Below, piece by piece: positions 1-64,000 of a stretch of 64,000 bases of DNA. This DNA comes from Actinoplanes oblitus (GTDB lineage: Bacteria > Actinomycetota > Actinomycetes > Mycobacteriales > Micromonosporaceae), in contig NZ_CP126980.1 in assembly GCF_030252345.1 (NCBI RefSeq), positions 4,107,501 to 4,171,500 of the forward strand. The letters are read 5' to 3'. How positions within the stretch are numbered: the stretch's first letter is position 1; each line of letters opens with the position of its first letter. A model generated the notes under the pieces. The model had not been told where the DNA came from. It ran no database searches and was given only the letters and a program-made list of their open reading frames with translations. The translations under genes were made by a program, and so were the position numbers.

Positions 1-255
1 CCCGTCGAGAAATGCCTCGTGACCCCGGCCCGCATCATGCGGAAGCTCAACGAGTTCCACGAGATCGTCACCGGTATAGGAGATCACGAGCAACCGACCG
101 ATGTCGTAGACCGCCCGGCTGTCCTTCCCGGGATGCATCGGAGGCCCGAGCCGACTCTCCACAGCCTCCCGGGTCTCACCGATTCGCGCTGCGGCTACCC
201 CCCTACCGGGTTGGATCTCCATATGGTGATCGTGCCCGAACCCCACCACAACCAT
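1..255 (-). CDS. Hypothetical protein, 3' end outside the window
   Basis: A leftward frame open from the ATG at 255 to the window edge. The product starts MVVVGFGHDHHMEI and contains GVAAARIGETREAVESRLG and AVYDIGRSLVISYTGDD. This alternation of a short helix after a G-x-T-R-x-E-V-like motif with beta strands resembles small actinobacterial proteins of unknown function found beside DUF6193 genes. The same frame stays open upstream to the TAG at 358-360 without an obvious ATG or GTG, so the start is uncertain. No Shine-Dalgarno sequence is convincing. It lies downstream of and co-directional with the DUF6193 gene. Confidence 0.45.
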   Translation of the reverse strand, partial: MVVVGFGHDHHMEIQPGRGVAAARIGETREAVESRLGPPMHPGKDSRAVYDIGRLLVISYTGDDLVELVELPHDAGRGHEAFLDG

Positions 256-357
256 CTGCCCGGGGGCGTGGTCTAAGAGTTCGGCCCAGGCGTAGTGCTT
301 CGACGTACTGATCTGCCGCCGACCTGGCAGCCAGGTACCGCATACATCGCGAACGCG

Positions 358-762
358 CTACTGTCCGGCTTCTGGCCGCGAGCCTCCCGCCTCGCGGGCA
401 AGGAGTTCGTCCCACCGGCCGACGAAAACAACATCGGCGCCAGGTGGAAGACGTTCAACCACCATCGCGACAGCTTCTCTTGCGGTTGCCGCTGGTCCGA
501 CAGTCTGACTTCGACTAGGTCCGGCAACTCGATAGGCGCCTCCCGGCGCCGGCTCGATGTACGGGATGTCCCACCCCCAGGGCCACTCGGTGCAGCGACT
601 GAAATGCAGCTCGCCCATCCCGGTCCAGGGAAACAGACATCGCAAGCGAGGCTCGGCATAGGCGGCTTTCAGCAGGTCCGCGTGCACTCGCCCATCTGCA
701 CGTACTGTTTGCCAGCCCGCTTCGACCAGGTCCTTTACCGCATGTTCCATCGAGGCCATCAT
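358..762 (-). CDS. DUF6193 family protein
   Basis: A 134-residue protein with the pattern of the actinobacterial DUF6193 family, often labelled natural-product biosynthesis proteins although no activity is established: AYAEPRLRCLFPWT near residues 34-47, then FSRCTEWPWGWDIPYIEP, then AREAVAMVVERLPPG near the C-terminus. The start is ambiguous because there are ATG codons at residues 1, 2 and 5 and no strong ribosome binding site. The function is unknown. The family assignment rests on motif memory and not on a search. Confidence 0.7.
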   Translation of the reverse strand: MMASMEHAVKDLVEAGWQTVRADGRVHADLLKAAYAEPRLRCLFPWTGMGELHFSRCTEWPWGWDIPYIEPAPGGAYRVAGPSRSQTVGPAATAREAVAMVVERLPPGADVVFVGRWDELLAREAGGSRPEAGQ

Positions 763-1082
763 GCACGACGAAAAGCTCTGCTGCTCTTACTCATTTGCCG
801 CGATCCGCGTGCTGGCTGCCCGCGTGATGATGACAATCCGTAGTCGCTGGCTGGGGCGTCTGGTGGGCCAGTTGAGAGCGTCACGCCGTTCGTCGCGCGG
901 CCACCGACCGGGGCCAGGTCGGGCCGTCCGGGTGGGGCGAGGGAGACCGTCAGAATCAAACCGAAGCTTGTCCACGTCGGCAGCAACACTCCTGTCCTTT
1001 GTCAGTGAACTGTGCCCTCGTGCCAATGAAGGATGTCCGACGCGTGGTTTGCACCAGTGGACCGTGTCTGCTGGGTGGGTAG
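763..1082. other. No gene recognised
   Basis: About 320 bp between the DUF6193 and DUF4259 genes. Short open frames exist on both strands but none has a convincing start signal or recognisable protein pattern. Confidence 0.5.
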
Positions 1083-1514
1083 TCAGAGGTCGAAGAGCGA
1101 TTCGCGTTGCGGCGGGTCGAGTACTTTGCGCAGCTCAGAGATGGTCTGGCGCCATGCTGGGCCGTGGGGTGTCGCGTCCCAGTGCTCGGCGAGCCAGGTA
1201 GGTGTCGTGATTACGCGGTCCAGGGCGTCAATGGCGAGGTTCCGGAGATAGGCCGGGAACTCGGGCATCGGCGTGGTCGGGCCGTGAGCCGAGGTGATGG
1301 GTGCGCCGCCTGGGTACTGCGCGGCGATCAGGGCAGCGGCGGCGACGGCTCGCGGGGCGTCCGAGAGCCGGGGGTCATTGTCGGCTGGACTGGCGACGCG
1401 TTCGAGGACGGCGCCGATCATTTCGATGCGGGTGTGTGCTGGTCCGTCGTCCAGTTCGAAGGCGAAGTCGGCGGCGTCGTCGTTGTCGAACGGGCCGACG
1501 TCCCAGGTTCCCAT
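1083..1514 (-). CDS. DUF4259 domain protein
   Basis: A 143-residue protein starting MGTWDVGPFDNDDAADFAFEL, the hallmark N-terminus of DUF4259 proteins (G-x-W-x-x-x-x-F-x-N-D-x-A-x-D). A central AAALIAAQYPGG and a C-terminal LRKVLDPPQRESLFDL also fit the family. The ATG at 1514 is chosen because the domain begins there and GGGAGG lies about 11 bases upstream. The frame remains open further upstream, but that extension looks like unrelated debris. DUF4259 proteins are common in actinomycetes as small stand-alone genes and their role is unknown. Confidence 0.8.
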   Translation of the reverse strand: MGTWDVGPFDNDDAADFAFELDDGPAHTRIEMIGAVLERVASPADNDPRLSDAPRAVAAAALIAAQYPGGAPITSAHGPTTPMPEFPAYLRNLAIDALDRVITTPTWLAEHWDATPHGPAWRQTISELRKVLDPPQRESLFDL

Positions 1515-1895
1515 GGCTGCCTTGACCTCCCCGATTGTGCCGGGTGATCTTCGCATCATGAGTCGGTGTTCGAGGGAGGCGGCTCGTTCACAGGCTGATC
1601 GTCTCGAGCCCGCGGACAAAGTTCGATGGCACAAACCCGCACGGGGACAAAGTTCGCTGGCACGAGGGGCACACCTCGATGGCAAAGGACAACTTCCGGC
1701 CTGGTCACGGCCTGCGGTCAGTGCCGTGAAGACCGCTGTAGTAGTGACCTGGCCGAGATCGGCGACGTCGCTGTGCAAACTTGTGCGGATCGTCTGCAGC
1801 TCCGCGTCGGTGAGCGGACGGCGTACGCAAAAAACGCCATGGCCGGTGCCGGGAGACGAGGGTGTAAGCATGTGGCCTCCTCGGGCATGAGGATC
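1515..1895 (-). other. Decayed region with 5' end of a lost small gene
   Basis: In the frame of the DUF4259 gene there is an ATG at 1871 preceded by GGAGGCCAC, giving a plausible start MLTPSSPGTGHGVF followed by TDAELQTIRTSL. The sequence then degenerates into arginine- and cysteine-rich text containing a short tandem repeat. It looks like the first 60 or so codons of a gene that lost its remainder and now runs open into the DUF4259 frame. Confidence 0.35.
1614..1663. repeat. Two-copy 19-bp direct repeat
   Basis: GGACAAAGTTCGATGGCAC at 1614-1632 and GGACAAAGTTCGCTGGCAC at 1645-1663 differ at one base and are separated by 12 bp. They sit at the point where the upstream coding fragment loses coherence, so they may be the scar of a lost insertion. 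Confidence 0.6.
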
Positions 1896-1924
1896 ACCCC
1901 GGACACCGCGACGGTGTCCGGGGT
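1896..1924 (-). terminator. Hairpin terminator after the gene ending at 1936
   Basis: A perfect 13-bp inverted repeat, ACCCCGGACACCG and CGGTGTCCGGGGT, with a 3-base loop. It starts 12 bp beyond the stop codon of the leftward gene. No long T-run follows, as is usual for actinomycete terminators. Confidence 0.75.
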
Positions 1925-1935
1925 AATGAGGTGCG

Positions 1936-2892
1936 TTACGCGGATCGCTGGAAGACGGCGATGTCACCGCGCGGCAGCGCGATGGCATGGGCCTGGTCAG
2001 CGAACACCTGGCCGGTGAACAGGTCGAGGTCGAACAGGTTCAGCGGGATCTGCGCCGCCGCGAGGGCTTCGGTCCAGCCCCGTAGGTCGCGTTCGGTTTC
2101 GGCAAATTCCCGCTGTGACCGGAATCGGCCGTGGTAGGCGGCGTCGAACCGTGCGATGACCGCTTTGCCGGTGGTGAGGGGACTGTCGGGGGCACTGCCG
2201 GTTTCTCGGTGCAGCCATTCACCGATGGCCGCCGGCGGTAGATCATGCTCGACGGCGAGTTGTTCGATGGCGCAGAGCACGGCCAGCGGCACGGGCTGCG
2301 AGCCGCGCCGGTATCCGCCGTAGCCGTGCGTTTCCACGACCAGCACCCGGTCGAGGTCAGGATCACGGGTGAGTTCGCCGATCTGCGCCATGGTGGCGGC
2401 CAGGGTGGTGCCGGCGCGGGTCCACCAGGTCAGCGTCGGGTCCTGCGGCCGGGCGATGAGGATGGCGGTCTGTCCGCTGCCGGGTTCCGGCCGGTTGCCG
2501 GGGCTGCGCTGATCGCGTTCGTCACGGAGCGCGGCCAGCACGGACATGGCGTGCCGGCTCAGCTGGGTCAGGGCTCGTATGGCCCGATCGCGGTGGTGGC
2601 GCTGCCGGTCGGTCAGTTCCGCGCCGGGCGTGATGACCCGCGCGTCGTAGGTCAGCCAGGCGACGGGGGTGCCGTGGCTGCAGACCACGTAGTAGATGGC
2701 GTCGCCGGTGACCGCTTCGCCGGCTGGGCGCTCGAGGTTGGCCGTCAGTTCGCGGGCTGCCGCGTCGGTCAGGGTTCCGGTCGTGATGTCTTCTGGCGTT
2801 GCCTGGTGCAGGCAGCGGCCGGTGAGGGAATCGACCGTGACGTCGCCCAGGGCGCTGATGCGGGTCCAGGCCCGTTGTTCGGTTATGCGCAT
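1936..2892 (-). CDS. Hypothetical protein of plasmid-type accessory region
   Basis: A 318-residue protein starting MRITEQRAW at the ATG at 2892, with AGGGAG about 7 bases upstream. The N-terminal half (residues 1-115) contains DVTVDSLTGRCL and DAIYYVVCSHGTPVAWLTYD. The C-terminal half is acidic, with DPDLDRVLVVETHGYGGY and FAETERDLRGWTEALAAAQ. No transmembrane segment or catalytic signature is visible and I do not recognise the family. It follows the ParB-like gene on the same strand, separated by a strong terminator, and its composition matches that gene. Confidence 0.6.
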   Translation of the reverse strand: MRITEQRAWTRISALGDVTVDSLTGRCLHQATPEDITTGTLTDAAARELTANLERPAGEAVTGDAIYYVVCSHGTPVAWLTYDARVITPGAELTDRQRHHRDRAIRALTQLSRHAMSVLAALRDERDQRSPGNRPEPGSGQTAILIARPQDPTLTWWTRAGTTLAATMAQIGELTRDPDLDRVLVVETHGYGGYRRGSQPVPLAVLCAIEQLAVEHDLPPAAIGEWLHRETGSAPDSPLTTGKAVIARFDAAYHGRFRSQREFAETERDLRGWTEALAAAQIPLNLFDLDLFTGQVFADQAHAIALPRGDIAVFQRSA

Positions 2893-3152
2893 CGGCCGGA
2901 CTCCCTGGCGAGCGGGGTGGCGGGGTGCGCGTGGGTGTCGGCCAGCCGGGCGCGCTGGCCGGTCGGGACAACGGTGCCGGTGCGTGGCCGGGACGGTCGG
3001 CGGTTGGCGGCCGTGAGTCGCGCCGCATCGGTGTGGTGACGGTGGGTCGAAGGGAGGAGGTCGCGGCGTGGTCGCGGCGCCGGCTGGGATCGGGTGTGGC
3101 TGGTGGTGTGCCGTCGAGTTGGCATGGTGGCGAGGCTCCTGGGGTGACGAGA

Positions 3153-3193
3153 CGGATGTGGCCCCGCAGCCGACGAGGGCGGGGCCACATCCG
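3153..3193 (-). terminator. Strong hairpin terminator of the ParB-like gene
   Basis: A perfect 15-bp inverted repeat, CGGATGTGGCCCCGC and GCGGGGCCACATCCG, around an 11-base loop. It begins 15 bp past the stop codon at 3209 and isolates the ParB-like gene from the next leftward gene. Confidence 0.85.
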
Positions 3194-3208
3194 CGGGCTG
3201 GCAGATGG

Positions 3209-4987
3209 TCAGGCGGCGGGGGCGTACTCGGTCTGGTCCAGGCCGTCCGGCGTGCCGCCGACGTGGATGTCCGGCTGCCCGGTGCTGAGGCCGGTGGCCG
3301 GCCCGTCTTCGAGGTCCGGTGCCGCGGTGTCCGCGCTGTCGTCCTGCTCGGTGCGCGACGTGGCGGCGGTGCCGCTGGCCTCGGCCGGCTCCTTCTCGAC
3401 GTCGTCCTCGTCGGGCTCCTCGGCCTGTGGTGCCGGCAGCAGCGACTGGTAGAGCTCGTTCTCGGCGTCGCTCGGGGGGTACTTGTCGGCCTTGAGCCGG
3501 TCGAGCCAGGCGATCGCCGGGTCGCCGGACAGGTACGCCGCATGGCCTTGTTCGGCCTTGGCCAGGTTGTACTCCTGGCCGCACACGTACTTCGCGACCA
3601 GACTGCGCTGCACCCGGTCCAGGGCCGCTTTGCCGATCTCCGCCCCGGTGAGACCACCGAGGGACCGGTACAGATCGTCGAGGTCGCGGAAGAATCGGAG
3701 GTTGTCGGAGGCGGCGGCGCGCTGGGCGTCGAGAAGCAGTTTGCGGGCGGTCTTCGCGCTGCCGTAGGTGGCCACGATGAACTCCCGACGCACGGCGCCG
3801 GCCAGGCGCAGCCGCTCCAGGAACTCCGCGTGCTGACGCTCCTGCTCCTGCTTGGCCGCGATCTCCTGCGGGCTCAGACCCGGGTAGGCACTGTTCGTCT
3901 TGAGGGTGTAGCCGTACTTGGCCGGGTCCTCGCAGTACACGACGGTCCTGGCCTGGCTGCCCTGCTTCTCGACGAACGCGTGGAAGCCCGGCAGCTTCTT
4001 GACCTGCTCGACGTCGACGGGCTGCCCTTCGGTGTCGAGCAGGTTCTCGGCGGCGACCGCGGTACAGCTGGTGTAGCCGAAATCGCGCGGCTTGGGGGTG
4101 AGGTCGACGCCGTCGACGAGCAGCTGAAGTTTCGCCTGGTCGCGGCTGCGGGCGTACGCGTGCCTGCCGCGCACCTTGCTGGCCTCGTGCTTGAGCTTCC
4201 ACTCATCGTCGGCGTAGGCGAGCAGCTGCTGCTGCTCCGCGGGCGAGTCCGCGAACTCCTCGAGGAGCTGAGCCATCTCCAGCGTCAGCGTGCCGGCGTT
4301 GAGCGACTGCTGGGCTCGGGCCGGCAGCCGGCGCGCCTTGACCGCGGTCTTTATCTGCTCGACCGGGAGATTGCGCGCCTTGGCGATCGCTTCCTCGTCC
4401 CAGCCGTAGTCCAGCAGCAGCTGGTAGGAATCGGCTTCCTCGGTCGCCTCGAAGTCCTTGCGGTGGGAGTTGGCCTCCAGCACGGAGATGATGTGGAATG
4501 CCTCGGACTCGTCCTCGGCGATCCAGCACGGCACCATCGGCCGCTCGGCGGCGATGGCAGCGTACTGGCGCCGCTTGCCGACCAGAACCTCGAAGGTTTC
4601 GATCGGTTCCTGAGCCTCGCCCGGCTCGTCGCCGGAGACGGTGCCCTGCTCGGTAGCCGGCAGCTCAGGGGACGTGGCCGCGGGCCGACGCCGCGACAAC
4701 ACGACCAGCGGTTCACGGACCCCCATCAGCTCGATCGACTTGCGCAGCCCGGACAGGTCGCCGAGGTCCTTGCGCCTGTGCAGCGGGCTGTCGAGCAGCT
4801 CACGGGCGTCGAGGACGCCCACCCGGAACGGCAGCGGCTGCTGGTCACCGCCGTCGGGCCGGATCTCGCCGGTGAAGATCTCGCCGGTGAGAACAGCGGG
4901 TGCGACGCTGGTGCCGGGCCGGTCGTTGTCGGCCTCGGCGGGCACGGCGGTCGGATCGGAGCCGGTGGTGGTGTCGATGGTGGTCAC
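3209..4987 (-). CDS. ParB/KorB-like partition or regulatory protein
   Basis: A 592-residue protein from a GTG at 4987 preceded by TAGGAGGA at about 10 bases. Residues 50-190 form a ParB N-terminal domain: LDARELLDSPLHRRKDLGDLSGL resembles ParB box I, and GKRRQYAAIAAE takes the place of the GERR box. It continues with VLEANSHRKDFEATEEADSYQ and a helix-turn-helix (DEEAIAKARNLPVEQIKTAV). The C-terminal half is long, with charged helices and an acidic tail (EEPDEDDVEKEPAE). Such large ParB-like proteins are typical of actinomycete plasmids and integrative elements. No ParA gene is adjacent, so a role as a DNA-binding regulator is as likely as true partition. Confidence 0.85.
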   Translation of the reverse strand: MTTIDTTTGSDPTAVPAEADNDRPGTSVAPAVLTGEIFTGEIRPDGGDQQPLPFRVGVLDARELLDSPLHRRKDLGDLSGLRKSIELMGVREPLVVLSRRRPAATSPELPATEQGTVSGDEPGEAQEPIETFEVLVGKRRQYAAIAAERPMVPCWIAEDESEAFHIISVLEANSHRKDFEATEEADSYQLLLDYGWDEEAIAKARNLPVEQIKTAVKARRLPARAQQSLNAGTLTLEMAQLLEEFADSPAEQQQLLAYADDEWKLKHEASKVRGRHAYARSRDQAKLQLLVDGVDLTPKPRDFGYTSCTAVAAENLLDTEGQPVDVEQVKKLPGFHAFVEKQGSQARTVVYCEDPAKYGYTLKTNSAYPGLSPQEIAAKQEQERQHAEFLERLRLAGAVRREFIVATYGSAKTARKLLLDAQRAAASDNLRFFRDLDDLYRSLGGLTGAEIGKAALDRVQRSLVAKYVCGQEYNLAKAEQGHAAYLSGDPAIAWLDRLKADKYPPSDAENELYQSLLPAPQAEEPDEDDVEKEPAEASGTAATSRTEQDDSADTAAPDLEDGPATGLSTGQPDIHVGGTPDGLDQTEYAPAA

Positions 4988-5056
4988 GGTGCGACGTCCT
5001 CCTACAACGAAGGGAAAGAAAGCTGCGCCCGGAGGGCGCTGGGCCCGACGGGCGGT

Positions 5057-5191
5057 GCTGGCGCGATCCGAACGGGCCGGCCGATCGGCGCCGGCCCGCA
5101 AGACCCACCCGCTGCCGGTGCGCAGCCGGGGACCGCTGTGCCGGTGGGTCTTGTCGGGACCAGCCGCGGGCGGCCAGGATCCGCAGCCAGC
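5057..5191 (-). promoter_or_regulatory. Structured leader element A
   Basis: Three nested or serial inverted repeats occur upstream of the ParB-like gene: an outer pair GCTGGCGCGATCC (5057-5069) and GGATCCGCAGCCAGC (5177-5191); an inner pair AAGACCCACC (5100-5109) and GGTGGGTCTT (5143-5152); and GGGCCGG with CCGGCCC (5074-5097). A relative is found upstream of the gene starting at 9022, with matched changes on both sides of the inner stem. The nature (RNA leader, protein binding site or transfer signal) is unknown. The surrounding 4988-5320 contains no gene. Confidence 0.6.
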
Positions 5192-5320
5192 ACCCACCCG
5201 CGCCCCGCGCCATCGGGCGCATGACCGGCAGAATCGTGAAATGGTGATGGTGCCGGGCCTGCCCAGCGAGGGAGCAGCCGTGCGGCGGTAGGAACCCTCA
5301 CGCTTGACGCGGGAACGTAC

Positions 5321-6415
5321 CTACATATCAGCTGAAAATGCGTCCGGGATGACGACGCTGTGCTGCTGCACCCACATCCACAGCGCGGCCTCGAACCGGC
5401 TGTACACCAATGCCGCCGGCCACGGGTTGTCGTCCACGAGGATGGCGTATCGAGGCCCGTTCCGCCGAACTCTGAGCAGGGTGGTGATGCGGTACCTGCG
5501 TTCTACGCGCATACGGCGGAACTCGGCCATGATCCGAGCTGCCAGCGGCGCCGCCAGGTCGTTCACGGGCCATCGCGGCTCGGTGCCGTCGTGGACCGGG
5601 GCGATGCCCGTGCCATGGATCACCTGCCACACCAGCTGGTGCAGCAACGGTGCAGGCATGACGTCCCATACCTTGCGTGCCCGTGCGCCGAGCCGGTGGT
5701 ATACCTCAACGTCCGCTTCCTGGTCCCATGACACCTCGATTTCCGCTGCCTGCAGCGATCGATGGTGTTGCGTGTCGAGGACCACGGTGGACCCGTCGAG
5801 CGAGCACAGCACGTCGACGGCAGCCGGGCTCAGATCCGCAACGAACGCGCCCAGCTCGACCAGGTCCGTGGCGTGGGTGTCGCGCCACACCGCGGGAAAG
5901 CGCTGGTGAAGGATCGCGTAGTTGCTGCGCTGTGCCGAGCTGCTCAACGCGCGGTCCCCGGTACAGGCACTCGTGGCCGCGTTCACGTACACCGCCTGGT
6001 CCGGACTCAGGCGCCGGTCGGTGACCTTCAACGGCGCCACGTATCCCGAGCCGGCGTCGTGCGGGTACACGTACCCGATCCGATATCCGGCAGCCCGCAG
6101 CCGGCCGACCGTCGCGGCGGCTACCTGCTCCAGGTAGCGCCGCAAAATCGGTTCGTCACGGACCACGTGGAGTACGGCCGGCGGCCCGGTGTCTGCCTCA
6201 CCGGCCGACACGGTGACGGCACCGGTCACCTCGGCCACGTTGCCTGCGTTGCCGGCCTGATCGGCACCCACGAGAACTAGACGAGCCTGGTCACGGTCGA
6301 CGGGCGTGGCGGCCAGATGAGGGTGCACGCTCAGATGCGCGCCGGCGCGCAAGGCCAAGTGACTCACGGCTTCGGTGAGTGCAGCGTCGGCGGTGATCAG
6401 CAGGGCGGTGTTCAC
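5321..6415 (-). CDS. Hypothetical protein coupled to DUF4192 gene
   Basis: A 364-residue protein. The GTG at 6415 overlaps the stop codon of the DUF4192 gene as GTGA, so the two are probably translationally coupled. The N-terminus, VNTALLITADAALTEAVSHLAL followed by DQARLVLVGAD, resembles the receiver-like domain seen at the start of TadZ/CpaE-type proteins, but no Walker motif follows. The rest contains GYRIGYVYPHDAGSGYVAPL and a C-terminal RYAILVDDNPWPAALVYSRFEAALW segment. I cannot assign a function. Confidence 0.7.
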   Translation of the reverse strand: MNTALLITADAALTEAVSHLALRAGAHLSVHPHLAATPVDRDQARLVLVGADQAGNAGNVAEVTGAVTVSAGEADTGPPAVLHVVRDEPILRRYLEQVAAATVGRLRAAGYRIGYVYPHDAGSGYVAPLKVTDRRLSPDQAVYVNAATSACTGDRALSSSAQRSNYAILHQRFPAVWRDTHATDLVELGAFVADLSPAAVDVLCSLDGSTVVLDTQHHRSLQAAEIEVSWDQEADVEVYHRLGARARKVWDVMPAPLLHQLVWQVIHGTGIAPVHDGTEPRWPVNDLAAPLAARIMAEFRRMRVERRYRITTLLRVRRNGPRYAILVDDNPWPAALVYSRFEAALWMWVQQHSVVIPDAFSADM

Positions 6416-7356
6416 GGCCGGTCCCGCACCGGCGCCGCAGCGGTGCTGTCGGTCAGGAGCCACGGGACGCGGTGCGCGGGTATCCGGGCGCCGAGCAGCC
6501 ATCCGATCAGGTTGATCAGGCCGTTGCGCGGTGCGAGCGCGCGGGCCCGCTCGTGTGCGGCGCCGGCGAGGGCGTCTTCGCCGCGGCGCCACGCGGACCA
6601 GGCGGTCAGGGCCGCTGCTGCTGTCGCGTCGCCGCCGGGGGTGCGGCGCAGTGCGTCGAGCCAGAGGTCACGCTGCCACAGTGCGTCGCCGGTGTGGCGC
6701 CAGGCCTCGATCAGCAGCCCGCGTTCGCGTAGCGCCACGGTCAGCTGGGCGACCTCATCGGCGGTCAGTGATTGCCCGGACCGGGCCTGGCCCATCAGCC
6801 GGCTCAGGTCTGCGGTGCTCGGCTTGTAGCCGATGCTGATCTGGTCGAGGGCGGCACGGGTGGCGGCTTGAGCGACCGGGTCCGCTGCGACGAGCGTCTG
6901 CATGGCTGCCGCGTCGGGCGCGACGCTGACTCCGGCCGCGGCCAGCTTGACGGCTGTGCGGGTATCGTCGGCGACGATCCGGATGCCGTCGGCGGGCGTG
7001 CAGTCGCAGCCCGGGGTGAGACAGAAGAATCGGCTGCCGTCGTACAGATATCGGCCGGTGACCGGCGCCATCAAGGACAGAACCTCGGCGGCCGCCGCGA
7101 CGATGGGCCGGGCGGTCTGCCCGTAACCGACCAGAACAGTGCCCGACGCGCCCGGTGGCAGCCGCAGCGCCAGATGCTCCAGCAGCGCCTCGATCGGCTC
7201 GTTCAGGGCAAGGCACGCGGTGTTGCGCGCGGTCCGATCCGGCGAGACGAAGATCGCGACGAGCGCGTCGGTGGGGTGATAGCCGAGCAGGTGCGGTACC
7301 AGACCGAGCACTTCGCTGGTGGTGTGGGTACGGGCCGGTACAAAGGAACCGGACAT
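6412..7356 (-). CDS. DUF4192 family protein (copy 1)
   Basis: A 314-residue protein from the ATG at 7356, with GAGGAGGT eight bases upstream. VPHLLGYHPTDALVAIFV near residues 21-38 is the signature of DUF4192, a family widespread in actinomycete plasmids and chromosomes. LVGYGQTARPIVAAAAEVL and a Cys-rich FFCLTPGCDCTPADG follow, and a helical C-terminal half has a DALWQRDLWLDALRR repeat-like stretch. A paralogue lies at 12078-13019. The function is unknown. It heads a two-gene operon with the GTGA-overlapping downstream gene. Confidence 0.85.
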   Translation of the reverse strand: MSGSFVPARTHTTSEVLGLVPHLLGYHPTDALVAIFVSPDRTARNTACLALNEPIEALLEHLALRLPPGASGTVLVGYGQTARPIVAAAAEVLSLMAPVTGRYLYDGSRFFCLTPGCDCTPADGIRIVADDTRTAVKLAAAGVSVAPDAAAMQTLVAADPVAQAATRAALDQISIGYKPSTADLSRLMGQARSGQSLTADEVAQLTVALRERGLLIEAWRHTGDALWQRDLWLDALRRTPGGDATAAAALTAWSAWRRGEDALAGAAHERARALAPRNGLINLIGWLLGARIPAHRVPWLLTDSTAAAPVRDRP

Positions 7357-7389
7357 GGTGGTGACCTCCTCGAGGAAGGGAGTTCGCTG

Positions 7390-8234
7390 CTATCGCAGGT
7401 GCACGGACGAGACGTCGTTGCAGGTGACGGTGTCACCGCTGCTGAACATCAGCTGTCTCGCCTGGCGAGCGACGATCAGTGCTTCGGTGCGGGTGACCAG
7501 GTCGTCGCCGAAGTGGCCGGAGAACACCACGGCGCGCATGCTTTCGTGTGGTTCCGGATCGGCGAGACGCTTGTCGACCAGGTGGTTGAGTTGTCGCAGG
7601 AGCGTGTCGGGCCAGTCGCGACCGGAGTGAACCAGCGACACCGCATCGCCGCCGAGGGCCGACTGGCTGCCGGCGTACGGGACCCGCTCGATGAGGGTGG
7701 GCTGATTGGCGCCCACCATCCGTGATCAGGGTCGGTGGTGATCAGCTCGGCGATGGTCTCGGCGATCTGCTGCGGGCTGGCGCCGGCGGCGACGGCGAGA
7801 TCGGACGGGGTCTGGGAACTGGTGATGGTCAGGGTGTCGGTGTGAGCGAGCGTGGTGTCCCCGGTTCTCCAGCCGGGACCGGCGGTCACCGGCCACGGGT
7901 CGTCGCCGGTACCGCGGTGCGGCCACCGGCCCGCCCTCAGCTCCACGAACGGCCCGCGCGCGTAGATTTCCGCGTACAGGCGCTGTGCACGCAGTTGCTG
8001 CACGACCGCCATGAGCAGGACAATCTCGGGCTGATAGCTCAGGTCATAGGCGGCGCGGAAGACGGCCAGCAGGGCGGGGTCGGGCTGAGCCGGTGCGTCG
8101 TCCGGCAGCCACCGGCGGCGGAAGTCTCACAGCGTGCGATCGTCGCTCGCCGGCTTGAAGCCCTGTTTGGTGTTGACGCCGTACTGGCGCACGAAGTGTT
8201 CGATCTGTCGCAGGCGCGTTACGTCGATCGGCAC
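7390..8234 (-). pseudogene. Hypothetical gene broken by a stop codon and a frameshift
   Basis: A single coherent leftward protein text is spread over two frames. From the GTG at 8234 it reads VPIDVTRLRQIEHFV, meets an in-frame TGA at about 8130 (context DDRTL-stop-DFRRRW) and continues YDLSYQPEIVLLMAVVQQLRAQ. At about 7718 it needs a minus-one shift to continue as NQPTLIERVPYAGSQ and end at 7390 (VTCNDVSSVHLR). Two separate lesions in otherwise good coding sequence suggest a decaying gene. A recoded stop or two overlapping genes are less likely. The original function is unknown. Confidence 0.6.
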
Positions 8235-8257
8235 AGCGTCTTCTTGGCGAGAAGAAG

Positions 8258-8291
8258 CGGCGAGCCTCTCCCGGAACGGGGAGGCTCGCCG
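8258..8291 (-). terminator. Hairpin terminator after the small membrane protein gene
   Basis: A perfect 11-bp inverted repeat, CGGCGAGCCTC and GAGGCTCGCCG, with a 12-base loop. It lies 28 bp beyond the stop of the gene ending at 8319. Confidence 0.75.
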
Positions 8292-8318
8292 CGGGCGATA
8301 GTCGGAACTGGTTAGCCG

Positions 8319-8528
8319 TCAGAGCAGTGCGCGGGTGATGCACCGGGTCCCGGTGACGGCGGCTACCAACGGAAACACGAGGATGATCGGCAGGTTGTCG
8401 GCGGCCACATCGACCGGCAGGGCGACGACGCAGACGCCGACCACGGCGGCCGCCGTCGCCCAGACGAACGCGATCAAGGCTGTGCCAAGACCCGGGTGGG
8501 GGTGGCAGGTGTGCTTCTCGCCGTTCAT
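8319..8528 (-). CDS. Small two-helix membrane protein
   Basis: A 69-residue protein starting MNGEKHTCHPHPG, with two hydrophobic segments (TALIAFVWATAAAVVGVCVV and IILVFPLVAAVTG). The ATG overlaps the stop codon of the upstream gene as ATGA (8525-8528), implying coupled translation. Many actinomycete plasmids carry such small membrane genes. The function is unknown. Confidence 0.65.
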   Translation of the reverse strand: MNGEKHTCHPHPGLGTALIAFVWATAAAVVGVCVVALPVDVAADNLPIILVFPLVAAVTGTRCITRALL

Positions 8529-9022
8529 GCGCGCCCGCCACGGCCACCGATGGGCAGTGTTGTGGCCGCGGCCCTGAGCAGCCGGTTGGCGGTGTCGACC
8601 ACGACGGCGAGCACCGCCAGCGGCGGGTCGTCGGCGTTGAGGAACAGCTCGGCGTTCACCCGCGGCGACGCCAGGGTGGTCCGCTGGTCGAGCGTCATCA
8701 GCAGTCGGAAGCCCCCGTCGCGGCGTTCGCCGCTGACCGTAGGTTCGATCCGGATGCCGGTGACCGGCGGATCGAAGGTGAGCACTCCGTGCTCGACGCA
8801 CTCGTCGATCAGTTGGGCGACGTCACTGCCGAAGCTGCGGCTGCCGGCGTCCAGGCAGGTCACCAGCGACGGGGGAAGACATGATCCGATGTCCTCGACA
8901 GGGCCGGCCATAGCGTTGGTGAGCTGGTGCAATAGGTCGATGTCGGTGCTCACCGGCTGGCCGGAAGGCTGGGGGCGGGCAGACAGCAGACGCGCGATAC
9001 GGCCGGGAAGTCTTAGACGCAT
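8525..9022 (-). CDS. Hypothetical protein
   Basis: A 165-residue protein from the ATG at 9022, preceded by GGAGGG at six bases. It begins MRLRLPGRIARLL and contains DIDLLHQLTNAMAGPVEDIG, LIDECVEHGVLTFDPPVTG and a C-terminal DPPLAVLAVVVDTANRLLRAA. No known motif is visible. It is the first gene after structured element B and is translationally coupled to the small membrane protein gene. Confidence 0.6.
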   Translation of the reverse strand: MRLRLPGRIARLLSARPQPSGQPVSTDIDLLHQLTNAMAGPVEDIGSCLPPSLVTCLDAGSRSFGSDVAQLIDECVEHGVLTFDPPVTGIRIEPTVSGERRDGGFRLLMTLDQRTTLASPRVNAELFLNADDPPLAVLAVVVDTANRLLRAAATTLPIGGRGGRA

Positions 9023-9140
9023 ACGGATCCCTCCAGAAGCACGGGAGGCCAGGCCCATCCGGGGAGGGGCCTGGCCGTGAGCGGGGGCGGCGGTTGTGCG
9101 AACCCCTGGCCGGTGGCGGGTACCGATCCGTGCCGCGGGG

Positions 9141-9276
9141 GCTGGCGCGATCCGCGCGGGCCGGCCGATCGGCGCAGCCCCGCCAGACCCGCCGGTAGCA
9201 CGGCCACGGGTGGCGATCGCGGCAACCGGCGGGTCTTGCGTGGGTAAGCCGCGGTCGGCCAGGATCCGCCGCCAGC
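9141..9276 (-). promoter_or_regulatory. Structured leader element B, relative of element A
   Basis: The outer arms are GCTGGCGCGATCC (9141-9153, identical to element A) and GGATCCGCCGCCAGC (9262-9276). The inner arms are AGACCCGCCGGT (9185-9196) and ACCGGCGGGTCT (9225-9236). Compared with element A, the inner stem has A-T replaced by G-C on both sides, so pairing is preserved while sequence changes. Both elements precede a leftward gene by about 70-120 bp. Confidence 0.6.
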
Positions 9277-9330
9277 CACCCGGCACCGGGCATTGCCGCG
9301 CAACGGCGAGCACCGGCAGATCACCGCCGG

Positions 9331-9692
9331 TCAGGTGACGACCGCCGGCTCTTGGACGCCGAGCAACCGCATCGCCAACTCCCATGCCTTCTCTCGCAGC
9401 CGATCAGCTTGTTCCCGGAGGGCGAACTCTTCGTTTGCCGGGCCCGACTCGTTCGCCTCGTCGCACAGCCGGTTCGCCTCCGCTTGGGTCTTGGCCGCAG
9501 CAGCGACGAGCTACCCGACGTTCCCGAGGATGGGGGAGTGCAGTGCAACGAGCGCAGCGCAGCGGCGAACGCCTGCCCTTCCGCGTCGCCGTGCAGGACG
9601 ACGTCGCCGGCGTGCGTCTCGATGATGTCCGCAGGACCGGTGCGGACGCCAGCCGATGACCCACCCCAGGTTGACGTAGCTAGCCAGCGCAA
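9331..9692 (-). pseudogene. Frameshifted hypothetical gene
   Basis: The N-terminal part in one frame reads GPADIIETHAGDVVLHGDAE and AFAAALRSLHCTPPSS (from about 9640 to 9520). In a second frame the text continues AKTQAEANRLCDEANESG and REQADRLREKAWELAMRLLG and ends at a TGA at 9331. The second frame carries a TAG immediately upstream of the helical part, so a single indel near 9515-9525 best explains the arrangement. The C-terminal coiled-coil tail is typical of small actinomycete hypothetical proteins. Confidence 0.5.
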
Positions 9693-9806
9693 CGCTCAGG
9701 GGATTGACGGTCGTTGGGCGATGGTGATGTTGTTTGGCGGTCTTGGCGTGTTGCCGGGGCCGTCGCGTAGCGCCGCAGATGTCAGCGGTTCAGGCGCCGC
9801 CACCGG

Positions 9807-10310
9807 TTACCAGTCCCAGGACGGTAACGCGTCGATCCGGTCGGCACCCGCGTTGAGCAGGATGTATTCGGCGCTGAACCGGTGGGCGTACTGCCAGAGC
9901 CGCCACACCTCGGCCGGCACACTGCCTGAGAAGTCAGCGTGATGTGCGGCAAGGTCGTCCGGCACCGTGAGGAGCCAGCCGGTGCCGGTGAAGCAGGCGT
10001 GGACACCACTGTAGGTATTGAGCCGGTCGCAGATCGGCCGGGGTAGGTGGCCGGTCGACAGGTCGATGACGGTTATGACCCGTGGCCCGCCGGTTGCCCG
10101 GCCCAGTTCGGTCTGAGCGCGATGCAGCAAGTGATGCAACTCCGGTGGTGTGCCGGTGAGCTGAATGCCGCCCTCGCCGTTACCGGCGATGATCGAGTAG
10201 ATGCAGTCCGGTTCAGGCTTGTCGACGGTCTTGGCAGCCGCAAATGTCTCTGGGAGGCCGAGCACATCGACCTGATCGATCGCCTGCACTCGTTGCCGTC
10301 TGATGGACAT
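9807..10310 (-). CDS. Hypothetical protein
   Basis: A 167-residue protein from the ATG at 10310, with GAAGGTGA eight bases upstream. It contains PDCIYSIIAGNGEGGIQLTG, PRVITVIDLSTGHLPRPICD, FTGTGWLLTVPDDLAAHHAD and a C-terminal RIDALPSWDW. No family is recognised. It sits 48 bp downstream of the zinc-motif gene on the same strand and is probably co-transcribed with it. Confidence 0.6.
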   Translation of the reverse strand: MSIRRQRVQAIDQVDVLGLPETFAAAKTVDKPEPDCIYSIIAGNGEGGIQLTGTPPELHHLLHRAQTELGRATGGPRVITVIDLSTGHLPRPICDRLNTYSGVHACFTGTGWLLTVPDDLAAHHADFSGSVPAEVWRLWQYAHRFSAEYILLNAGADRIDALPSWDW

Positions 10311-10357
10311 GACTGTTCACCTTCTTTGTGGCAGTGGGGAATCCGTAGGTGCCTGGG

Positions 10358-11911
10358 TCAGTGGCTGGCATGCGTTGGGTTGGCCTGCGACGCGAAGTCG
10401 TGTTGGGAGGGCACGTTCGGCGACGACACCGCATCCAAGGCGAGCCGGCTGCGTTCGAGCGCCAGCAGCGCTCGGGCGGGGGCATGCCAGCTGTCGTCAC
10501 CGCCCGGTGCCGGTGTGCGACCTTCGGCGAGATCGCGCAGAGCGGGAACCTGGTCGGCGTAAGAACCGCCGATCTTGAGCAGGTTCGTGCAAGCACGCAG
10601 AGTCGACTCCCGCATGTTCTTGGTCCACGGGCCGGACGACGTGCCCCACCGCTCGCGTGGGCGGTGGTACAGCGGTCCTTCGCATAGGTGGTAGCCCAGC
10701 CAGACGACCGGCGGGTGCAGGCCGGCGGCTTCGGCGAGCAAGGCGACCTTGTCGTAGTCCCAGGCCCGGCCGCCGCGCTGCTGTCGGTGACCGATGGTCT
10801 TCGGGCGGGTCAGCGTGCGCCAATAGTCGAAGTCAACCGCAGTGGAAGCGACCAGGTCCTTCTCGTCGGTGAACCCGCCGGCGGCCAGCGCGTGCGGGAG
10901 CCGAGCGGTGAGCAGGTGCGCGAGTTCGCGGCGCACGGCAGGCACGGCTGGATCGTCGGCTGCGGCGGTCCGTCGCTGCCGTAGTGCCGGCACCGGGTCG
11001 ACGTCGACGTCGACGTCGAGTTCGGGCAGGGCAGTGCCATCGGCGAGGTAGCCGAGCAGCAGTGTGCCGAAGTCGCACAGCATGTTCTCGAAGCCGCGGC
11101 TGCGGTCTCCGTAGTCGAGGATCGGCAGCCACCGGCCGCCGCCACGATGCGCGACCCGGTGCGCCGCCTCGTGCAGCAGAACGTGCAGCGTGCGGGGCCG
11201 CTGGGCGAGAACACTGCGGCTGATCGCGATGTCGCCGGTGGCCGGGCTGTAGAAGCCGGAGGCGCACGGAGACGACTCGCTCTTGGAATAGACCCGGACC
11301 CGGTCGATCGCGAACGGCCCGATCGCCCGGCGGATCAGCTGCCGCGCGCTGGTGAGCACGGTCCGCTCGTCGGTGGTCAGTGACTTGTCCGCGACCCACG
11401 TGGTTCTGCCGCGGGTGCGTTCGTAGTGGCGCGCCCGCCGGATGCGGGCCAGCTGTACACCGAGGCGGTCCATCAGCGCGAACCGTAGGTGCTCGGGCAG
11501 CCCGGCGGCGGTGACCTCGGTGAAGCCCTTGTCTTTCAGGTCGAGTTTGGCTTCCTCATGACCGCTGATGGTGAAGAAACAGTTCTCCGGCAGATTCGCG
11601 CGCCCCCACGTGCGCCATGCCGCCCTTGCCCGCGGGCTGCTGCCGCTCGGGTGGGAGAAGAACTGCTCGGATTCGCGGAGCTTTCCGCCGCCGAGCACGT
11701 GCCGGGCGAACCGGTCGACGACGCGAGGATCCTCGCTGACAGCGAGGATGGTCTGCACGCTGTCGCGCAGGGCGCCGGCCTCGATGACGGTCCGGTCGCG
11801 GTTCTGAAGGCCCTTGCTGTCCAACGGGAGGTCGTAGGAAGCCACCAGGCCGGGCATGCGGGTGACCAGCACGCCACCGATCCAGATGCGTCCCGGTTCT
11901 CCGTCCAGCAC
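10358..11911 (-). CDS. HExxH-motif zinc protein, putative metallopeptidase
   Basis: A 517-residue protein from a GTG at 11911. Around residues 245-256, LHVLLHEAAHRVAHR carries an HExxH zinc-binding motif in a context like ArdC/IrrE-type peptidase domains of mobile elements. An N-terminal region (WIGGVLVTRMPGLVASYD) precedes it, and a long C-terminal half has FDYWRTLTRPKTIGHRQQRG and ERWGTSSGPWTKNMREST. Directly upstream the same frame reads a Cys-rich CCNCGRFRALAEPGYQP with no start codon, so the true 5' end may be longer and frameshifted. Cleavage substrates are unknown. Confidence 0.65.
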   Translation of the reverse strand: MLDGEPGRIWIGGVLVTRMPGLVASYDLPLDSKGLQNRDRTVIEAGALRDSVQTILAVSEDPRVVDRFARHVLGGGKLRESEQFFSHPSGSSPRARAAWRTWGRANLPENCFFTISGHEEAKLDLKDKGFTEVTAAGLPEHLRFALMDRLGVQLARIRRARHYERTRGRTTWVADKSLTTDERTVLTSARQLIRRAIGPFAIDRVRVYSKSESSPCASGFYSPATGDIAISRSVLAQRPRTLHVLLHEAAHRVAHRGGGRWLPILDYGDRSRGFENMLCDFGTLLLGYLADGTALPELDVDVDVDPVPALRQRRTAAADDPAVPAVRRELAHLLTARLPHALAAGGFTDEKDLVASTAVDFDYWRTLTRPKTIGHRQQRGGRAWDYDKVALLAEAAGLHPPVVWLGYHLCEGPLYHRPRERWGTSSGPWTKNMRESTLRACTNLLKIGGSYADQVPALRDLAEGRTPAPGGDDSWHAPARALLALERSRLALDAVSSPNVPSQHDFASQANPTHASH

Positions 11912-12026
11912 GCATGCTCCGGGGGCCTGCGGCGGCTGGTAGCCCGGCTCGGCCAGCGCCCGGAACCGACCGCAGTTGCAGCACGGCGTTCCGCGAGCGC
12001 GGCGATTCTTCGAGAGAGTTCGGCTG

Positions 12027-12065
12027 CCGGTGTTCCGGTGGCGCGGATGGCCACCGGAACACCGG
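12027..12065 (-). terminator. Hairpin terminator after DUF4192 copy 2
   Basis: A perfect 15-bp inverted repeat, CCGGTGTTCCGGTGG and CCACCGGAACACCGG, with a 9-base loop, 13 bp after the stop at 12078. Confidence 0.8.
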
Positions 12066-12077
12066 GCACCGCGGGCG

Positions 12078-13019
12078 CTACGGGATCAGGTGCCGCGGAT
12101 CGAAGTCCTCCGGCAGTGGCCAGGGCAGCGTGTCCGGATTGATCGGCGAGTTGAGCAGGACACCGATCAGGTTCGATAGCGTGTTGCCGGGCATAGCGGT
12201 GGCCGCCGTGTCCAGAGCGGTGCGGGCCAGCGCCGGCTCACCGCGCCGCCACGATGTCCAGGCAAGCAGGTTCGCCGGGGTCGCCACGTACTGCTCGGGA
12301 ACCCGACGCGTCAGGTCCAGCCACAGGGCGCCCTGCCACGCGGTGCCGGTCGTGGCCTCCCAGGCTGCGGTGCGGCCATCTACGGTGGTGAGCGCTACTG
12401 CCAGGAGCGCGACCTGGTCGTCGCTGAGCCGCTCGGCGGTCTCCGCACAGGCCATGCAGGAGTGCACCACACCCACCGGATCCGCTGGCGGGCTCGGCAG
12501 GCCGGCGATGAGCGCCGCGGTGCGGGCCTGGGCTTCGGTGTCGGCGGCGGCGAGAGCTTCGACATCCTGGCGGGACGGCAGCGCGACCCGGCCCTGCAAC
12601 GTCATCTCGGCAGCCATGACGCTGCCGGAGACGTCCAGAATCGCGCCGCCGGCGGGGGTGCAAGGGCACCCCTGGTTCAGGCAGTAGTAGCGGTCGTTGT
12701 TCACCAGCAGACAGGCCTGGACCGATACGGCGTGATGCAGCCGGTCAGCGATCTGGATGAGCGGGTCGCGGTCGGTCATCGGCCCGTAGCCGATGATGAA
12801 CGCGGCTGTGGTGTCCGCGCTGATGGCCGTGGCGATGCTGTTCTGCACGATCGTCGGGGCCGGCTTCTGCCGGTCGGTGCTGAACACGCACTTGACGCGT
12901 CCGTTCTCGGTGACGAACACGACCACGACGCAGTCGCGGGGGTGGTACCCCATGAGGTAGGGAACGGTGGCCAGCAGGTCGGCAGGACCACGCACGGTCA
13001 TGTACGCCGATTCGGGCAT
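12078..13019 (-). CDS. DUF4192 family protein (copy 2)
   Basis: A 313-residue protein from the ATG at 13019, with AGGAGTG six bases upstream. It has the family signature VPYLMGYHPRDCVVVVFV near residues 19-36, a central FIIGYGPMTDRDPL and a Cys-rich YYCLNQGCPCTPAGGA, exactly parallel to copy 1, and similar C-terminal helices (GALWLDLTRRVPEQYVATP). It is clearly paralogous to 6412-7356 but diverged. The function is unknown. It follows the interrupted dprA and a hairpin-rich leader. Confidence 0.85.
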   Translation of the reverse strand: MPESAYMTVRGPADLLATVPYLMGYHPRDCVVVVFVTENGRVKCVFSTDRQKPAPTIVQNSIATAISADTTAAFIIGYGPMTDRDPLIQIADRLHHAVSVQACLLVNNDRYYCLNQGCPCTPAGGAILDVSGSVMAAEMTLQGRVALPSRQDVEALAAADTEAQARTAALIAGLPSPPADPVGVVHSCMACAETAERLSDDQVALLAVALTTVDGRTAAWEATTGTAWQGALWLDLTRRVPEQYVATPANLLAWTSWRRGEPALARTALDTAATAMPGNTLSNLIGVLLNSPINPDTLPWPLPEDFDPRHLIP

Positions 13020-13072
13020 GGGTCACTCCTAGGCATCGCAAACGGGTGTGGCCCGACTGGTGAAGCCCCGGG

Positions 13073-13113
13073 GGTGTACCGCGATCGGGGGAGGCGTCCG
13101 ATCGCGGTACACC
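13073..13113 (-). terminator. Long perfect hairpin before DUF4192 copy 2
   Basis: A 16-bp perfect inverted repeat, GGTGTACCGCGATCGG (13073-13088) and CCGATCGCGGTACACC (13098-13113), with a 9-base loop. It lies between dprA's 3' end and the DUF4192 start, so it may terminate dprA transcripts or act as an attenuator or operator for DUF4192. Confidence 0.65.
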
Positions 13114-13153
13114 GGTCCTGGGCGGGCGCCGGGCCGCGCTGACCCGGTGCGCG

Positions 13154-13287
13154 TACCGGCCCTGACGGCCCAGGGCAGGCCAGGGCCCAGCCCGGGCATC
13201 CCACCAGCGACGACGCCACCCTCGGAGGCCGGTATGACGGTGGGATGGCGGGTGCCGCGCCCTTGCCGGCCCGGGACGGGGCCGGTA
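13154..13287 (-). promoter_or_regulatory. Third structured leader region
   Basis: The outer pair is TACCGGCCC (13154-13162) and GGGCCGGTA (13279-13287). The inner pair is CATCCCACC (13197-13205) and GGTGGGATG (13239-13247). The architecture resembles elements A and B, with a long-range outer stem around an inner stem containing CCCACC, but the primary sequence differs. It may be a distant member or a coincidence of G+C-rich sequence. Confidence 0.4.
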
Positions 13288-13335
13288 CAAGCGCGTCAGG
13301 GCAGCGACGGCCAGAGCGCCAGCCCCGACCACGGT

Positions 13336-13575
13336 CTACCCGCGTGGCCGGGCGATCTCGTCCAGGATGTCGTCAACGCAGGTGACCACCCGCGCGGCCG
13401 GGTGCGTGCGCAGCAGTTCGTGGCAGCCCTTCGACATCTGCGAGGTCACCGAGCCCGGCACGACCAGCGCCGGCCGGTTGAGGGCGATCGCCCGGCTGAT
13501 CACCTGCAGGGATCCGCTGCGGGGTGTGGCTTCGACCAGCACTGTGCCGGCCGTGGCCGCGAGGACTCTGTTTCG
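13336..13575 (-). pseudogene. dprA: dprA 3' fragment (C-terminal part)
   Basis: Leftward text RNRVLAATAGTVLVEATPRSG continues IALNRPALVVPGSVTSQMS and GCHELLRTHPAARVVTCVDD. This is the C-terminal part of the Rossmann domain of DprA/Smf, the protein that loads RecA on incoming single-stranded DNA. Homology stops abruptly at the codons for RNR (13567-13575). The missing N-terminal part lies 7 kb away at 20551-21363 and ends in HRFL. The two halves rejoin in frame with one codon between them. Confidence 0.85.
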
Positions 13576-13703
13576 CAGCAGACCTGTTGACCGAACTACC
13601 GCGCTGAGGAACGGATCCACTCTTTCGGTATACGGAGCGTGTCCGCTGGCGTGACATCGACGTTGGTCACCAGACAGTTGGTCTCCGAGCGGGAGTCGTC
13701 GGC

Positions 13704-14954
13704 GTGGATTATTTTGAGCGGCCCGAGCGAGATGTGGCCTCGATCAAGTTGCCGGAGTGGGGTCGAGTCGGTCCGTCCGACGGGCCGGTGCCGTTCACGG
13801 TCTACGACGATGCGGACGAACCGATCGAGGCGGTACACCGGTACCTTCGGGACTTCGTCGCCCGAGGCAACAGCGCCGGTTCCGTCCGGAGTTATGCCTA
13901 CACCTTGCTGCGCTGGTGGCGGTTTCTCCGTGCTGTCGACGTCGCTTGGGATCGGGCGACCGCCGTTGAGACGAAGGACCTGGTGCTCTGGCTCCAGCAC
14001 ACTGAGAAGCCGGTCGCGAAGCGCCGCGTCGCCTCAGCCGCGACGGCCGGAACCGTCAATCCGGTCACGCGCAAGGAGCACTTGGGCGACCAGTACAAGC
14101 CTCGCACTGTCCGGCACAGCAACGCCGTGTTGCGCGCCTTCTACGAGTACTGGATCGAGGAGGGGCAGGGTCCGCTGCTAAACCCGGTGCCTCGTGCTCG
14201 GCGGGGTGCCCGACCGAATGCACACCACAATGCGTTGGAGCCGTTCCGGCCGGAAGGCCGGCTGCGCTATAACCCCAAGGTCCCGAAGCAGAAGCCTCGG
14301 GCCATGCCGGACGAGGCCTGGCTCGATCTCTTCAAGGCGATGAAGTCGAACCGGGACCGGGCCATTCTTACGCTGGCGATCAGCACGGCGGCCCGCGCGA
14401 GCGAGCTGCTCGGGCTGCGCGCCTGCGACATCGACTGGGGTGACCAGCTGATCCGGGTGCGCCGCAAGGGCTCCGGAGCCGAGCAGTGGCTGCCGGCCAG
14501 CTCGGAAGCGTTCGTCTGGCTGCGTCTCTACCTCGCAGAGGTCTCTCGACTGCGCCCGGGCGACCCGCTTTGGTGGACACTTCGCCGCCAACACGATGGC
14601 GAACGCCCCAGACGCGTCGAGCTCACCTATGACGCTCTGCGAGCCGTCTTGCGCCGGGCCAATGGACTGCTAGGCGCGAACTGGTCGATGCACGACTGCC
14701 GGCACACCTGCGCCCTGCGAATGGCCAGGGACAAGAATCTGTCCCTGCGGGACGTCCAGCTTCTCCTGGGGCATGCCCACCTCACCACCACCCAGATCTA
14801 TCTCGAAGACGACGACGCGGAAGTGGTCAAGCGGGTTCAGGAGCACCACGCCGAACGCGGGCGCCTCCTCACCGCACCCCCACGACCCCTGCCGGCCAGC
14901 CGATACGACGCTGACGACATGTCGGTCCTCTTCGCCAATCGAGTCGCGCAGTGA
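13704..14954 (+). CDS. Tyrosine recombinase, TnpA-like
   Basis: A 416-residue integrase from a GTG at 13704 with CGGGAG about 9 bases upstream. The N-terminal SAM-like DNA-binding domain (residues 35-150) includes SAGSVRSYAYTLLRWWRFL. The catalytic residues are present: Arg in TAARASELLGLRA, the HxxR box in MHDCRHTCALRMA, His in LLLGHAHLTT and the Tyr nucleophile in TTQIYLED. The frame is open upstream to the dprA junction (WRDIDVGHQTVGLRAG), so translation might begin earlier at a non-standard codon. It is coupled to the next recombinase by a GTGA overlap. Confidence 0.92.
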   Translation: MDYFERPERDVASIKLPEWGRVGPSDGPVPFTVYDDADEPIEAVHRYLRDFVARGNSAGSVRSYAYTLLRWWRFLRAVDVAWDRATAVETKDLVLWLQHTEKPVAKRRVASAATAGTVNPVTRKEHLGDQYKPRTVRHSNAVLRAFYEYWIEEGQGPLLNPVPRARRGARPNAHHNALEPFRPEGRLRYNPKVPKQKPRAMPDEAWLDLFKAMKSNRDRAILTLAISTAARASELLGLRACDIDWGDQLIRVRRKGSGAEQWLPASSEAFVWLRLYLAEVSRLRPGDPLWWTLRRQHDGERPRRVELTYDALRAVLRRANGLLGANWSMHDCRHTCALRMARDKNLSLRDVQLLLGHAHLTTTQIYLEDDDAEVVKRVQEHHAERGRLLTAPPRPLPASRYDADDMSVLFANRVAQ

Positions 14955-17329
14955 CCACGACTGCAGCGGTCGTTCCGCCGCACTGGCGACAGGTGACCCA
15001 GGGCGAACTGATCACCCCCCGCGACCATCCGCTGGGCCGGCTCGACCGGAGCGACATCGACAAGGTCCTCGACGCGCTGCCTCAGCTTCCGACATGGCCG
15101 GCCGTCGGCGCTGACCGCAACAGATGCCGTCGCGGAACCGGCCAGATCCTGGAATGGCTCGCCACCTATCCCGGAGACGGGTGGCAGGCTCGCTGGCTGG
15201 CGGCAGATATCCACGACCGATCCTGGCGAGACATGGTCATGGCGGCCACCTACCCCGCCCCCGAAGACCAGCTCCTTCAAGGCATGCGAGCCCTACTCCT
15301 GCTGCGCGTCCTTCGGCCCAGTTACTGGTTTCTGCACCGATATAAGGCCTACGCCCTCTTCGACGAAGTCCGCCTGACCGTCAGCCCGGACCTGTTCACC
15401 CGCGCGGCCTCCGAGGCGACGCGCCTGGGCATGATCGGCCGCCAGGCAAACCAGCCGCTGATCACGCTGGCCAAGTTGGTGCTGCACTCCGGCAAGGACG
15501 TCGGCGAGCTCGGACCCGAGGACTTCTTCCTGGCCCGGGCCTGGAGCGTCCGCGCAATCGGCCGGCACCTGCCCGGCCTGCACGCTGCTTGGGAGGTGCT
15601 CCGCGGCCTGGGCATCTTGCCCGGCGACCACACGTTCCGCGCCGCGATCCGCGTCGGTCAGCGACCGACCGCGGAGATGATCGACGTGTTCAACTTGCGC
15701 TCCCAGACCGTCCGGGACGTCCTGATCCGTTACTGCGAGGAGCGGCGCCCGGCGATGGACTACGGCTCCTTCCGCGGCTTGATCGGCCACCTGGTCGGCA
15801 ACTTCTGGGCCGACCTGGAGAAGCACCATCCAGAAATCGACTCGCTTCACCTGCACCCTGATGTCGCCCTCGCCTGGAAAGAACGGGCTCAGTTCGTCAC
15901 CGATCCTCGCTACCCGGGTCGCCCCCGGCGCGACCGCATCGCGCTGTTCATGCGTGTCCGGGCGTTCTACCTCGATCTCCAGGAGTGGGCCCTGGAGGAT
16001 CCGTCTTGGGCGCCGTTCGCCGCGCCGAGCCCGATCCGCAAGAGCGACACCGAGGGCTACGCCAAGGTCAAGAAGAGCGCTACCGCGGAAATGCACCAGC
16101 GCATCCGTGATCGGCTGCCCCACCTGCCGCTGCTGGTCCAGGCAGCGGAACGCAACCGGGCCTACCACCAGGCGCTACTGTCCAGCGTCGAGGCAACCCT
16201 GGTCGGCGACACGTTTGACTACAACGGCACCGTGTTCCGTCGCACTGCCCCTCAGACCGCCACGCACCGCAGCCACCGTCAGCGCGGTCCCGAGCACGTC
16301 CACGCCACCAACTTGGCCAGCGACGAGCAGATCAACGTCACGGTCGCCGAGAACTCCGCGTTCTGGAGGTGGGCGCTCCTCGAGACGCTGCGGCATACCG
16401 GTGTCCGTCTCGAAGAGCTGTTGGAGATGACCCATCTGGCGCTGATCTCCTACAAGCTGCGCGACACCGGTGAAGTCGTCCCGCTCCTGCAGATCGTCCC
16501 GTCGAAGTCGAACAGCGAGCGGCTGTTGCTCGTCACGCCGGAGCTCGCCAGCGTCCTCGCCACGATCATCAAGAGGATCCGGGATCCTCAGACCGGGCGG
16601 GTCCCGCTCGTCGCCCGATATGACCCGCACGAGCGCACGACCGGGCCGATGCTTCCCCACCTGTTCCAACACGTTCTCGGCTGGCGGCGCGAGGTGATCA
16701 GCCAGCGTCTCGTTCAGCGAAATCTCAACGACATCCTGCGCCTCGCCGGTCTCACGGACGCCGCCGGCGAGGCGCTCCGCTACACCCCGCACGACTTCCG
16801 GAGGATGTTCGTCACCGAGGCTGTCGCCGGCGGGCTGCCGGTTCACATTGCGGCCCGGCTGCTCGGGCACGCGAACCTCAACACCACCCAGGCCTATCTC
16901 GCGGTCTTCCAGGACGACCTGATCCGCTCCTACCGGGCGTTCGTCGCCGAACGACGAGCCTTGCGCCCGGCCGGCGAATACCGGGATCCCACGGACGCCG
17001 AGTGGGAGGAGTTTCAGCAGCACTTCCAGCTCCGGAAGTTGGAGCTCGGCACCTGCGGCCGGCCCTACGGCACCCCCTGCAATCACGAGCACGCCTGCAT
17101 CCGATGCCCGATGCTCCGCGTCGACCCCGACCAACGCCACCGCCTCGTCGAGATCGCGACCAACCTCGAGGAGCGCATCACCGAGGCCCACGAGAACGGG
17201 TGGCTCGGCGAGGTCCAAGGGCTCCGGGTCAGCCTCGATGCCGCCCGCTCGAAGCTGGGCGCACTCGACCGGCAACCGTCCACCGGACCAGTGGACCTCG
17301 GGCTTCCCGTCGTCCGGGACCCGGGCTGA
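14951..17329 (+). CDS. Large tyrosine recombinase, TnpB-like
   Basis: A 792-residue protein whose GTG start overlaps the preceding stop. The C-terminal catalytic domain (about 460-680) has Arg in HTGVRLEELLEM, Lys in IVPSKSNSERLLLV, HDFRRMFVTEA as HxxR, LLGHANLNTTQAYLAVF for His and Tyr. A Cys cluster (CGRPYGTPCNHEHACIRCPM) follows, a zinc-ribbon feature typical of the large partner recombinase in Tn554-type pairs, and a coiled coil ends the protein. It is expected to act together with the upstream recombinase on the element ends. Confidence 0.92.
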   Translation: MTTTAAVVPPHWRQVTQGELITPRDHPLGRLDRSDIDKVLDALPQLPTWPAVGADRNRCRRGTGQILEWLATYPGDGWQARWLAADIHDRSWRDMVMAATYPAPEDQLLQGMRALLLLRVLRPSYWFLHRYKAYALFDEVRLTVSPDLFTRAASEATRLGMIGRQANQPLITLAKLVLHSGKDVGELGPEDFFLARAWSVRAIGRHLPGLHAAWEVLRGLGILPGDHTFRAAIRVGQRPTAEMIDVFNLRSQTVRDVLIRYCEERRPAMDYGSFRGLIGHLVGNFWADLEKHHPEIDSLHLHPDVALAWKERAQFVTDPRYPGRPRRDRIALFMRVRAFYLDLQEWALEDPSWAPFAAPSPIRKSDTEGYAKVKKSATAEMHQRIRDRLPHLPLLVQAAERNRAYHQALLSSVEATLVGDTFDYNGTVFRRTAPQTATHRSHRQRGPEHVHATNLASDEQINVTVAENSAFWRWALLETLRHTGVRLEELLEMTHLALISYKLRDTGEVVPLLQIVPSKSNSERLLLVTPELASVLATIIKRIRDPQTGRVPLVARYDPHERTTGPMLPHLFQHVLGWRREVISQRLVQRNLNDILRLAGLTDAAGEALRYTPHDFRRMFVTEAVAGGLPVHIAARLLGHANLNTTQAYLAVFQDDLIRSYRAFVAERRALRPAGEYRDPTDAEWEEFQQHFQLRKLELGTCGRPYGTPCNHEHACIRCPMLRVDPDQRHRLVEIATNLEERITEAHENGWLGEVQGLRVSLDAARSKLGALDRQPSTGPVDLGLPVVRDPG

Positions 17330-17397
17330 GAAGACGACACCACGCGCCTCGCGCGCAGGCGTCCGGTCGGAATGGTGTTCGTCCCCGAGTACAAGGA

Positions 17398-17425
17398 GGC
17401 CCTCCTCGCCGAAGCGAGGAGGGCC
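17398..17425. terminator. Bidirectional hairpin terminator
   Basis: A perfect 12-bp stem, GGCCCTCCTCGC and GCGAGGAGGGCC, with a CGAA tetraloop lies between the convergent recombinase operon and the small membrane gene ending at 17472. Confidence 0.85.
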
Positions 17426-17471
17426 GGATCGGGCCGGCCGCCGCGGAACAACCACGACGACCGGCGAACCG

Positions 17472-17672
17472 CTACATGCTGTTCACCATCACCAAGAGCG
17501 TGAAGATCAGCACGGAGAGCGTCATCACCGCGCCGAACGTTCCACCCGCGACGATCACCGCCTTCACCTTCGTCTGCTTCAACCACACCATTAAGACTGC
17601 GGCGCCGAGGCCGAACACCGCCGACATGGTAATAGCGACCGCCAGCCACAACCCGATGTTTTCGCCATTCAT
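17472..17672 (-). CDS. Small two-helix membrane protein of the element
   Basis: A 66-residue protein starting MNGENIGLWLAVAITMSAVF, with two hydrophobic helices (IGLWLAVAITMSAVFGLG and VIVAGGTFGAVMTLSVLIFT) joined by a basic loop MVWLKQTKVKA. It is transcribed toward the recombinases. No function is known. As the only leftward gene besides the AlpA-like protein, it may be cargo or a remnant of a TnpC-like position. Confidence 0.55.
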   Translation of the reverse strand: MNGENIGLWLAVAITMSAVFGLGAAVLMVWLKQTKVKAVIVAGGTFGAVMTLSVLIFTLLVMVNSM

Positions 17673-18121
17673 GACGTCACCACCGGAGCTGACTCGTTTG
17701 CCGCGTTTACTAACAGCGGCAACGACACCGTCAACGACTTTGGTTTACGAACGGCAACCAAGCGTTGTATTATCAACCTGATCAGTAACAAACCGAACCT
17801 CCAGCTGCTCGACACCGACCTGAGCTGCGGATTCGTTCGCGAGGCCCCGGGCTGCAACCCGGGGCTTCATCACGTCCGCGTCGACCCGAAGGTCGGCGCG
17901 CCCGCGGAACTATTCCCGCTCACTCTTCAGGTTAGAGCAGAATCCGCGAATGGTGAAACCCCCGGATGCGGCCCTCCTCCCGCGACGGGATTGTCCGGTT
18001 CGATAATTGAGTATCAATAAGGAAACTGTTCGGCGAAAAGGGAAAACGAATCACGCTAAACAGCCCACAGGACCCAAAGGTGCACGCACAGCTGACCTGA
18101 AGCGCCCTCCCCGCGCCCGGA
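17673..18121. other. Intergenic region of the element, hairpin and A/T-rich stretch
   Basis: No gene is recognised. The segment 17700-17810 is unusually A/T-rich for this window, and GTTGTATTATCAAC is a small palindrome. An 8-bp perfect hairpin, GCCCCGGG and CCCGGGGC, with a 6-base loop occupies 17844-17865. A second A/T-rich patch lies at 17995-18050. These could hold promoters or recombinase arm sites. Confidence 0.4.
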
Positions 18122-18337
18122 TTACGCCTCGCCCTCGTCGAGGTCGACCTGGTGGGGCCGGCGGGCCGCGATCCACGACTCGACGTCGTCGAAGTGCCAC
18201 ACCTTCCCCTGCCGCAGGTCGGCGACCGGGGCCGGGAAGTCGGCGCGTCTGGTGAGTTGGTAGACGCGCTGGCGACTGATGCCGCCGAGACGAACGCGGA
18301 TCTCATGGGAGCCCATGAGGCGGATCGACTTCGCCAT
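18122..18337 (-). CDS. AlpA-like helix-turn-helix DNA-binding protein
   Basis: A 71-residue protein from the ATG at 18337. MGSHEIRVRLGGISRQRVYQL then FPAPVADLRQGKVWHFDDVESW is the standard winged-helix layout of AlpA/MerR-like small DNA-binding proteins, which act as excisionases or regulators in mobile elements. No Shine-Dalgarno sequence is visible upstream, so leaderless translation or an upstream TTG start at 18379 is possible. It is divergent from the 507-residue cargo gene and could regulate it. Confidence 0.75.
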   Translation of the reverse strand: MAKSIRLMGSHEIRVRLGGISRQRVYQLTRRADFPAPVADLRQGKVWHFDDVESWIAARRPHQVDLDEGEA

Positions 18338-18601
18338 GCACGCGACTATATGCGTGAGACTATGCTGGGCGTTAGACAAGGCGAGTCTCGTGACGGCGGC
18401 CGCACGTCGCCGGCCGCCCGACGGCCTCAGCCTCGAGATGTCGGTCGGAGCCCATAAACTTCAACGCGGCAGCTGCTTGGTCACGACCCGGCAGCCCCCC
18501 GCCGGACAACTCTCCAGAAGATTTTGAAGATTTTTTGCCGGTACCCCGCTCTGACGGCCTGGAGGAGTAAGAGAGAACCACTCCAGACACGAAGGAGCAC
18601 C

Positions 18602-20125
18602 ATGAACGACAACGAGCCGGCCGCCGCGGAGAGCCCCGACTCGCTCACCACGCCGACCCGCCGGGGGATCCCCCTGGCCGCGGCGTTCCACCGGGCGGCG
18701 ACCGCGAACCCGAATCGGGCAGCTGCCCGGCTGGCTGCCATGTTCCACCCGGTCACCACGGCGGCACCGGGCACGCCCAGCGTCGTGGTGTCACCGCCGA
18801 AGGACATGGTGATCCGGCGCCGCCAGCGGGTTCTGACTCGCAGCGTCGCCTTCCGGGCGCGGCGCCGACTGATCGACGGGCGGTTCACCCGCCGCGACCG
18901 TGAAGCCGCCCAGCAGGCTCGTCGCCCCCGCCAACCCCGCGAGGCCCGCCTCCTCGCGCTCATGGAGGCTGCACTGTCCGGGCCGGCCGGCGACGGTTTC
19001 CGGAAGGTCTTCGCTGACTTCGCGAAGGCCGTCGCGAGCGTGGTCGCTCCCCTCCAGGAAACGATGCGTGAGATCGCGCAGATGGTGCTTCCGCCCGGGC
19101 TCCGGGTGTTCGCGCAGATGCAGGAGAGGCTTCAGCGATCCGTCCGGGTCCCGATGCCCGGCCCGCTGCGCCGTGTCCAGGAGCAGATCGCCGCCTACGC
19201 CCGGCCCACGTTCCGCGTCCCCCAGCGCATCCGGGACGCGGTGACCGGCACCTCCGACTGGCTCATGGGCAGCTTCCGGCACACGCGTGAGTGGGCTTCG
19301 GGCTTCATGACCTACCAGGCGAAGTTGAGGCAGCAGTTCAGCTCGATGGTGGGCTCCTGGAGCTGGAAGCTACCCGACCTCACCGAGATCGTCCGGCCGA
19401 TCACGGACACCATCACGAAGATCATCCGCGGCTTCGAATGGCCTGGCGGGTCGGCAATGACCAAGACGATCGTCGAGTGGGCGGTCCGCGCGGTCTTCTG
19501 GGCGGCCGTCCGGACCCGCGAGGCGATCATCCACGAGGAGAACAGCGAGGAGATCGTCAGGGAGTTCATGCTCGCCTTCCTGGACCTCTTCCCGAAAGGC
19601 CGGCCGCACGTCGAGGCCGCGAAGGAGGCACTGCTCGAGGACGCCTGGTTGAAGGCGGAGCCGAAGGACGTCAAGAAGGTGCTGCTCAAGCGGATCAGAG
19701 ACCTTCACCGCAACCATCGGATGGTCAGTGACACTGAGCTTCGGCACCGCCGCGTCGTGTCCCTGAACGCGCCGCTGAGTCCGGCGGACAGCGACAGCGA
19801 CATGGTTCTCACCTTGGTCGAGGCGCTTGCCGATCCCGACTCCGTCGAGGACTTCGTGCTCAACCTGCCCGAGTTCCGGGACCCCCGCATCGACCGCGTC
19901 CTCAACAAGCTCAAGCCCGGAGAACGAGAAGTCGCTGACCTCTATGCAGGCCACGACGACATGACCTGGGATCTAGCCGCCGCCGCTGCCGGTCAACCGC
20001 CGGCATTTGGCGAGCGCGTCCGCAGGAAGCTAATCCGGTTGGGTGACCAGTTCGACAGTCGGCAGGCCCGCGAACTCCACATCCCCAGCACGACGAAGCC
20101 GAGGACCAGGCCGGCGTTCAGCTGA
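18602..20125 (+). CDS. Unrecognised 507-residue cargo protein of the Tn554-like element
   Basis: Starts MNDNEPAAAESPDS with GAAGGAG five bases upstream. The first 120 residues are basic and low in complexity (RRRQRVLTRSVAFRARRRL). Residues 130-240 are amphipathic helices (VVAPLQETMREIAQMVLPPG, FAQMQERLQRSVRVP). Residues 285-310 contain hydrophobic and aromatic stretches (EWAVRAVFWAAVRTREAI). The last 80 residues resemble a sigma region 4-like helix-turn-helix (KPGEREVADLYAGHDDMTWDL then RRKLIRLGDQF). I know no family with this order. Its position between recombinases and the right end marks it as element cargo. Confidence 0.75.
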   Translation: MNDNEPAAAESPDSLTTPTRRGIPLAAAFHRAATANPNRAAARLAAMFHPVTTAAPGTPSVVVSPPKDMVIRRRQRVLTRSVAFRARRRLIDGRFTRRDREAAQQARRPRQPREARLLALMEAALSGPAGDGFRKVFADFAKAVASVVAPLQETMREIAQMVLPPGLRVFAQMQERLQRSVRVPMPGPLRRVQEQIAAYARPTFRVPQRIRDAVTGTSDWLMGSFRHTREWASGFMTYQAKLRQQFSSMVGSWSWKLPDLTEIVRPITDTITKIIRGFEWPGGSAMTKTIVEWAVRAVFWAAVRTREAIIHEENSEEIVREFMLAFLDLFPKGRPHVEAAKEALLEDAWLKAEPKDVKKVLLKRIRDLHRNHRMVSDTELRHRRVVSLNAPLSPADSDSDMVLTLVEALADPDSVEDFVLNLPEFRDPRIDRVLNKLKPGEREVADLYAGHDDMTWDLAAAAAGQPPAFGERVRRKLIRLGDQFDSRQARELHIPSTTKPRTRPAFS

Positions 20126-20148
20126 GCCCGTCCCTCCTGCGACGAAGT

Positions 20149-20182
20149 CGCCGCTCGCGACCGCGGACGGTCGCGAGCGGCG
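20149..20182 (+). terminator. Hairpin between cargo genes
   Basis: A perfect 14-bp inverted repeat, CGCCGCTCGCGACC and GGTCGCGAGCGGCG, with a 6-base loop, 24 bp after the stop of the 507-residue gene and before the small membrane gene. Confidence 0.8.
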
Positions 20183-20227
20183 AATCCCCAGCTTCTTCTT
20201 CTCGCCCGGCCTCCTGGAGGTTTCCCC

Positions 20228-20497
20228 ATGCCCGCGAACGCGGATGGCTCTTGCACGCCCAAAAACAGGAACACGACCCCAAACGAGTCCGACCCCAGCA
20301 CCGACCGCAGGGTGAAGGTTGTTGCCACCGGCGGCTGCAGCACGTTGTTGGTCTCGTCGCTCTCTCAAGCGTTGGATCTAGTTCCGGCTAATCTGCAGAC
20401 AGAGCTCCATAGCGGCATCGCCCTGGCCGCCACGCTCGGCCTGGCCTACTTGGTGCTCCCCCGCAAGGCAAAGATCACCCTGGAGTGGGAGCGGTAG
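20228..20497 (+). CDS. Small membrane-anchored protein of the element
   Basis: An 89-residue protein with CTGGAGG seven bases before the ATG. A polar N-terminus (MPANADGSCTPKNRNTTPN) is followed by two hydrophobic stretches (TGGCSTLLVSSLSQALDL and GIALAATLGLAYLVL) and a charged tail. It is the last gene before the right junction with dprA, and its small size and two helices recall a holin-like or accessory membrane component. Function unknown. Confidence 0.6.
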   Translation: MPANADGSCTPKNRNTTPNESDPSTDRRVKVVATGGCSTLLVSSLSQALDLVPANLQTELHSGIALAATLGLAYLVLPRKAKITLEWER

Positions 20498-20550
20498 TCA
20501 CAGACAGCAACAGCGGTCGGGGCTTACCGCCCCGGCCAGCAAGTCCAGAA

Positions 20551-21363
20551 AAGAAACCGATGCCGCACTGGTTCCGCACCGGGCGGCCATTCACTGATCA
20601 GCAGGCCACGCTCGGCGATCCGGTCGAACATCGCGGAGTTCCCGGCAGGGTAGGGCCGGTCGACACCGCAAGCGAGCATCACAGCCGTACTGCCGCCGGC
20701 CGCCAGCGTTGCCTGATGAGCAGCTGTATCCACGCCGTGGCCACCGCCTGAGGTGACCGTCCACCCATGACCGGCGAGACCGGTGGCAAGGACATCGCTG
20801 ACGTACATGCCGTAGGCGGTTGCGGCTCGCGCCCCCACGATCGACAGCGCCTGTGTGAACGCCTCGCTGACGGGCCGGTCGCCGCGAACCCACAAACACA
20901 ACGGTGGCCGGATGCCGTCTCTGGCCGGTCCGGGTGCGCCCAAGTCGACCATAGCCAGGTCGTTGACCGCTGTCGGCCATTCGCTGTCGGTCGGGACCAC
21001 CAGTCGTGCTCCGACGCGGTCGGCGCGGCGTAACGCGATCTCGGCGTGGCGCAGCGGGTCCACGGTGGCAAGGTTGACCTTGACCGCTTTGCGTAATGCC
21101 GGGTCGGCGATGTCGCCGGCCAGCACCTGCTGCAGGGCTGCGGGTGCGCCGTGCTGCTCGACCATCGACCAGACCGTCTGGTTGCCGGGCTCGGCTAGCA
21201 AGGTGAGCGCCACCCGGGCTATTCGGTTATCGGCAACATCGACCTCGCGTCGGGTGTCGCCCCTGGCGGACTCGTTCCGCTGGTCCAAGAGATTCTCACT
21301 TTCGTGAAGGCGAGATGTCGCGGGCCGCATTCGCTGGCGTCGGTCACAGGGCGGCCGCATCAC
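20551..21363 (-). pseudogene. dprA: dprA 5' fragment (N-terminal part)
   Basis: Leftward text with IARVALTLLAEPGNQTVWSM, DPLRHAEIALRRADRVGARL, IVGARAATAYGMYVSDV and TSGGGHGVDTAAHQATLAAG, the DprA Rossmann core with its GxGxGxD-like loop. It ends VRHRFL at 20551 and then runs into element sequence (WTCWPGR). The start is uncertain: ATG at 21363 or 21330. The reading frame joins the 3' fragment at 13575, so the break is an insertion and not decay. DprA function is presumably lost here, although a chromosomal dprA may exist. Confidence 0.85.
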
Positions 21364-21497
21364 GCATCACAGGGGAGCCGGTGACAGCGGCAGCGCCCGG
21401 TCATCCGGGGTCACCCGCTTCGGGGGACCGCATTCAACGCCGGCGGGGGAGCAGACCGCGGTTTCGACCCCGCCCAACACTGGGAATGTTGGGAAGT

Positions 21498-22109
21498 TCA
21501 GGTGTCTTCTGTTGTCGCGTGAGTGCCGTCGAGGCTGAAGGCGGCGCCGACGTGGGCCGGGAAGCGTCCCGAGCTGCCGGGGATGCCGCGACACGGCGGC
21601 TGATACGGCGCATCGGTGCGCAAACGCCGGCCGATGATCTGCATCGGGGCCGGCCGTGTGCCCTGGAGGCGCACCTCGTAGCGCTCCGACTGCAACCTGG
21701 CGTAGTCGACATGCGCGTCGTACGGCACGTAGATGTTGTCGCGGATGCTGCCGCCGAGCCGGCCGCAGCACGACACCGTGATCGGGTACCAGCCAGTCAG
21801 GGCGACGGTGACGACGTGCCCACAGGCTAGGTCGAATTCGAACACGCAGAGCCGGTGAGGTTCCGCTTCACCGGCGTCGGCGAGGCCGTCGCTTGCGGGA
21901 CTGCTCGGTGGCGGGGTGCATGGGCTGCAGATCGGGCCGAGGTGGGTCTGATATCCGCTGTCGCAGCTCTCGCACACGATGCGCAGACATGCGCGGCATT
22001 CGCCGGAGGCGACCATGTCGAGACTGGTGCCGCAGAACCCGCAGGTGCCGGTCAGGCAGGTGCCGGAGTGGCGGCCCGGAGAGTGCTGGTGGCATGGGTG
22101 GTCAGGCAC
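21498..22109 (-). CDS. Cysteine-rich hypothetical protein
   Basis: A 203-residue protein from a GTG at 22109 that overlaps the upstream frame by 8 bases. The first 65 residues hold many Cys and His in zinc-ribbon spacing (TCGFCGTSLDM, CRACLRIVCESCDSGYQ, ICSPC). The second half reads CVFEFDLACGHVVTVALTGW and VSCCGRLGGSIRDN. It is probably a zinc-binding protein, and its partner is unknown. The upstream gene, now cut by IS701, was likely its operon partner. Confidence 0.6.
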   Translation of the reverse strand: MPDHPCHQHSPGRHSGTCLTGTCGFCGTSLDMVASGECRACLRIVCESCDSGYQTHLGPICSPCTPPPSSPASDGLADAGEAEPHRLCVFEFDLACGHVVTVALTGWYPITVSCCGRLGGSIRDNIYVPYDAHVDYARLQSERYEVRLQGTRPAPMQIIGRRLRTDAPYQPPCRGIPGSSGRFPAHVGAAFSLDGTHATTEDT

Positions 22110-22458
22110 GGCGGTCTCGCCTGAGGTGTTCGTACGCGGTGGCGGGGATCAGTCCGTGGCCGGTGATGTGTTCGGGGCTATCGATGTGTCGCCAGCCGGC
22201 GGGCTCGCACGCCAGCCACGTGGTGTTCTCTACGGTGGTGACGCCGATGACATCACCCACCGATAGCGAGCGCAATCTCAACAGCCGGTAGGAGCAGGCG
22301 GCGAGGAAGCTCATTTCGTTGCTGTTGTCATCGGCGCGTGTGCGGGCGGCCTGCAACTGATCGAGGTCGGCGTTGAACAGCCGGTAGACACAGTCGGCGA
22401 TAGCCTCCGGTGTGGTGTCGGCGGGCAGGTGCCGCCAATGCGAGAACACCTTCCTTAA
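22102..22458 (-). pseudogene. Hypothetical gene truncated at its 5' end by IS701
   Basis: Leftward text RKVFSHWRHLPADTTPEAI, LFNADLDQLQAARTRADD and HIDSPEHITGHGLIPATAYE up to the stop at 22102. The IS701 target duplication TTAA starts at 22455, so any codons further upstream now belong to the IS or lie beyond 24749. A GTG at 22449 could still serve as a start. It overlaps the Cys-rich gene by 8 bases. Confidence 0.6.
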
Positions 22459-22632
22459 TACTGCAACGGCACTTAGCAGAGTGGGTAACCGCGGCGTTTG
22501 TAATGACTGAGGCGGGCTTGGTGTTGGCGTCGTCGTCGCCAGCGTGACCACCACCAGATGTGTTTGGGCTGGTGACGCGGACGAACAGTGCGGCCAGCAG
22601 GCGCCGGATCTCCGGTACCGTGTAGCCGATCA

Positions 22633-23769
22633 TCATGTCGTCACCGCTGCTGTTTGCTCTGGCGAGGTCAGAGCCCGGGCGACGACGAGCCAGGCGTAAG
22701 CGGCCATCGACAAGGTGATGTGGGCATACCAGGCCCGCCAGTCCCGGACCTGGTACTCATCCAGGCCGGCCTGGCCTTTGGCCTGCTGGAAGCACTCCTC
22801 GACCGCCCCGCGGGTTCCGGCGATCCGGGCCAGGTCCATCAGCCGGGTCTTCCGCGGCCCGTAACAGACGTAGTACGCCAACTCGCCGGTGCTCATATTG
22901 CGCCGGGCCATCAGCCAGTGCCCGCGGCCTGGCCGCCAGAAGACCCGGATCGGGACCCGCGCCCACCAGTACTCCCGTGGCCCGTGAGCACCTCGGCCAG
23001 CGGAGATCCGCGACCAGGCCCGGCCCGGCAGAGACGCGATCAGCTCGTCGACACGGGCCCGACCCATGCTGGTGGTGACCACGTCGTCGTTGCACCGGGT
23101 CGCCACCACATGCGGCTGGTCGTGATCCTCGAGCCAGACCCGCAACGACTTCCACTGCCCGTACGCCTCGTCCATCGTCACCCACGCCGCCGGCACCCCA
23201 GCAGCGAACGCCCGCGCCAGCATCTCCCGCGCCATCTGCACCTTCGTGGCGAAGTCGACCTCGTCCGGGACCCCGGCCGCCCGACAACGATCACGGTCAT
23301 CGGTCCACACCGCCGGCAGATACAGCTGCCGATCGATCAAAGCGTGTCCCCGCGTCGAACGGTAAGCCAGGAAGACCCCGATCTGGCAATTCTCGATCCG
23401 CCCGGCGGTCCCGGAATACTGCCGGGCCACGCCCGCGGACCTCACGCCCTCCTTCAGGAAGCCGGTGTCGTCGATGATCAGCACACCGCGTGGGTCACCG
23501 AGATTCTCGATCACGTAGTCCCGCACCACGTCGCGGACGCCGTCGATGTCCCAGTCGGCCCACCGCAACAGCCGCTGCATCCCGTCCGGCGACACGTCCC
23601 CCGCCTGCTCGGCGAGAGTCCACCCGTTCTTACGATCCAGGCCGGCGACCAACCCGGACAGATACTGCCGGGCCCGCCGCCGTGGTTCCGACCGGGTGAA
23701 CCGGTCAGCGAAACGGGCATGCAACCGATCCAACTCACCCGACCACTGATCAACCTCGATCGCCGTCAC
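22633..23769 (-). CDS. IS701-family DDE transposase
   Basis: A 378-residue transposase from a GTG at 23769. WADWDIDGVRDVVRDYV, VLIIDDTGFLKEGVRSAG (first catalytic Asp), QYSGTAGRIENCQIGVFLAY, WVTMDEAYGQW (second Asp) and GTRGAVEECFQQAKGQAGLD (Glu) fit actinomycete IS701 transposases throughout. It appears intact. The nested IS5 element lies upstream of its start, so its promoter may be disrupted. Confidence 0.93.
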   Translation of the reverse strand: MTAIEVDQWSGELDRLHARFADRFTRSEPRRRARQYLSGLVAGLDRKNGWTLAEQAGDVSPDGMQRLLRWADWDIDGVRDVVRDYVIENLGDPRGVLIIDDTGFLKEGVRSAGVARQYSGTAGRIENCQIGVFLAYRSTRGHALIDRQLYLPAVWTDDRDRCRAAGVPDEVDFATKVQMAREMLARAFAAGVPAAWVTMDEAYGQWKSLRVWLEDHDQPHVVATRCNDDVVTTSMGRARVDELIASLPGRAWSRISAGRGAHGPREYWWARVPIRVFWRPGRGHWLMARRNMSTGELAYYVCYGPRKTRLMDLARIAGTRGAVEECFQQAKGQAGLDEYQVRDWRAWYAHITLSMAAYAWLVVARALTSPEQTAAVTT

Positions 23770-23809
23770 ACACGACCCAACGAGCCGATCATCGATACGT
23801 TCCGCCTAC

Positions 23810-24727
23810 TGAGCCCTTTTCATCCTGCGTAGCGGTTGGCTTCGACGTGATGCAGGACGAGGATGGCCTGCACGATCGCGGTCGCGCGGCGCGGGCAGCA
23901 GCGCAGCTTGGACAGGATCTTCCAGGTCTTGAGGGTTGCGATCGCGCGTTCGCCGCGGGCGCGGATCTTCGCGTGCGCCCGGTTGACCGCCTTCTGCCGG
24001 CGTGACAGCTTCGGCCGGAAGCGCCGCTGCTTGAACGGGGTGCGCACGCTGCCGCGGGCGCCCTGGTAGCCCTTGTCGGCGAAGGTCATTACGTCGGCGC
24101 TGGTGAGCGCGTCGATGATGCCGTGGGTGCGGGCGGCGGTCAGGTCGTGGGTCGAGCCTGGCAGCGCCGGCGAGGCCCACACGAGACGCCCGGCTGCGTC
24201 GGCGATGACCTGCGCGTTGACGCCGTGCCGCTTGTGCTTGCCGGAGTAGTACGGCTTCTGGTCGGCGACCCGGTCGATCGAGATCAGTGTGCCGTCCAGG
24301 ATCGCGTACGCCAGCTGCTGGATACGCCGCATCGCGCTGGCGAGGTCGTCGGCGGCTGCGCTAAGCAGGGCGATCGCCTCCTGGACGTAGCGCCAGGCGG
24401 TGGCGATGCCGATCTCGAAGCCGGCGGCGAGGCGGGTGTAGGTGTCGCCGTTGCGAAGGTGGGCCAGGGTGAGCAGGGCCTGACGGCCGGGGTTCAGTCG
24501 CCGCCATCGCGATCTGCGCTGCTGGCGGTGGGTGCGGATGCGTTCGGCGAGGTGGTTCAGGGTCCGGCTGGACAACGTGATCGTGGCAGGGTAGGACAGC
24601 ATGGCGAGGCTCCCGGTCGGGGCTTCGAGTCTTGGTCGACAGCTGTCCTACCTGGAGCCTCGCACCCATCGATCACCGGCCCTGCTATACCTGCCATGAG
24701 CTGCAAGATCAGCTTGGAAAAAGCTCA
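23810..24727 (-). mobile_element. IS5-family element, copy 1 (inside IS701)
   Basis: 918 bp with related ends: TGAGCCCTTTTCATC at the left and, reading inward from the right, TGAGCTTTTTCCAAG. It is inserted in IS701 close to that element's right end, and CTGAG occurs at both junctions. An identical-looking copy lies at 62083-63000 in the opposite orientation. Confidence 0.9.
23820..24602 (-). CDS. IS5-family transposase, copy 1
   Basis: A 260-residue DDE_Tnp_4-type transposase. An N-terminal helix-turn-helix region (RNGDTYTRLAAGFEIGIATA) is followed by the catalytic core: AILDGTLISIDRV (Asp), YYSGKHKRHGVNAQVIAD, MTFADKGYQGARG (Asp) and KIRARGERAIATLKTWKIL (Glu). It is intact and identical in translation to the copy at 62208-62990, indicating recent movement. 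Confidence 0.95.
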   Translation of the reverse strand: MLSYPATITLSSRTLNHLAERIRTHRQQRRSRWRRLNPGRQALLTLAHLRNGDTYTRLAAGFEIGIATAWRYVQEAIALLSAAADDLASAMRRIQQLAYAILDGTLISIDRVADQKPYYSGKHKRHGVNAQVIADAAGRLVWASPALPGSTHDLTAARTHGIIDALTSADVMTFADKGYQGARGSVRTPFKQRRFRPKLSRRQKAVNRAHAKIRARGERAIATLKTWKILSKLRCCPRRATAIVQAILVLHHVEANRYAG

Positions 24728-24815
24728 CTGAGTGCCGTTGCAGTGTTAAGTCGCGGTGGCCCGAGACCGATCCAACTTCGCAATCACAGCTTACAGAACC
24801 GAAACTAAACGCCAG

Positions 24816-25364
24816 TCAGACCCATTCATCTAATGCAGCTCCGTCAACAACCTTTCCAGATGGCTCGTTACCTGCATCGTCGATGACGAACTGCAAGACT
24901 TGCCTGCCGTAATCGTCATTAGTCCGGTACACAATTGAGTCCTCTTCAGCAGTAGGCCAAACCTCCACACGATATGACTCTGTTGTCGAGTTCACGCCGT
25001 CAACCTCGACATCACGCCCGATAGAGTAGGCTCTAATCCGATACAACCCTGGTCCAGCAACGCTGAGCGCGGATAGGCCAGGATCTTCATCATAAGACCG
25101 CACTCGCAGTCTCCCGAACACTATCCTAGTCGTAACCTCAGCAATGGTTTCCCAGTCGAGGCTCCGGTTGATCTCGGGTGGAACACTGCTGTAAGAGACG
25201 GCATTAACCCTTACATGCCCTGAATGAATACCCGTATGAAGGAGTACCCCACCCAGGAAAGGACTGATCAGCCCGTTCCTCGCGAAGGGCACTTCGATCG
25301 GCCAATCCACGCCATCCTCGATCAGGCCAAATGCGTGGTAAGTAACGTGAAGCTGGATCTCCAT
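24816..25364 (-). CDS. Putative immunity protein for the adjacent nuclease toxin
   Basis: A 182-residue soluble protein from the ATG at 25364 (TTAGGA eight bases upstream) starting MEIQLHVTYHAFGLIEDG, rich in beta strands and acidic residues (VIDDAGNEPSGKVVDGAALDE). It follows the NucA/NucB-type toxin gene by 67 bp on the same strand and shares its lower G+C. The immunity role is inferred only from position, acidity and size. No immunity family is recognised. Confidence 0.55.
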   Translation of the reverse strand: MEIQLHVTYHAFGLIEDGVDWPIEVPFARNGLISPFLGGVLLHTGIHSGHVRVNAVSYSSVPPEINRSLDWETIAEVTTRIVFGRLRVRSYDEDPGLSALSVAGPGLYRIRAYSIGRDVEVDGVNSTTESYRVEVWPTAEEDSIVYRTNDDYGRQVLQFVIDDAGNEPSGKVVDGAALDEWV

Positions 25365-25431
25365 GAGGATTCCTAAGTCGGAGAGCGAGAGCAGGGGCTC
25401 ACTTGCAACCAAGTGAGCCCCTGCCGCGACC

Positions 25432-28350
25432 CTACGGGGCGCTATAAACTCGGAATTTGTCGGCATTCATAAGGCGTTGCTGAGAGTAGAAGGTTTGCAG
25501 GGCACGGCCCCCGACCGAGTTCTGCTTTGCATTAATCATACATAAACTCCACCCGCTCGCCCCAGTTGCCTGGGTCGAAACTCCAGAAACGCCGCAAGTA
25601 CCAAACGTGCGACCGGACCCGCCATTCAGCGCAGCTCCCTGATAGGTGCTCGCCATAGGGTACTCGTCGCAAGACTTTCCTGACGGCCGCGGATACTTGC
25701 TCGGACATGCCTTTAACCGGTTGGAGTCACTTTTTGAACTGGAATTTAACTTTGTCAGCGGAGACCCGTTTGGATACTTTCCTGGAAGTCCCGAGTTTTG
25801 AGCGTTGTAGATGTGCTTCGCGAGCTCCGGGAACTTTCCCGTGCGAGAATAAGTCATAGTGGGAACGACTGAAGGAACAACGCACCCAACACTCTCTGGG
25901 TACCCTTTCAGCGCCTGATCGCATCGGACCGTTTGCGTCGACACTGCAGTCTTTGCGTGCCTGTCATTCGGGGCACCGTTCGTCAGCTCGTACTTCCAGG
26001 TCGCCCTCATGCTGGATTGTTTCCCGCGCTTGACCTTCGACTCAATCAGCGCCACTCCATTGAGAGGCCTGTTTGCCCAAAGCGGCTTATTGGCAGGGAG
26101 TGACCAACGCACTGAACAGTTATTTGAGCAGGACGCGCCGCGCCCTGTCGTTGCGACAACGATGAATTCGCCCATGAAGGTTGCCGAAAAAGCGCCGAGA
26201 CCTACCTGGTACACCCATTTCCGACTGTTACGCTTCGTGTACATGTAAAGAAATTGATAGTAGTCCAGGGTTCCTACAATATTCCAGACGCCATTAGCAT
26301 TCCGTGACCAAGAGTTGATGTGAATAGGCTCAACCTTGCAAGCCGCATATCGCCAGCGAATCCAGCTTGTGTCATTATTTATCGCCCGGTTGTAGCAGGC
26401 CTGAGGAATATCCGCCGGCTTCGGGATACGTGAGGCGCTGGTCGAGTACTCGGCAGCGACGCTCAGGCTACCCACGGAACCGTCCGTAACCCGAGTTGAA
26501 CTATGGAAACCCTCAAGAGCCCGTGTCATTCCACCTGGATTTGCCGTCTTCGCGTTTGCAATATCAGCTGCGGTTGCTGGGCGGGTGCATATTGACGACG
26601 TGCCAGCGGAATCTAGCTCGCAACTTTCCCCAGCGGTGGGTGTCGGCGCGGCTAATGCTGCCACCTGAGTAGATGCAGTCGATGTCTGTGCGCTCGGAGG
26701 CTCATCGCCCTCTTCCACCTGCTCAAGCTGAGGATCCGCCCCAAGTTCCTCCAGTGTCTCTTCGTCACTTAAGGGTTGCGCAGTTCCGAGTGCGTAGCGC
26801 ACCCCGGTGCTTTGCGCCGGGGCAAAGGGGTCCTCATCGAGAGAGGGGTATTGCTCTTCATCTGGGTTAACAACAGGAACTTCTGAACCATCCGTTGCCG
26901 GAACATCTGGCTCTTGAGTCCATTCCGGCTCCTCTAAAGGGATCGGGGAGTATGTAACCGTAGCGTAAGGAACTTGACTCGGGTCCCCGTTCCGAGACGT
27001 GAACTGCTTCCACTGAAACCAGTCCTTTTCGTCTACGGTGCGAATTCCCATGTGGCCGCGATCCGAGTTACTAACCGCTGTATATTGAAAGAATGCCGTA
27101 GCATCAATCGATAACCATCCGCCGTCACAGTTGGATGCAGTCGAGGTACCATCCCGCCAAAGCCATCGAGGCTGAGTATCCCAACCCACTCCTTCGGCCG
27201 CAGCATTAGTGGTCCAGATTTCCCAAGGCTGAGGATCGCAGCTTGCGGCCCAGGAACTATAGAAATTGGCCGTCGCGGAGGTTACTTCCATTCCACGCAA
27301 CGCCGTCGTATCCCAGTCGATCAGAGCCCGCGCAGCTTGCGTATCGCTCAGGGCTCCCATAAAAATCGAATCGGCATCAGGCCAGCCATACTCGTATCCC
27401 TGGACCACGGTAATGCTGCCCGTAGCTAGAAGCCGGTCGACCTGGGGATCGATTGTAACCGGGTAGACCGTGTTGGGGTCAGAAAGCCAATTCGGATCAG
27501 CCTTCAAATTGACTGCAAGTTCGCCGTTAAACTGCGCCGATCTTGCGACGGCTGCGGGCTCTTCCGAAGTCAATTTAAGTCGCTTTGAGCGAGCAAGACT
27601 CGGACGATTATTCGTCCGACCTGAATCCCACATAAGTGGGTGTGGGATAGCACCAAGCTGCTTTCCCAACCGATCACGGACCCTCAACTGACCGTTGGCG
27701 TCGGCACTGATCGACGCGACACCATTGCCCATCAGCGGTAAGGTGATCGATCCCATGCGCTGAGCCGCCGCACGGGACTTAACTACCAGAAACTGCTCAA
27801 ATCCTGTGGCGGTCGCCTGGACCACAACGTCTACCCCGGGAAGCGCCTCAGGGTAAGTCGCTCTACTTCCAGAAAGCTGTGGAGATGGCAATTTTCCAGT
27901 CCACCCCATTGCAAGCTGGCTGTCACCCTCTCCCACAGCAGCGAGAGAGCCGGACGAATCGTTCTTTCCTCCGGAAATGCGCAGGTTGTCTGGATGCGCT
28001 TTAGGCGCGATTGAACCATCGGCCTGACGCTGCAGCGTCAGATCAATGGGAACCCAAGAACCGTCACGCCGAAAACGGACGATTCCTGCCGAAATTCTTG
28101 CTTCCACCCGATAATCGGGTGTTGCAAAGAACTCTGCTGTCCCGGTTGTCATGCTATCAATTCGGACTCGGCTGCCAGTCTGACGCGCGCGGGCCATAGC
28201 AGCCGGCTCATCGGCCGCACCCAAAAGGGTTACAGACGAAGCAATAGCGGAATCTGGCGGCACAGTAACCAGACTTGCAACCAGCGTGACAGTTGCCACT
28301 ATTGCCATAGAAGCCATGAGGCGACGCCGTAACGGTCTCAACCTGGACAT
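25432..28350 (-). CDS. Secreted DNRLRE-domain protein with C-terminal NucA/NucB-type nuclease
   Basis: A 972-residue protein. The signal peptide MSRLRPLRRRLMASMAIVAT continues into a hydrophobic stretch with Ala-x-Ala-like processing near residue 38. Beta-rich N-terminal repeats follow (residues 60-300), then a DNRLRE-like beta-sandwich (VTIDPQVDRLLATGS to TVTYSP, about 300-470) and an acidic Pro-rich linker. The last 80 residues carry CDEYPMASTYQGA, NAKQNSVGGRALQTFYSQQR and FRVYSAP, the NucA/NucB deoxyribonuclease pattern. It is likely an exported DNase toxin or competence-type nuclease. Its codon use is markedly less G+C-rich than its neighbours, suggesting recent acquisition. Confidence 0.85.
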   Translation of the reverse strand: MSRLRPLRRRLMASMAIVATVTLVASLVTVPPDSAIASSVTLLGAADEPAAMARARQTGSRVRIDSMTTGTAEFFATPDYRVEARISAGIVRFRRDGSWVPIDLTLQRQADGSIAPKAHPDNLRISGGKNDSSGSLAAVGEGDSQLAMGWTGKLPSPQLSGSRATYPEALPGVDVVVQATATGFEQFLVVKSRAAAQRMGSITLPLMGNGVASISADANGQLRVRDRLGKQLGAIPHPLMWDSGRTNNRPSLARSKRLKLTSEEPAAVARSAQFNGELAVNLKADPNWLSDPNTVYPVTIDPQVDRLLATGSITVVQGYEYGWPDADSIFMGALSDTQAARALIDWDTTALRGMEVTSATANFYSSWAASCDPQPWEIWTTNAAAEGVGWDTQPRWLWRDGTSTASNCDGGWLSIDATAFFQYTAVSNSDRGHMGIRTVDEKDWFQWKQFTSRNGDPSQVPYATVTYSPIPLEEPEWTQEPDVPATDGSEVPVVNPDEEQYPSLDEDPFAPAQSTGVRYALGTAQPLSDEETLEELGADPQLEQVEEGDEPPSAQTSTASTQVAALAAPTPTAGESCELDSAGTSSICTRPATAADIANAKTANPGGMTRALEGFHSSTRVTDGSVGSLSVAAEYSTSASRIPKPADIPQACYNRAINNDTSWIRWRYAACKVEPIHINSWSRNANGVWNIVGTLDYYQFLYMYTKRNSRKWVYQVGLGAFSATFMGEFIVVATTGRGASCSNNCSVRWSLPANKPLWANRPLNGVALIESKVKRGKQSSMRATWKYELTNGAPNDRHAKTAVSTQTVRCDQALKGYPESVGCVVPSVVPTMTYSRTGKFPELAKHIYNAQNSGLPGKYPNGSPLTKLNSSSKSDSNRLKACPSKYPRPSGKSCDEYPMASTYQGAALNGGSGRTFGTCGVSGVSTQATGASGWSLCMINAKQNSVGGRALQTFYSQQRLMNADKFRVYSAP

Positions 28351-28554
28351 TTCCCTTGCAAATCCTTACCGCTTGGCATCAGAAGCGGTGAAGATACCTT
28401 ACGGGCTGTTGTGAGTCGTTCCGCCTGACGGATATCAACTCAAGATCAACAGCGGATTGACTCACGCCCTAAGGACAAGCAGATAGCGTGAGATTTGCGC
28501 ATCTCAGACTATCGGTGTAACGTTGCGCCTAGACTTCTATTCACTGGAGCCACA

Positions 28555-29064
28555 ATGCACTACCGCCTGATCGCCATTGCGATTATCTTGTCTGTAGGGA
28601 CGATGGCGGGGTGCGCCCACGAAGAATCTGGAAATCCTCCCGTCGAGCGCCCGCCCTCTAGCCGAGCAATCAACAATGACGAGTCATCCGCTAGAACTGG
28701 GCTTAGTCGCGATGACGCCTGCGCCTCGTTTAACGGGTGGTTTCGATCACTCGGAGATCGGGCTGAGCCTGCAACGCGCGACTATCTTGACTCTTTGAGC
28801 AATAAGAATTTGTCGCCAGACCAGGTTGCCTCCACTCGAAAAATTTATTTTACCCACCATGCGGCTGCGTTAAAGCTGCTCGCAGTCGCGACGAAGGACG
28901 ACGACTTGCGGGATTCGCTATATGCAGTTTCTGGCGACCTCTTGGAACGCTCCAAAACCTCGTGGGTGCCGACAGGATCGGCGGGAATTCTTCCAGACAC
29001 CTCAGCGGTTATGGCGTTATGTAATATAAGTCTTGAGGAACGGGCTGTGCCAACTACTCGCTGA
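28555..29064 (+). CDS. Putative lipoprotein
   Basis: A 169-residue protein, with GGAG six bases before the ATG. The signal peptide MHYRLIAIAIILSVGTMAGC ends in a lipobox-like MAGC at residue 20. The mature part has SRDDACASFNGWFRSLGD and LKLLAVATKDDDLRDSLYAV, helical with conserved-looking Cys. It is divergent from the nuclease gene and of similarly reduced G+C, so it belongs to the same island. Function unknown. Confidence 0.7.
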   Translation: MHYRLIAIAIILSVGTMAGCAHEESGNPPVERPPSSRAINNDESSARTGLSRDDACASFNGWFRSLGDRAEPATRDYLDSLSNKNLSPDQVASTRKIYFTHHAAALKLLAVATKDDDLRDSLYAVSGDLLERSKTSWVPTGSAGILPDTSAVMALCNISLEERAVPTTR

Positions 29065-29413
29065 GTGAGCGTTTGAGAGGTTGTAATACGGCTTGCTGAA
29101 CGTTCGGTGGCGGTGCCGACCACCTTGACCGACTGCGAGTCCTGGACGCCGGCCGACGGATGGGCCTCATGCCCCTCGCCACTCGCCGAGGTTCGCGTGA
29201 CTCCTCAAGAAGCCGCATCGGTAAGCCGCTCGCGCACGGCCTCGGCGAACGGGTGATGATCGGCGAGTACGCGGCGTGGTTGCTGTGCGCTGCGTTCTGG
29301 CCGCGACGCGCGTGACCGAAGTACCGTTCCCGTCCGACGCAGGACCGCCACTGAACAGCGACATTGCGGCGCCCGCGCCATCACCCCATCGGGCCGAGGC
29401 AGTCGTTCCCCTA
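29065..29413. other. No gene recognised
   Basis: About 350 bp of G+C-rich sequence between the lipoprotein gene and an IS5 element. Minus-strand text such as GEAVRERL near 29220-29250 hints at an old gene fragment, but nothing supports a gene call. Confidence 0.4.
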
Positions 29414-30312
29414 AAAGCTCCTAACACGATCTCTTAGTGGGTCCAGTTGATCAGGCGGCGCCAGCAGATCAGGACGCAGGCGAGGCTGACGAAGCCGTCG
29501 TGGATGTCGAGTCGGCGTTCCCAGCGCACGGCGAGCCGGCGGAACTGGTGGAGCAGGGCGAAGGTCTGCTCGACGACGTAGCGCAGTCTGCCCAGACCTT
29601 TGATCCCGGGGGTTTTGGGCCTCGGGATGATCGGCTCGGTGCCGCGTTCGCGGCAGGCCTGACGGAATGCCGCGCTGCTGTAGGCCTTGTCGGCCAGCAG
29701 GGTCGCGAAGCGCCGCCGAGGGCGGCCCGGGCGTCCGGCGATCGGCGGGTAGCAGTCGAGCAGGTCGAGGGCGCGTTTGATGTCGGGAACGTTCGCGCCG
29801 CTGGTCAGCACGTAGATCGGGGTGCCGTTGCCGTCACAGATCAGGTGGTGTTTCGAGCCGGGTTTGCCGCGGTTGACCGGCGACGGCCTGTCCCGGCACC
29901 CCCTTTTTCGCGTCGATGTGACTGGCGTCCATCGCCGCTCTCGACCAGTCGATCCGGTTCGCTGCGTTCAGCTTGGCGAGCAGTATGCGGTGGACCTGGT
30001 CGAACACCCCGGCCTCAGTCCAGCGTTGCAGCCGTCGCCAGCAGGTCATTCCGGAGCCGAAGCCGAGTTCCTGCGGCAGGTCCTCCCAGCCGATCCCGGT
30101 GTGCAGCACGAACAGGATGCCTTGCAGGCACAGCCGGTCCGGGACCGGCCGCGGACCCGGCGACTTCGCCGGCCACGGCGGTAGTACCGGCTCGATCAGC
30201 TTCCACAACTCGTCACCGATGACCCACGCCTTGCTCACGACGACCGAACGAGAATGATCTTTACCTCGCAACGCTGATCAACATCGATTCAGCAGATCGT
30301 GTTAGGAGCTTT
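29414..30312 (-). mobile_element. IS5-family element (second type)
   Basis: About 0.9 kb with near-perfect ends: AAAAGCTCCTAACACGATCT at 29413-29432 and its exact inverse at 30294-30313. The last base pairs overlap a TA (or CTAA/TTAG) target site. It is unrelated in sequence to the 918-bp IS5 copies. Confidence 0.88.
29434..30271 (-). pseudogene. IS5-family transposase split over two frames
   Basis: The N-terminal part (from 30271) reads VIGDELWKLIEPVLPPWPA, MTCWRRLQRWTEAGVFDQV and AAMDASHIDAKKG. The C-terminal part reads PVNRGKPGSKHHLICDG, DKAYSSAAFRQACRERG and YVVEQTFALLHQFRRLAVRW and ends at 29434. The frames change around 29900, where the coding strand has AAAAAGGGGG. This run could be a programmed slip site, as in some IS5 elements, but the sequence just downstream also lacks one base relative to the expected GPSPV text, so a damaging indel is equally possible. 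Confidence 0.75.
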
Positions 30313-30500
30313 TAGGTGATGACGGGATTCGTATGGCATGAAAGAACTGCCGGTGTTGTGGTAAATGCCGATGTAGTAAGGCGTCACCATTGTGCCTTCC
30401 GGTTTTGCCGGGAACGGGGTTCGGTGGTGAGAGCGGGCCGGATTTCGTTTCCTCTTGGCTGGCGGCCGGTGTTGCGGCTCGCGGTCCGGGCCGCCGTGCC

Positions 30501-30752
30501 CTATGTGTGAGTGATCAGCGGACCGTCCGCACCATCCAGGACGGTGCCGGGCTGGGCCGGCAGGATTTCGCCTGCCCGGACCAGGTGCAGCGCGACCCAC
30601 TGCTCGCCGACGCGGACTTCAATGACGTGCGGCAGACGGCAGCCGTCGAGACGCCGCACTCCAGCCTGATGACGTTGCGCTTGCAGCAGGCTGAATGTCT
30701 CAAAGGTGTCCTCAGCGCAGACGACACGGTGCGTTGGGGTCTTATCGGCCAC
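30501..30752 (-). CDS. Small hypothetical protein
   Basis: An 83-residue protein from a GTG at 30752 with GAAGGAGAG immediately upstream. It reads VADKTPTHRVVCAEDTFETF and continues HVIEVRVGEQWVALHLVRAG. The frame also joins the upstream Mom-like pseudogene because that gene is frameshifted, but the ribosome binding site marks a separate start. No family is recognised. Confidence 0.55.
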   Translation of the reverse strand: MADKTPTHRVVCAEDTFETFSLLQAQRHQAGVRRLDGCRLPHVIEVRVGEQWVALHLVRAGEILPAQPGTVLDGADGPLITHT

Positions 30753-30762
30753 GGCCTCTCCT

Positions 30763-31385
30763 TCAGAGCTTCGGCTCCTGCTCCAGCGGATGGGTGGTGT
30801 GGCCGGGCGCGTGTTGGAAGCGCCAGAGAGCCACAAGGTTTTGGTCCCACGAGCGGTGTCCGGAGCGACGCGGCGCCGCGACCAGGTTCCGCCGCCGTGC
30901 GTTCCGGCCGTGACAGACATCCGGGTCCAACCGTCGAAGCGATAGATGTCACCGTCATGCCGGCTGTTGTGGCTGTAGGCAACGGCTGCGGCCACCGGCC
31001 AGTACGGCCAGGACGGCGCGGCGACCTCGCGCCGGAGCCGCAGCATGGGCCGCGTCGCCCAGCGGGCGGTCGGCGCCGAGCACAACCGGGCCAGCTCGAC
31101 CAGCTGCTTGCGGCCGTAGCCGGCTGCGGTGCTGCTTGCCGTCGACGCGCTGACCGCGACACAGACCGGTTGACCGGCCACCTCCAGTGCCTACGCCTCG
31201 GCACCGAACGGCCGACGGCAGGCGCCAAGGTAGTGGCCCCAGGCAGTGAGCAGCTCGTTGGCGCAGGCTAGTGGAATCGAGGTGAGGCCGGCGGCGGAAG
31301 GAAGCAGCGCAGGCCGATACCCCGATGCGGCGGACGGTGCGGTACGAGCGCTCACCGGAGGGTCCCGCAACGTGCTGGCGCTCAC
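30763..31385 (-). pseudogene. Mom/XF1762-like GNAT protein, doubly disrupted
   Basis: From a GTG at 31385: CANELLTAWGHYLGACRRPFG, an in-frame TAG at 31191-31193, then ALEVAGQPVCVAVSAS, VELARLCSAP, WATRPMLRLRREVAAPSWPYW, VAYSHNSRHDGDIYRFDGW and ARGTKTLWL. A two-base CT duplication near 30810 shifts the end; in the correct frame it would close WRFQHAPGHTTH...EQEPKL at 30763. The order resembles GNAT-fold proteins related to phage Mom, which modify adenine in DNA. That comparison is from memory. The GTG overlaps the stop of the GGDEF gene (GTGA). Confidence 0.6.
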
Positions 31386-32560
31386 CGCGCTGCCTGCCGG
31401 CCGGGCCAGTGCGGATCTGCGGTGGCGATCTCGTCCGGGTAGATGCTGAACCCCTCGTCCGGCTGAGCGTCACCGTCAGGCCCGTAGTACAGGGCGACGG
31501 CTTGACGCGCGTCGTCTGGAGGCTCCGGTGGCGCGCCGAGCTCCGATGCGACGTTGGCCCACGATGATCTGACGTGCTCAGCGAGGGCGGCATACGCCGC
31601 GTCCGGGTCGGCGTGCAGGCTTACGGCATCGGTATGACGGTCCCGCCGACGCAGCACCCACACCGTCGGTGCCGGTGATCGCCATAGCCGCGTCGGATCG
31701 CGGGCGTCGGTGTACTCGTCAGCCAGTGCGTCGCGGGCTCGCTCAAGGGCCTGCTGCTGGCGTTCGGTGAGAGCCGCTGTGTCCGGGTTCTGCCACAGGT
31801 CGAGGGCCGCTTTCGCAAGGCATTCGAGGTCGGCGCCGCAGAGCAGATCAGCGATCAGGGGCCGCTCATCCCGGTCGGTGCAGCGCCTCGGCTGGTGGGG
31901 ACAACAGCGGGGAAGGTGGGCTGCGTCGCGTGCCTGTCGGCGCAGGTACGGCAGGGCATCGGGGTAGGTCATGCCGTGCTGGTAGGCAACCGGCGCACTG
32001 GCACGTTTGGCCTGGTACAGCGCAATGTCGGCGTCAGCCAGAATCTGTGGCCAGGGATATCTGGGGCGGGCGTAGGCGAGTCCGGCGGTGCCGGGCACGG
32101 ACAGCGGCCCGGTCGGCAGATCTTCGACCAGAAACGGTGCGCACGCCTCGGTTGCCGCGGCGCTGGCTACGTGCAAGTTGTCCGCGGGCAGGATCAGGGC
32201 GAATTCGTCGCCGCCGAGCCGACCGGCCCAACCGTCCAGGCGGGAGGCGATTGTGGTCAGGCGGGCGCCCGCGGCGGCCAGCACCTGGTCGCCGGCGGGG
32301 TGGCCATGCCGATCGTTGGCCTGCTTGAAGGCGTCCAGGTCGAGCAGGATCAGGTATCTGTCCCGGTCGGCGTAGGCGGCGTAGGCGTGTTCGAGACCGG
32401 ATCGGTTGAGGACGGCGGTCAGCGGGTCCTCGTGGACGCGTCGAGTCAACTCGCGGACCTGTGCCTTCAGCTGGCAGATCAGCGGTGCGGTACCCATGCG
32501 GGCGGCCGCGGCACCAAGGACGGCCGCGGCGCCGAGGACCGCGATATTCATCGCATGCAT
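31382..32560 (-). CDS. GGDEF-domain protein (diguanylate cyclase-like) with unknown C-terminal region
   Basis: A 392-residue protein. An N-terminal hydrophobic segment (NIAVLGAAAVLGAAAARMG) is followed by a coiled region and a GGDEF domain at about 45-200: LDLDAFKQANDRHGHPAGDQ and an intact RLGGDEFALIL active site, so cyclic-di-GMP synthesis is plausible. The C-terminal 190 residues include PTVWVLRRRDRHTDAV and DEGFSIYPDEIATADPHW, of unknown function. The start is placed at the ATG 32560, with GTGAGG nine bases upstream; a GTG at 32575 is an alternative. It is coupled downstream to the disrupted Mom-like gene. Confidence 0.8.
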   Translation of the reverse strand: MHAMNIAVLGAAAVLGAAAARMGTAPLICQLKAQVRELTRRVHEDPLTAVLNRSGLEHAYAAYADRDRYLILLDLDAFKQANDRHGHPAGDQVLAAAGARLTTIASRLDGWAGRLGGDEFALILPADNLHVASAAATEACAPFLVEDLPTGPLSVPGTAGLAYARPRYPWPQILADADIALYQAKRASAPVAYQHGMTYPDALPYLRRQARDAAHLPRCCPHQPRRCTDRDERPLIADLLCGADLECLAKAALDLWQNPDTAALTERQQQALERARDALADEYTDARDPTRLWRSPAPTVWVLRRRDRHTDAVSLHADPDAAYAALAEHVRSSWANVASELGAPPEPPDDARQAVALYYGPDGDAQPDEGFSIYPDEIATADPHWPGRQAAR

Positions 32561-32662
32561 CAAGCAATTCCTCACGAGACAGAGCGGGCCCGCGCCCCCG
32601 GGTGGGATGCGGGCCTCGGCAACAGGCAGAGCACGCCGCAGCGGCGTGATGGCGCTCTGGGC

Positions 32663-33823
32663 TTATACGGCTGCGGCGGCCAGGCGCATGGCCTCGACTG
32701 CGGTGTTCTCCATCTGGTAGCCGACATCGGCGTCGTCGACGCTGCGTCCGTAGGACGTGACGGCCTGCATGATGCCGCCCGCGCTCAGATCGGCTCCGCG
32801 GATGAAGTGCGCCAGGATGTCACGCTGCTGGTCCTCGGTGTACTTCAGCTTCTGACCCAGCACCTTGAGCGTTTCCTCGGGTCGGGGCACGCTGATCCCG
32901 GCGGCTTCCTCGAGATTGCGGACGGCACGGGTGACGAAGTCGATGTCCAGGTAGGCCTTGACCGCGTCCTTGGTTTGCTGCTTGATCACGTCGAGCTCCG
33001 CGGCGATCGTTGCCGCTGACGGCTCGATGATGCCGTCGTCGTCGGTGATTCGGCTGCCTAGATGCACACGGCTGAGGACGCCACGGTGGATGCTCATGCC
33101 GTTGAGGCACACTTCCACCCGGACGAACGGGTCCAGGCGGTAACGGCCGAAGCCGGTCTCGGAATTGGTGAGCCGGAAACCACCGCAGATGATCGGAAGG
33201 TCACTGCCGCGGCGCCCGTCGAACGGCGACCGGTAGTCACGCAACAGCTGCGGAGCCAGTACCTGCAGCTGCGGGCAGATGAACCGGACGTACATGCGCC
33301 GGTCGGTCAGGTCGCACGAGGCGACCTCGACGTGCACTCCAGTCTCTCGGATGCCGTCGAGCACCGACAGCAGCGCGTCCAGGTTATCGATCCGCAGATA
33401 GCAGTCGGACAGGACCGCCCGGGCGATACCGGTGCTGCTCGTCGGGTGATCGCGCAGACAGCGGATCAAGAATCGCCGGTTGTCGTCGTCGAGCCACCCG
33501 TTGATGTTTTCGTCCAGCAGCCGCACGTTCTTTTGAGCCATCCGCCGCAGGTAGGGCAGGGGGATCTTCAGCTTGTCGCCGATGCCGCCTAGAGCGATGT
33601 CGTTGAGCGCGTAGACGCCGTCGGTCAGGGTGACGCCGTCGTTGCGCAGCTGGGGTACGGCGCCGGCGATGACGAGGTTGCCGTCGACGGATCGCAGCTT
33701 CGCCGAGCTGGCGATGATGTCGTCGGCGCGAGCCTTCTGAGCAGTCAACATCTGCATCATGGATTCGAGGCTGACGTGACGGTTCGGTGCGATGGTCAGT
33801 GTCGGCTGAGCCATAGAGAACAT
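32663..33823 (-). CDS. DUF932 phage/plasmid-like protein
   Basis: A 386-residue protein from the ATG at 33823 (AAGGGG upstream; alternative ATG at 33814). It shows the DUF932 layout: KLRSVDGNLVIAGAVPQL, DIALGGIGDKLKIPLPYLRR, AVLSDCYLRIDNLDALLSVL, CGGFRLTNSETGFGRYRLDP and a C-terminal helical part ending in DVGYQMENTAVEAMRLAAAAV. DUF932 proteins are typical of plasmids and phages and are often placed near anti-restriction or replication genes. The role is not established. Confidence 0.85.
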   Translation of the reverse strand: MFSMAQPTLTIAPNRHVSLESMMQMLTAQKARADDIIASSAKLRSVDGNLVIAGAVPQLRNDGVTLTDGVYALNDIALGGIGDKLKIPLPYLRRMAQKNVRLLDENINGWLDDDNRRFLIRCLRDHPTSSTGIARAVLSDCYLRIDNLDALLSVLDGIRETGVHVEVASCDLTDRRMYVRFICPQLQVLAPQLLRDYRSPFDGRRGSDLPIICGGFRLTNSETGFGRYRLDPFVRVEVCLNGMSIHRGVLSRVHLGSRITDDDGIIEPSAATIAAELDVIKQQTKDAVKAYLDIDFVTRAVRNLEEAAGISVPRPEETLKVLGQKLKYTEDQQRDILAHFIRGADLSAGGIMQAVTSYGRSVDDADVGYQMENTAVEAMRLAAAAV

Positions 33824-34781
33824 GCCCCTTGACGAGCGAGCCGGCCGATGAGCGGGCGGCTGACGGGTTCGCGTTCGCCCGGCGCGGAGCCTGTGGCGTC
33901 CGGTGGGGCGAGCGCGTGCTGGCCCGCCAGCACCTGGCCGGCCCGGCAGCCGGGGCGTCAAGGCTGGGAGCGAGAAGATCTCTGGCCGAAGGCCAAGATG
34001 TTCTCGCCCGGCCTTGCGCCCGGCCCGGGCCGAGCCATCGTGCCAGGCCAGCACCGCCGTCTCACCTGGCAGCCGCGCGCTGCCCGGCCCGGACTCAGCC
34101 GTCGGTACGAATGACCTTTAGCGCTTGTCAGGACATGGGCAACCCGCTGCAGCGCCGGGCATTGTGCGAACGAGGGTGGAGGAGCGGCAGATCGTTTCCG
34201 TCGTGCCCGACGGGTCCCTGCCAGCCCTCACTTTGGTATCAGTAGCATTGGTCTTCAAATGTCGGCGAGACAACCAGCGACAACCAGTGACAACTATTTT
34301 ATCTTCGCGTCCGCTGCAATGCTGAGCGCAGGGACCGAAGCAGTCTTAGCGTCATCTCGCGAGCATAGATAGTAGTGCCGCAGAGGCATTATATTCCGCG
34401 CGGCGGAATTTGCTGATGGTCCCTTTCCGTAGCGGCGAAGGGGATTGCCCTTGTGAAGACAGGCTGACCAAACGGCGAAGGTTGGACCCGTTCGACCCTG
34501 TATCGGGGCTGCCATCACGGTCGCCTCGGTGGCCAGTACTCACAATCGTCGTGCGTCGGCACAACGAAACCAAATTCCGTACGTAGGCCAAGCGCGGCGA
34601 CCTGCACCAGCGCAGCACTCGCATGCGACGCGTGCTCGACGCCTGTCTGAGTGAAACATCGTTCCGTTTCTGGCCTATCAAGTTGGCGTCCTCGGCAGTG
34701 CAGTCATGCGCGGAGTGCATGTCGATCTACCCCCGGGCGGCATGTGCGCCTCGCTGACTCCCATCACAGATCGGAGCGGAA
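33824..34781. other. Long non-coding interval with hairpins
   Basis: About 960 bp without a credible gene. The first 300 bp hold several inverted repeats upstream of the DUF932 gene (for example GCGAGAA with TTCTCGC around 33970-34010, and GCGTGCTGGC with GCCAGCAC near 33912-33935). The interval 34230-34700 is noticeably richer in A and T, contains a duplicated CAGCGACAACCAGTGACAAC-type stretch near 34270 and may carry promoters for the secreted protein gene downstream. Confidence 0.45.
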
Positions 34782-35147
34782 ATGAGACTTGCGAAAAAGG
34801 CAACCATCGCGGCAGTAGTGGCCTCGGCCGCAGCTGCTACGGCGATCGTCGGAGGTGTCCCATCGCCGGCGTTCGCTGCCAACACTTCCTGTATGGCTCC
34901 GTACTGGTACGGGTGGCACCGTACCTGCACTACGGGAACGATCGAGCCGAATAGCCAGCACAAGATCTGGATCGCCGTCTCGGCCTGCAAGGGCAGTCCG
35001 TGGAAGGTCTGGGACACCGGCACCGGCGTGACGATCGCCTCGGGTACCGGCAGCCGCAGCAGCAAGGCGGTCGGCGGCCTGTACGGCCACTACAAGGCCA
35101 AACTGACCGAAGCCTGCTGGCGCGACAGTATCGCTTTGGCCAGCTGA
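34782..35147 (+). CDS. Small secreted protein
   Basis: A 121-residue protein, with CGGAGCGG before the ATG. A classic signal peptide MRLAKKATIAAVVASAAAAT is followed by Ala-x-Ala cleavage near residue 33 (SPAFAANTSC). The mature part of about 88 residues has four Cys and many aromatics (MAPYWYGWHRTC, ACKGSPWKVWDTG, CWRDSIALAS). It resembles small secreted beta-rich proteins of actinomycetes. The function is unknown. A strong terminator follows. Confidence 0.8.
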   Translation: MRLAKKATIAAVVASAAAATAIVGGVPSPAFAANTSCMAPYWYGWHRTCTTGTIEPNSQHKIWIAVSACKGSPWKVWDTGTGVTIASGTGSRSSKAVGGLYGHYKAKLTEACWRDSIALAS

Positions 35148-35181
35148 CCCGAGCTCCAGAAACGGTCTGAAGACCGCAGCG

Positions 35182-35215
35182 GGCCGGCTGCTGCCCTGCC
35201 AGGCAGCAGCCGGCC
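35182..35215 (+). terminator. Hairpin terminator after secreted protein gene
   Basis: A perfect 14-bp inverted repeat, GGCCGGCTGCTGCC and GGCAGCAGCCGGCC, with a 6-base loop, 35 bp after the stop codon. Confidence 0.88.
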
Positions 35216-35319
35216 TGCGGCACACCGATCAACGATCACCCGGCAGGGTGCACGTACCTAGCCAGGGCAGCGCTATGTCCTTCTTCACCGCAGTTGTCTC
35301 AGCATTTCACGGAGGAACC

Positions 35320-37029
35320 GTGCGCATTTTGCTGCTGGTCACCGCCTTCAACGGGTTCAGTCAGCGTGTCTGGTGTGCGTTGCGGGCTGGCGGGCACGAC
35401 GTCGGCGTGCATGTCGCTGGCGGTGCCTCCGACATCATCACCGGAGTCCGCAACGCGAATCCGGATCTGATCGTGGCCCCGTATCTGACCAAACGAGTGC
35501 CGGCGCAGGTGTGGCAGCACTGGCCGACAGTGATCATCCACCCCGGGCCGGTGGGCGACCGCGGCCCGTCGTCGCTGGATTGGGCCATCAGCGATGGCGT
35601 GGCCCGCTGGGGAGTCACCGCCCTGCAGGCCGTCGAGGAAATGGACGCCGGGCCGATCTGGGCCACTCGCACGTTCGCCATGCCGGGTGTTGCCCGACGC
35701 AAGTCGGCCCTGTACGCCGGACCGGTCGCCGACGCCGCCTTACAGTGCATCGTCGAGGTTGTCGCCAAGGCCGAGGATCCGTCGTTCACGCCGGTGTGGT
35801 CGGACCGGATGCCGGTGGAGGTGCCGGGTGCCCGAGCCCGGCCGTCGATGCGGCAAGCGGACCGGGCGATCGACTGGGCCGGGCCAGGCGATCAGATCGT
35901 GCGGCGCATCCGCGCCGCCGACGGCGCACCTGGAGTGTTGACCGAGGTGGCCGGGCTGCCGGTGTACGCCTACGACGCTCACCCCGGCACGATCCGCGGT
36001 GGCCGGCCCGGCCAGGTCCTGTTACGCCGCGAAGGCGCCGTCCTGGTCGCTGCAGGCGACGGCAGCGTCTGGCTCGGCCACCTACGCCGGGCCACAGATG
36101 ACTCAGCGTCGCCGACGATCAAACTGCCCGCTGTGTCCGTCCTCGGTTCGCGGGTTCACGGGGTAGCACACGCGTCCGGGCGATCGGGGCGGGCGCCGCA
36201 GGCGGCCTGCGGATACGGGCAGATCCGGTACCGGCGGGCCGGCCCGGTCGGATGGCTGCACTTCGACTTCTACAACGGCGCCATGGCAGCGGGACACTGC
36301 CGGCGGCTGCTGGCCGGGCTGCGGCACGCGACGGAGCAGGACACCCGCGTGGTCGTGGTGTGCAGCGGCACGGAAACGTTCAGCAACGGCATCCACCTCA
36401 ACGTCATCGACGCCGCCACCGATCCGGCGGCCGAAGGGTGGGCGAATGTCCGGGCGATCAACGAGGTGTGCCGGGAACTCATCAGCTGCACACGGCAAAC
36501 CGTCATCGCTGCCTACAACGGCTCGGCCGGGGCAGGCGGGGTGATGCTCGGGCTCGGCGCCGACATCGTCGCCGCCTGCAACGGAATCGTCCTCAACCCG
36601 TACTACACCATGGGCTTGTTCGGCTCCGAGCTGCACACCTATACGTTGCCGGCCTGGGTCGGCGCCGAACGGGCAGCGCGGCTGCTGGCCGACCAAGTCC
36701 CGGTGGACGCCGATCAGGCGTTGCGCATCGGTCTGGTCGACGAGGTCGGGCCTCGGGATCCTGACACCTTCCAGGAGTGGCTGATGTCCTTGGCCATCGA
36801 GGAGACGGACTCGGCGTTGGTTCGGGCCCGAGTCGACGCGAAACAGCGCCGCCTTGGCGCAGTACCTCCGCTGGGTGTGTATGAGGCTCGTGAGCTGGCG
36901 GAGATGAGTCGCGACCTGTTCGACGATCGGTCTGGTTTCGCTGCCGCCCGCCGAAACTTCGTGGGAAAGGCGGGCGCCGAAATTGCTGGCGGACTACGGC
37001 TGCGACCGACCTCCGCCGTGCCGGCATGA
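35320..37029 (+). CDS. hypX: HypX/HoxX-type hydrogenase maturation protein, orphan
   Basis: A 569-residue protein from a GTG at 35320 with GGAGGAACC directly upstream. The N-terminal formyltransferase-like domain starts VRILLLVTAFNGFSQRVWCAL and carries IIHPGPVGDRGPSSLDWAI as its active-site loop. The C-terminal enoyl-CoA hydratase-like domain contains SGTETFSNGIHLNVIDAA and YNGSAGAGGVMLGLGADIVAA. HypX/HoxX makes CO for the NiFe-hydrogenase centre from formyl-tetrahydrofolate under aerobic conditions. No hydrogenase gene is in this window, so it either serves a distant hydrogenase or has a related role. Confidence 0.88.
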   Translation: MRILLLVTAFNGFSQRVWCALRAGGHDVGVHVAGGASDIITGVRNANPDLIVAPYLTKRVPAQVWQHWPTVIIHPGPVGDRGPSSLDWAISDGVARWGVTALQAVEEMDAGPIWATRTFAMPGVARRKSALYAGPVADAALQCIVEVVAKAEDPSFTPVWSDRMPVEVPGARARPSMRQADRAIDWAGPGDQIVRRIRAADGAPGVLTEVAGLPVYAYDAHPGTIRGGRPGQVLLRREGAVLVAAGDGSVWLGHLRRATDDSASPTIKLPAVSVLGSRVHGVAHASGRSGRAPQAACGYGQIRYRRAGPVGWLHFDFYNGAMAAGHCRRLLAGLRHATEQDTRVVVVCSGTETFSNGIHLNVIDAATDPAAEGWANVRAINEVCRELISCTRQTVIAAYNGSAGAGGVMLGLGADIVAACNGIVLNPYYTMGLFGSELHTYTLPAWVGAERAARLLADQVPVDADQALRIGLVDEVGPRDPDTFQEWLMSLAIEETDSALVRARVDAKQRRLGAVPPLGVYEARELAEMSRDLFDDRSGFAAARRNFVGKAGAEIAGGLRLRPTSAVPA

Positions 37030-37550
37030 CGAGCGGGGTGATCCGCCGGCATTACTTGCCGTTGGTGACAGTAGGGATCGTGGCGCAGTCTTGGCTGCCG
37101 TCGGCGCCCAAGGCCATGATCCTGTGCGCTCGTATTGCCCAAGCCGCACGCCCAAGCCGCACTGAAGGACCACGCTGAAGTAGCAGGCTCGGCCACGGCC
37201 CTGTGTTTGACGGCTGCGGCCGAACGTGCGGCCACTGGTGAAAGCGTAGTCCGTCAGCCGCTCAAGCAGCCGCACACCGATACGCGCTCAAAGCGTAGAG
37301 GCCCTGTCCGGGCTCGCACAAAAGATCACGTTCGGGTGAATTAGCGGACCTGCCGAAGATCAAGAGTGGTTGCTTCCCGCCGTGGCGGTAATGTCGATGC
37401 CGGTAGTTTGCGCCTGCCGGATCGAGTTGCCGTAGCCCGCGCCTATGGCAATGACGAAGACAAAGGTTCTCGGAATCGCGCATCAGAGCACGCCATGGTC
37501 CTTGGTCACCTGGGCGGAGCGGCGCGGGACGTTTCGCCGGAGGGCGAACG
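37030..37550. other. No gene recognised
   Basis: About 520 bp between hypX and a degraded IS. Contains an 11-bp tandem duplication (CCAAGCCGCACGCCCAAGCCG near 37138), possibly old IS end sequence around 37300-37340, and no supported coding sequence. Confidence 0.4.
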
Positions 37551-38010
37551 ATGACTAAGAACCGGAAGCAGGGCTGTGCTCGAGCCGTTGCTGCCAGGGG
37601 AACAGGTCGTGATGGGCCGCGCAGATGGACATTGAGCTTGATCATCGACGGGATCCGGTGGCGGGCGCGGATCGGCTCACCGTGGCGGGATGTGCCCGCG
37701 GTGTATCCGCCGTGGCCGACGCTGTATCGATGGTTTCGCCGATGGCAGCGCGACGGGATCTGGGCACAGATCCTCGACTCGTTGCAGGCCCTGGCAGGCG
37801 CGGCCGGATTGATCGGTTGGACGGTAAGCGTGGACTCCACCATCAGCCGCGCCCATCAGCACGCGGCCGGCGCTCGCCGCGACGGCGGCAAGCAGAAGGA
37901 GCCGCCGGGGGCACGGCGAGCTTGTCATACCTGGTAGCCACGGCCCGGTGCTGTTTGAGCTGGTTGATGCCGCACTCCACCTCGGTGGGCTGCGCAGGCA
38001 AATTGCCGCG
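37551..38010 (+). pseudogene. Degraded, rearranged IS5/ISL2-type transposase
   Basis: Plus-strand text SLIIDGIRWRARIGSPWRDV, TLYRWFRRWQRDGIWAQIL and GWTVSVDSTISRAHQHAAGA is the N-terminal half of an IS5-family transposase and stops near 37920. Immediately after it, the minus strand reads PTEVECGINQLKQHRAVATR, which is normally the C-terminal end of the same protein. The middle is missing and the tail is inverted, so the IS was deleted and rearranged. Confidence 0.75.
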
Positions 38011-38155
38011 CAGCTGACCGCGTCCCGCGCGCGTTCGCCGTTCGCACGGCGTAACGGAGCGGTGCTGCACCATCACGACTGCTGACAGCGCGGCCGGCCT
38101 CCGAAGACACGCTGTTCAGGCTGACCCACTCCTGCCACCACCGATCCGCTAGCCG

Positions 38156-39031
38156 CTACCGCGGCGGGTTGGCTGCGACGACTACGCGTTCTTTCCAGGC
38201 ATTGCGTACGGCGAGCAACTCCGTGCGGTGTTTCGCCTTCCAGGCGTCGAGCCGCTCGTCGAGCAGCCTCATGGCAGCGGTGTAGGCCGGACGCCGGCAG
38301 TCGACGTCAGCGGCGAAAACGGCCTTCATCTTCGCCAACCCGCGCCGCCAGGATGCGCTGCCAGGCTCGCCCTGAAGCCGCGGTGCGAACAGAAAGTCGG
38401 AACGGTCCGCGCCGACGACGTAGCCGTGGCGGACCTTCATGCAGCGGTCATAGCCCTGCCACGCCTTGACGACAGCGTCGTTGCGGTAGATCGGTTCCAG
38501 GAGGTCTTCGAGTTCGGCAAGCTGGTAAGCGCCGGCAGGCGGGTCGATGTCGAGGTAGTTGCGATGCTCGAACGGGGCCGTGCAGCCGTTGAAGACGTCG
38601 ACGTCCTCGGGCTTGAGGGCCGGCTCGGTGATGCCCGCGCGGCGCAGGCGTACCCCGGCGTACTCGTTGAGCTCGAACCGGCGCGTGCCGGCCGTCAGGG
38701 AGTCGATGATCGCGGCCCTGCCGTTGCCGTAGCCGAGGTCGGCGTCGGTGAAGTCCTGGTAGAAATCAACGAACGGCAGCGGGGCATACGGGCGCCCGTG
38801 GGCACGCATGCAGTCAGCGACACCGCCTTCGACACGGCGGTAGTTCAACACCTCGGTGGCCCGCAACTCCTCCAGGTTTCCGGTGATGCTCAGCGACACC
38901 GCGTCCAGGCGTGCGGCCGCCGCCGCCAGGTCGAACCCTGATGTCACGCGCGGGGGCGGCGCGGCCGCGGACGAACCTCCGCCCGCTAGCACCGCTATCC
39001 ACGACACCACCGCCAACCATCGCCGCTTCAC
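38156..39031 (-). CDS. Secreted protein with paired-cysteine motif
   Basis: A 291-residue protein from a GTG at 39031. The signal peptide VKRRWLAVVSWIAVLAGGGS is followed by an Ala/Pro-rich cleavage region. The mature part has NYRRVEGGVADCMRAHGRPY, VDVFNGCTAPFEHRNYLDID, WQGYDRCMKVRHGY and FAADVDCRRPAYTAAM: four Cys in the spacing of the ECMRxxG-type secreted actinomycete proteins. A paralogue-like lipoprotein is at 54123-55022. The function is unknown. Confidence 0.7.
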   Translation of the reverse strand: MKRRWLAVVSWIAVLAGGGSSAAAPPPRVTSGFDLAAAAARLDAVSLSITGNLEELRATEVLNYRRVEGGVADCMRAHGRPYAPLPFVDFYQDFTDADLGYGNGRAAIIDSLTAGTRRFELNEYAGVRLRRAGITEPALKPEDVDVFNGCTAPFEHRNYLDIDPPAGAYQLAELEDLLEPIYRNDAVVKAWQGYDRCMKVRHGYVVGADRSDFLFAPRLQGEPGSASWRRGLAKMKAVFAADVDCRRPAYTAAMRLLDERLDAWKAKHRTELLAVRNAWKERVVVAANPPR

Positions 39032-39196
39032 GATGACCCAACGACCAGGGCCCGGCACCGGTCGCGTTGCTCCGTGGGCGCAGCGGGATGCGCTGTTCGC
39101 GGCGATGACCTGGGATCGGGGCCGGGCGGCGCTTTCGGGGCGTACGTATCCGAGGGGCGGGCGCTTCAGTCGGTGGTCAGGCCAGCGGTGGGGGGT

Positions 39197-40526
39197 GTCC
39201 CTATGGTTTTCGTCAAGCGGCGAGGGCGTGGTCTGTGGGTCGGGCCTGGTAGTGCTGTCGGTCGCGGAGCATGGCGAACAGGACATCGACGCGGCGGCGT
39301 GCGAGGCAGATGAGGGCGGCGTTGTGCCGTTTGCCGGCGGCGCGTTTGCGGTCGTAGTAGGCCCGTGACGGCGGATGCGCGAGGCTGGCGAAGGCGGCGA
39401 GGAAGAACGCGCGTTTCAGCTGTTTGTTGCCGCCTTTGGGTGGGTGTTCGCCGCGGATGCTGGTGCCGGAGCGGCGGGTGACCGGGGCCAGGCCGGCGTA
39501 GGCCGCGAGGTGTCCTGAGGTCGCGAAGGCGGTGCCGTCACCGACTTCGAGCAGAATCCGGGCTGCGGTCCTGACCCCGATGCCTGGCATCGATGTCAGG
39601 ACCTCGGCAAGAGGGTGCGCATCAAGCATCTCCTCGACCCCGGCGGCCACCTCGTCACGTTGCTGGAGCACCTCGCGCAGGCTGTCGGCCAATTTCGGCA
39701 GGATCTTCTCCGCCGCTGCGGTGCCGGGGACGGTCACGGTCTGCTCGTCGAGAGCGGTGAAAATCTGCTCGACGAGGCGTTCGCCCATCCTCGGGGCTTT
39801 CGGGCGGACGATCTCGACGAGTTTCGCCCGGCCAGCGCGGCGCAGTCCGGCAGGTCCGCCGCAACGCGACAGCAGTTCCAGAACGGCTTTGTGCTGGGCT
39901 TTCGGGCCCAGCACGCGTTCGAGTGCGGGATGGATCTGGGTGAGCAGGCCCCGGATGCGGTTGCTGAGGCGGGTGGCTTCCCCGGCGAGGTCGTCGTCGA
40001 AGCCGACCAGGACTTCCAGTTCAGCGAGGGTGTCGTCACCGACGTCGACCCTGCGCAGTGTGTGGGGCAGGGTGCGGGCGGCGTCCGCGATCACGAACGC
40101 GTCGCGGGCGTCGGTCTTCGCACGGCCGGGATGCAGGTCCGCGATGCGGCGCATGGCCAGGCCGGGCAAGTAGGCGACCTGATGGCCCGCAGTTCGGGCG
40201 ACCGCGACGGGCAGAGCTCCGATCGAGGCCGGCTGGTCAACGACGACCAGCACCGCACCGTGCTTGACGAGCTTGTCGAACAGCTGCCGCAACCGGGCCT
40301 CGGTATTCACCAGAGGAGCGTCATACAGACGCTTGCCGTCACGGTTCAGGGCGACGGCGTGGTGACCGTCCTTGCCCACGTCCAAACCGAGAAACACCTG
40401 GTAGCCGTCGTGCACATCGCCTCCCCGCGACCGCAGCGCGTTCCCGGTCGCCATGTCCGGCGTCGACTGCCGGCAGCCACGTTACGAAGAGACCAACCCG
40501 ACCTGGCGGGTGGTCATGTCCCTTAT
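39197..40526 (-). mobile_element. IS110-family element
   Basis: The transposase at 39213-40415 plus flanks. TGTCCCTAT at about 39198 and TGTCCCTTAT at about 40520 occur in the same orientation at either side, as IS110 elements lack terminal inverted repeats and often carry short direct similarities at their ends. The boundaries are approximate. Confidence 0.65.
39213..40415 (-). CDS. IS110-family DEDD transposase
   Basis: A 400-residue protein from a GTG at 40415 with GGGGAGGCG just upstream. The N-terminal DEDD RuvC-like domain starts VFLGLDVGKDGHHAVALNRDG, with VVVDQPASIGALPVAVARTAG and PGRAKTDARDAFVIADAAR. The C-terminal transposase_20 domain contains LTSMPGIGVRTAARILLEVG and GHLAAYAGLAPVTRRSGTS with the catalytic Ser. 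It looks intact. The same frame also extends upstream to 40454. Confidence 0.95.
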   Translation of the reverse strand: MHDGYQVFLGLDVGKDGHHAVALNRDGKRLYDAPLVNTEARLRQLFDKLVKHGAVLVVVDQPASIGALPVAVARTAGHQVAYLPGLAMRRIADLHPGRAKTDARDAFVIADAARTLPHTLRRVDVGDDTLAELEVLVGFDDDLAGEATRLSNRIRGLLTQIHPALERVLGPKAQHKAVLELLSRCGGPAGLRRAGRAKLVEIVRPKAPRMGERLVEQIFTALDEQTVTVPGTAAAEKILPKLADSLREVLQQRDEVAAGVEEMLDAHPLAEVLTSMPGIGVRTAARILLEVGDGTAFATSGHLAAYAGLAPVTRRSGTSIRGEHPPKGGNKQLKRAFFLAAFASLAHPPSRAYYDRKRAAGKRHNAALICLARRRVDVLFAMLRDRQHYQARPTDHALAA

Positions 40527-40795
40527 CAGCGGTCCGTCGACGCCACCCGGTCCGGTGACAACACCCCCCCGGATCATGCGTACGACAGGGGCGGTAAGTC
40601 ATGCCGGACCAGGCGACCGAGCGTCCCCAACGGGGACCTGAAAACGGTAACGGGGCGGGCCCTGCTGGGCGATGGTCGGCGAGGATCCGGTGCTCCGCAC
40701 CGCGTACCACGCCTGGGCCCAGCGTTGGCCGGCCGGCGGCGAACATGGGCCCACGTCCACGCCCACGCCGCCGATGGGCATAGCCCGATCTTGTG
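40527..40795. other. No gene recognised
   Basis: About 270 bp between the IS110 element and the truncated AraC gene. It holds short G+C-rich inverted repeats only. Confidence 0.4.
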
Positions 40796-41473
40796 TTAGT
40801 TCCGTGGGTTGAATTCACCTGCCGGTCCGTGGCAATAGTCGAGGCTGGTGTTGGGAAAGACCGCGAGTGCGGTGGCCGCGAGCAGGTGTCGTGTCTGCGC
40901 CACGATCAGGGGGTTCTGCATCAGGCAGGTGTCGTAGAGCATGGTGGTCGTGGCATGGGAGACGGTCTGTGACCAGTGCCGCCCGAGACGTGCACTGATC
41001 GGCCGTGCGCTGTCGAAGCGCAGGTCGGCGCCGTGGATGCCGGTCTGGGCGTGCGCGACGTCTTCGAGCAGTGCGCGCGGTAGCCGTACCGTGAACAGGT
41101 CGACGTCGGCGAAGTCGAAGTCCTGCCGGCGGCCTGGGGTGACTGCGTAGCTGTCGCCGGGCCCGAAATGCCGTGTGTTCTTTCCGTGGCTGAGGGCGTT
41201 CCGGCCGCGGACCAGGTGAGTGATGTTCACGTCGCCGTCCGGCTCGGCGGCGATACGGGTATGGGGAAAGACCCGCAGCCGGGTCAGGCGGATGTCGTCG
41301 AGCCGGGTCACGGCCGCCAGGAGCCGGGGTGAACCGGGATTCCGCTCCGAGAACAGCTCCCTGACCTCGAAGAAGGCCTGCCGGACGAAGTTGTAGGTCT
41401 CGTCGATGTTGGAAATCGCGAAGTGCTGCCAGTGCGGGCCGGAGTAGACCGAGGAAGCTGTCACCTGCTTCAC
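40796..41473 (-). pseudogene. AraC-family regulator lacking its DNA-binding domain
   Basis: 225 residues from a GTG at 41473. ISNIDETYNFVRQAFFEVRE, FGPGDSYAVTPGRRQDFDF and SQTVSHATTTMLYDTCLMQNP match the AraC_binding_2-type N-terminal domain of actinomycete AraC regulators. In complete members two helix-turn-helix motifs follow; here the frame ends NTSLDYCHGPAGEFNPRN at 40796 with no such motifs. The 3' part was probably lost together with the rearrangements that brought in the nearby IS110. Confidence 0.7.
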
Positions 41474-41737
41474 CTGCCGATGCGGACCTTGGCCATGCCT
41501 GAACGCAGCCGATCCCAAAAACGTACTGTCTTCGCGCTGGGCGTCGCCTGCGGACCTTGTGGCTGGTGCCCGCGCGGTAACGCGGTTATGCAGTAAGGAC
41601 CGGCGATTGTGCTGCTGCGGGGCAGTGTGGGGCACGGCCATCCCGGGACGTGTTCACCTCCTGGAGCGAGCTGTCGTGCACTGCGGTAGCGCCGACTAAT
41701 GGCCACCGTGGCCCCGCCCAAAGAGTAGGAGTGCGTG

Positions 41738-41788
41738 ATGAACGAATGGTCGGTTGATCAGCAGCCCGGGCCGCCCTCCGAGCGATGA
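41738..41788 (+). CDS. 16-residue leader ORF before the STAS gene
   Basis: ATG at 41738 with TAGGAG about 6-7 bases upstream, reading MNEWSVDQQPGPPSER. Its TGA overlaps the STAS start codon as ATGA. The STAS gene itself has no good ribosome binding site, so translation of this tiny frame may deliver ribosomes to it. Confidence 0.45.
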   Translation: MNEWSVDQQPGPPSER

Positions 41789-42558
41789 CCGTGGCCACGC
41801 TGCATCGCAGCGACGCACTCATCATCCGGGTCGTCGGCGACCTGGTCGGGGATACCAGGAAGGAGTGGGACCCGCTGGTAGCGGCTCTACCTCCGGGTAT
41901 CCGGCGTGTGGTGGTGGATATGGCCGATGCTGACTTCATGGATGGCGCGGGCCTACGTGCTCTGCTGCACGCCCGACACGCCTGCGTCAGCCTCGGTGTC
42001 ACCTTCACAGTGCAAAACCCCGGCATGTCTGCGCGCTATCTGATGGAACTGACCGGAACGACCGACCTACTACTGCCCACCGACTTGCCCGAGGATCCCG
42101 CCGAGAGTCAACGACCCACCGAGCGTGAAGCAGGCACGGGCCGAGACGCGAGGTGCCCGGCGCCTTCCGGGCGCCCTCTGGCCTTGACGTCGGTGAACAC
42201 ATGGGCCGGGCAACGTACCGATATCGAGCAGGACTTGCGCTGTGGTGTCGTGCTCGATGTGACCAACCAATCGACCGACTACTGCCCGATCCGGACTCAA
42301 CCTCATACGGTCGCAAGGAGGGCTGTCGGCCTTGACCGACGGCAGCGCCGGAGTACTGACCCGGATCTGGGAGCCGATCGGGATGTCACAAGGAGGGTCG
42401 CCGGCTTTGACCGACGGCAGCTTGCCGGTCTGGTTTTCCTCGGTGGCGAAGATCCGGATGTCGCAAGGAGGGCCGCTGACTTTGACCGACGGCAGCCTCG
42501 GCGCTGGTGCAGAACCTCGCCAGCCCGTTCGGGTCGCAGGGAGGGCCGCCGGCTTTGA
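41785..42558 (+). CDS. STAS-domain anti-sigma antagonist-like protein running into a CRISPR array
   Basis: Residues 1-100 form a STAS domain (SpoIIAA-like): SDALIIRVVGDLVGD, IRRVVVDMADADFMDGAGLR and MELTGTTDLLLPTDL. The position of the phosphorylated Ser (usually DSxGL) is Gly54 here, so regulation by an anti-sigma kinase is doubtful. The remaining 150 residues are not STAS: from 42310 they are the antisense translation of CRISPR repeats (VARRA...DRRQ repeated). The natural stop has apparently been lost and the array now supplies the 3' end. Confidence 0.65.
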   Translation: MTVATLHRSDALIIRVVGDLVGDTRKEWDPLVAALPPGIRRVVVDMADADFMDGAGLRALLHARHACVSLGVTFTVQNPGMSARYLMELTGTTDLLLPTDLPEDPAESQRPTEREAGTGRDARCPAPSGRPLALTSVNTWAGQRTDIEQDLRCGVVLDVTNQSTDYCPIRTQPHTVARRAVGLDRRQRRSTDPDLGADRDVTRRVAGFDRRQLAGLVFLGGEDPDVARRAADFDRRQPRRWCRTSPARSGRREGRRL

Positions 42559-42568
42559 CCGACGGCAG
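42310..42568 (-). CRISPR. CRISPR array A (4 repeats, leftward)
   Basis: 36-bp repeats at 42310-42345, 42385-42420, 42460-42495 and 42533-42568, with spacers of 39, 39 and 37 bp. In the transcribed direction the repeat begins CTGCCGTCGG and ends CCTCCTTGCGAC. Repeats differ from each other at one to several positions; the one nearest the leader is not the most regular. The leader lies at the right (42569-42720), so transcription is leftward, opposite to the cas genes. Confidence 0.92.
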
Positions 42569-42720
42569 CGCTTTCTGAACTGGGATGATGGCTTCTGGTT
42601 GCCTGCCGCAGGCCCCGGCCTTGCGGTGACGGTATCGACTTTGCCCAGATTTCGGTCGGGAATCTCTCCCGTTGTCGGGTCGAGCTTGAGGTTCCGCAGT
42701 CCGTTTTTCTGATCTTCAGT
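42569..42720 (-). promoter_or_regulatory. Leader of CRISPR array A
   Basis: On the minus strand it reads GACTGAAGATCAG, GGAACCTCAAGCTCGACCCG, GATTCCCGACC and TCCCAGTTCAGAAAGCG and then enters the first repeat. The same landmarks in the same order form the leaders of arrays B and D. Confidence 0.8.
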
Positions 42721-42766
42721 CGTCAAAGAATCGCCATGGCGAACGTGGTCATCTTATTGATGCCTG

Positions 42767-42840
42767 CTATTGCCGGTTGGCGTGGATGCGGTGATGGGTC
42801 AGGATACCGGCGGGCCTGCCCCTTTGTGCAGTGAGCCGGT
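42767..42840 (-). pseudogene. Remnant of a cas3-extension 3' end
   Basis: Minus-strand text PAGILTHHRIHANRQ with a stop at 42767 matches the end of the intact cas3 (SAGTLTPHRIHTEP). The spacer to the leader, with ATCAATAAGATGACCACGTTC, matches ATCAATAGGACGACCGTTC after the intact gene. Further right, 42841-43371 has no recognisable gene. Confidence 0.65.
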
Positions 42841-43371
42841 GGCGGCTTCGGCCGGGCGGCGCCGGCCGAGGCGTTGTTCGAGGTGCGACAGGCGGGCGAT
42901 GACGGCGGCCTGTCGCGCAACGATGGCGGGTTGCTCGGCATTCGCCAGTCGCGCGATGGTCCCTTGCTGCTCCGATCTTTAAAGTCCAGCTGGCGGCATC
43001 TAATGCACTCTGGCGCGGTGTCCGCTTGGGGTGGTCTGTGCCTCCACGTCGCGCGTCGCTCATACGCGTGGTTCTGGATTCCGCTTGAAGCGCCAGCATG
43101 TCCGCGCGCCTCTTCTTCATACGATCGGGTGATTTTTCGGCTGCTCTGCTGTGTGGTCTAGCCGCCGTGATTTCTCCGGTGCTGGCGCGCTGTCGTTTCT
43201 GACCTGCGCATTGCCTGGCCCGGGGGAGTTGCGGCTCTCATCTGTCGTCTGGGCATGTGGGTGATCTCGTCGTTCGGCCCTGCTGGTGGGTTGTAGGAAG
43301 TGTCGTACCCCGGCGGTAAACCATCAGCAGTCCTCGGTTTAGAGGATCGGGTCGATGCAGCGGAGGTTGGG

Positions 43372-44553
43372 ATGACGGACGTGGCGGAGCGGTTGATCAC
43401 GGCACTGGGTGAGGACAGCGCTGACACGGGCATCGTGTTCAGTGCGGTTTATCAGCCTGTTGGCGGGCCGGGTGGGACGGTGATGCCGCCAACGTTTCCG
43501 ACCTCCGAGGAGCAGCGGATCGCTGCTCGGCGAGAGGGGAGGTTTCCGCGACCGTACCTGTTCGAGGAACGGTGGGTGGACGGGACGCGTCGCAGCACCG
43601 TGGTAGTGGATCAGGTTCCGTCGCAGGCGAACCGGGTGGAGGAGGCTTTGCTGGATGCTCGTGACTGTGGCCGGTTGCCTCTGCCGTTGTTCGAGCTGGA
43701 GGTTAAGGAACACGGCGTCCGGTTGACCTCTTTGGATTTTCCGCACCGGTTCGCCGATGCGTATCTGCGTGACAGCGAGGTCGGCGGGGTCCGGTTCGAC
43801 AAGAGTGAGGTCGGGCGGGCGCTGCGCTCGGCGACGGCAGCCGATGTGCGGCCGTTGTTCGAACGGGAGCCGTATTCGTTGGTGTTCGGCGCGTGGGACT
43901 CACACCGTAAGGGCCGGCCGTTGAAGCTGCCCCGGATCTACACCTCGTCGATGTTCGGACTGGAGCCGCTGGACGGTGGTCGGCAGGCCGGAAAGCTGGA
44001 TCCGGTCAACCTCAGCGGTGCGATCGACGACAAGGCGAAGGCGGAGAGTGACTGGCGGTTCCTGCCGGAGGGTGCGAAACGCACCGGTGGGCGCTTGTCG
44101 GAGATCGGGCACGGCAACATCGCGCCGAATCCGGGGCACGGCGGGGTGACGGTGGACGAGATCCGCCGCCGCGGGTGGGTGTCGTTCGCCGGGTTGCGGC
44201 GGCTGCGGTTCGGTGACGTGTCGCCGGAGGCGGCGCTGTTGGGCCGGGCGACGCTGGCGGCGCTGGCGCTGGCCGGGGATCGGCTGGCGTTCGGGCGGGC
44301 GTCAGTGTGGCTGCGCTCGGGCTGCGACCTGACCCGGATCAGTGACGAGGTGGGCATCGAGCAGGCGGGTGGTCAAGTCGAAGCGTTGGCGGTGACGGCG
44401 GCCGACGCGGTCGCCGCGTTCGTCGCCTTGCGGGAGCGGGCCGCGACGGCGGGTCTGCCGATGGCCGGCGATGTGGTGCCGGTGACGCCGACCCCGCAGT
44501 TGGCGGCGGCGATCCGGTACGCGGTCACGCAGGCTGTCGGGGACGGGGAGTGA
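43372..44553 (+). CDS. csb1: Type I-G CRISPR protein Csb1 (Cas7 group)
   Basis: A 393-residue protein, ATG at 43372 with GCGGAGG six bases upstream (an in-frame GTG at 43300 is less well supported). It contains FELEVKEHGVRLTSLDFPHRFADAYLRDSE (residues 110-140), YSLVFGAWDSHRKGR, RIYTSSMFGLEPL and GLRRLRFGDV, the pattern of Csb1/GSU0053, the Cas7-like backbone subunit of type I-G (formerly I-U) Cascade. First gene of a coupled csb1-csb2-cas3 operon; csb2 starts 4 bp after its stop. Confidence 0.9.
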   Translation: MTDVAERLITALGEDSADTGIVFSAVYQPVGGPGGTVMPPTFPTSEEQRIAARREGRFPRPYLFEERWVDGTRRSTVVVDQVPSQANRVEEALLDARDCGRLPLPLFELEVKEHGVRLTSLDFPHRFADAYLRDSEVGGVRFDKSEVGRALRSATAADVRPLFEREPYSLVFGAWDSHRKGRPLKLPRIYTSSMFGLEPLDGGRQAGKLDPVNLSGAIDDKAKAESDWRFLPEGAKRTGGRLSEIGHGNIAPNPGHGGVTVDEIRRRGWVSFAGLRRLRFGDVSPEAALLGRATLAALALAGDRLAFGRASVWLRSGCDLTRISDEVGIEQAGGQVEALAVTAADAVAAFVALRERAATAGLPMAGDVVPVTPTPQLAAAIRYAVTQAVGDGE

Positions 44554-44557
44554 GCTC

Positions 44558-46027
44558 GTGGCGGTGAGTATCCTCGTCCGGCTGCGCGAGGGCCGGTACG
44601 ACGCCGCGGTCGGTGGAGACCAGATGGAGTGGCCGCCGCATCCTGCCAGGTTGTTCTGTGCGCTGGTCGCTTCGGCCGAGCACGACCCGGCGAGGGACGG
44701 ATTCGTGGCTGACACGGCGGCGTTGCGGTGGCTGGAGCAGGCCGGGCCGCCGGTGCTCTGGGCGGCTGACGCCGTGCCGTCACAACGGTTCGGGTACGCG
44801 GTCACTAACAGCACCAACACCAAGAAGTACGACGCTGGCAGTCAGTTCTGGCCGGGCCGGACCGCTCGGGCGTCGCGGCGGGCCGGGGCGCTGCCTGCCG
44901 ACGACGCGGTGCTGTTCGCCTGGCCGGACGCGACCGCCGAGGACGCGGTGCTGTGGCGGCTGTCGCGGTTGGCCCGGCGGGTGCCGTATCTGGGCCGGTC
45001 GACGTCGACGGTGCAGATCGAGGTCGGCGATGAGCAGGTGGCGGCTAGGCCGGCGTGGACGGCGTATCGGCCGGTGCCGTTGGGCACCGCCGGGTCGGTG
45101 CTGCTGCGGGTGCCGTACCCGGGGTACCTCGACGATCTGCGGGCGCTGTACCAGGCGGGTCAGGACTCGTGGGAGATTTCCCGCCCGGCCGCGTATGCCC
45201 CCGACGGTGCTGCCCCGCTCGGGCCGGTGGCGCGCCCGTTCCCCGAGCTGGCGGTGTTTCCCCTGCAGCGTGGGGTGCCGGTCAGCGGCAATGGTTTCCT
45301 CACAGTCACCGAGGTACTGCGCAAGACGGTGCTCAGCCGGGTCGCGGACCCGGTGCCGCCGCAGGTGAGCGGGCACGGCGCCGACGACAGCCGGCACGTG
45401 GCGTTCCTGCCGCTGCTGGACGTCGGGCACCGACACGCTCGCGGTCATCTGCTCGGGGTGGCGGTGGCGATCCCGTCGGACATGCCCGAGCCGGACCGGC
45501 TGGCGGTGGTGCGCGGCCTGTACGCCTCGACTGATCCCGGCGGGCAGGACGGTTCGGCGGCCGCCGGTGGCCAGCCCGGCCCCATCCGGCAGCTGCGGCT
45601 CGGTAGTGCCGGGTTGCTCCGGCTGGCCGACCCGCTCGACGAGGACACCGACCCGGCGTCGCCGCCGACGTGGGGGTTGCAGCCGCGACGCTGGTCCGGC
45701 CCGAAAGGCGGGGCGCGGCGGTGGGTGACGGTCACACCGGTGATGCTGGACCGGTACCCCAGCCGACAGGACGTCGTCGAGGATCTGCTGGCCGCCTCGT
45801 TCGTGCGGGCCGGCTATCCGGAACCGGAGACCGTGACGGTGGTGGAGGCGCCGCTGCCGCGAGGCGCCATAACGCGCCCGCGCCGCGGCACGATGCCGCA
45901 GAAGTGGGGGCGCCGGCCGCTGCTGCATTGCCACGTGTCGTTCCCGCAGCCGGTGCAGGGCCCGGTGATCGCCGGAGCATTGCGCTACCTGGGCTGTGGC
46001 CTGCTGCTGCCGGAGGCAACCACATGA
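44558..46027 (+). CDS. csb2: Type I-G CRISPR protein Csb2 (Cas5-Cas6 group)
   Basis: A 489-residue protein from a GTG at 44558 with GGGGAG eight bases upstream. MAVSILVRLREGRYDAA then DQMEWPPHPARLFCALVASA is the typical N-terminus of Csb2/GSU0054, and RRVPYLGRSTSTVQIEVGD and HVAFLPLLDVGHRHARGHLLG follow. Csb2 combines the Cas5 role and crRNA-processing Cas6 role in type I-G. Its stop overlaps the cas3 start (ATGA at 46024). Confidence 0.92.
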   Translation: MAVSILVRLREGRYDAAVGGDQMEWPPHPARLFCALVASAEHDPARDGFVADTAALRWLEQAGPPVLWAADAVPSQRFGYAVTNSTNTKKYDAGSQFWPGRTARASRRAGALPADDAVLFAWPDATAEDAVLWRLSRLARRVPYLGRSTSTVQIEVGDEQVAARPAWTAYRPVPLGTAGSVLLRVPYPGYLDDLRALYQAGQDSWEISRPAAYAPDGAAPLGPVARPFPELAVFPLQRGVPVSGNGFLTVTEVLRKTVLSRVADPVPPQVSGHGADDSRHVAFLPLLDVGHRHARGHLLGVAVAIPSDMPEPDRLAVVRGLYASTDPGGQDGSAAAGGQPGPIRQLRLGSAGLLRLADPLDEDTDPASPPTWGLQPRRWSGPKGGARRWVTVTPVMLDRYPSRQDVVEDLLAASFVRAGYPEPETVTVVEAPLPRGAITRPRRGTMPQKWGRRPLLHCHVSFPQPVQGPVIAGALRYLGCGLLLPEATT

Positions 46028-49000
46028 TCACCATCGGCCACTTCCAGCGGTTCGTCAACGAGGTGCACGGCCCGATTCTCGCCGGCGGCCAGCAGACGCC
46101 CCGCCAGCCGTTTCCGTGGCAGACCGCCCTGCTGGAGCGGGTGCTGGCCGACGGGTGGCCGGCGACGATCGACGTGCCGACCGGGCTGGGCAAGACCTCG
46201 GTGCTCGACGTGGCGGTGTTCGCCGCCGCGCTGCGCCCCGAACTGGCGCCCCGCCGGATGTTCTTCGTCGTGGACCGGCGCCTGGTGGTCGATGAGGCGT
46301 TCGATCACGCACAGCGCCTCCAGGCGGCCCTCACCCAAGCCCTGACTGGCGACAGCAACCCCGTCTCCCGCACGGTGGCGACTGCCCTGCTCGCCCACGC
46401 GAGCCTGGCGCCGCTACCAGACACCAACGAGACCCCGCCTTCGTCCGAGGTTCGGGAGATGCCGCAGCCGCTGACGGTGACCCGGATGCGCGGCGGAACC
46501 ACATGGGACCGGTTGTGGGTGCAGCGCCCTGACCAATTCGCGGTCATCACCGGCACCGTCGACCAGATCGGCAGCCGGCTGCTGTTTCGCGGCTACGGCG
46601 TCAGCGAGCACACTCGCAGCATCGACGCCGCCCTGGTCGGCGCGGACAGTCTGATCGTCGTCGACGAGGCGCACCTGGCCGAGGCGTTCCACACCACCCT
46701 GACCGCCGCGGTGTCGATGGACACGTCGCCGCTGGCGCGCCCTCCTGTCGTGGTCGCCATGTCCGCCACCACGAAGCCCGGGCCTGTGCCTGCGCACACC
46801 ATCACCGGCGCCGACGAAGACAACCAGACGGCGGCGGTGCGTCTGAACGCAGGCAAGCTGCTGCGGCTCGTACAGGTCACCGGGACCAAAAAGAAGACCA
46901 CCCAGGAGATGCCCCGCGCGATGGCCAGCCTGGCGGCCCGGCTGACCGACCGCGGAGTGGTCGGGGTCGTCTGCAACACCGTCGGCCGGGCCCGCGCGGT
47001 GTTCACCCACCTCTCCGGCGGTGAGGCCGAGACGGTGCTACTGACTGGCCGCAGCCGCCCCATCGACCGGGACAGGCTGCTGGCCCGCTACTACGACCGC
47101 ATCCGCGTCGGCCGCGACCGGACCAGCACCCGGCCACTGATCGTGGTGGCCACCCAGACCATCGAGGTCGGCGCCAACATCGACTTCGATGCCGCCGTGA
47201 TCGAATCGACCGCGCTGCCCGCGCTGATCCAACGCCTCGGCCGGCTGAACCGGCTCGGTGAACTAGCCACCGCGCCCGCCTACCTGGTGCATGACGCCAA
47301 CACGGATACCGACGACCCGATCTACGGGCCAGCCCTGACGGCGACCTGGCACTGGCTGACCCGCCTGGTCCCCGCCGGCACCCCGGCCGACCCGGACGGG
47401 CCCGGCCTCGGCGGTTCCCCCGCCCAGCTACGCCAGCTGCAAGCTCAAGCCCCGGCCGAAGCCTGCGCGGTGCCGGCCTCGCTGGTGCCGGTCCTGCACA
47501 CCGCCACCCTCGACGCGTGGACACGCACCAGCCCGGAGCCGCTGCCGGCCACCCCCGTCGCCCCGTTCCTGCACGGCCTCAACAGCGACCCGGCCCCGGT
47601 CACCGTGCTGTGGCGTGCCGCCCTGCCCAGCGACCAACCGCACCGCTGGCCGGTGGTAGTGGACACCGTTCCGCCCGCTGCGGACGAGACCATCGACATC
47701 CCGCTGCGTCAGGTCCGCCGCTGGCTGCTCGGCCAGCCGCCCACCGAACTCGCCGACCTCGACACCCTCACGACCAGCGCCGACCCAACACCCGCCGCCG
47801 GCGCGCTATCCACCACGGTGTTCCGGGCCCGCGACCGCACCGGGCAGCCGCTGGTGCTGCGCTACCGCGGCCGCGACGACAGCCAGCTCATCCCCGCCAG
47901 CCAGATCCGGCCCGGGGACACCATCGTGGTCCCCGGCGAGTACGGCGGCTGCGACGACTACGGCTGGAACCCCGGCAGCACCACCCCCGTCACCGACCTC
48001 GCCGACCTGGCCCACCGCCGCGACCGCACCGTGCTGCGCATCGGCCCCCACCTACGCGACCTGCTGCCCGCCGACCCCACGGCCCACGACCGCCTGGACC
48101 AACTCCTGCAGTACACCAGCGACGACCACGACGCCGGCCAACCGGCCGGCTACCCCCCACTGCTGGCCGCCCTCGCCACAGCCCTAGACGACCAGCATCC
48201 GCTGCGGCGGGTCCTCGACGACCTGCTCGCCCAGCAGCCACTGTCGGTCGCCTCCACCCAGCAAGCCGACACCGACGGCCGCGCCACCTGGCAGCCCGCC
48301 TTCCCCGTCGTGCTCACCGCACGCCGAGCCTGGCACGCCGACGAGCAGTCCGAGGCCGCCACCTCGGCCAGCGCCTACCCCGGCCGCCGCATCACCCTCG
48401 ACGACCATGAACGCGCGGTCGCTATCCGCGCCCAGCAGATCGCCACCAACCTGCGCCTGCCCATCCCTGTCATCGCCACGATCACCTGGGCCGGCCGCTG
48501 GCACGACGAAGGCAAACGCGACCCCCGCTTCCAAGCCATGCTGCACGGCGGCAACCGCCGCCTCGCCGACATCGCCACCCAGCCCCTGGCCAAGTCCGGC
48601 ATCAACCCGACCAACCGCACCGCCGCCAACCGCGCCCGCGACGAAGCCGGCTACCCCACCGGCATGCGCCACGAGGCACTCTCCGCCGCACTGGTCGCCC
48701 AGCGGCTGGCCCACCACGGCGCCCCCGGCGGCATCGACCCCGATCTGCTACTGCACCTGATCGCCGCCCACCACGGCCGCAATCGGCCGCTGCTGCCCCC
48801 GATCGTCGAGTCCGCACCGACCAAGGTCACCGCCTGGGGATTACCCCCGGTCGACACCACCGACACCGTCGACCCGGCCGCCCCCGCCCGCTTCGCCGCC
48901 CTCAACCACCGCTACGGGCGGTGGGGCCTAGCCCTGTGCGAAGCCGTCCTCCGGCTCGCCGACATCTGGTGCTCCGCCCGCGACGAACAGACCACCATCG

Positions 49001-50013
49001 AACCCGCCAGCCCGGCGACACCGGACATCCCGCCCGCAGCGCGCCGACCCCTCGCGACCCGGCCGCTCGACCTGCCCGCCCTCAACGGCCTCGACCCGCT
49101 CGGCTTCCTCGCCGCCCTCGGCCTGCTCCGGCTGCTGCACGACCACACCGGCCAGCCGGTCCGGCTCAGTTTCGACCGGCACACCGCCAATGCCCGACTG
49201 CACAGCAGCCTCGACAGCCTCGACGCCCTCACCACCATGCTCGTGACGATCGTCGACAGCATTCCAGGCGACGGTGTCATCCCCACCGTCCCTGCCGCAT
49301 TCCCCCTCGGCAAAGACGGGGTCGGCCGCGACCCCATGCGCATCCCCCGCGACGACTACCGGCAATGGGCACAACAGATCCTCGGCGCCAACCCCAGCGC
49401 CGCGCACTGCCGCTGGCTCGCAGCCCTAGTCACCGACCTCGCCACCGACGCGGAAGGCCGCGCCGCCCTCACCCCATTCACCGCCCCAGCCGGCCAGCAA
49501 AGCCTGCGCTCCTTCTTCCACAAACCCATCACCGAAGTCCGCAAAACACCCACCCACCTCCTGCACGAAGCCCTCACCCGATGGCGGCGAATCGACGGCT
49601 ACACCGGCGAATACTTCGACCACCGCGCCCCCCGCGGCGGAGCCGACCACCCCAGCGGCAAAGCCGGCACCGCCGGCGTCCCCGGCGCCACCTGGCTCGC
49701 CATCATGGCCCTACCGGCACTGCGACTCACCGGCGACGGCACCCGACCCCACGCCACCCTCTGGCACACCCCCACCAACCGACCGATCATGACCTGGCCC
49801 ATCTGGCGACACCCCCTCGACCTGCACGCCATCCAAGCCCTACTCGAACACCCCGCCCTAGCCCCCACCGACACGAACGGCACCCCCACCGTCTCACGTT
49901 CCGCCTGGACACCACTCGGGGTCTTCGCCGCCGGCAGCGCCGTCCGCCAACCCACCGAAGGAGGCAAATCCGCCGGCACCCTCACCCCGCACCGCATCCA
50001 CACCGAGCCATAG
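46024..50013 (+). CDS. cas3: Cas3 helicase-HD nuclease fused to a type I-G Cas3-extension domain
   Basis: A 1329-residue protein. Helicase: Walker A DVPTGLGKTS (52-59), VVDEAHLAEAF (about 214), ATQTIEVGANIDFDAAVIES and RLGRLNRLGE. C-terminal HD nuclease: WAGRWHDEGKRDPRFQAML (about 825), GMRHEALSAALVA and LLHLIAAHHGRN. From about 1013 a further 315 residues begin LNGLDPLGFLAALGLLRLL and contain SFFHKPITEVRKTPTHLLHE and WPIWRHPLDLHAIQALLEH, the Cas3-extension type of type I-G. It degrades DNA recruited by the Csb1/Csb2 complex. No cas1, cas2, cas4 or csx17 gene lies nearby. Confidence 0.93.
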   Translation: MITIGHFQRFVNEVHGPILAGGQQTPRQPFPWQTALLERVLADGWPATIDVPTGLGKTSVLDVAVFAAALRPELAPRRMFFVVDRRLVVDEAFDHAQRLQAALTQALTGDSNPVSRTVATALLAHASLAPLPDTNETPPSSEVREMPQPLTVTRMRGGTTWDRLWVQRPDQFAVITGTVDQIGSRLLFRGYGVSEHTRSIDAALVGADSLIVVDEAHLAEAFHTTLTAAVSMDTSPLARPPVVVAMSATTKPGPVPAHTITGADEDNQTAAVRLNAGKLLRLVQVTGTKKKTTQEMPRAMASLAARLTDRGVVGVVCNTVGRARAVFTHLSGGEAETVLLTGRSRPIDRDRLLARYYDRIRVGRDRTSTRPLIVVATQTIEVGANIDFDAAVIESTALPALIQRLGRLNRLGELATAPAYLVHDANTDTDDPIYGPALTATWHWLTRLVPAGTPADPDGPGLGGSPAQLRQLQAQAPAEACAVPASLVPVLHTATLDAWTRTSPEPLPATPVAPFLHGLNSDPAPVTVLWRAALPSDQPHRWPVVVDTVPPAADETIDIPLRQVRRWLLGQPPTELADLDTLTTSADPTPAAGALSTTVFRARDRTGQPLVLRYRGRDDSQLIPASQIRPGDTIVVPGEYGGCDDYGWNPGSTTPVTDLADLAHRRDRTVLRIGPHLRDLLPADPTAHDRLDQLLQYTSDDHDAGQPAGYPPLLAALATALDDQHPLRRVLDDLLAQQPLSVASTQQADTDGRATWQPAFPVVLTARRAWHADEQSEAATSASAYPGRRITLDDHERAVAIRAQQIATNLRLPIPVIATITWAGRWHDEGKRDPRFQAMLHGGNRRLADIATQPLAKSGINPTNRTAANRARDEAGYPTGMRHEALSAALVAQRLAHHGAPGGIDPDLLLHLIAAHHGRNRPLLPPIVESAPTKVTAWGLPPVDTTDTVDPAAPARFAALNHRYGRWGLALCEAVLRLADIWCSARDEQTTIEPASPATPDIPPAARRPLATRPLDLPALNGLDPLGFLAALGLLRLLHDHTGQPVRLSFDRHTANARLHSSLDSLDALTTMLVTIVDSIPGDGVIPTVPAAFPLGKDGVGRDPMRIPRDDYRQWAQQILGANPSAAHCRWLAALVTDLATDAEGRAALTPFTAPAGQQSLRSFFHKPITEVRKTPTHLLHEALTRWRRIDGYTGEYFDHRAPRGGADHPSGKAGTAGVPGATWLAIMALPALRLTGDGTRPHATLWHTPTNRPIMTWPIWRHPLDLHAIQALLEHPALAPTDTNGTPTVSRSAWTPLGVFAAGSAVRQPTEGGKSAGTLTPHRIHTEP

Positions 50014-50055
50014 CAACATGCATCAATAGGACGACCGTTCATACACAGCCGTTCC

Positions 50056-50213
50056 TTGACAACTGAAGACCAGAAAGAGAAACCCAGGAACCTCAAGCTC
50101 GACCCGATAACCAGGGAGGTTCCCGACCAAAAACCGAGACAAAACCGGCAGCGTCGCCGCAAGGTCTGCCCGCGGCAGACAAACCAGAAGACAACATCCC
50201 AGCTCAGAAAGCC
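50056..50213 (+). promoter_or_regulatory. Leader of CRISPR array B
   Basis: Starts TTGACAACTGAAGACCAG, followed by GGAACCTCAAGCTCGACCCG, GGTTCCCGACC and CCCAGCTCAGAAAGCC before the first repeat. It is closely related to the leaders of arrays A and D. Confidence 0.8.
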
Positions 50214-51814
50214 CTGCCGCCGGCCTCCGTCGGCGGCCCTCCTTGCGACCTCGGGGCGGCGTTCGCCGAGAGCGGTCTCAAGGTCACCTGCCGCCGGTCT
50301 CCGTCGGCGGCCCTCCTTGCGACAAGCAGATGCTGCTGATGCTGCAGTCGCCGTCCGACCTGCTGCAGTCGCCGTCCGACCTGCCGCCGGTCTCCGTCGG
50401 CGGCCCTCCTTGCGACAGCTCGATGTTGTACTTCTCGCGGTACTTGTCGACCTGCCGCCGGTCTCCGTCGGCGGCCCTCCTTGCGACCACTGCGCGAGGA
50501 TCGCGTGGACCATCTCTCGACCGCCTGCCGCCGGTCTCCGCCGGCGGCCCTCCTTGCGACGTCGCGGTCGTCCAGCCGGTCTGCGCGACCTGCTGCACGT
50601 GCCGCCGGTCTCCGCCGGCGGCCCTCCTTGCGACTTGGACTGGGGCCAGTGGGTTGCCGAATGCCCCCAACCTGCCGCCGGTCTCCGTCGGCGGCCCTCC
50701 TTGCGACGCGCTGCACGAGTGGTGCACCGCTCTCGCCGGCTCCCTTCCGCCGCTCTCCGTCGGCGGCCCTCCTTGCGACAGCCTGCTGGTCACCACCACC
50801 GTGGCCAGTCTCGACCCTGCCGCCGGTCTCCGCCGACGGCCCTCCTTGCGACTCGCCGACACCGTGAGTACGTCCCGGGTCGGCGTCGGCCTGCCGCCGG
50901 TCTCCGTCGGCGGCCCTCCTTGCGACTGGTCAGGGTGCTCCACACGCCGGCTGTCCAGCTCGACGCCTGCCGCCGGTCTCCGTCGGCGGCCCTCCTTGCG
51001 ACAGCCCTCGCAGCCAGGTCAGCATCGTCCGGTGCGGACCGCTCTGCCGCCGATCTCCGCCGGCGGCCCTCCTTGCGACGTGACCACGGCCGCGAACACG
51101 ATCGCCGAGCGGATCCCCTGCCGCCGGTCTCCGCCAGCGGCCCTCCTTGTGACTCATGCTCAGCGGTCGCACCATTAGAGATCGTGTCCCGGCCTGCCGC
51201 CGGCCTCCGCCGGTGGCCCTCCTTGCGACGGTGTCGCGCAGATGTTGACCGCGAACACGACCGGGCCTGCCCCCGCTCTCCGTCGGCGGCCTCCTCGCGA
51301 CTCGCCGTCGTTGGATCTCTCGCGCAGCCGTTGCTCGACCTGTCGCCGGTCTCCGCTGGCGGCCCCCCTTGCGACATCACCATGGGGAGGCTCGATCGAT
51401 GATCGGCAACACCGCCTGCCGCCGCTCTCCGCCGGCGGCCATCCTTGCGACTCCGCCATCCAACGGAGAACAGGGTTGCCCCCGTGGAACCTGCCGCCAG
51501 TCCCGCTGGCGGCCCTGGCGACGAGATGACCTCCAGCTACCTGCACGTCGCTGTCTACCTGCCGCCGGTCTCTGCCAGCGGCCCTCCTTACGACCGGCTG
51601 TGGGACGGCCGGTGCCGGCACGTCGCCGCCACCTGCCGCCGGTCTCCGCCGCCGGCCATCCTTGCGACTTTTCGATTGAACAGATGCGGGATGAACCTAA
51701 AGACCTGCCGCCGCTCTCCGCCGGCGGCCATCCTTGCGACCTGGATCAGTGGGCTTCGTTGATGCAGTCGCTGGCCACCTGCCGTCGGTTTCCGCCGGCG
51801 GCCCTCCTTGCGAC
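50214..51814 (+). CRISPR. CRISPR array B (22 repeats)
   Basis: 36-bp repeats starting at 50214, 50288, 50381, 50452, 50525, 50599, 50672, 50744, 50817, 50891, 50967, 51044, 51118, 51194, 51267, 51340, 51416, 51491, 51559, 51633, 51705 and 51779. The consensus begins CTGCCGCCGG and ends CCTCCTTGCGAC; the stem is GCCGCCG with CGGCGGC. Spacers are mostly 35-40 bp; the second is 57 bp because of an internal 21-bp duplication. Leader-proximal repeats are regular. The repeats at 51267 (35 bp) and 51491 (32 bp) carry deletions, and the distal half has many substitutions. Confidence 0.95.
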
Positions 51815-52101
51815 ACTAAGGCGCTCGAAGAGCTGATATGGCGCCGGCCGGCATGACGAGCTCGCCGGTCGCTCCGTGGTCGCTCGGATGTCCCACCACC
51901 TGGCCGGACGCAGGGGAACGGGGCCGGATTCTGCCTTGGCCATTGGCTGTGGGCTCATCTTCGATTACTCGGACGGGCCAGGGCGTTGCCGGATGGGGCT
52001 GGACTGCGCGACTACTAGGTCCGATTTTTATAATTGGCTGAAGACTACTTGCGAGCGTTCTTTGACAACCGAGTGTGTTCTAGACCGGTCGGGATGGGAA
52101 C
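51815..52101. other. Interval between arrays B and C
   Basis: No gene or repeat is recognised. An A/T-rich patch (TTTTTATAATTGGCTGAAGAC at 52024-52044), followed by TTTGACAACCGAG at 52061, resembles the start of the array leaders (TTGACAACTGAAGACCAG), so it may be a worn leader for array C. Confidence 0.45.
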
Positions 52102-52363
52102 CTTGCAGTTCGCCCGGCGACCTGCCCTCGTTGCGACATCCTGACGGACTGGCAGAACGACAAGATCATTCGGCCTTTGCAGTTCGCTCAGGCGATCTTG
52201 CCCTCGTTGCGACGCGGACAGCCTCGACCGGCAGCTCTACGGGGCGTACGAGCTTGCAGCTTGCCTCGGGCGGGCTGCCCTCATTGCGACAAGGTCGGCG
52301 CGCAAACGGTCGATGATGAGCCGTTCTTGCAGTGCGCCTCGGCGTACTGCCCTTCGTTGCGAT
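52102..52363 (+). CRISPR. CRISPR array C (4 repeats, different repeat)
   Basis: Repeats at 52102-52137, 52176-52213, 52253-52290 and 52326-52363 (36-38 bp), with spacers of 38, 39 and 35 bp. They begin CTTGCAGTTCGCC or a variant and end CCCTCGTTGCGAC. The ending TTGCGAC is shared with arrays B and D, but the centre is unrelated, with GCAG/CTGC as possible stem. A fifth, degenerate unit may lie at 52400-52432. No cas gene of a second type is present. Confidence 0.8.
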
Positions 52364-52438
52364 CAGTACAGGTCTTTGCCGTAGGCGAGTTCGAGGTCTT
52401 GGCATGCGGCCTTGTTGCGGCATCCCCGCGCAGCCCTG

Positions 52439-52701
52439 TGGCACACCCTCGCCGGACGATCCACCATGATCTGGCCAATCTGGCGGCAACCCTCGACCCG
52501 CACGCCGTCCAAGCCCTACTCGAACACCCCGCCCTAACACCCACCGAGAACAACGGCACCACTACCGTCTCGCGTTCCAACTGGAAACCACTTGGCGTCT
52601 TCGCCGTTGGCGGCGCCGTCCGCCAACCCACCGACGGTGGAAAATCCGCCGGCCCGCTGACCCCCCACCTCATCCACGCCAGCCACAACGCGTTCAAGTA
52701 A
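52439..52701 (+). pseudogene. Second remnant of a cas3-extension 3' end
   Basis: TLDPHAVQALLEHPALTPTE, VSRSNWKPLGVFAVGGAVRQ and PTDGGKSAGPLTPHLIH reproduce the last 85 residues of the intact Cas3 (HAIQALLEHPALAPTD, GVFAAGSAVRQPTEGGKSAG). Homology starts abruptly at about 52439, directly after array C, and ends with a stop at 52701, followed by leader D. It is a 3' relic of a second cas3 gene. Confidence 0.85.
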
Positions 52702-52731
52702 CCGACCACCCCGCGCGGACCCGTTCATTGA

Positions 52732-52884
52732 CAAGTAAAGATCGAAAGAATCCACAACCAGGAACCTCAAGCACGACCCAAAGACGGGGAGGTTCCCGAC
52801 TCAAAATTCGGACGAACTGCACATGGTTACCAAAAGGCCGGTTAATAACCGATAGCCGAGAGCAATAGCCCCAGGTCAGAAAGC
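52732..52884 (+). promoter_or_regulatory. Leader of CRISPR array D
   Basis: TTGACAAGTAAAGATCG, GGAACCTCAAGCACGACCC, GGTTCCCGACT and CCCAGGTCAGAAAGCC precede the first repeat; related to leaders A and B but the most diverged. Confidence 0.75.
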
Positions 52885-53731
52885 CTTGCCGCCGGCATCG
52901 GCCGACGGCCCTATTTGCGACATCATCGCTCTGATCTTCGCGGGCGTGCAGGTCGCCCCTTGCCGCCGGCATCGGCCGACGGCCCTATTTGCGACTTCGA
53001 CCCCAAGGCCGAGGACCTGGTCGCCAACCTGCCTTGCCGCCGGCATCGGCCGACGGCCCTATTTGCGACATGATCTTCAACCACTGGATGTACCACGAGC
53101 GAGACGTTTGCCGCCGGCATCGGCCGACGGCCCTATTTGCGACGCCGCGATCGGCTCGCTGATGGCGATCCGGATCTCGGACTTGCCGTCGGCCTCGGCC
53201 GACGGCCCTATTTGCGACCACAACGCCCGTGACACGTCCCGTGAGCTGGAGCCGCCTTGCCGCCGGCCTCGGCGGACGGCCCTATTCGCGAGGTTTCCTC
53301 GATCAGCTTGTAGATCCACGGCGCGAACCTTGCCGCTGGCTCGGCCGACGGCCCTATTTGCGACAACCCAACCGGCGCGCAGACCTACAACCAACCGCCG
53401 CTTGCCGCCGGCATCAGCCGACGGCCCTCCTTGCCACACCTTCGGCGCGGCAGCACGAAGGGCAGGCAACCATCTTGCCGCCGGCATCGGTCGCCGGTCC
53501 TCTTTGCGAACAGGATGACGGCGACTACATCCGATCGAAGTACCCCTTGCCACGGCATCAGCCGACGGCCCTCTTTCCGACCAGCAGACTCCGCCCTGGT
53601 GGGGCACCCGCGAGCACTGCCGCCCAGCACCGGCCGACAGCCGTCGTTGCGACACCATGAAAGGGCCAGCCGGGTGAGGTGCGAGCCCCCATCGCTTGCC
53701 GTCGGCGCCAGCCAGCGGCCCTCTTTGCGCT
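52885..53731 (+). CRISPR. CRISPR array D (12 repeats)
   Basis: Repeats begin TTGCCGCCGG and end CCCTATTTGCGAC in the leader-proximal part: 52885, 52960, 53034, 53108, 53183, 53257, 53330, 53402, 53475, 53547, 53617 and 53696 (35-37 bp). Spacers are 36-43 bp. From the sixth repeat onward substitutions accumulate (CCTCTTTGCG, a missing base at 53330 and 53547). The stem is GCCGCCGG with CCGACGGC. Confidence 0.93.
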
Positions 53732-54122
53732 TAGGACGCCGCGTGCCGGGAGGCGGTCACCCATAGGCTCGGCCGTCTGCACGTGACCATCACCTTCGCC
53801 CATGACCCCATTGCGGGGCCTGCTCCAGATTACGCAGTTCCGTTGCTGTGCCACCGGTGGCTTCGGCCGCGACGATCACCTGCGCTGCGATCTCGTCGGC
53901 GACAACGACTCGGCGGGTGCTGAGGGCAAACGGCCGAGCTGCCCGGAGGGAGGTCCTTCGGGACGTCGGCTACCGGGCCGTGAGCAACGTTGTCGCCGCC
54001 TCTTGAAGGGTGCTGCGCGGCGCCCACCACTGGCTGTTGAAGGTCTGGTCACGACACCGTTCGTGTGATCTCACGGCCGCGCCGCACGCGGACTCGCCAG
54101 GCGGGCCGCTACCGTCGCGGCC
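53732..54122. other. No gene recognised
   Basis: About 390 bp between array D and the lipoprotein gene. No coherent coding text, repeat or hairpin is evident. Confidence 0.4.
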
Positions 54123-55022
54123 ATGACGCCCGGACGTGGCCTGCTGCTTTGCTGTCTCGCCGTTGGCGCTACCGCCACGCTGGCTGCCTGCAGCAGCGCC
54201 GCACCGGCCGCATCGCCCGCAGCCAGCTATGACAAGGTCATCGCCCAGGTGTATGGCACTCCGGCTCAGCGCCGAGCCGCCGACGCGCGCGCCTGGTGGA
54301 CCTCCCGCCTCGCCGCGGTGGAGTGCATGCGTCGTGCCGGCCACGTGTATGGAATCGTCGGGTACAACCCGCCCAGTGACCGCGAGCACGTCATCCCGGG
54401 TGACCTTCTGGCGTTCGCCCCAGCAGGCCAAGATCTTGACGTCGCTGACCAGCTGGTCCGGGCCGCCGACGCCCGTCTCGTCCTCGATTCCGAGGGCCGC
54501 AGCGTCGCCAATGACAACGGCTCCACCGATGTGGACCGTGTCGCGGCGGCCCGCCGTTGTGAGAGCGAGGTGGCCGTGGCCGCAGGCCCGCGTGTGCCCG
54601 ACGGCCAGCAGGCTCTGGCCGCTCAGCTGGTCGACCGGCTTCGGCACGTACAGGACGCGACGGCCCCGACCCTGGCCGCGGATTACGGGAGGTGCATGGC
54701 CGCCGCGGACATCCCCGCCGCCGACCTGGCCACTCTGCGGACCCGGGTGGAGCGGGCGTTCCCGGCGACCCTGGCAGCCGTCGAGTATGACCCGACGAAG
54801 TTGCCCGGGTGGGCTCAGGCCGTAGCGTTCGAGCACCGTGCGGCTGCTGCCGACGCGGGCTGCAGAGAGGCGGCCGTCACGACCGTCCGTGCGGCTGCGG
54901 CGCCGCAACTGGTCGAGTTCGCACGCCAGCATGCCGCCGAGCTTGACCGGGTGGCCGCCGGCTGGACATGGATCGAGGCCGACGCGCGCAACGCCGAATA
55001 CGCAGCGATGCCGGAGGACTAG
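54123..55022 (+). CDS. Lipoprotein with ECMRRAG-type cysteine motif
   Basis: A 299-residue protein. The signal peptide MTPGRGLLLCCLAVGATATL is followed by the lipobox LAAC at residues 20-23. The mature part has RLAAVECMRRAGHVYGIVGY, AARRCESEVAVAAG, YGRCMAAADIPAAD and DAGCREAAVTTV, the same family layout as the secreted protein at 38156-39031. No Shine-Dalgarno sequence is visible, so a leaderless transcript is possible. Function unknown. Confidence 0.75.
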   Translation: MTPGRGLLLCCLAVGATATLAACSSAAPAASPAASYDKVIAQVYGTPAQRRAADARAWWTSRLAAVECMRRAGHVYGIVGYNPPSDREHVIPGDLLAFAPAGQDLDVADQLVRAADARLVLDSEGRSVANDNGSTDVDRVAAARRCESEVAVAAGPRVPDGQQALAAQLVDRLRHVQDATAPTLAADYGRCMAAADIPAADLATLRTRVERAFPATLAAVEYDPTKLPGWAQAVAFEHRAAAADAGCREAAVTTVRAAAAPQLVEFARQHAAELDRVAAGWTWIEADARNAEYAAMPED

Positions 55023-55142
55023 CTGGCTTGCGGCCGTGCCGAGCGAACAGCAGCTCATCCACCGACAACCGGACCACGCCGGCTGGTTCCAGCACGGGCC
55101 GGGCGTACGCGTGTCGCTACCACCGGCTCGTCAGGCGTTGAC

Positions 55143-55790
55143 TCATCCGGCATCGTCGCCGACGGACTTTGGACGCAGCCCGGACAAGCCCGCTGCTTCG
55201 GGAAGGCGGCCGAGAACGGGGACGGGAGCGAACGCCTCGGCGTAGCGGGCGCCGATGCGCAGGCCGTGGAGCCTGCCGAGCACCTCAGCCATCGGGCCGA
55301 AGTGCTCGGCGATGGGCTGCGAGGTATGGGACTGCAGGGCCCGGACCTTGGTATCCCACTGCCCGGAGACGTTGATCATGACGGGCAGATAGATTGGCCG
55401 GCCATGGCGGTCGAGGTTGTTGTAGCCGTCGCACATGTACACCCGCGCGGGAAGTCCGGTCTCGATCACCACGTCGGGCAGCGCCCTGATGACGAGCTCG
55501 GCGGTGCGCCGGTGATCGGGGTGCACGTCGTCGACGTGATGCGTCACGACGACCTGCGGCCCTACCCGGCGAAGGAGCTGCTGCACGGACCTGATGGAAA
55601 GCTCCAGCAGCAGTTCGAGGCGGGCGCCGAGGATGCTGGCACCCCCGGCAGCCTCAGCGTCGCGGACCGGATCGTGTGCGGCGACGGCGATGATCGCGGA
55701 TGCGGCGGCGGCGATCGTCGCGCCTGCCCAGAGTTCGGCGTCGTCGGGGTGCGCCATGATCGTGAGCAGGTCGACCGCGGGTTTCACCAT
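55143..55790 (-). CDS. PIG-L/LmbE family deacetylase
   Basis: A 215-residue protein. AHPDDAELW (residues 13-21) and VDDVHPDHRRTAELV (about 108-122) are the two zinc-binding motifs of PIG-L/LmbE enzymes, which deacetylate N-acetylglucosamine conjugates (as MshB does in mycothiol synthesis and BshB in bacillithiol synthesis). The ATG at 55790 overlaps the end of the exonuclease gene by 7 bases. It is the last gene of a coupled leftward operon that also has a GT4 glycosyltransferase. Confidence 0.88.
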   Translation of the reverse strand: MVKPAVDLLTIMAHPDDAELWAGATIAAAASAIIAVAAHDPVRDAEAAGGASILGARLELLLELSIRSVQQLLRRVGPQVVVTHHVDDVHPDHRRTAELVIRALPDVVIETGLPARVYMCDGYNNLDRHGRPIYLPVMINVSGQWDTKVRALQSHTSQPIAEHFGPMAEVLGRLHGLRIGARYAEAFAPVPVLGRLPEAAGLSGLRPKSVGDDAG

Positions 55791-56650
55791 TGGCCGATCG
55801 CCTCCACGACCGCGGCAGGTGTCGGCAGCGGCGCGGACGGCTCACCGGTGGGTTTGATGTCCAGTGGCAGAGCCTGGTTGAGCCGGATCATGGTGCGCCA
55901 TCTCAGGACGTCGTTCCAGGCGTCGGACAGGGCAGCGGTGCGGCTGCCGCTCATCCGGCCGTTCTCGTGAAGGGTCTCCAGTGTTTGCCCGTCAGCGAGC
56001 AGCGTCGCGGCGGTCCCAGGGCCGATGCCGCGGACGCCGGGGATGTTGTCGGCGGGGTCTCCGGTCATGGCGCGGAAATCGGCCCATTGGGCGGGAGTCA
56101 CCCGGAACTTGGCGAGCACGGCCTGTGCGTTGACGTGGCGTTTGCCGCGATGCATGGCGGTGTTGAGAACAGTGACTCGCTCGTCGATGAGCTGGTAGAA
56201 GTCGCGGTCGCCGGACATGATGTAGACGCGCCGGTCAAGGTCGGCGGCGGCGAGGGTGGCGATGACGTCGTCGGCTTCCTGGTCATCGAGCTCGACCCAG
56301 GCGATGCCGTGCTTATCCAGGGCATCCTTGACGGCCGGCAGCTGCCGGATCGGGGCCATTGCGTTCTCATCGATGGGACGCTGGGCCTTGTACGAGACGT
56401 CGGTGGCCTTGCGGGCTGCGGTGCCGTGCTGGCCGTCGAAGACCACGATGATCTCGGGCGGGTGCGGGAGTTCCTCACGGACGGCAACGCGCAGCAGTGC
56501 GAAGAACCCGAACAGGCCGGTGATGTCGCGCGTCTTGTCCTTCGATTCGATCTTGGCTGGGAAGCCGAAGGTGGCACGCCACAGTAGGTTGTGGCCGTCG
56601 ACGAGTAGCAGCGGGACGGACGGGTCGGGACGTGACGGGACAGCGCCCAT
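55784..56650 (-). CDS. 5'-3' exonuclease/flap nuclease-like protein
   Basis: A 288-residue stand-alone homologue of the DNA polymerase I N-terminal nuclease. The metal-binding acidic residues are present: LLLVDGHNLLWRA, EIIVVFDGQHGTAARK, LDDQEADDVIATLAAAD and YIMSGDRDFYQLID. The helix-three-turn-helix DNA-binding loop DPADNIPGVRGIGPGTAATL is intact. No polymerase domain is present. The start codon overlaps the glycosyltransferase stop (TGATG). Its presence in an operon of sugar and nucleotide enzymes is unusual. Confidence 0.9.
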   Translation of the reverse strand: MGAVPSRPDPSVPLLLVDGHNLLWRATFGFPAKIESKDKTRDITGLFGFFALLRVAVREELPHPPEIIVVFDGQHGTAARKATDVSYKAQRPIDENAMAPIRQLPAVKDALDKHGIAWVELDDQEADDVIATLAAADLDRRVYIMSGDRDFYQLIDERVTVLNTAMHRGKRHVNAQAVLAKFRVTPAQWADFRAMTGDPADNIPGVRGIGPGTAATLLADGQTLETLHENGRMSGSRTAALSDAWNDVLRWRTMIRLNQALPLDIKPTGEPSAPLPTPAAVVEAIGQW

Positions 56651-57792
56651 CAGCTCACCACCTTGAGAAGTAGGTCGTCAGCGATGTGGGCGGGCCGATA
56701 GTCCCGTGCAAGGTAGTAAGCAGCCCGTGATGCTGCCTCGTAACGTACCGGATCGGCGCGTAGCTGCCAGGCGGCACGCCACAAGGCTTGGGGCCCGGCT
56801 TCGAGGTCGACGAGTACGCCGCCGTCACCGATCAGGGCCGGTAGATTGCCGGTGCGGTAGGCGATGACCGGGGTGCCGCCGGCCATCGACTCCAGTGCCA
56901 CAAGCCCGAACGTTTCGCGTAGGTACGGGACAATTACCAGTGCGGCTGCGGCGAGCCACTTCGGGGCCTTTGCCCAGGTCAGGCCGTCACCCAGTGAGAT
57001 TGCTGCGGCATCGCAGTAGGCGGTGCAGTGTGTCATCGTGTCGTCCTGGCTGCCGATGACCGCCTCGAAACCCGCCTTGGCCAGCGCCACTTCGATCGAC
57101 GCCTGTGCGTCACCGATCCGGTAGGTTCGCCGGTCGGCACGTACCTGCGCGTCGCTGGCCGCGGCGAGTAGCGGCACGATCCCTTTCTCCGGGGCCGGCC
57201 GTGCCATCACTCGAATGGGGCCGCTGGTGCGCAGACGGGCTCTGCCCTGTGGGTCGGGCGGTGGCGGCTCGGTGAGCAGCGGGTTGGGCTGGATCTGCCA
57301 GGAGCTGCTGTCGAAGCCGCGTGTGGCGGCCTCGGCTCGCGCGGAGGCGGAGGGGACGAGCACCGCATCCGGCTTCTGGGCGAGGGCCAGGTCGACGTCG
57401 ACGTCGTGGCCGATGACGTGTGCGGCGAGGATCCGGCGGTGCGGGATGGTGGCCGGCATGATGCGGCCCAGACCCCACAACGCGTCGACGTAGATCACGG
57501 CGTCCACCTGGAACTCGCGGTAGATGTCGCCGAGTTCGGCGGTGATCAGGTCGGCTGCGGTGGTGATCGTGGCCCGCAGCGTCTGGTCATCGGACGGCCA
57601 CGGCACACGCAGGCTGGTGAGCTTGCGGATGGTCGCGCCGGCATACCGGGCGGGCGCGGCGGGTGCCGCGGTGATGATGATCGCGCGGTGGCCGAGCGCG
57701 GCCAGGCCGGCGGCGAGACCGGCGGTGGCGCGTTCCATCCCGGCGGGGGCGTCGGGGGTAAACGAGACGAGCACGAACGCGATAGTGGTCAT
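56650..57792 (-). CDS. GT4 family glycosyltransferase
   Basis: A 380-residue GT-B enzyme. The N-terminal loop reads FVLVSFTPDAPAGMERATAG. The C-terminal nucleotide-sugar domain contains VMARPAPEKGIVPLLAAASD and the retaining GT4 motif LRETFGLVALESMAGGTPVIAY with its ExxxxxxxE glutamates. The ATG overlaps the phosphoribosyltransferase stop (ATGA, 57789-57792). Acceptor unknown; the adjacent PIG-L enzyme suggests N-acetylglucosamine transfer. Confidence 0.88.
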   Translation of the reverse strand: MTTIAFVLVSFTPDAPAGMERATAGLAAGLAALGHRAIIITAAPAAPARYAGATIRKLTSLRVPWPSDDQTLRATITTAADLITAELGDIYREFQVDAVIYVDALWGLGRIMPATIPHRRILAAHVIGHDVDVDLALAQKPDAVLVPSASARAEAATRGFDSSSWQIQPNPLLTEPPPPDPQGRARLRTSGPIRVMARPAPEKGIVPLLAAASDAQVRADRRTYRIGDAQASIEVALAKAGFEAVIGSQDDTMTHCTAYCDAAAISLGDGLTWAKAPKWLAAAALVIVPYLRETFGLVALESMAGGTPVIAYRTGNLPALIGDGGVLVDLEAGPQALWRAAWQLRADPVRYEAASRAAYYLARDYRPAHIADDLLLKVVS

Positions 57793-58295
57793 CGACGCTG
57801 CACCCGCTCCGGGATGGTCAAAACCTCAGTGCGCTGGCCGGGATCGAGATCGGGCTCCCACGGGAAGTGCACCCAGTCGGCGACGTCCCACAGCCACAGA
57901 TCCGGCGTGTACGCCGAGCCGAGGTTGCGGCACAGAGCGACGGTGCGGATGTTGGCGTCCGCCTCCAGGTACGGGCCGAGAGCGTCGATCACCGCCGCGA
58001 ACGTTTCGCCCGTGCCGCAGATGTCATCAACCAACAAGATCTCCCCGAAAAGCTTCCGGCTGTTCAATGCCTCGGCGAGGCCGGTGACGTCGACGATGAC
58101 GGAGCCGGTGGCCTGCTGGTAAAGCTCGTCGGTGGGACTGTGCTGGGCGCGGACCGTGTGGGCGAGCCGCCCGGCGGACTTCGCGATCCGCTCGGCGGGG
58201 ATCCGGCCGCTGCTGGCGATGCCGATGGTCACCGTGAAGCACGCGCACTTGACGAATGCGGCGCTGGAGAGCATCTCGCAGCCTTCGGCCAGCAC
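57789..58295 (-). CDS. Phosphoribosyltransferase-family protein
   Basis: A 168-residue protein. EILLVDDICGTGETFAAVID (about residues 85-104) is the PRPP-binding motif of type I phosphoribosyltransferases, and VTIGIASSGRIPAERIAKSA is the N-terminal pyrophosphate-binding loop. The start is uncertain: a GTG at 58295 is used, but the frame is open upstream (SPDLAGHRP), and no clear ribosome binding site is seen. Substrate base unknown. Coupled to the glycosyltransferase. Confidence 0.82.
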   Translation of the reverse strand: MLAEGCEMLSSAAFVKCACFTVTIGIASSGRIPAERIAKSAGRLAHTVRAQHSPTDELYQQATGSVIVDVTGLAEALNSRKLFGEILLVDDICGTGETFAAVIDALGPYLEADANIRTVALCRNLGSAYTPDLWLWDVADWVHFPWEPDLDPGQRTEVLTIPERVQRR

Positions 58296-58355
58296 GGGTC
58301 GGTGACCTGCCAGATCCGGTGACGCTCGAAGACACGCTGCCCGCTGCCTGCCGTG

Positions 58356-58733
58356 TCATGCTGCTGCCACCGGTTCGGGCAGCAGATCAGCTGCTTCGGT
58401 CAGCGGCGTGGTGCCGGCGATCTGGGTGCCGTGCGGATCGTTGCGCCAGACCCGGGCGTCTGCGCGGATCACGGTGAAACCGCCAGCACCGGCCCGGGTC
58501 CGCAACCGCAGCCGGAATCCGGCAGGAACGGCGAGAGCGTCGACGAGCTCGGTGGTCTCATCGTCGGTGAACATCTGCCCGGTGACGCCTGCGCCAGCCC
58601 CGATCGGCAGCATCTGCAGGCTAGTGACGCCGCCGGCGCCGAGCCGCACCGCGAGGTCGACCATGGCGGCGGCCTCGGCCTGGTTCGAGCGCATCAACAC
58701 CATCTGTAGCTGCACGGGCAGGTCCGCTGTGAC
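58356..58733 (-). pseudogene. Radical SAM protein, C-terminal fragment
   Basis: Leftward text VQLQMVLMRSNQAEAAAMVD, VTSLQMLPIGAGAGVTGQMF and LRTRAGAGGFTVIRADARVW matches the C-terminal third of a radical SAM enzyme (barrel strands and C-terminal extension). The CxxxCxxC cluster-binding part that should precede it is absent: at about 58733 the text becomes incoherent. It is the 5'-most gene of the operon, so the break has probably removed the operon promoter too. Confidence 0.65.
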
Positions 58734-58781
58734 GGGCCGCGCGGACCCCGGCGGTCGCCCGCCTGTAACTGCCGCCGAGCG

Positions 58782-59492
58782 ATGCGAGTCGTGGGTTTTG
58801 CCGGTGGGCGCCGTCGAAGCTTACTCGTACGGCACCCTCGCTCCGGCCCGCTGGCGTTCGTGTGCGCGGCCGCGCTCAGCGCGACGATCGGCGCGTTCGT
58901 GCAGTACGCCGACCAGGCATGGGTCGACCAGTCCAAGAAGGTCGACTGGGAAAAGGTGGGCGCTCACGCAGCGCTCGGTGCGGTGGAGGGGCTTGGCGGC
59001 AAGGGCTTCTTCAACAAGTATCTGCCAGCCGCGAAGAAGTGGGCCACGAAGGCGATGGACTGCATTGTGAAGCAGTCGAAACACTTCGTGAAGAGCGGTC
59101 GAATTTACGCCGCGATAGCCGCGATGTTCTCGATCGTGATGCAGACACTGTCGAGAAGGCGAAAAAGTGATTCCGTCTCACGGAAAGGCGAGGTGGCGGT
59201 GAACCACGAACCCCGCAAGTCACCCGCTGACCCCACGTCCTCGACACCACTGGACGGTCCGGCTGGCCCGCTCCACCAGACGGATCCAGTAGGTGAGGAC
59301 AGCGGCACGATGCAGAGCCTTCTGGCTGCGCAGGTCCTGGTCACGCTTATCGCTCTCGGATACGGCGTCTTCACCGGCGACTGGTCGGAGACGTGGACGA
59401 TGATCGGCGGGTGCCTGGTCTTCGCGGCTGCTGCCTGGGTCTTCTTCCAAATCCGCACAATGCTGCGGGACCGGCGTCGGCCCGGCCGGTAG
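58782..59492 (+). CDS. Composite ORF: toxin-like C-terminus and small membrane protein
   Basis: 236 residues from an ATG at 58782. The stretch SATIGAFVQYADQAWVDQSKKV and VGAHAALGAVEGLGGKGFFN resembles the pre-toxin end of large secreted RHS or polymorphic toxins, without the upstream part. A GTG at about 59194 (AAAGGCGAG upstream) begins VAVNHEPRKSPADPTSS, which continues with two transmembrane helices (SLLAAQVLVTLIALGYGVF and MIGGCLVFAAAAWVFFQI) and may be a separate immunity-type membrane protein. The junction with the radical SAM fragment is at about 58735-58850. Confidence 0.5.
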   Translation: MRVVGFAGGRRRSLLVRHPRSGPLAFVCAAALSATIGAFVQYADQAWVDQSKKVDWEKVGAHAALGAVEGLGGKGFFNKYLPAAKKWATKAMDCIVKQSKHFVKSGRIYAAIAAMFSIVMQTLSRRRKSDSVSRKGEVAVNHEPRKSPADPTSSTPLDGPAGPLHQTDPVGEDSGTMQSLLAAQVLVTLIALGYGVFTGDWSETWTMIGGCLVFAAAAWVFFQIRTMLRDRRRPGR

Positions 59493-59883
59493 ACAGAAGC
59501 CGCCGGCGACGGGATGGCGCAGATGACGTGACAACTCACGGCGGTCCTGCTCTTTTCCGAGGCACTGCCAGACCGCGGCCAGGTTGGGAAGTGCCGCCGC
59601 CGTGGTGATGCCGGACTGGCCAGGAAAGCCCCGCATCATGGCGATGCTCTGTCGGCGCTGCGCGCACAACGGTAGGTGCGCCTGCCCATCGACAGCCTCG
59701 GCGGGTCGCAGGCAGGCGATGTGCGAGCTGGGATCCACGGTGACGCAGCACTCGATGGTGGCCGGCGTGAAGTCGTCGAAGAGCAAACCGAACCCTGACA
59801 GCCGCTCGGCGAGTTCGCCGCTGCGACAGTCGCCAGCCCAGACTCGGTCGCGACACAACCGGTAGCAGAATCCCTCACCATCG
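59493..59883. other. No confident gene
   Basis: A minus-strand frame (59858 leftward) reads FGLLFDDFTPATIECCVTVD and GFPGQSGITTAAALPNLAAV before losing coherence, so an eroded gene may lie here. No start signal supports it. Confidence 0.35.
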
Positions 59884-60397
59884 ACACTGGGACGTCGCCA
59901 TCCTGGACCGGCGTCTGGACCACACCACCCGGGTCCTGCCCGAGGACTGCCACGTCGCCCTGCTCGGCGTCGACAGCCTCGCGCCGCGACGGCTGATCTC
60001 CGACACAGGTTGGAAGCTCGCCATCGACGCCGGCCTCGGTGTTGGGCCGGCCGACTTCAACGCCGTCCTCCTACGCCGGTTCCCCGCACAGACCCCCAGC
60101 GACCAGGTGATCGGATGGAAGCACGACATTCCCCGTCAACACCGGCCGGCTACAGCCGCGCTCGCCGACCTCGAACGCCGCGACCAATGCGGTTCCGTCG
60201 AACTTGCCGGAACTGCCGTCGGAGCAGCCTTCGTCGGCGCCGTCACGGCAGCGCTCGTGGTCGCTCAAGGTGCCCGCGCTGTCCTGACCGGAGACGGATT
60301 CGACACCATCACCGTTCACATGCAGACCGACGATGCCACTCTCGCACCCGCCACCGGCAACGCTGACGTGATCCCGGCACAACTTGGCAGCTCGTAG
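59884..60397 (+). pseudogene. Gene fragment, possibly ThiF/E1-like C-terminal part
   Basis: Plus-strand text HWDVAILDRRLDHTTRVLPE, HVALLGVDSLAPRRLISDTG, KLAIDAGLGVGPADFNAVLL and LAGTAVGAAFVGAVTAALVV is well formed and ends at 60397, but it has no start and nothing coherent precedes it. The strand-helix order with GVDSLAPRRLISDTG and the closing Gly-rich helix recalls E1/ThiF-like proteins of actinomycete elements. The assignment is tentative. Confidence 0.5.
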
Positions 60398-60511
60398 TCG
60401 CAAAGCCTGCGTCAGGCGGCTCGTATAAGGCATGACGAGTGACGGAATCGCGGCCTGCCACATTGGTCCCAAAGGATGATCGGATCGCATGGCTCGCGAA
60501 GGACGTGAAAA

Positions 60512-61479
60512 ATGAATGACGCTGCGCCCATGACCTTTCGTCGGAACGGCGTGACCGTCACGATCTCGGCGGAGCCGCCGCCCGTACACGCTCATACTGA
60601 CGAGCATGCTCGGTGCCGGATCCCCGGCCGCCCATCGACAGACCGCCTGGTGTTCTACCCGGTCTCGCACGCCGACCTGGTCCTTCCGGTCGAAGAACCA
60701 GGAGACGTCGAGTCCTGCCAACGGCAAGACATCGGGATGTGGCGCGCGGGTGTGCGCGTCCGCGACCAAAAGCCAGCCAGCACCGGGCTGCCATTCGGGC
60801 TACCCAGCCGGCACCTGCTGATGTTCTTGTGCACCGAAGCGCGGCGGACGGGGGCGCACGATCGCGGTGAAACCGCACGAAGTGCACGCATTCCTGGCCC
60901 GGCTGGGAAGCCTGCCACTTTTCGACATGTCCGTCTGGAATAACCACCTCGCCCGGGTCATCAAGCACCACTGGCTCCTGTCCAATACCCCGAAGCACGT
61001 CAACCCCACGAACATGCTCATCTCGCAATGGCGTTGGCACGGCAAGGGCCACGGCAAGGGCCCCCTCGAACCGGGAAACGACTGCGCGGGAATACTCACC
61101 CTCGATCACCGAGTCGCCGAGACCGCCCTGGACTGGGTAACGCTGGACGCCGACCACGTGTGGCAGTTCAGTCACCGGTCCTGCACCGCGCTCGACGTCT
61201 ACATCTGGATGACAGCGGTGGCCGGGCAGCCTCAACGACACCAGCCAGTTCTCCTGGACCGACCTGCATCGTCGGTTTGGCGCCCAGGGCGCCGAGCCGA
61301 CCGCGACCCGGGTGCACCTTCAGAACCTGATCGAGGACGCTGCCGCCTGCGCAACCGTGGCCGTGCACGCCGACACCACAGGTATCGAACTGCGGACCCT
61401 CGTGGAACCAGCCGACGTGCTCTTCGACATGGACCGAAGGATTTGGGGTGCCGAGAAGTGGCCCGCGAACGCAGGGTAG
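60512..61479 (+). pseudogene. RepA-type plasmid replication initiator, broken by two frameshifts
   Basis: Three frames in series. First: from the ATG at 60512 (GAAGGACG upstream) to about 60860, with GLPFGLPSRHLLMFLCTEAR. Second: VKPHEVHAFLARLGSLPLFD, DHRVAETALDWVTLDADHVW and CTALDVYIWMT, to about 61220. Third: WPGSLNDTSQFSWTDLHRRF and VHLQNLIEDAAACATVAVHA, ending with TAG at 61477. The order matches RepA-like initiators of Gram-positive plasmids (LPxG...LLxWxxTEAxRT..., LDxYxWLT...LSWxxLxxQFG). The first indel is near a GGGGG run. Confidence 0.7.
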
Positions 61480-61552
61480 ATGTCGTCCGTGCGGCCCCCG
61501 CCTATCTCAGCCGACCAAGGCCAATAGGGGTCGCCTGCCAAACACGCGGGCG

Positions 61553-61714
61553 GTGTACGAGAAGTACGGATCGCCCGCAGGTCAGCGTGTGAGCAGCCAC
61601 CACGACGCGCTGGAGCGGCATGCCGCCACCAGCCATCAAGTCGTACTAATGTACGAGATTGTTGACCAGCGCGCCCTCGGGCGCACGGGCGAGGGGAACA
61701 CCGGTGGTCGGTAG
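61553..61714 (+). CDS. Possible small protein
   Basis: 53 residues from a GTG at 61553: VYEKYGSPAGQRVSSHHDAL then HQVVLMYEIVDQRALGRTGE. It overlaps the start of the next small gene. No ribosome binding site is clear, so the call is weak. Confidence 0.3.
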   Translation: MYEKYGSPAGQRVSSHHDALERHAATSHQVVLMYEIVDQRALGRTGEGNTGGR

Positions 61715-61895
61715 CAAGGTGACGGATCAGAAATGGGTCTTTCGGCCGCGGGGCTCGCGGGAGGCTGAGATCGCGGCGCTCTCGGGCGCCGGCATCCATG
61801 GGGCAGGCGCCGTAGGGCCGGACGGAACTCGCGAGCTAGTGCTGCAGGACGGCACGCGCGTTCGCGCTGACCGCACCGAAGTCGTCAGCGAGTAA
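61704..61895 (+). CDS. Small hypothetical protein
   Basis: 63 residues from a GTG at 61704 with GAGGGGAA upstream: VVGSKVTDQKWVFRPRGSRE then GPDGTRELVLQDGTRVRADR. A compact beta-rich protein without known motifs. It precedes the second IS5 copy. Confidence 0.45.
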   Translation: MVGSKVTDQKWVFRPRGSREAEIAALSGAGIHGAGAVGPDGTRELVLQDGTRVRADRTEVVSE

Positions 61896-62082
61896 ACCGC
61901 GAACGCCCCGTGGACAGGGCCTCGAGCGGACATCACAGCTGACCCAAAGGCGATCGGCGTCGCACGCTGACACCGGCGATGAACACCGCGCGGCCGGTTA
62001 CTGCGCGTGCCGTTGAGTAGTTGGGGTCCGATGCCCCATCACCGGCCGGAAAATAGTGGTAGCGGCGAGCTTCGACGCAGAG

Positions 62083-63000
62083 TGAGCTTTTTCCAAGCTG
62101 ATCTTGCAGCTCATGGCAGGTATAGCAGGGCCGGTGATCGATGGGTGCGAGGCTCCAGGTAGGACAGCTGTCGACCAAGACTCGAAGCCCCGACCGGGAG
62201 CCTCGCCATGCTGTCCTACCCTGCCACGATCACGTTGTCCAGCCGGACCCTGAACCACCTCGCCGAACGCATCCGCACCCACCGCCAGCAGCGCAGATCG
62301 CGATGGCGGCGACTGAACCCCGGCCGTCAGGCCCTGCTCACCCTGGCCCACCTTCGCAACGGCGACACCTACACCCGCCTCGCCGCCGGCTTCGAGATCG
62401 GCATCGCCACCGCCTGGCGCTACGTCCAGGAGGCGATCGCCCTGCTTAGCGCAGCCGCCGACGACCTCGCCAGCGCGATGCGGCGTATCCAGCAGCTGGC
62501 GTACGCGATCCTGGACGGCACACTGATCTCGATCGACCGGGTCGCCGACCAGAAGCCGTACTACTCCGGCAAGCACAAGCGGCACGGCGTCAACGCGCAG
62601 GTCATCGCCGACGCAGCCGGGCGTCTCGTGTGGGCCTCGCCGGCGCTGCCAGGCTCGACCCACGACCTGACCGCCGCCCGCACCCACGGCATCATCGACG
62701 CGCTCACCAGCGCCGACGTAATGACCTTCGCCGACAAGGGCTACCAGGGCGCCCGCGGCAGCGTGCGCACCCCGTTCAAGCAGCGGCGCTTCCGGCCGAA
62801 GCTGTCACGCCGGCAGAAGGCGGTCAACCGGGCGCACGCGAAGATCCGCGCCCGCGGCGAACGCGCGATCGCAACCCTCAAGACCTGGAAGATCCTGTCC
62901 AAGCTGCGCTGCTGCCCGCGCCGCGCGACCGCGATCGTGCAGGCCATCCTCGTCCTGCATCACGTCGAAGCCAACCGCTACGCAGGATGAAAAGGGCTCA
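62083..63000 (+). mobile_element. IS5-family element, copy 2
   Basis: 918 bp, the same length and ends as the element at 23810-24727 (TGAGCTTTTTCCAAG at the left and GATGAAAAGGGCTCA at the right), in the opposite orientation. No matching target duplication is evident at its flanks (CAGAG left, GTGAT right). Confidence 0.92.
62208..62990 (+). CDS. IS5-family transposase, copy 2
   Basis: A 260-residue protein identical in translation to the transposase at 23820-24602, with the same DDE residues (AILDGTLISIDRV, MTFADKGYQGARG, GERAIATLKTWK). Intact. It lies 237 bp from the tRNA-Arg fragment, near the inferred right end of the integrated element. Confidence 0.95.
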   Translation: MLSYPATITLSSRTLNHLAERIRTHRQQRRSRWRRLNPGRQALLTLAHLRNGDTYTRLAAGFEIGIATAWRYVQEAIALLSAAADDLASAMRRIQQLAYAILDGTLISIDRVADQKPYYSGKHKRHGVNAQVIADAAGRLVWASPALPGSTHDLTAARTHGIIDALTSADVMTFADKGYQGARGSVRTPFKQRRFRPKLSRRQKAVNRAHAKIRARGERAIATLKTWKILSKLRCCPRRATAIVQAILVLHHVEANRYAG

Positions 63001-63226
63001 GTGATTTGATCACGTGGTGATCCGGTGGTGATCGGATGTCGGCGACCGTTTCAGCACGGACGCGACTAAATTTGCAGGATCGATTGCATGGCGCCGCCCC
63101 GAGTGGCGCCTAAATCATGCACTCGCCCGGTGCCTGCGGAAACTCAAACCGACTCTGACCTGGCTTAACGCCTTCGTCCCGGCCTTGCGGGGCAGTGGTC
63201 ACGGAGTGTACTCGTGACACTAGGCG
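63001..63226. other. Interval between IS5 copy 2 and the tRNA fragment
   Basis: No gene. GTCACGGAGTGTACTCGTGAC (63199-63219) is an inverted repeat directly left of the tRNA fragment, a position where integrase arm or core sites occur in attachment regions. Confidence 0.4.
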
Positions 63227-63273
63227 TCTGACTGCGGATCAGAAGGTTAGGGGTTCGAGTCCCTTCGGGCGCA
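63227..63273 (+). other. Attachment-site copy: 3' half of a tRNA-Arg gene
   Basis: The anticodon arm TCTGA-CTGCGGA-TCAGA, the T arm AGGGGTTCGAGTCCCTT and the 3' acceptor strand CGGGCGC with A match the 3' half of actinomycete tRNA-Arg(ACG). The first 26 bases expected (GCGCCCG acceptor strand and D arm) are not upstream. The wobble base reads G instead of A. A tRNA 3' half at an element border is the usual att copy left by tRNA-directed integrases; the complete gene would lie at the other border, outside this window. Confidence 0.75.
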
Positions 63274-63285
63274 CTTTCGGCAAAG

Positions 63286-63315
63286 GCCGTGACCTGCGGA
63301 AATAAGGGTCACGGC
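63286..63315 (+). terminator. Intrinsic terminator after the tRNA fragment
   Basis: Stem GCCGTGACC and GGTCACGGC (9 bp) with a 12-base loop, followed by TTTTCTCTTT. This is the best T-tailed terminator in the window and is expected behind a chromosomal tRNA gene. Confidence 0.85.
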
Positions 63316-63659
63316 TTTTCTCTTTCCCACTTCTGCTTCACCGCATCCCGTCATATGGAACGTAGGTGATCGGTGGGTGACCATACCTCGATGGCGTGAC
63401 GATTGCAGTGGAAGTCGCGTGGCTTGCGGAAGCTCCGCCAGGGGCTCGATGCCCCTGTCGGCTACTGGAGTAGTGCCGGAGGGCGGCGCGGCGCGTGCCT
63501 CCTGCGCGATCGCCTAACTGAGCAGCGTAGGGCGACAGCTTCGCCGTCGGCGGAAGGCTGTGCAGCGTTAACCACGATTGAGGGAGGTATGGGTTACCCC
63601 TCAGATGGCCGAAGGCACCTAGGCTAGTCCTTCACATCCTCCGGCGCGAAGGGGCGCAA
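63316..63659. other. Intergenic region before the CYTH gene
   Basis: No gene is supported. It presumably contains the promoter of the CYTH gene. No repeat is noted. Confidence 0.4.
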
Positions 63660-64000
63660 ATGACTGCTGAGATCGAAGTTAAGTACCAGGTTGCCGACGT
63701 TGAGGGGCTGCTCGCCGCGATCCGCGAGCACGGCATTGCGCTGTCCGAACCGGTGGAACAGGACGACCAGGCCTACGCGCCCATTGGTTGGCAGTTCGGC
63801 GACGCGCGAATCGGTGTCACCTTCGTCCGGCTACGAAGGCAGGGCGGTCGATGTGTGTTTACGACGAAGACACCGGTCGATAATGTGCTTGCGTGTGTGG
63901 AGCATGAGACCGAGGTGTCCGACGCAACAGCGATGCACGCCGCGATTTTGGCGATGGGATACCAGCCGACGGTGAAGGTCGTGAAGACCCGCCGTACGGG
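63660..64000 (+). CDS. CYTH-domain protein (adenylate cyclase/thiamine triphosphatase fold), 3' end outside the window
   Basis: ATG at 63660, frame open to the window edge (113 codons). MTAEIEVKYQVADVEGLL contains the ExExK signature (EIEVK) of CYTH enzymes, which hydrolyse or cyclise triphosphates. RIGVTFVRLRRQGGRCVFTTK and ECxxHETEV-like VEHETEVSDAT (metal-binding Glu) follow in the expected order, then VKVVKTRR. Its composition is less extreme than the element's, in keeping with chromosomal DNA to the right of the attachment site. Confidence 0.85.
   Translation, partial: MTAEIEVKYQVADVEGLLAAIREHGIALSEPVEQDDQAYAPIGWQFGDARIGVTFVRLRRQGGRCVFTTKTPVDNVLACVEHETEVSDATAMHAAILAMGYQPTVKVVKTRRT

Follow-up and report, generated by a model that had tools for sequence, protein, structure and literature searches.

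The window, that is, the whole 64,000-nucleotide stretch of Actinoplanes oblitus DNA analysed here, contains a dprA gene interrupted by what is best explained as a TnpC-less Tn554-type transposon using a hexamer of dprA as its fixed target, a reading that the sequence comparisons lead us to hold with a probability of about 0.87. Junction comparison and flank reading placed the mobile unit at 13581..20552 (6,972 bp), between dprA bases 13580 and 20553, a span that includes the TnpA-side spacer and both terminal arms and whose boundaries were set against the related loci L026, L082, L100 and L129; the element occurs once in the host genome. In the mechanism that we infer, TnpA and TnpB would both act as catalysts to integrate the element, in circular form, at a 6-bp spacer, GNTTYC, lying between two arms in the codons of the DprA motif RHRFL-x-RNR. 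The hexamer at the TnpA side would travel with the element, and clean excision would restore dprA. Insertion breaks the gene, in the window an accessory copy and in four relatives probably the copy at the housekeeping position. The features of the locus are collected in Table 1.

Table 1. Features of the interrupted dprA locus, in window coordinates
Feature	Position	Strand	Evidence or remark
DUF4192 neighbour	12078..13019	-	PF13830, E 2.7e-52
dprA C-terminal part	13336..13580 (ORF 13336-13620)	-	PF02481 profile 145-208, E 3.3e-13
TnpA-side spacer GACCTG	13581..13586	+	borne by the element, differs from the dprA sequence
Left terminal arm TTGACCGAACT (inverse AGTTCGGTCAA)	13587..13597	+	
TnpA-like tyrosine recombinase, 416 aa	13704..14954	+	PF00589, E 2.2e-22
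TnpB-like long tyrosine recombinase, 792 aa	14951..17329	+	PF00589, E 6.6e-13
Small ORF, 66 aa	17472..17672	-	ORF list
HTH / excisionase-like protein, 85 aa	18125..18379	-	weak PF12728, E 0.0021
Cargo ORF3, 507 aa from ATG / 533 aa from upstream TTG	18602..20125	+	
Small cargo ORF, 89 aa	20228..20497	+	within the stretch common to remnant L100
Right terminal arm AGTCCAGAAAA	20542..20552	+	
TnpB-side spacer GAAACC	20553..20558	+	dprA's own hexamer (GGTTTC on the dprA strand)
dprA N-terminal part (accessory dprA)	20553..21363 (ORF 20524-21363)	-	PF02481 profile 4-146, E 9.5e-34

Two recombinase genes overlapping by GTGA and two dprA halves lie where the original prediction had put them, as confirmed by the ORFs, by PF00589, which both recombinases match, and by PF02481, of which the two dprA parts match complementary stretches. 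Its junctions were corrected to a target that starts at 20553 (N side) and ends at 13580 (C side), and of its interval 13336-21363 only 13581-20552 is the element itself. When the window flanks are read with one hexamer the dprA halves abut with no base lost, and with the hexamer of the TnpB side they give a single frame of 351 codons plus stop (...VRHRFLLRNRVLAAT...). The motif of the restored gene is VRHRFLLRNRV with this right hexamer and VRHPGLLRNRV with the left one. The halves had been described as in frame with one codon between them, which is correct for the codon (CTG), but the L of the present VRHRFL is coded by the element end (CTT). Likewise, the broken DNA-uptake gene is indeed dprA, but an accessory paralogue: the host genome (9.8 Mb, single contig) has three PF02481 matches, namely an intact gene at 8.506 Mb and the two halves in the window. 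The window copy is a second, accessory dprA beside a DUF4192 gene, and the host keeps an intact one. By protein comparison the nearest named relatives of the host are Micromonospora and Actinoplanes/Winogradskya, in line with a place in Micromonosporaceae. A dprA free of the element also stands beside DUF4192 in L032 and in L120, in the latter with one internal TAG.

The terminal arms are imperfect 11-bp inverted repeats that abut the hexamers. The left arm could be recognised upstream of TnpA in many relatives, some of them at ~40% identity; no left end was recognisable in L030, L032, L037, L038 and L093, and the right ends of L035 and L084 found no confident placement. A motif scan points to R231, H330-x-x-R333, H357 and Y366 as the likely catalytic residues of the TnpA-like protein and to R486, H614-x-x-R617, H640 and Y649 as those of the TnpB-like one. 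Besides its PF12728 match, the HTH protein matches the phrog_2790 excisionase (E 1.7e-6) and PADLOC PDC-M06B (E 1.3e-6); with regard to a possible capture of this gene from the housekeeping dprA neighbourhood, a dprC remnant was sought in the element and none was found. Neither of the two small ORFs has a match in PADLOC or PHROGs, and ORF3 fell into no known family by protein matches, PADLOC or PHROGs. Its 20 matches, itself included, all carry Micromonosporaceae names where the source is named, and a piece of 87 residues, 90% identical, is present in the remnant L100. In G441 a copy of ORF3 lies with no recombinases nearby.

We searched for TnpB in 60 relatives, in 397 genomes of the order and in 354 of the family; 43 of the last have a match at E <= 1e-60. 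For 28 of the 43, among them the window and some available as short contigs only, the wider DNA was compared with both dprA halves. dprA is split by the element in four of the 28, namely L026 (G032), L082 (G279, probably Micromonospora coxensis judging by its best named protein), the remnant L100 (G538) and the window; in two (L032, L103) the fetched DNA includes an unsplit dprA, separate from the element, and in the other 22 it shows no dprA. A fifth case, L129/L145 of G307, was reached from the dprA side: only the C part of PF02481 is present, directly preceded by the right arm of the element with two mismatches to that of L082, and neither TnpA nor TnpB of the element is left at this locus. 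Complete dprA insertions number three only (window, L026, L082), to which two remnants (L100, L129) add, and in these five genomes the same hexamer is used, C-GNTTYC-TG on the dprA strand, within the codons of RHRFL-x-RNR, a recurrence well beyond chance. The TnpB proteins of the complete relatives are 71-75% identical to that of the window; among the seven family genomes with a TnpB of at least 65%, the element is in dprA in four and in a methyltransferase-like gene in one (L096, G450), and G425 and G454 gave fragments with no dprA in the fetched stretch. The minimal element, L026, comprises TnpA and TnpB only in 3,789 bp, and its 43 bp from the end of the TnpB match to the right arm and 121 bp before TnpA leave no room for a third gene such as TnpC. 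In L100 the ORF3 piece is accompanied by a TnpB piece (95%), the right end abuts dprC and the right target spacer is one base short, as may be expected of a decayed copy. We infer from synteny that the dprA hit in L026, L082, L100 and L145 is the housekeeping gene: L026 aligns with the intact dprA locus of the host over ~1 kb upstream and 0.9 kb downstream, and a XerC-like recombinase gene (weak TnpA matches) lies 1-2 kb downstream in L082, L100 and L145, likewise in the intact L109.

A deletion or rearrangement of dprA, with the recombinases there by accident, could be read into L129 and L100, which are decayed and have lost parts of dprA (dprN in L129). Such an origin appears next to impossible to us, given that the window halves abut without a lost base, that L026 and L082 are broken at the identical boundary, and that uninterrupted homologues supply an empty site; no target duplication accompanies the dprA insertions, that of the window included. 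The search for TnpA/TnpB homologues at other dprA genes and the alignment of the junctions, both suggested with the original prediction, found such elements or their remnants in four other family genomes and the same dprA hexamer as the core in the relatives. With identical junctions in these and with empty-site homologues at hand, the two outcomes that had been named as contrary to it, random target sites and deletion, are excluded by the junctions. Its dedicated attachment site at HRFL-x-RNR holds as regards the hexamer, the same in five genomes, but it is clade-specific, other clades being found elsewhere.

On the element strand and with the TnpA side first, the junctions read ...CTGAGGCACC-[GAACTA]-TTGACCGGACT ... 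GGTTCGGATAA-[GTTTCC]-TGATCCGGAAC in L026, ...CTGCGGCCAC-[GATGTG]-TTGACCGGACT ... GGTTCGGAAAA-[GGTTCC]-TGATCCGCAAC in L082 and CTGTTTCGCAGCA-[GACCTG]-TTGACCGAACT ... AGTCCAGAAAA-[GAAACC]-GATGCCGCACT in the window; the right junction of L129 is AGTGCGGAAAA-[GGTTCC]-TCATCCGCAAC. The layout common to L026, L082 and the window is arm-hexamer-TTGACCGRACT ... arm-hexamer-target. In all three the right hexamer (GTTTCC, GGTTCC, GAAACC) is dprA sequence, GNTTYC on the dprA strand with the codons R-F-L, and the left one (GAACTA, GATGTG, GACCTG) differs from dprA. The target hexamer stands at the TnpB side and a foreign one at the TnpA side in all seven insertions whose polarity could be decided, these three in dprA and four elsewhere (L136, L031, L029 and L107). 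We rejected an alternative model that takes the hexamer preceding the left boundary as the target core and has GNWAAG brought in at the right: that right end is near-constant (GATAAG, GAAAAG, GAAAAG, GTTAAG), the arms are symmetric about the other spacer only, and the L136/L137 pair keeps its TnpA-side hexamer.

Tn554 has radC as its target, inserts in one orientation and has its tnpA end at the left; if the left end is so placed, the polarity observed here is the reverse of the published rule. That rule, as the available text gives it for SEs, Tn554 and Tn552-II, sets the target hexamer at the tnpA side and the donor hexamer at the other (PMC10214605, PMC12486829). A strict copy of Tn554, following this rule in a single orientation and depending on TnpC, would gain from the traits common to Tn554 and SEs, namely a recombinase pair, site-specific insertion free of target duplication and a footprint of 6 bp (PMC10214605), and from Tn552-II, which has a yolD-like target and brings in a 7-bp att (PMC12486829). 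We consider it highly improbable because TnpC is lacking (L026), both orientations occur and the target hexamer is on the opposite side, the dprA hexamer being at the TnpB side in the window, L026 and L082, and a pair of Pseudonocardia elements being constant at the TnpA side and changing at the TnpB side.

The TnpC-less transposon that we favour shows the same polarity outside dprA. The Pseudonocardia plasmids carry the same element (4,150 bp at 99.98%) at two sites, with GCTCTG at the TnpA side of both and GCGAGT or GGATGT at the TnpB side; one of these sites reads AECESGGDW, which we take to be the Rpf motif, solely with the TnpB-side hexamer, and the pieces gave no family match. In L031 the TnpB-side hexamer yields KYDGVRG, presumably motif I of an ATP-dependent ligase, and the other yields KYDAWRG; the piece after the break matches PF01068 from profile position 38. 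The TnpB-side hexamers of L029 and L107 give LVPVP, in our assumption the IS21 IstA motif, in an IS21-type transposase, and the TnpA-side ones give LVPKT and LVPRT, family support for IS21 being weak (the L107 piece matches PF22483 and, weakly, NF033546). L092 (GmrSD_C, PF07510) has the same polarity, resting on one residue, both hexamers keep the frame in L096 (PIMT-like), and other interrupted genes are by family a histidine decarboxylase (L098) and Ssd (L104). Across the wider family the left-side hexamer is not G-initial in L084, L097, L098, L099 and L105, so the spacer length there may differ.

A TnpB tree built from 29 loci and three proteins (32 chosen rows) sets the three complete dprA elements on one side of a branch with support 94/91. 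The next row is the metagenome protein P0003, and L096 is paired with P0007. The two elements at the ligase site form a pair (100/100), and the two at the IstA site belong to one clade of five without being sisters. Targets tend to go with the recombinase clade, conserved motifs recur among them, and dprA is a clade-specific, not a class-wide, site, since the next readable clade (L096) and distant clades use other genes. Farther away, a contig scan gave one short match of 40% on a Bacteroidales contig, phages gave two weak ones and a scan of viral contigs gave none.

Insertion at the dprA site occurs in both orientations: TnpA and TnpB run with dprA in L026 and L082, as do the TnpB and ORF3 pieces in L100, and against it in the window. 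The target hexamer begins with G on either strand. Resemblance of the target to the element ends was scored with a weight matrix built from nine element arms holding no dprA letters; eight intact loci were tried, two of which lacked the site pattern and were left unscored, and in the six others the site ranked 2/3626, 25/3623, 6/2724, 1/3629, 4/3440 and 26/3626. The right target arm carries the resemblance (3.9 to 9.3 bits), the left one, at -4.4 to -10.1 bits, exceeds background (mean -12.5, sd 5.7) only slightly, and the target arms of L096 are at background (-10.0, -11.9) though its ends went into the matrix. Since the signal comes mainly from the right arm and the L096 target is at background, the mimicry of the element ends by the target may be partly chance.

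Judged by its proteins, the element belongs to the TnpC-less actinobacterial Tn554-related class (Famint36/41) that Van Houdt et al. defined in 2012 by adjacent short and abnormally long (611-828 aa) recombinases without TnpC (PMC3414803), as its adjacent recombinases of 416 and 792 aa and its lack of TnpC indicate. Among the plasmids listed there, NC_008270 (40.5%) and NC_008697 (45.1%) have matches to its TnpB. The available text of that paper reports that TnpC influences orientation in Tn554 and gives no target sites or junctions for the class (PMC3414803); target, ends and spacer polarity are defined here. With Tn554 and Tn552-II the element shares the tnpA-tnpB order, a conserved coding target, the absence of duplication and a 6- or 7-bp footprint. 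Site-specific insertion into a conserved gene without duplication thus agrees with membership of Tn554, whereas TnpC, polarity, orientation and the dprA target set the element apart. SEs and GInts are alike in their short and long tyrosine recombinases, imperfect terminal repeats and, for SEs, a 6-bp spacer, but the accessible part of the source gives them four conserved genes against two here, and the spacer polarity is reversed relative to SEs (PMC10214605). Two tyrosine recombinases were found, not the three of a RIT trio. The elements that target comM, comK, comFA, comYC or radC also use a conserved site in an uptake or processing gene, but the elements themselves differ, and the available text does not name dprA as a target (PMC4774983). 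A TnpA subgroup of recombinases is named in PMC8138268, and PMC11472951 was among the literature matches to dprA, integration and tyrosine recombinase. We found no paper describing insertion into dprA or this spacer polarity in a search that left subscription journals mostly aside, so an earlier description is possible. TnpB also has weak matches on plasmids of Enterococcus, Mammaliicoccus, Lysinibacillus and Staphylococcus (22-25% over 31-36%, E 1e-9 to 2e-11), which are annotated as integrases or not at all.

We lean slightly towards a broader interpretation, in which the actinobacterial two-gene class would carry the TnpA-side hexamer along and leave the target hexamer at the TnpB side, as a mirror of Tn554 and SEs, so that excision could be scarless, with each clade reading its own six bases, placed in the codons of a conserved protein motif, and one of them knocking out DprA either way round. 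The insertions described here provide a TnpC-less Tn554-type transposon whose ends, spacer and target are defined and which, at 3.8 kb in L026, is of a size that suits direct tests. They show that such transposons can occupy one site in either orientation and that the spacer rule given in the literature is not group-wide. dprA joins the DNA-processing genes used as landing sites, and the switching of motifs clade by clade opens the question of how a recombinase pair changes its target.

It seems rather unlikely that dprA was picked in the course of an intragenomic conflict, its loss preventing natural transformation and thereby shielding the element from removal, and not for its conserved codons. 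Mobile elements enter comK, comYC, comFA, comM and radC in other bacteria (PMC4774983), in four relatives the dprA that is hit appears to be the housekeeping one by position, and searches of G032, G279, G538 and G307 revealed no intact PF02481 gene, an absence that is weaker for G032 because its draft assembly consists of 560 contigs and contains masked stretches. The window insertion, however, is in an accessory copy with the other dprA intact, and no evident link to transformation unites the targets of other clades (ligase, Rpf, IstA and HNH-nuclease motifs). dprA is also lost by other routes, as a PF02481 match is present in 346 of the 354 family genomes and absent from eight, among them the near-complete G295, G174 and G370. 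In one further genome, G585, dprA lies in two frames at one place, with no element.

In the complete relatives L082 and L026 and in the decayed remnant L129, all located at dprA, the C-terminal part of the gene is entered in frame from an ATG within the right end of the element. Because this end reads in frame from an ATG, a short DprA C-terminal protein is possible, and the element's end could, judging from the sequence, act as its source. Near-complete genomes of a Micromonospora-like genus, g24 (G295, G174 and G370), gave no match to the DprA family profile PF02481, and dprA has therefore also been lost by other routes.

Features of the window and of related loci
Feature	Location	Strand	Remarks
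In-frame ATG reading, element right end into dprA C part	L082, about 7353-7400	-	MILVVRKRFLIRNR
Same	L026, about 6125-6175	+	
Same	L129, about 1490-1530	+	
HTH/excisionase-like gene of element	window 18125-18379	-	similar to L001 gene
Gene just downstream of host's intact dprA	L001, 2687-2881	-	similar to element's gene
Cargo ORF3 relative	L144 (G441), 8955-10505		65%; downstream DNA also matches
Two recombinase pairs, tail to tail, Pseudonocardia plasmids	L136, L138, about 8410-15940		
CRISPR-associated genes: GSU0053-type protein, Cas3-like helicase with HD domain	window 43300-50013		

The HTH/excisionase-like gene of the element and the gene just downstream of the host's intact dprA share 163 bp at 80% identity, a likeness which may reflect either capture of the HTH gene or membership of one common excisionase family. 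The same HTH/excisionase-like neighbour occurs at loci L026, L110 and L111. As for the cargo, neither TnpA nor TnpB had a match in the 19 kb fetched around the ORF3 relative.

Related elements occupy other targets as well. Two of them, L031 and L035 (the latter fixed at its left junction only), lie in ATP-dependent DNA ligase genes, at the active-site lysine motif. The analysed element of the Pseudonocardia plasmid locus L136 interrupts an Rpf-like gene.
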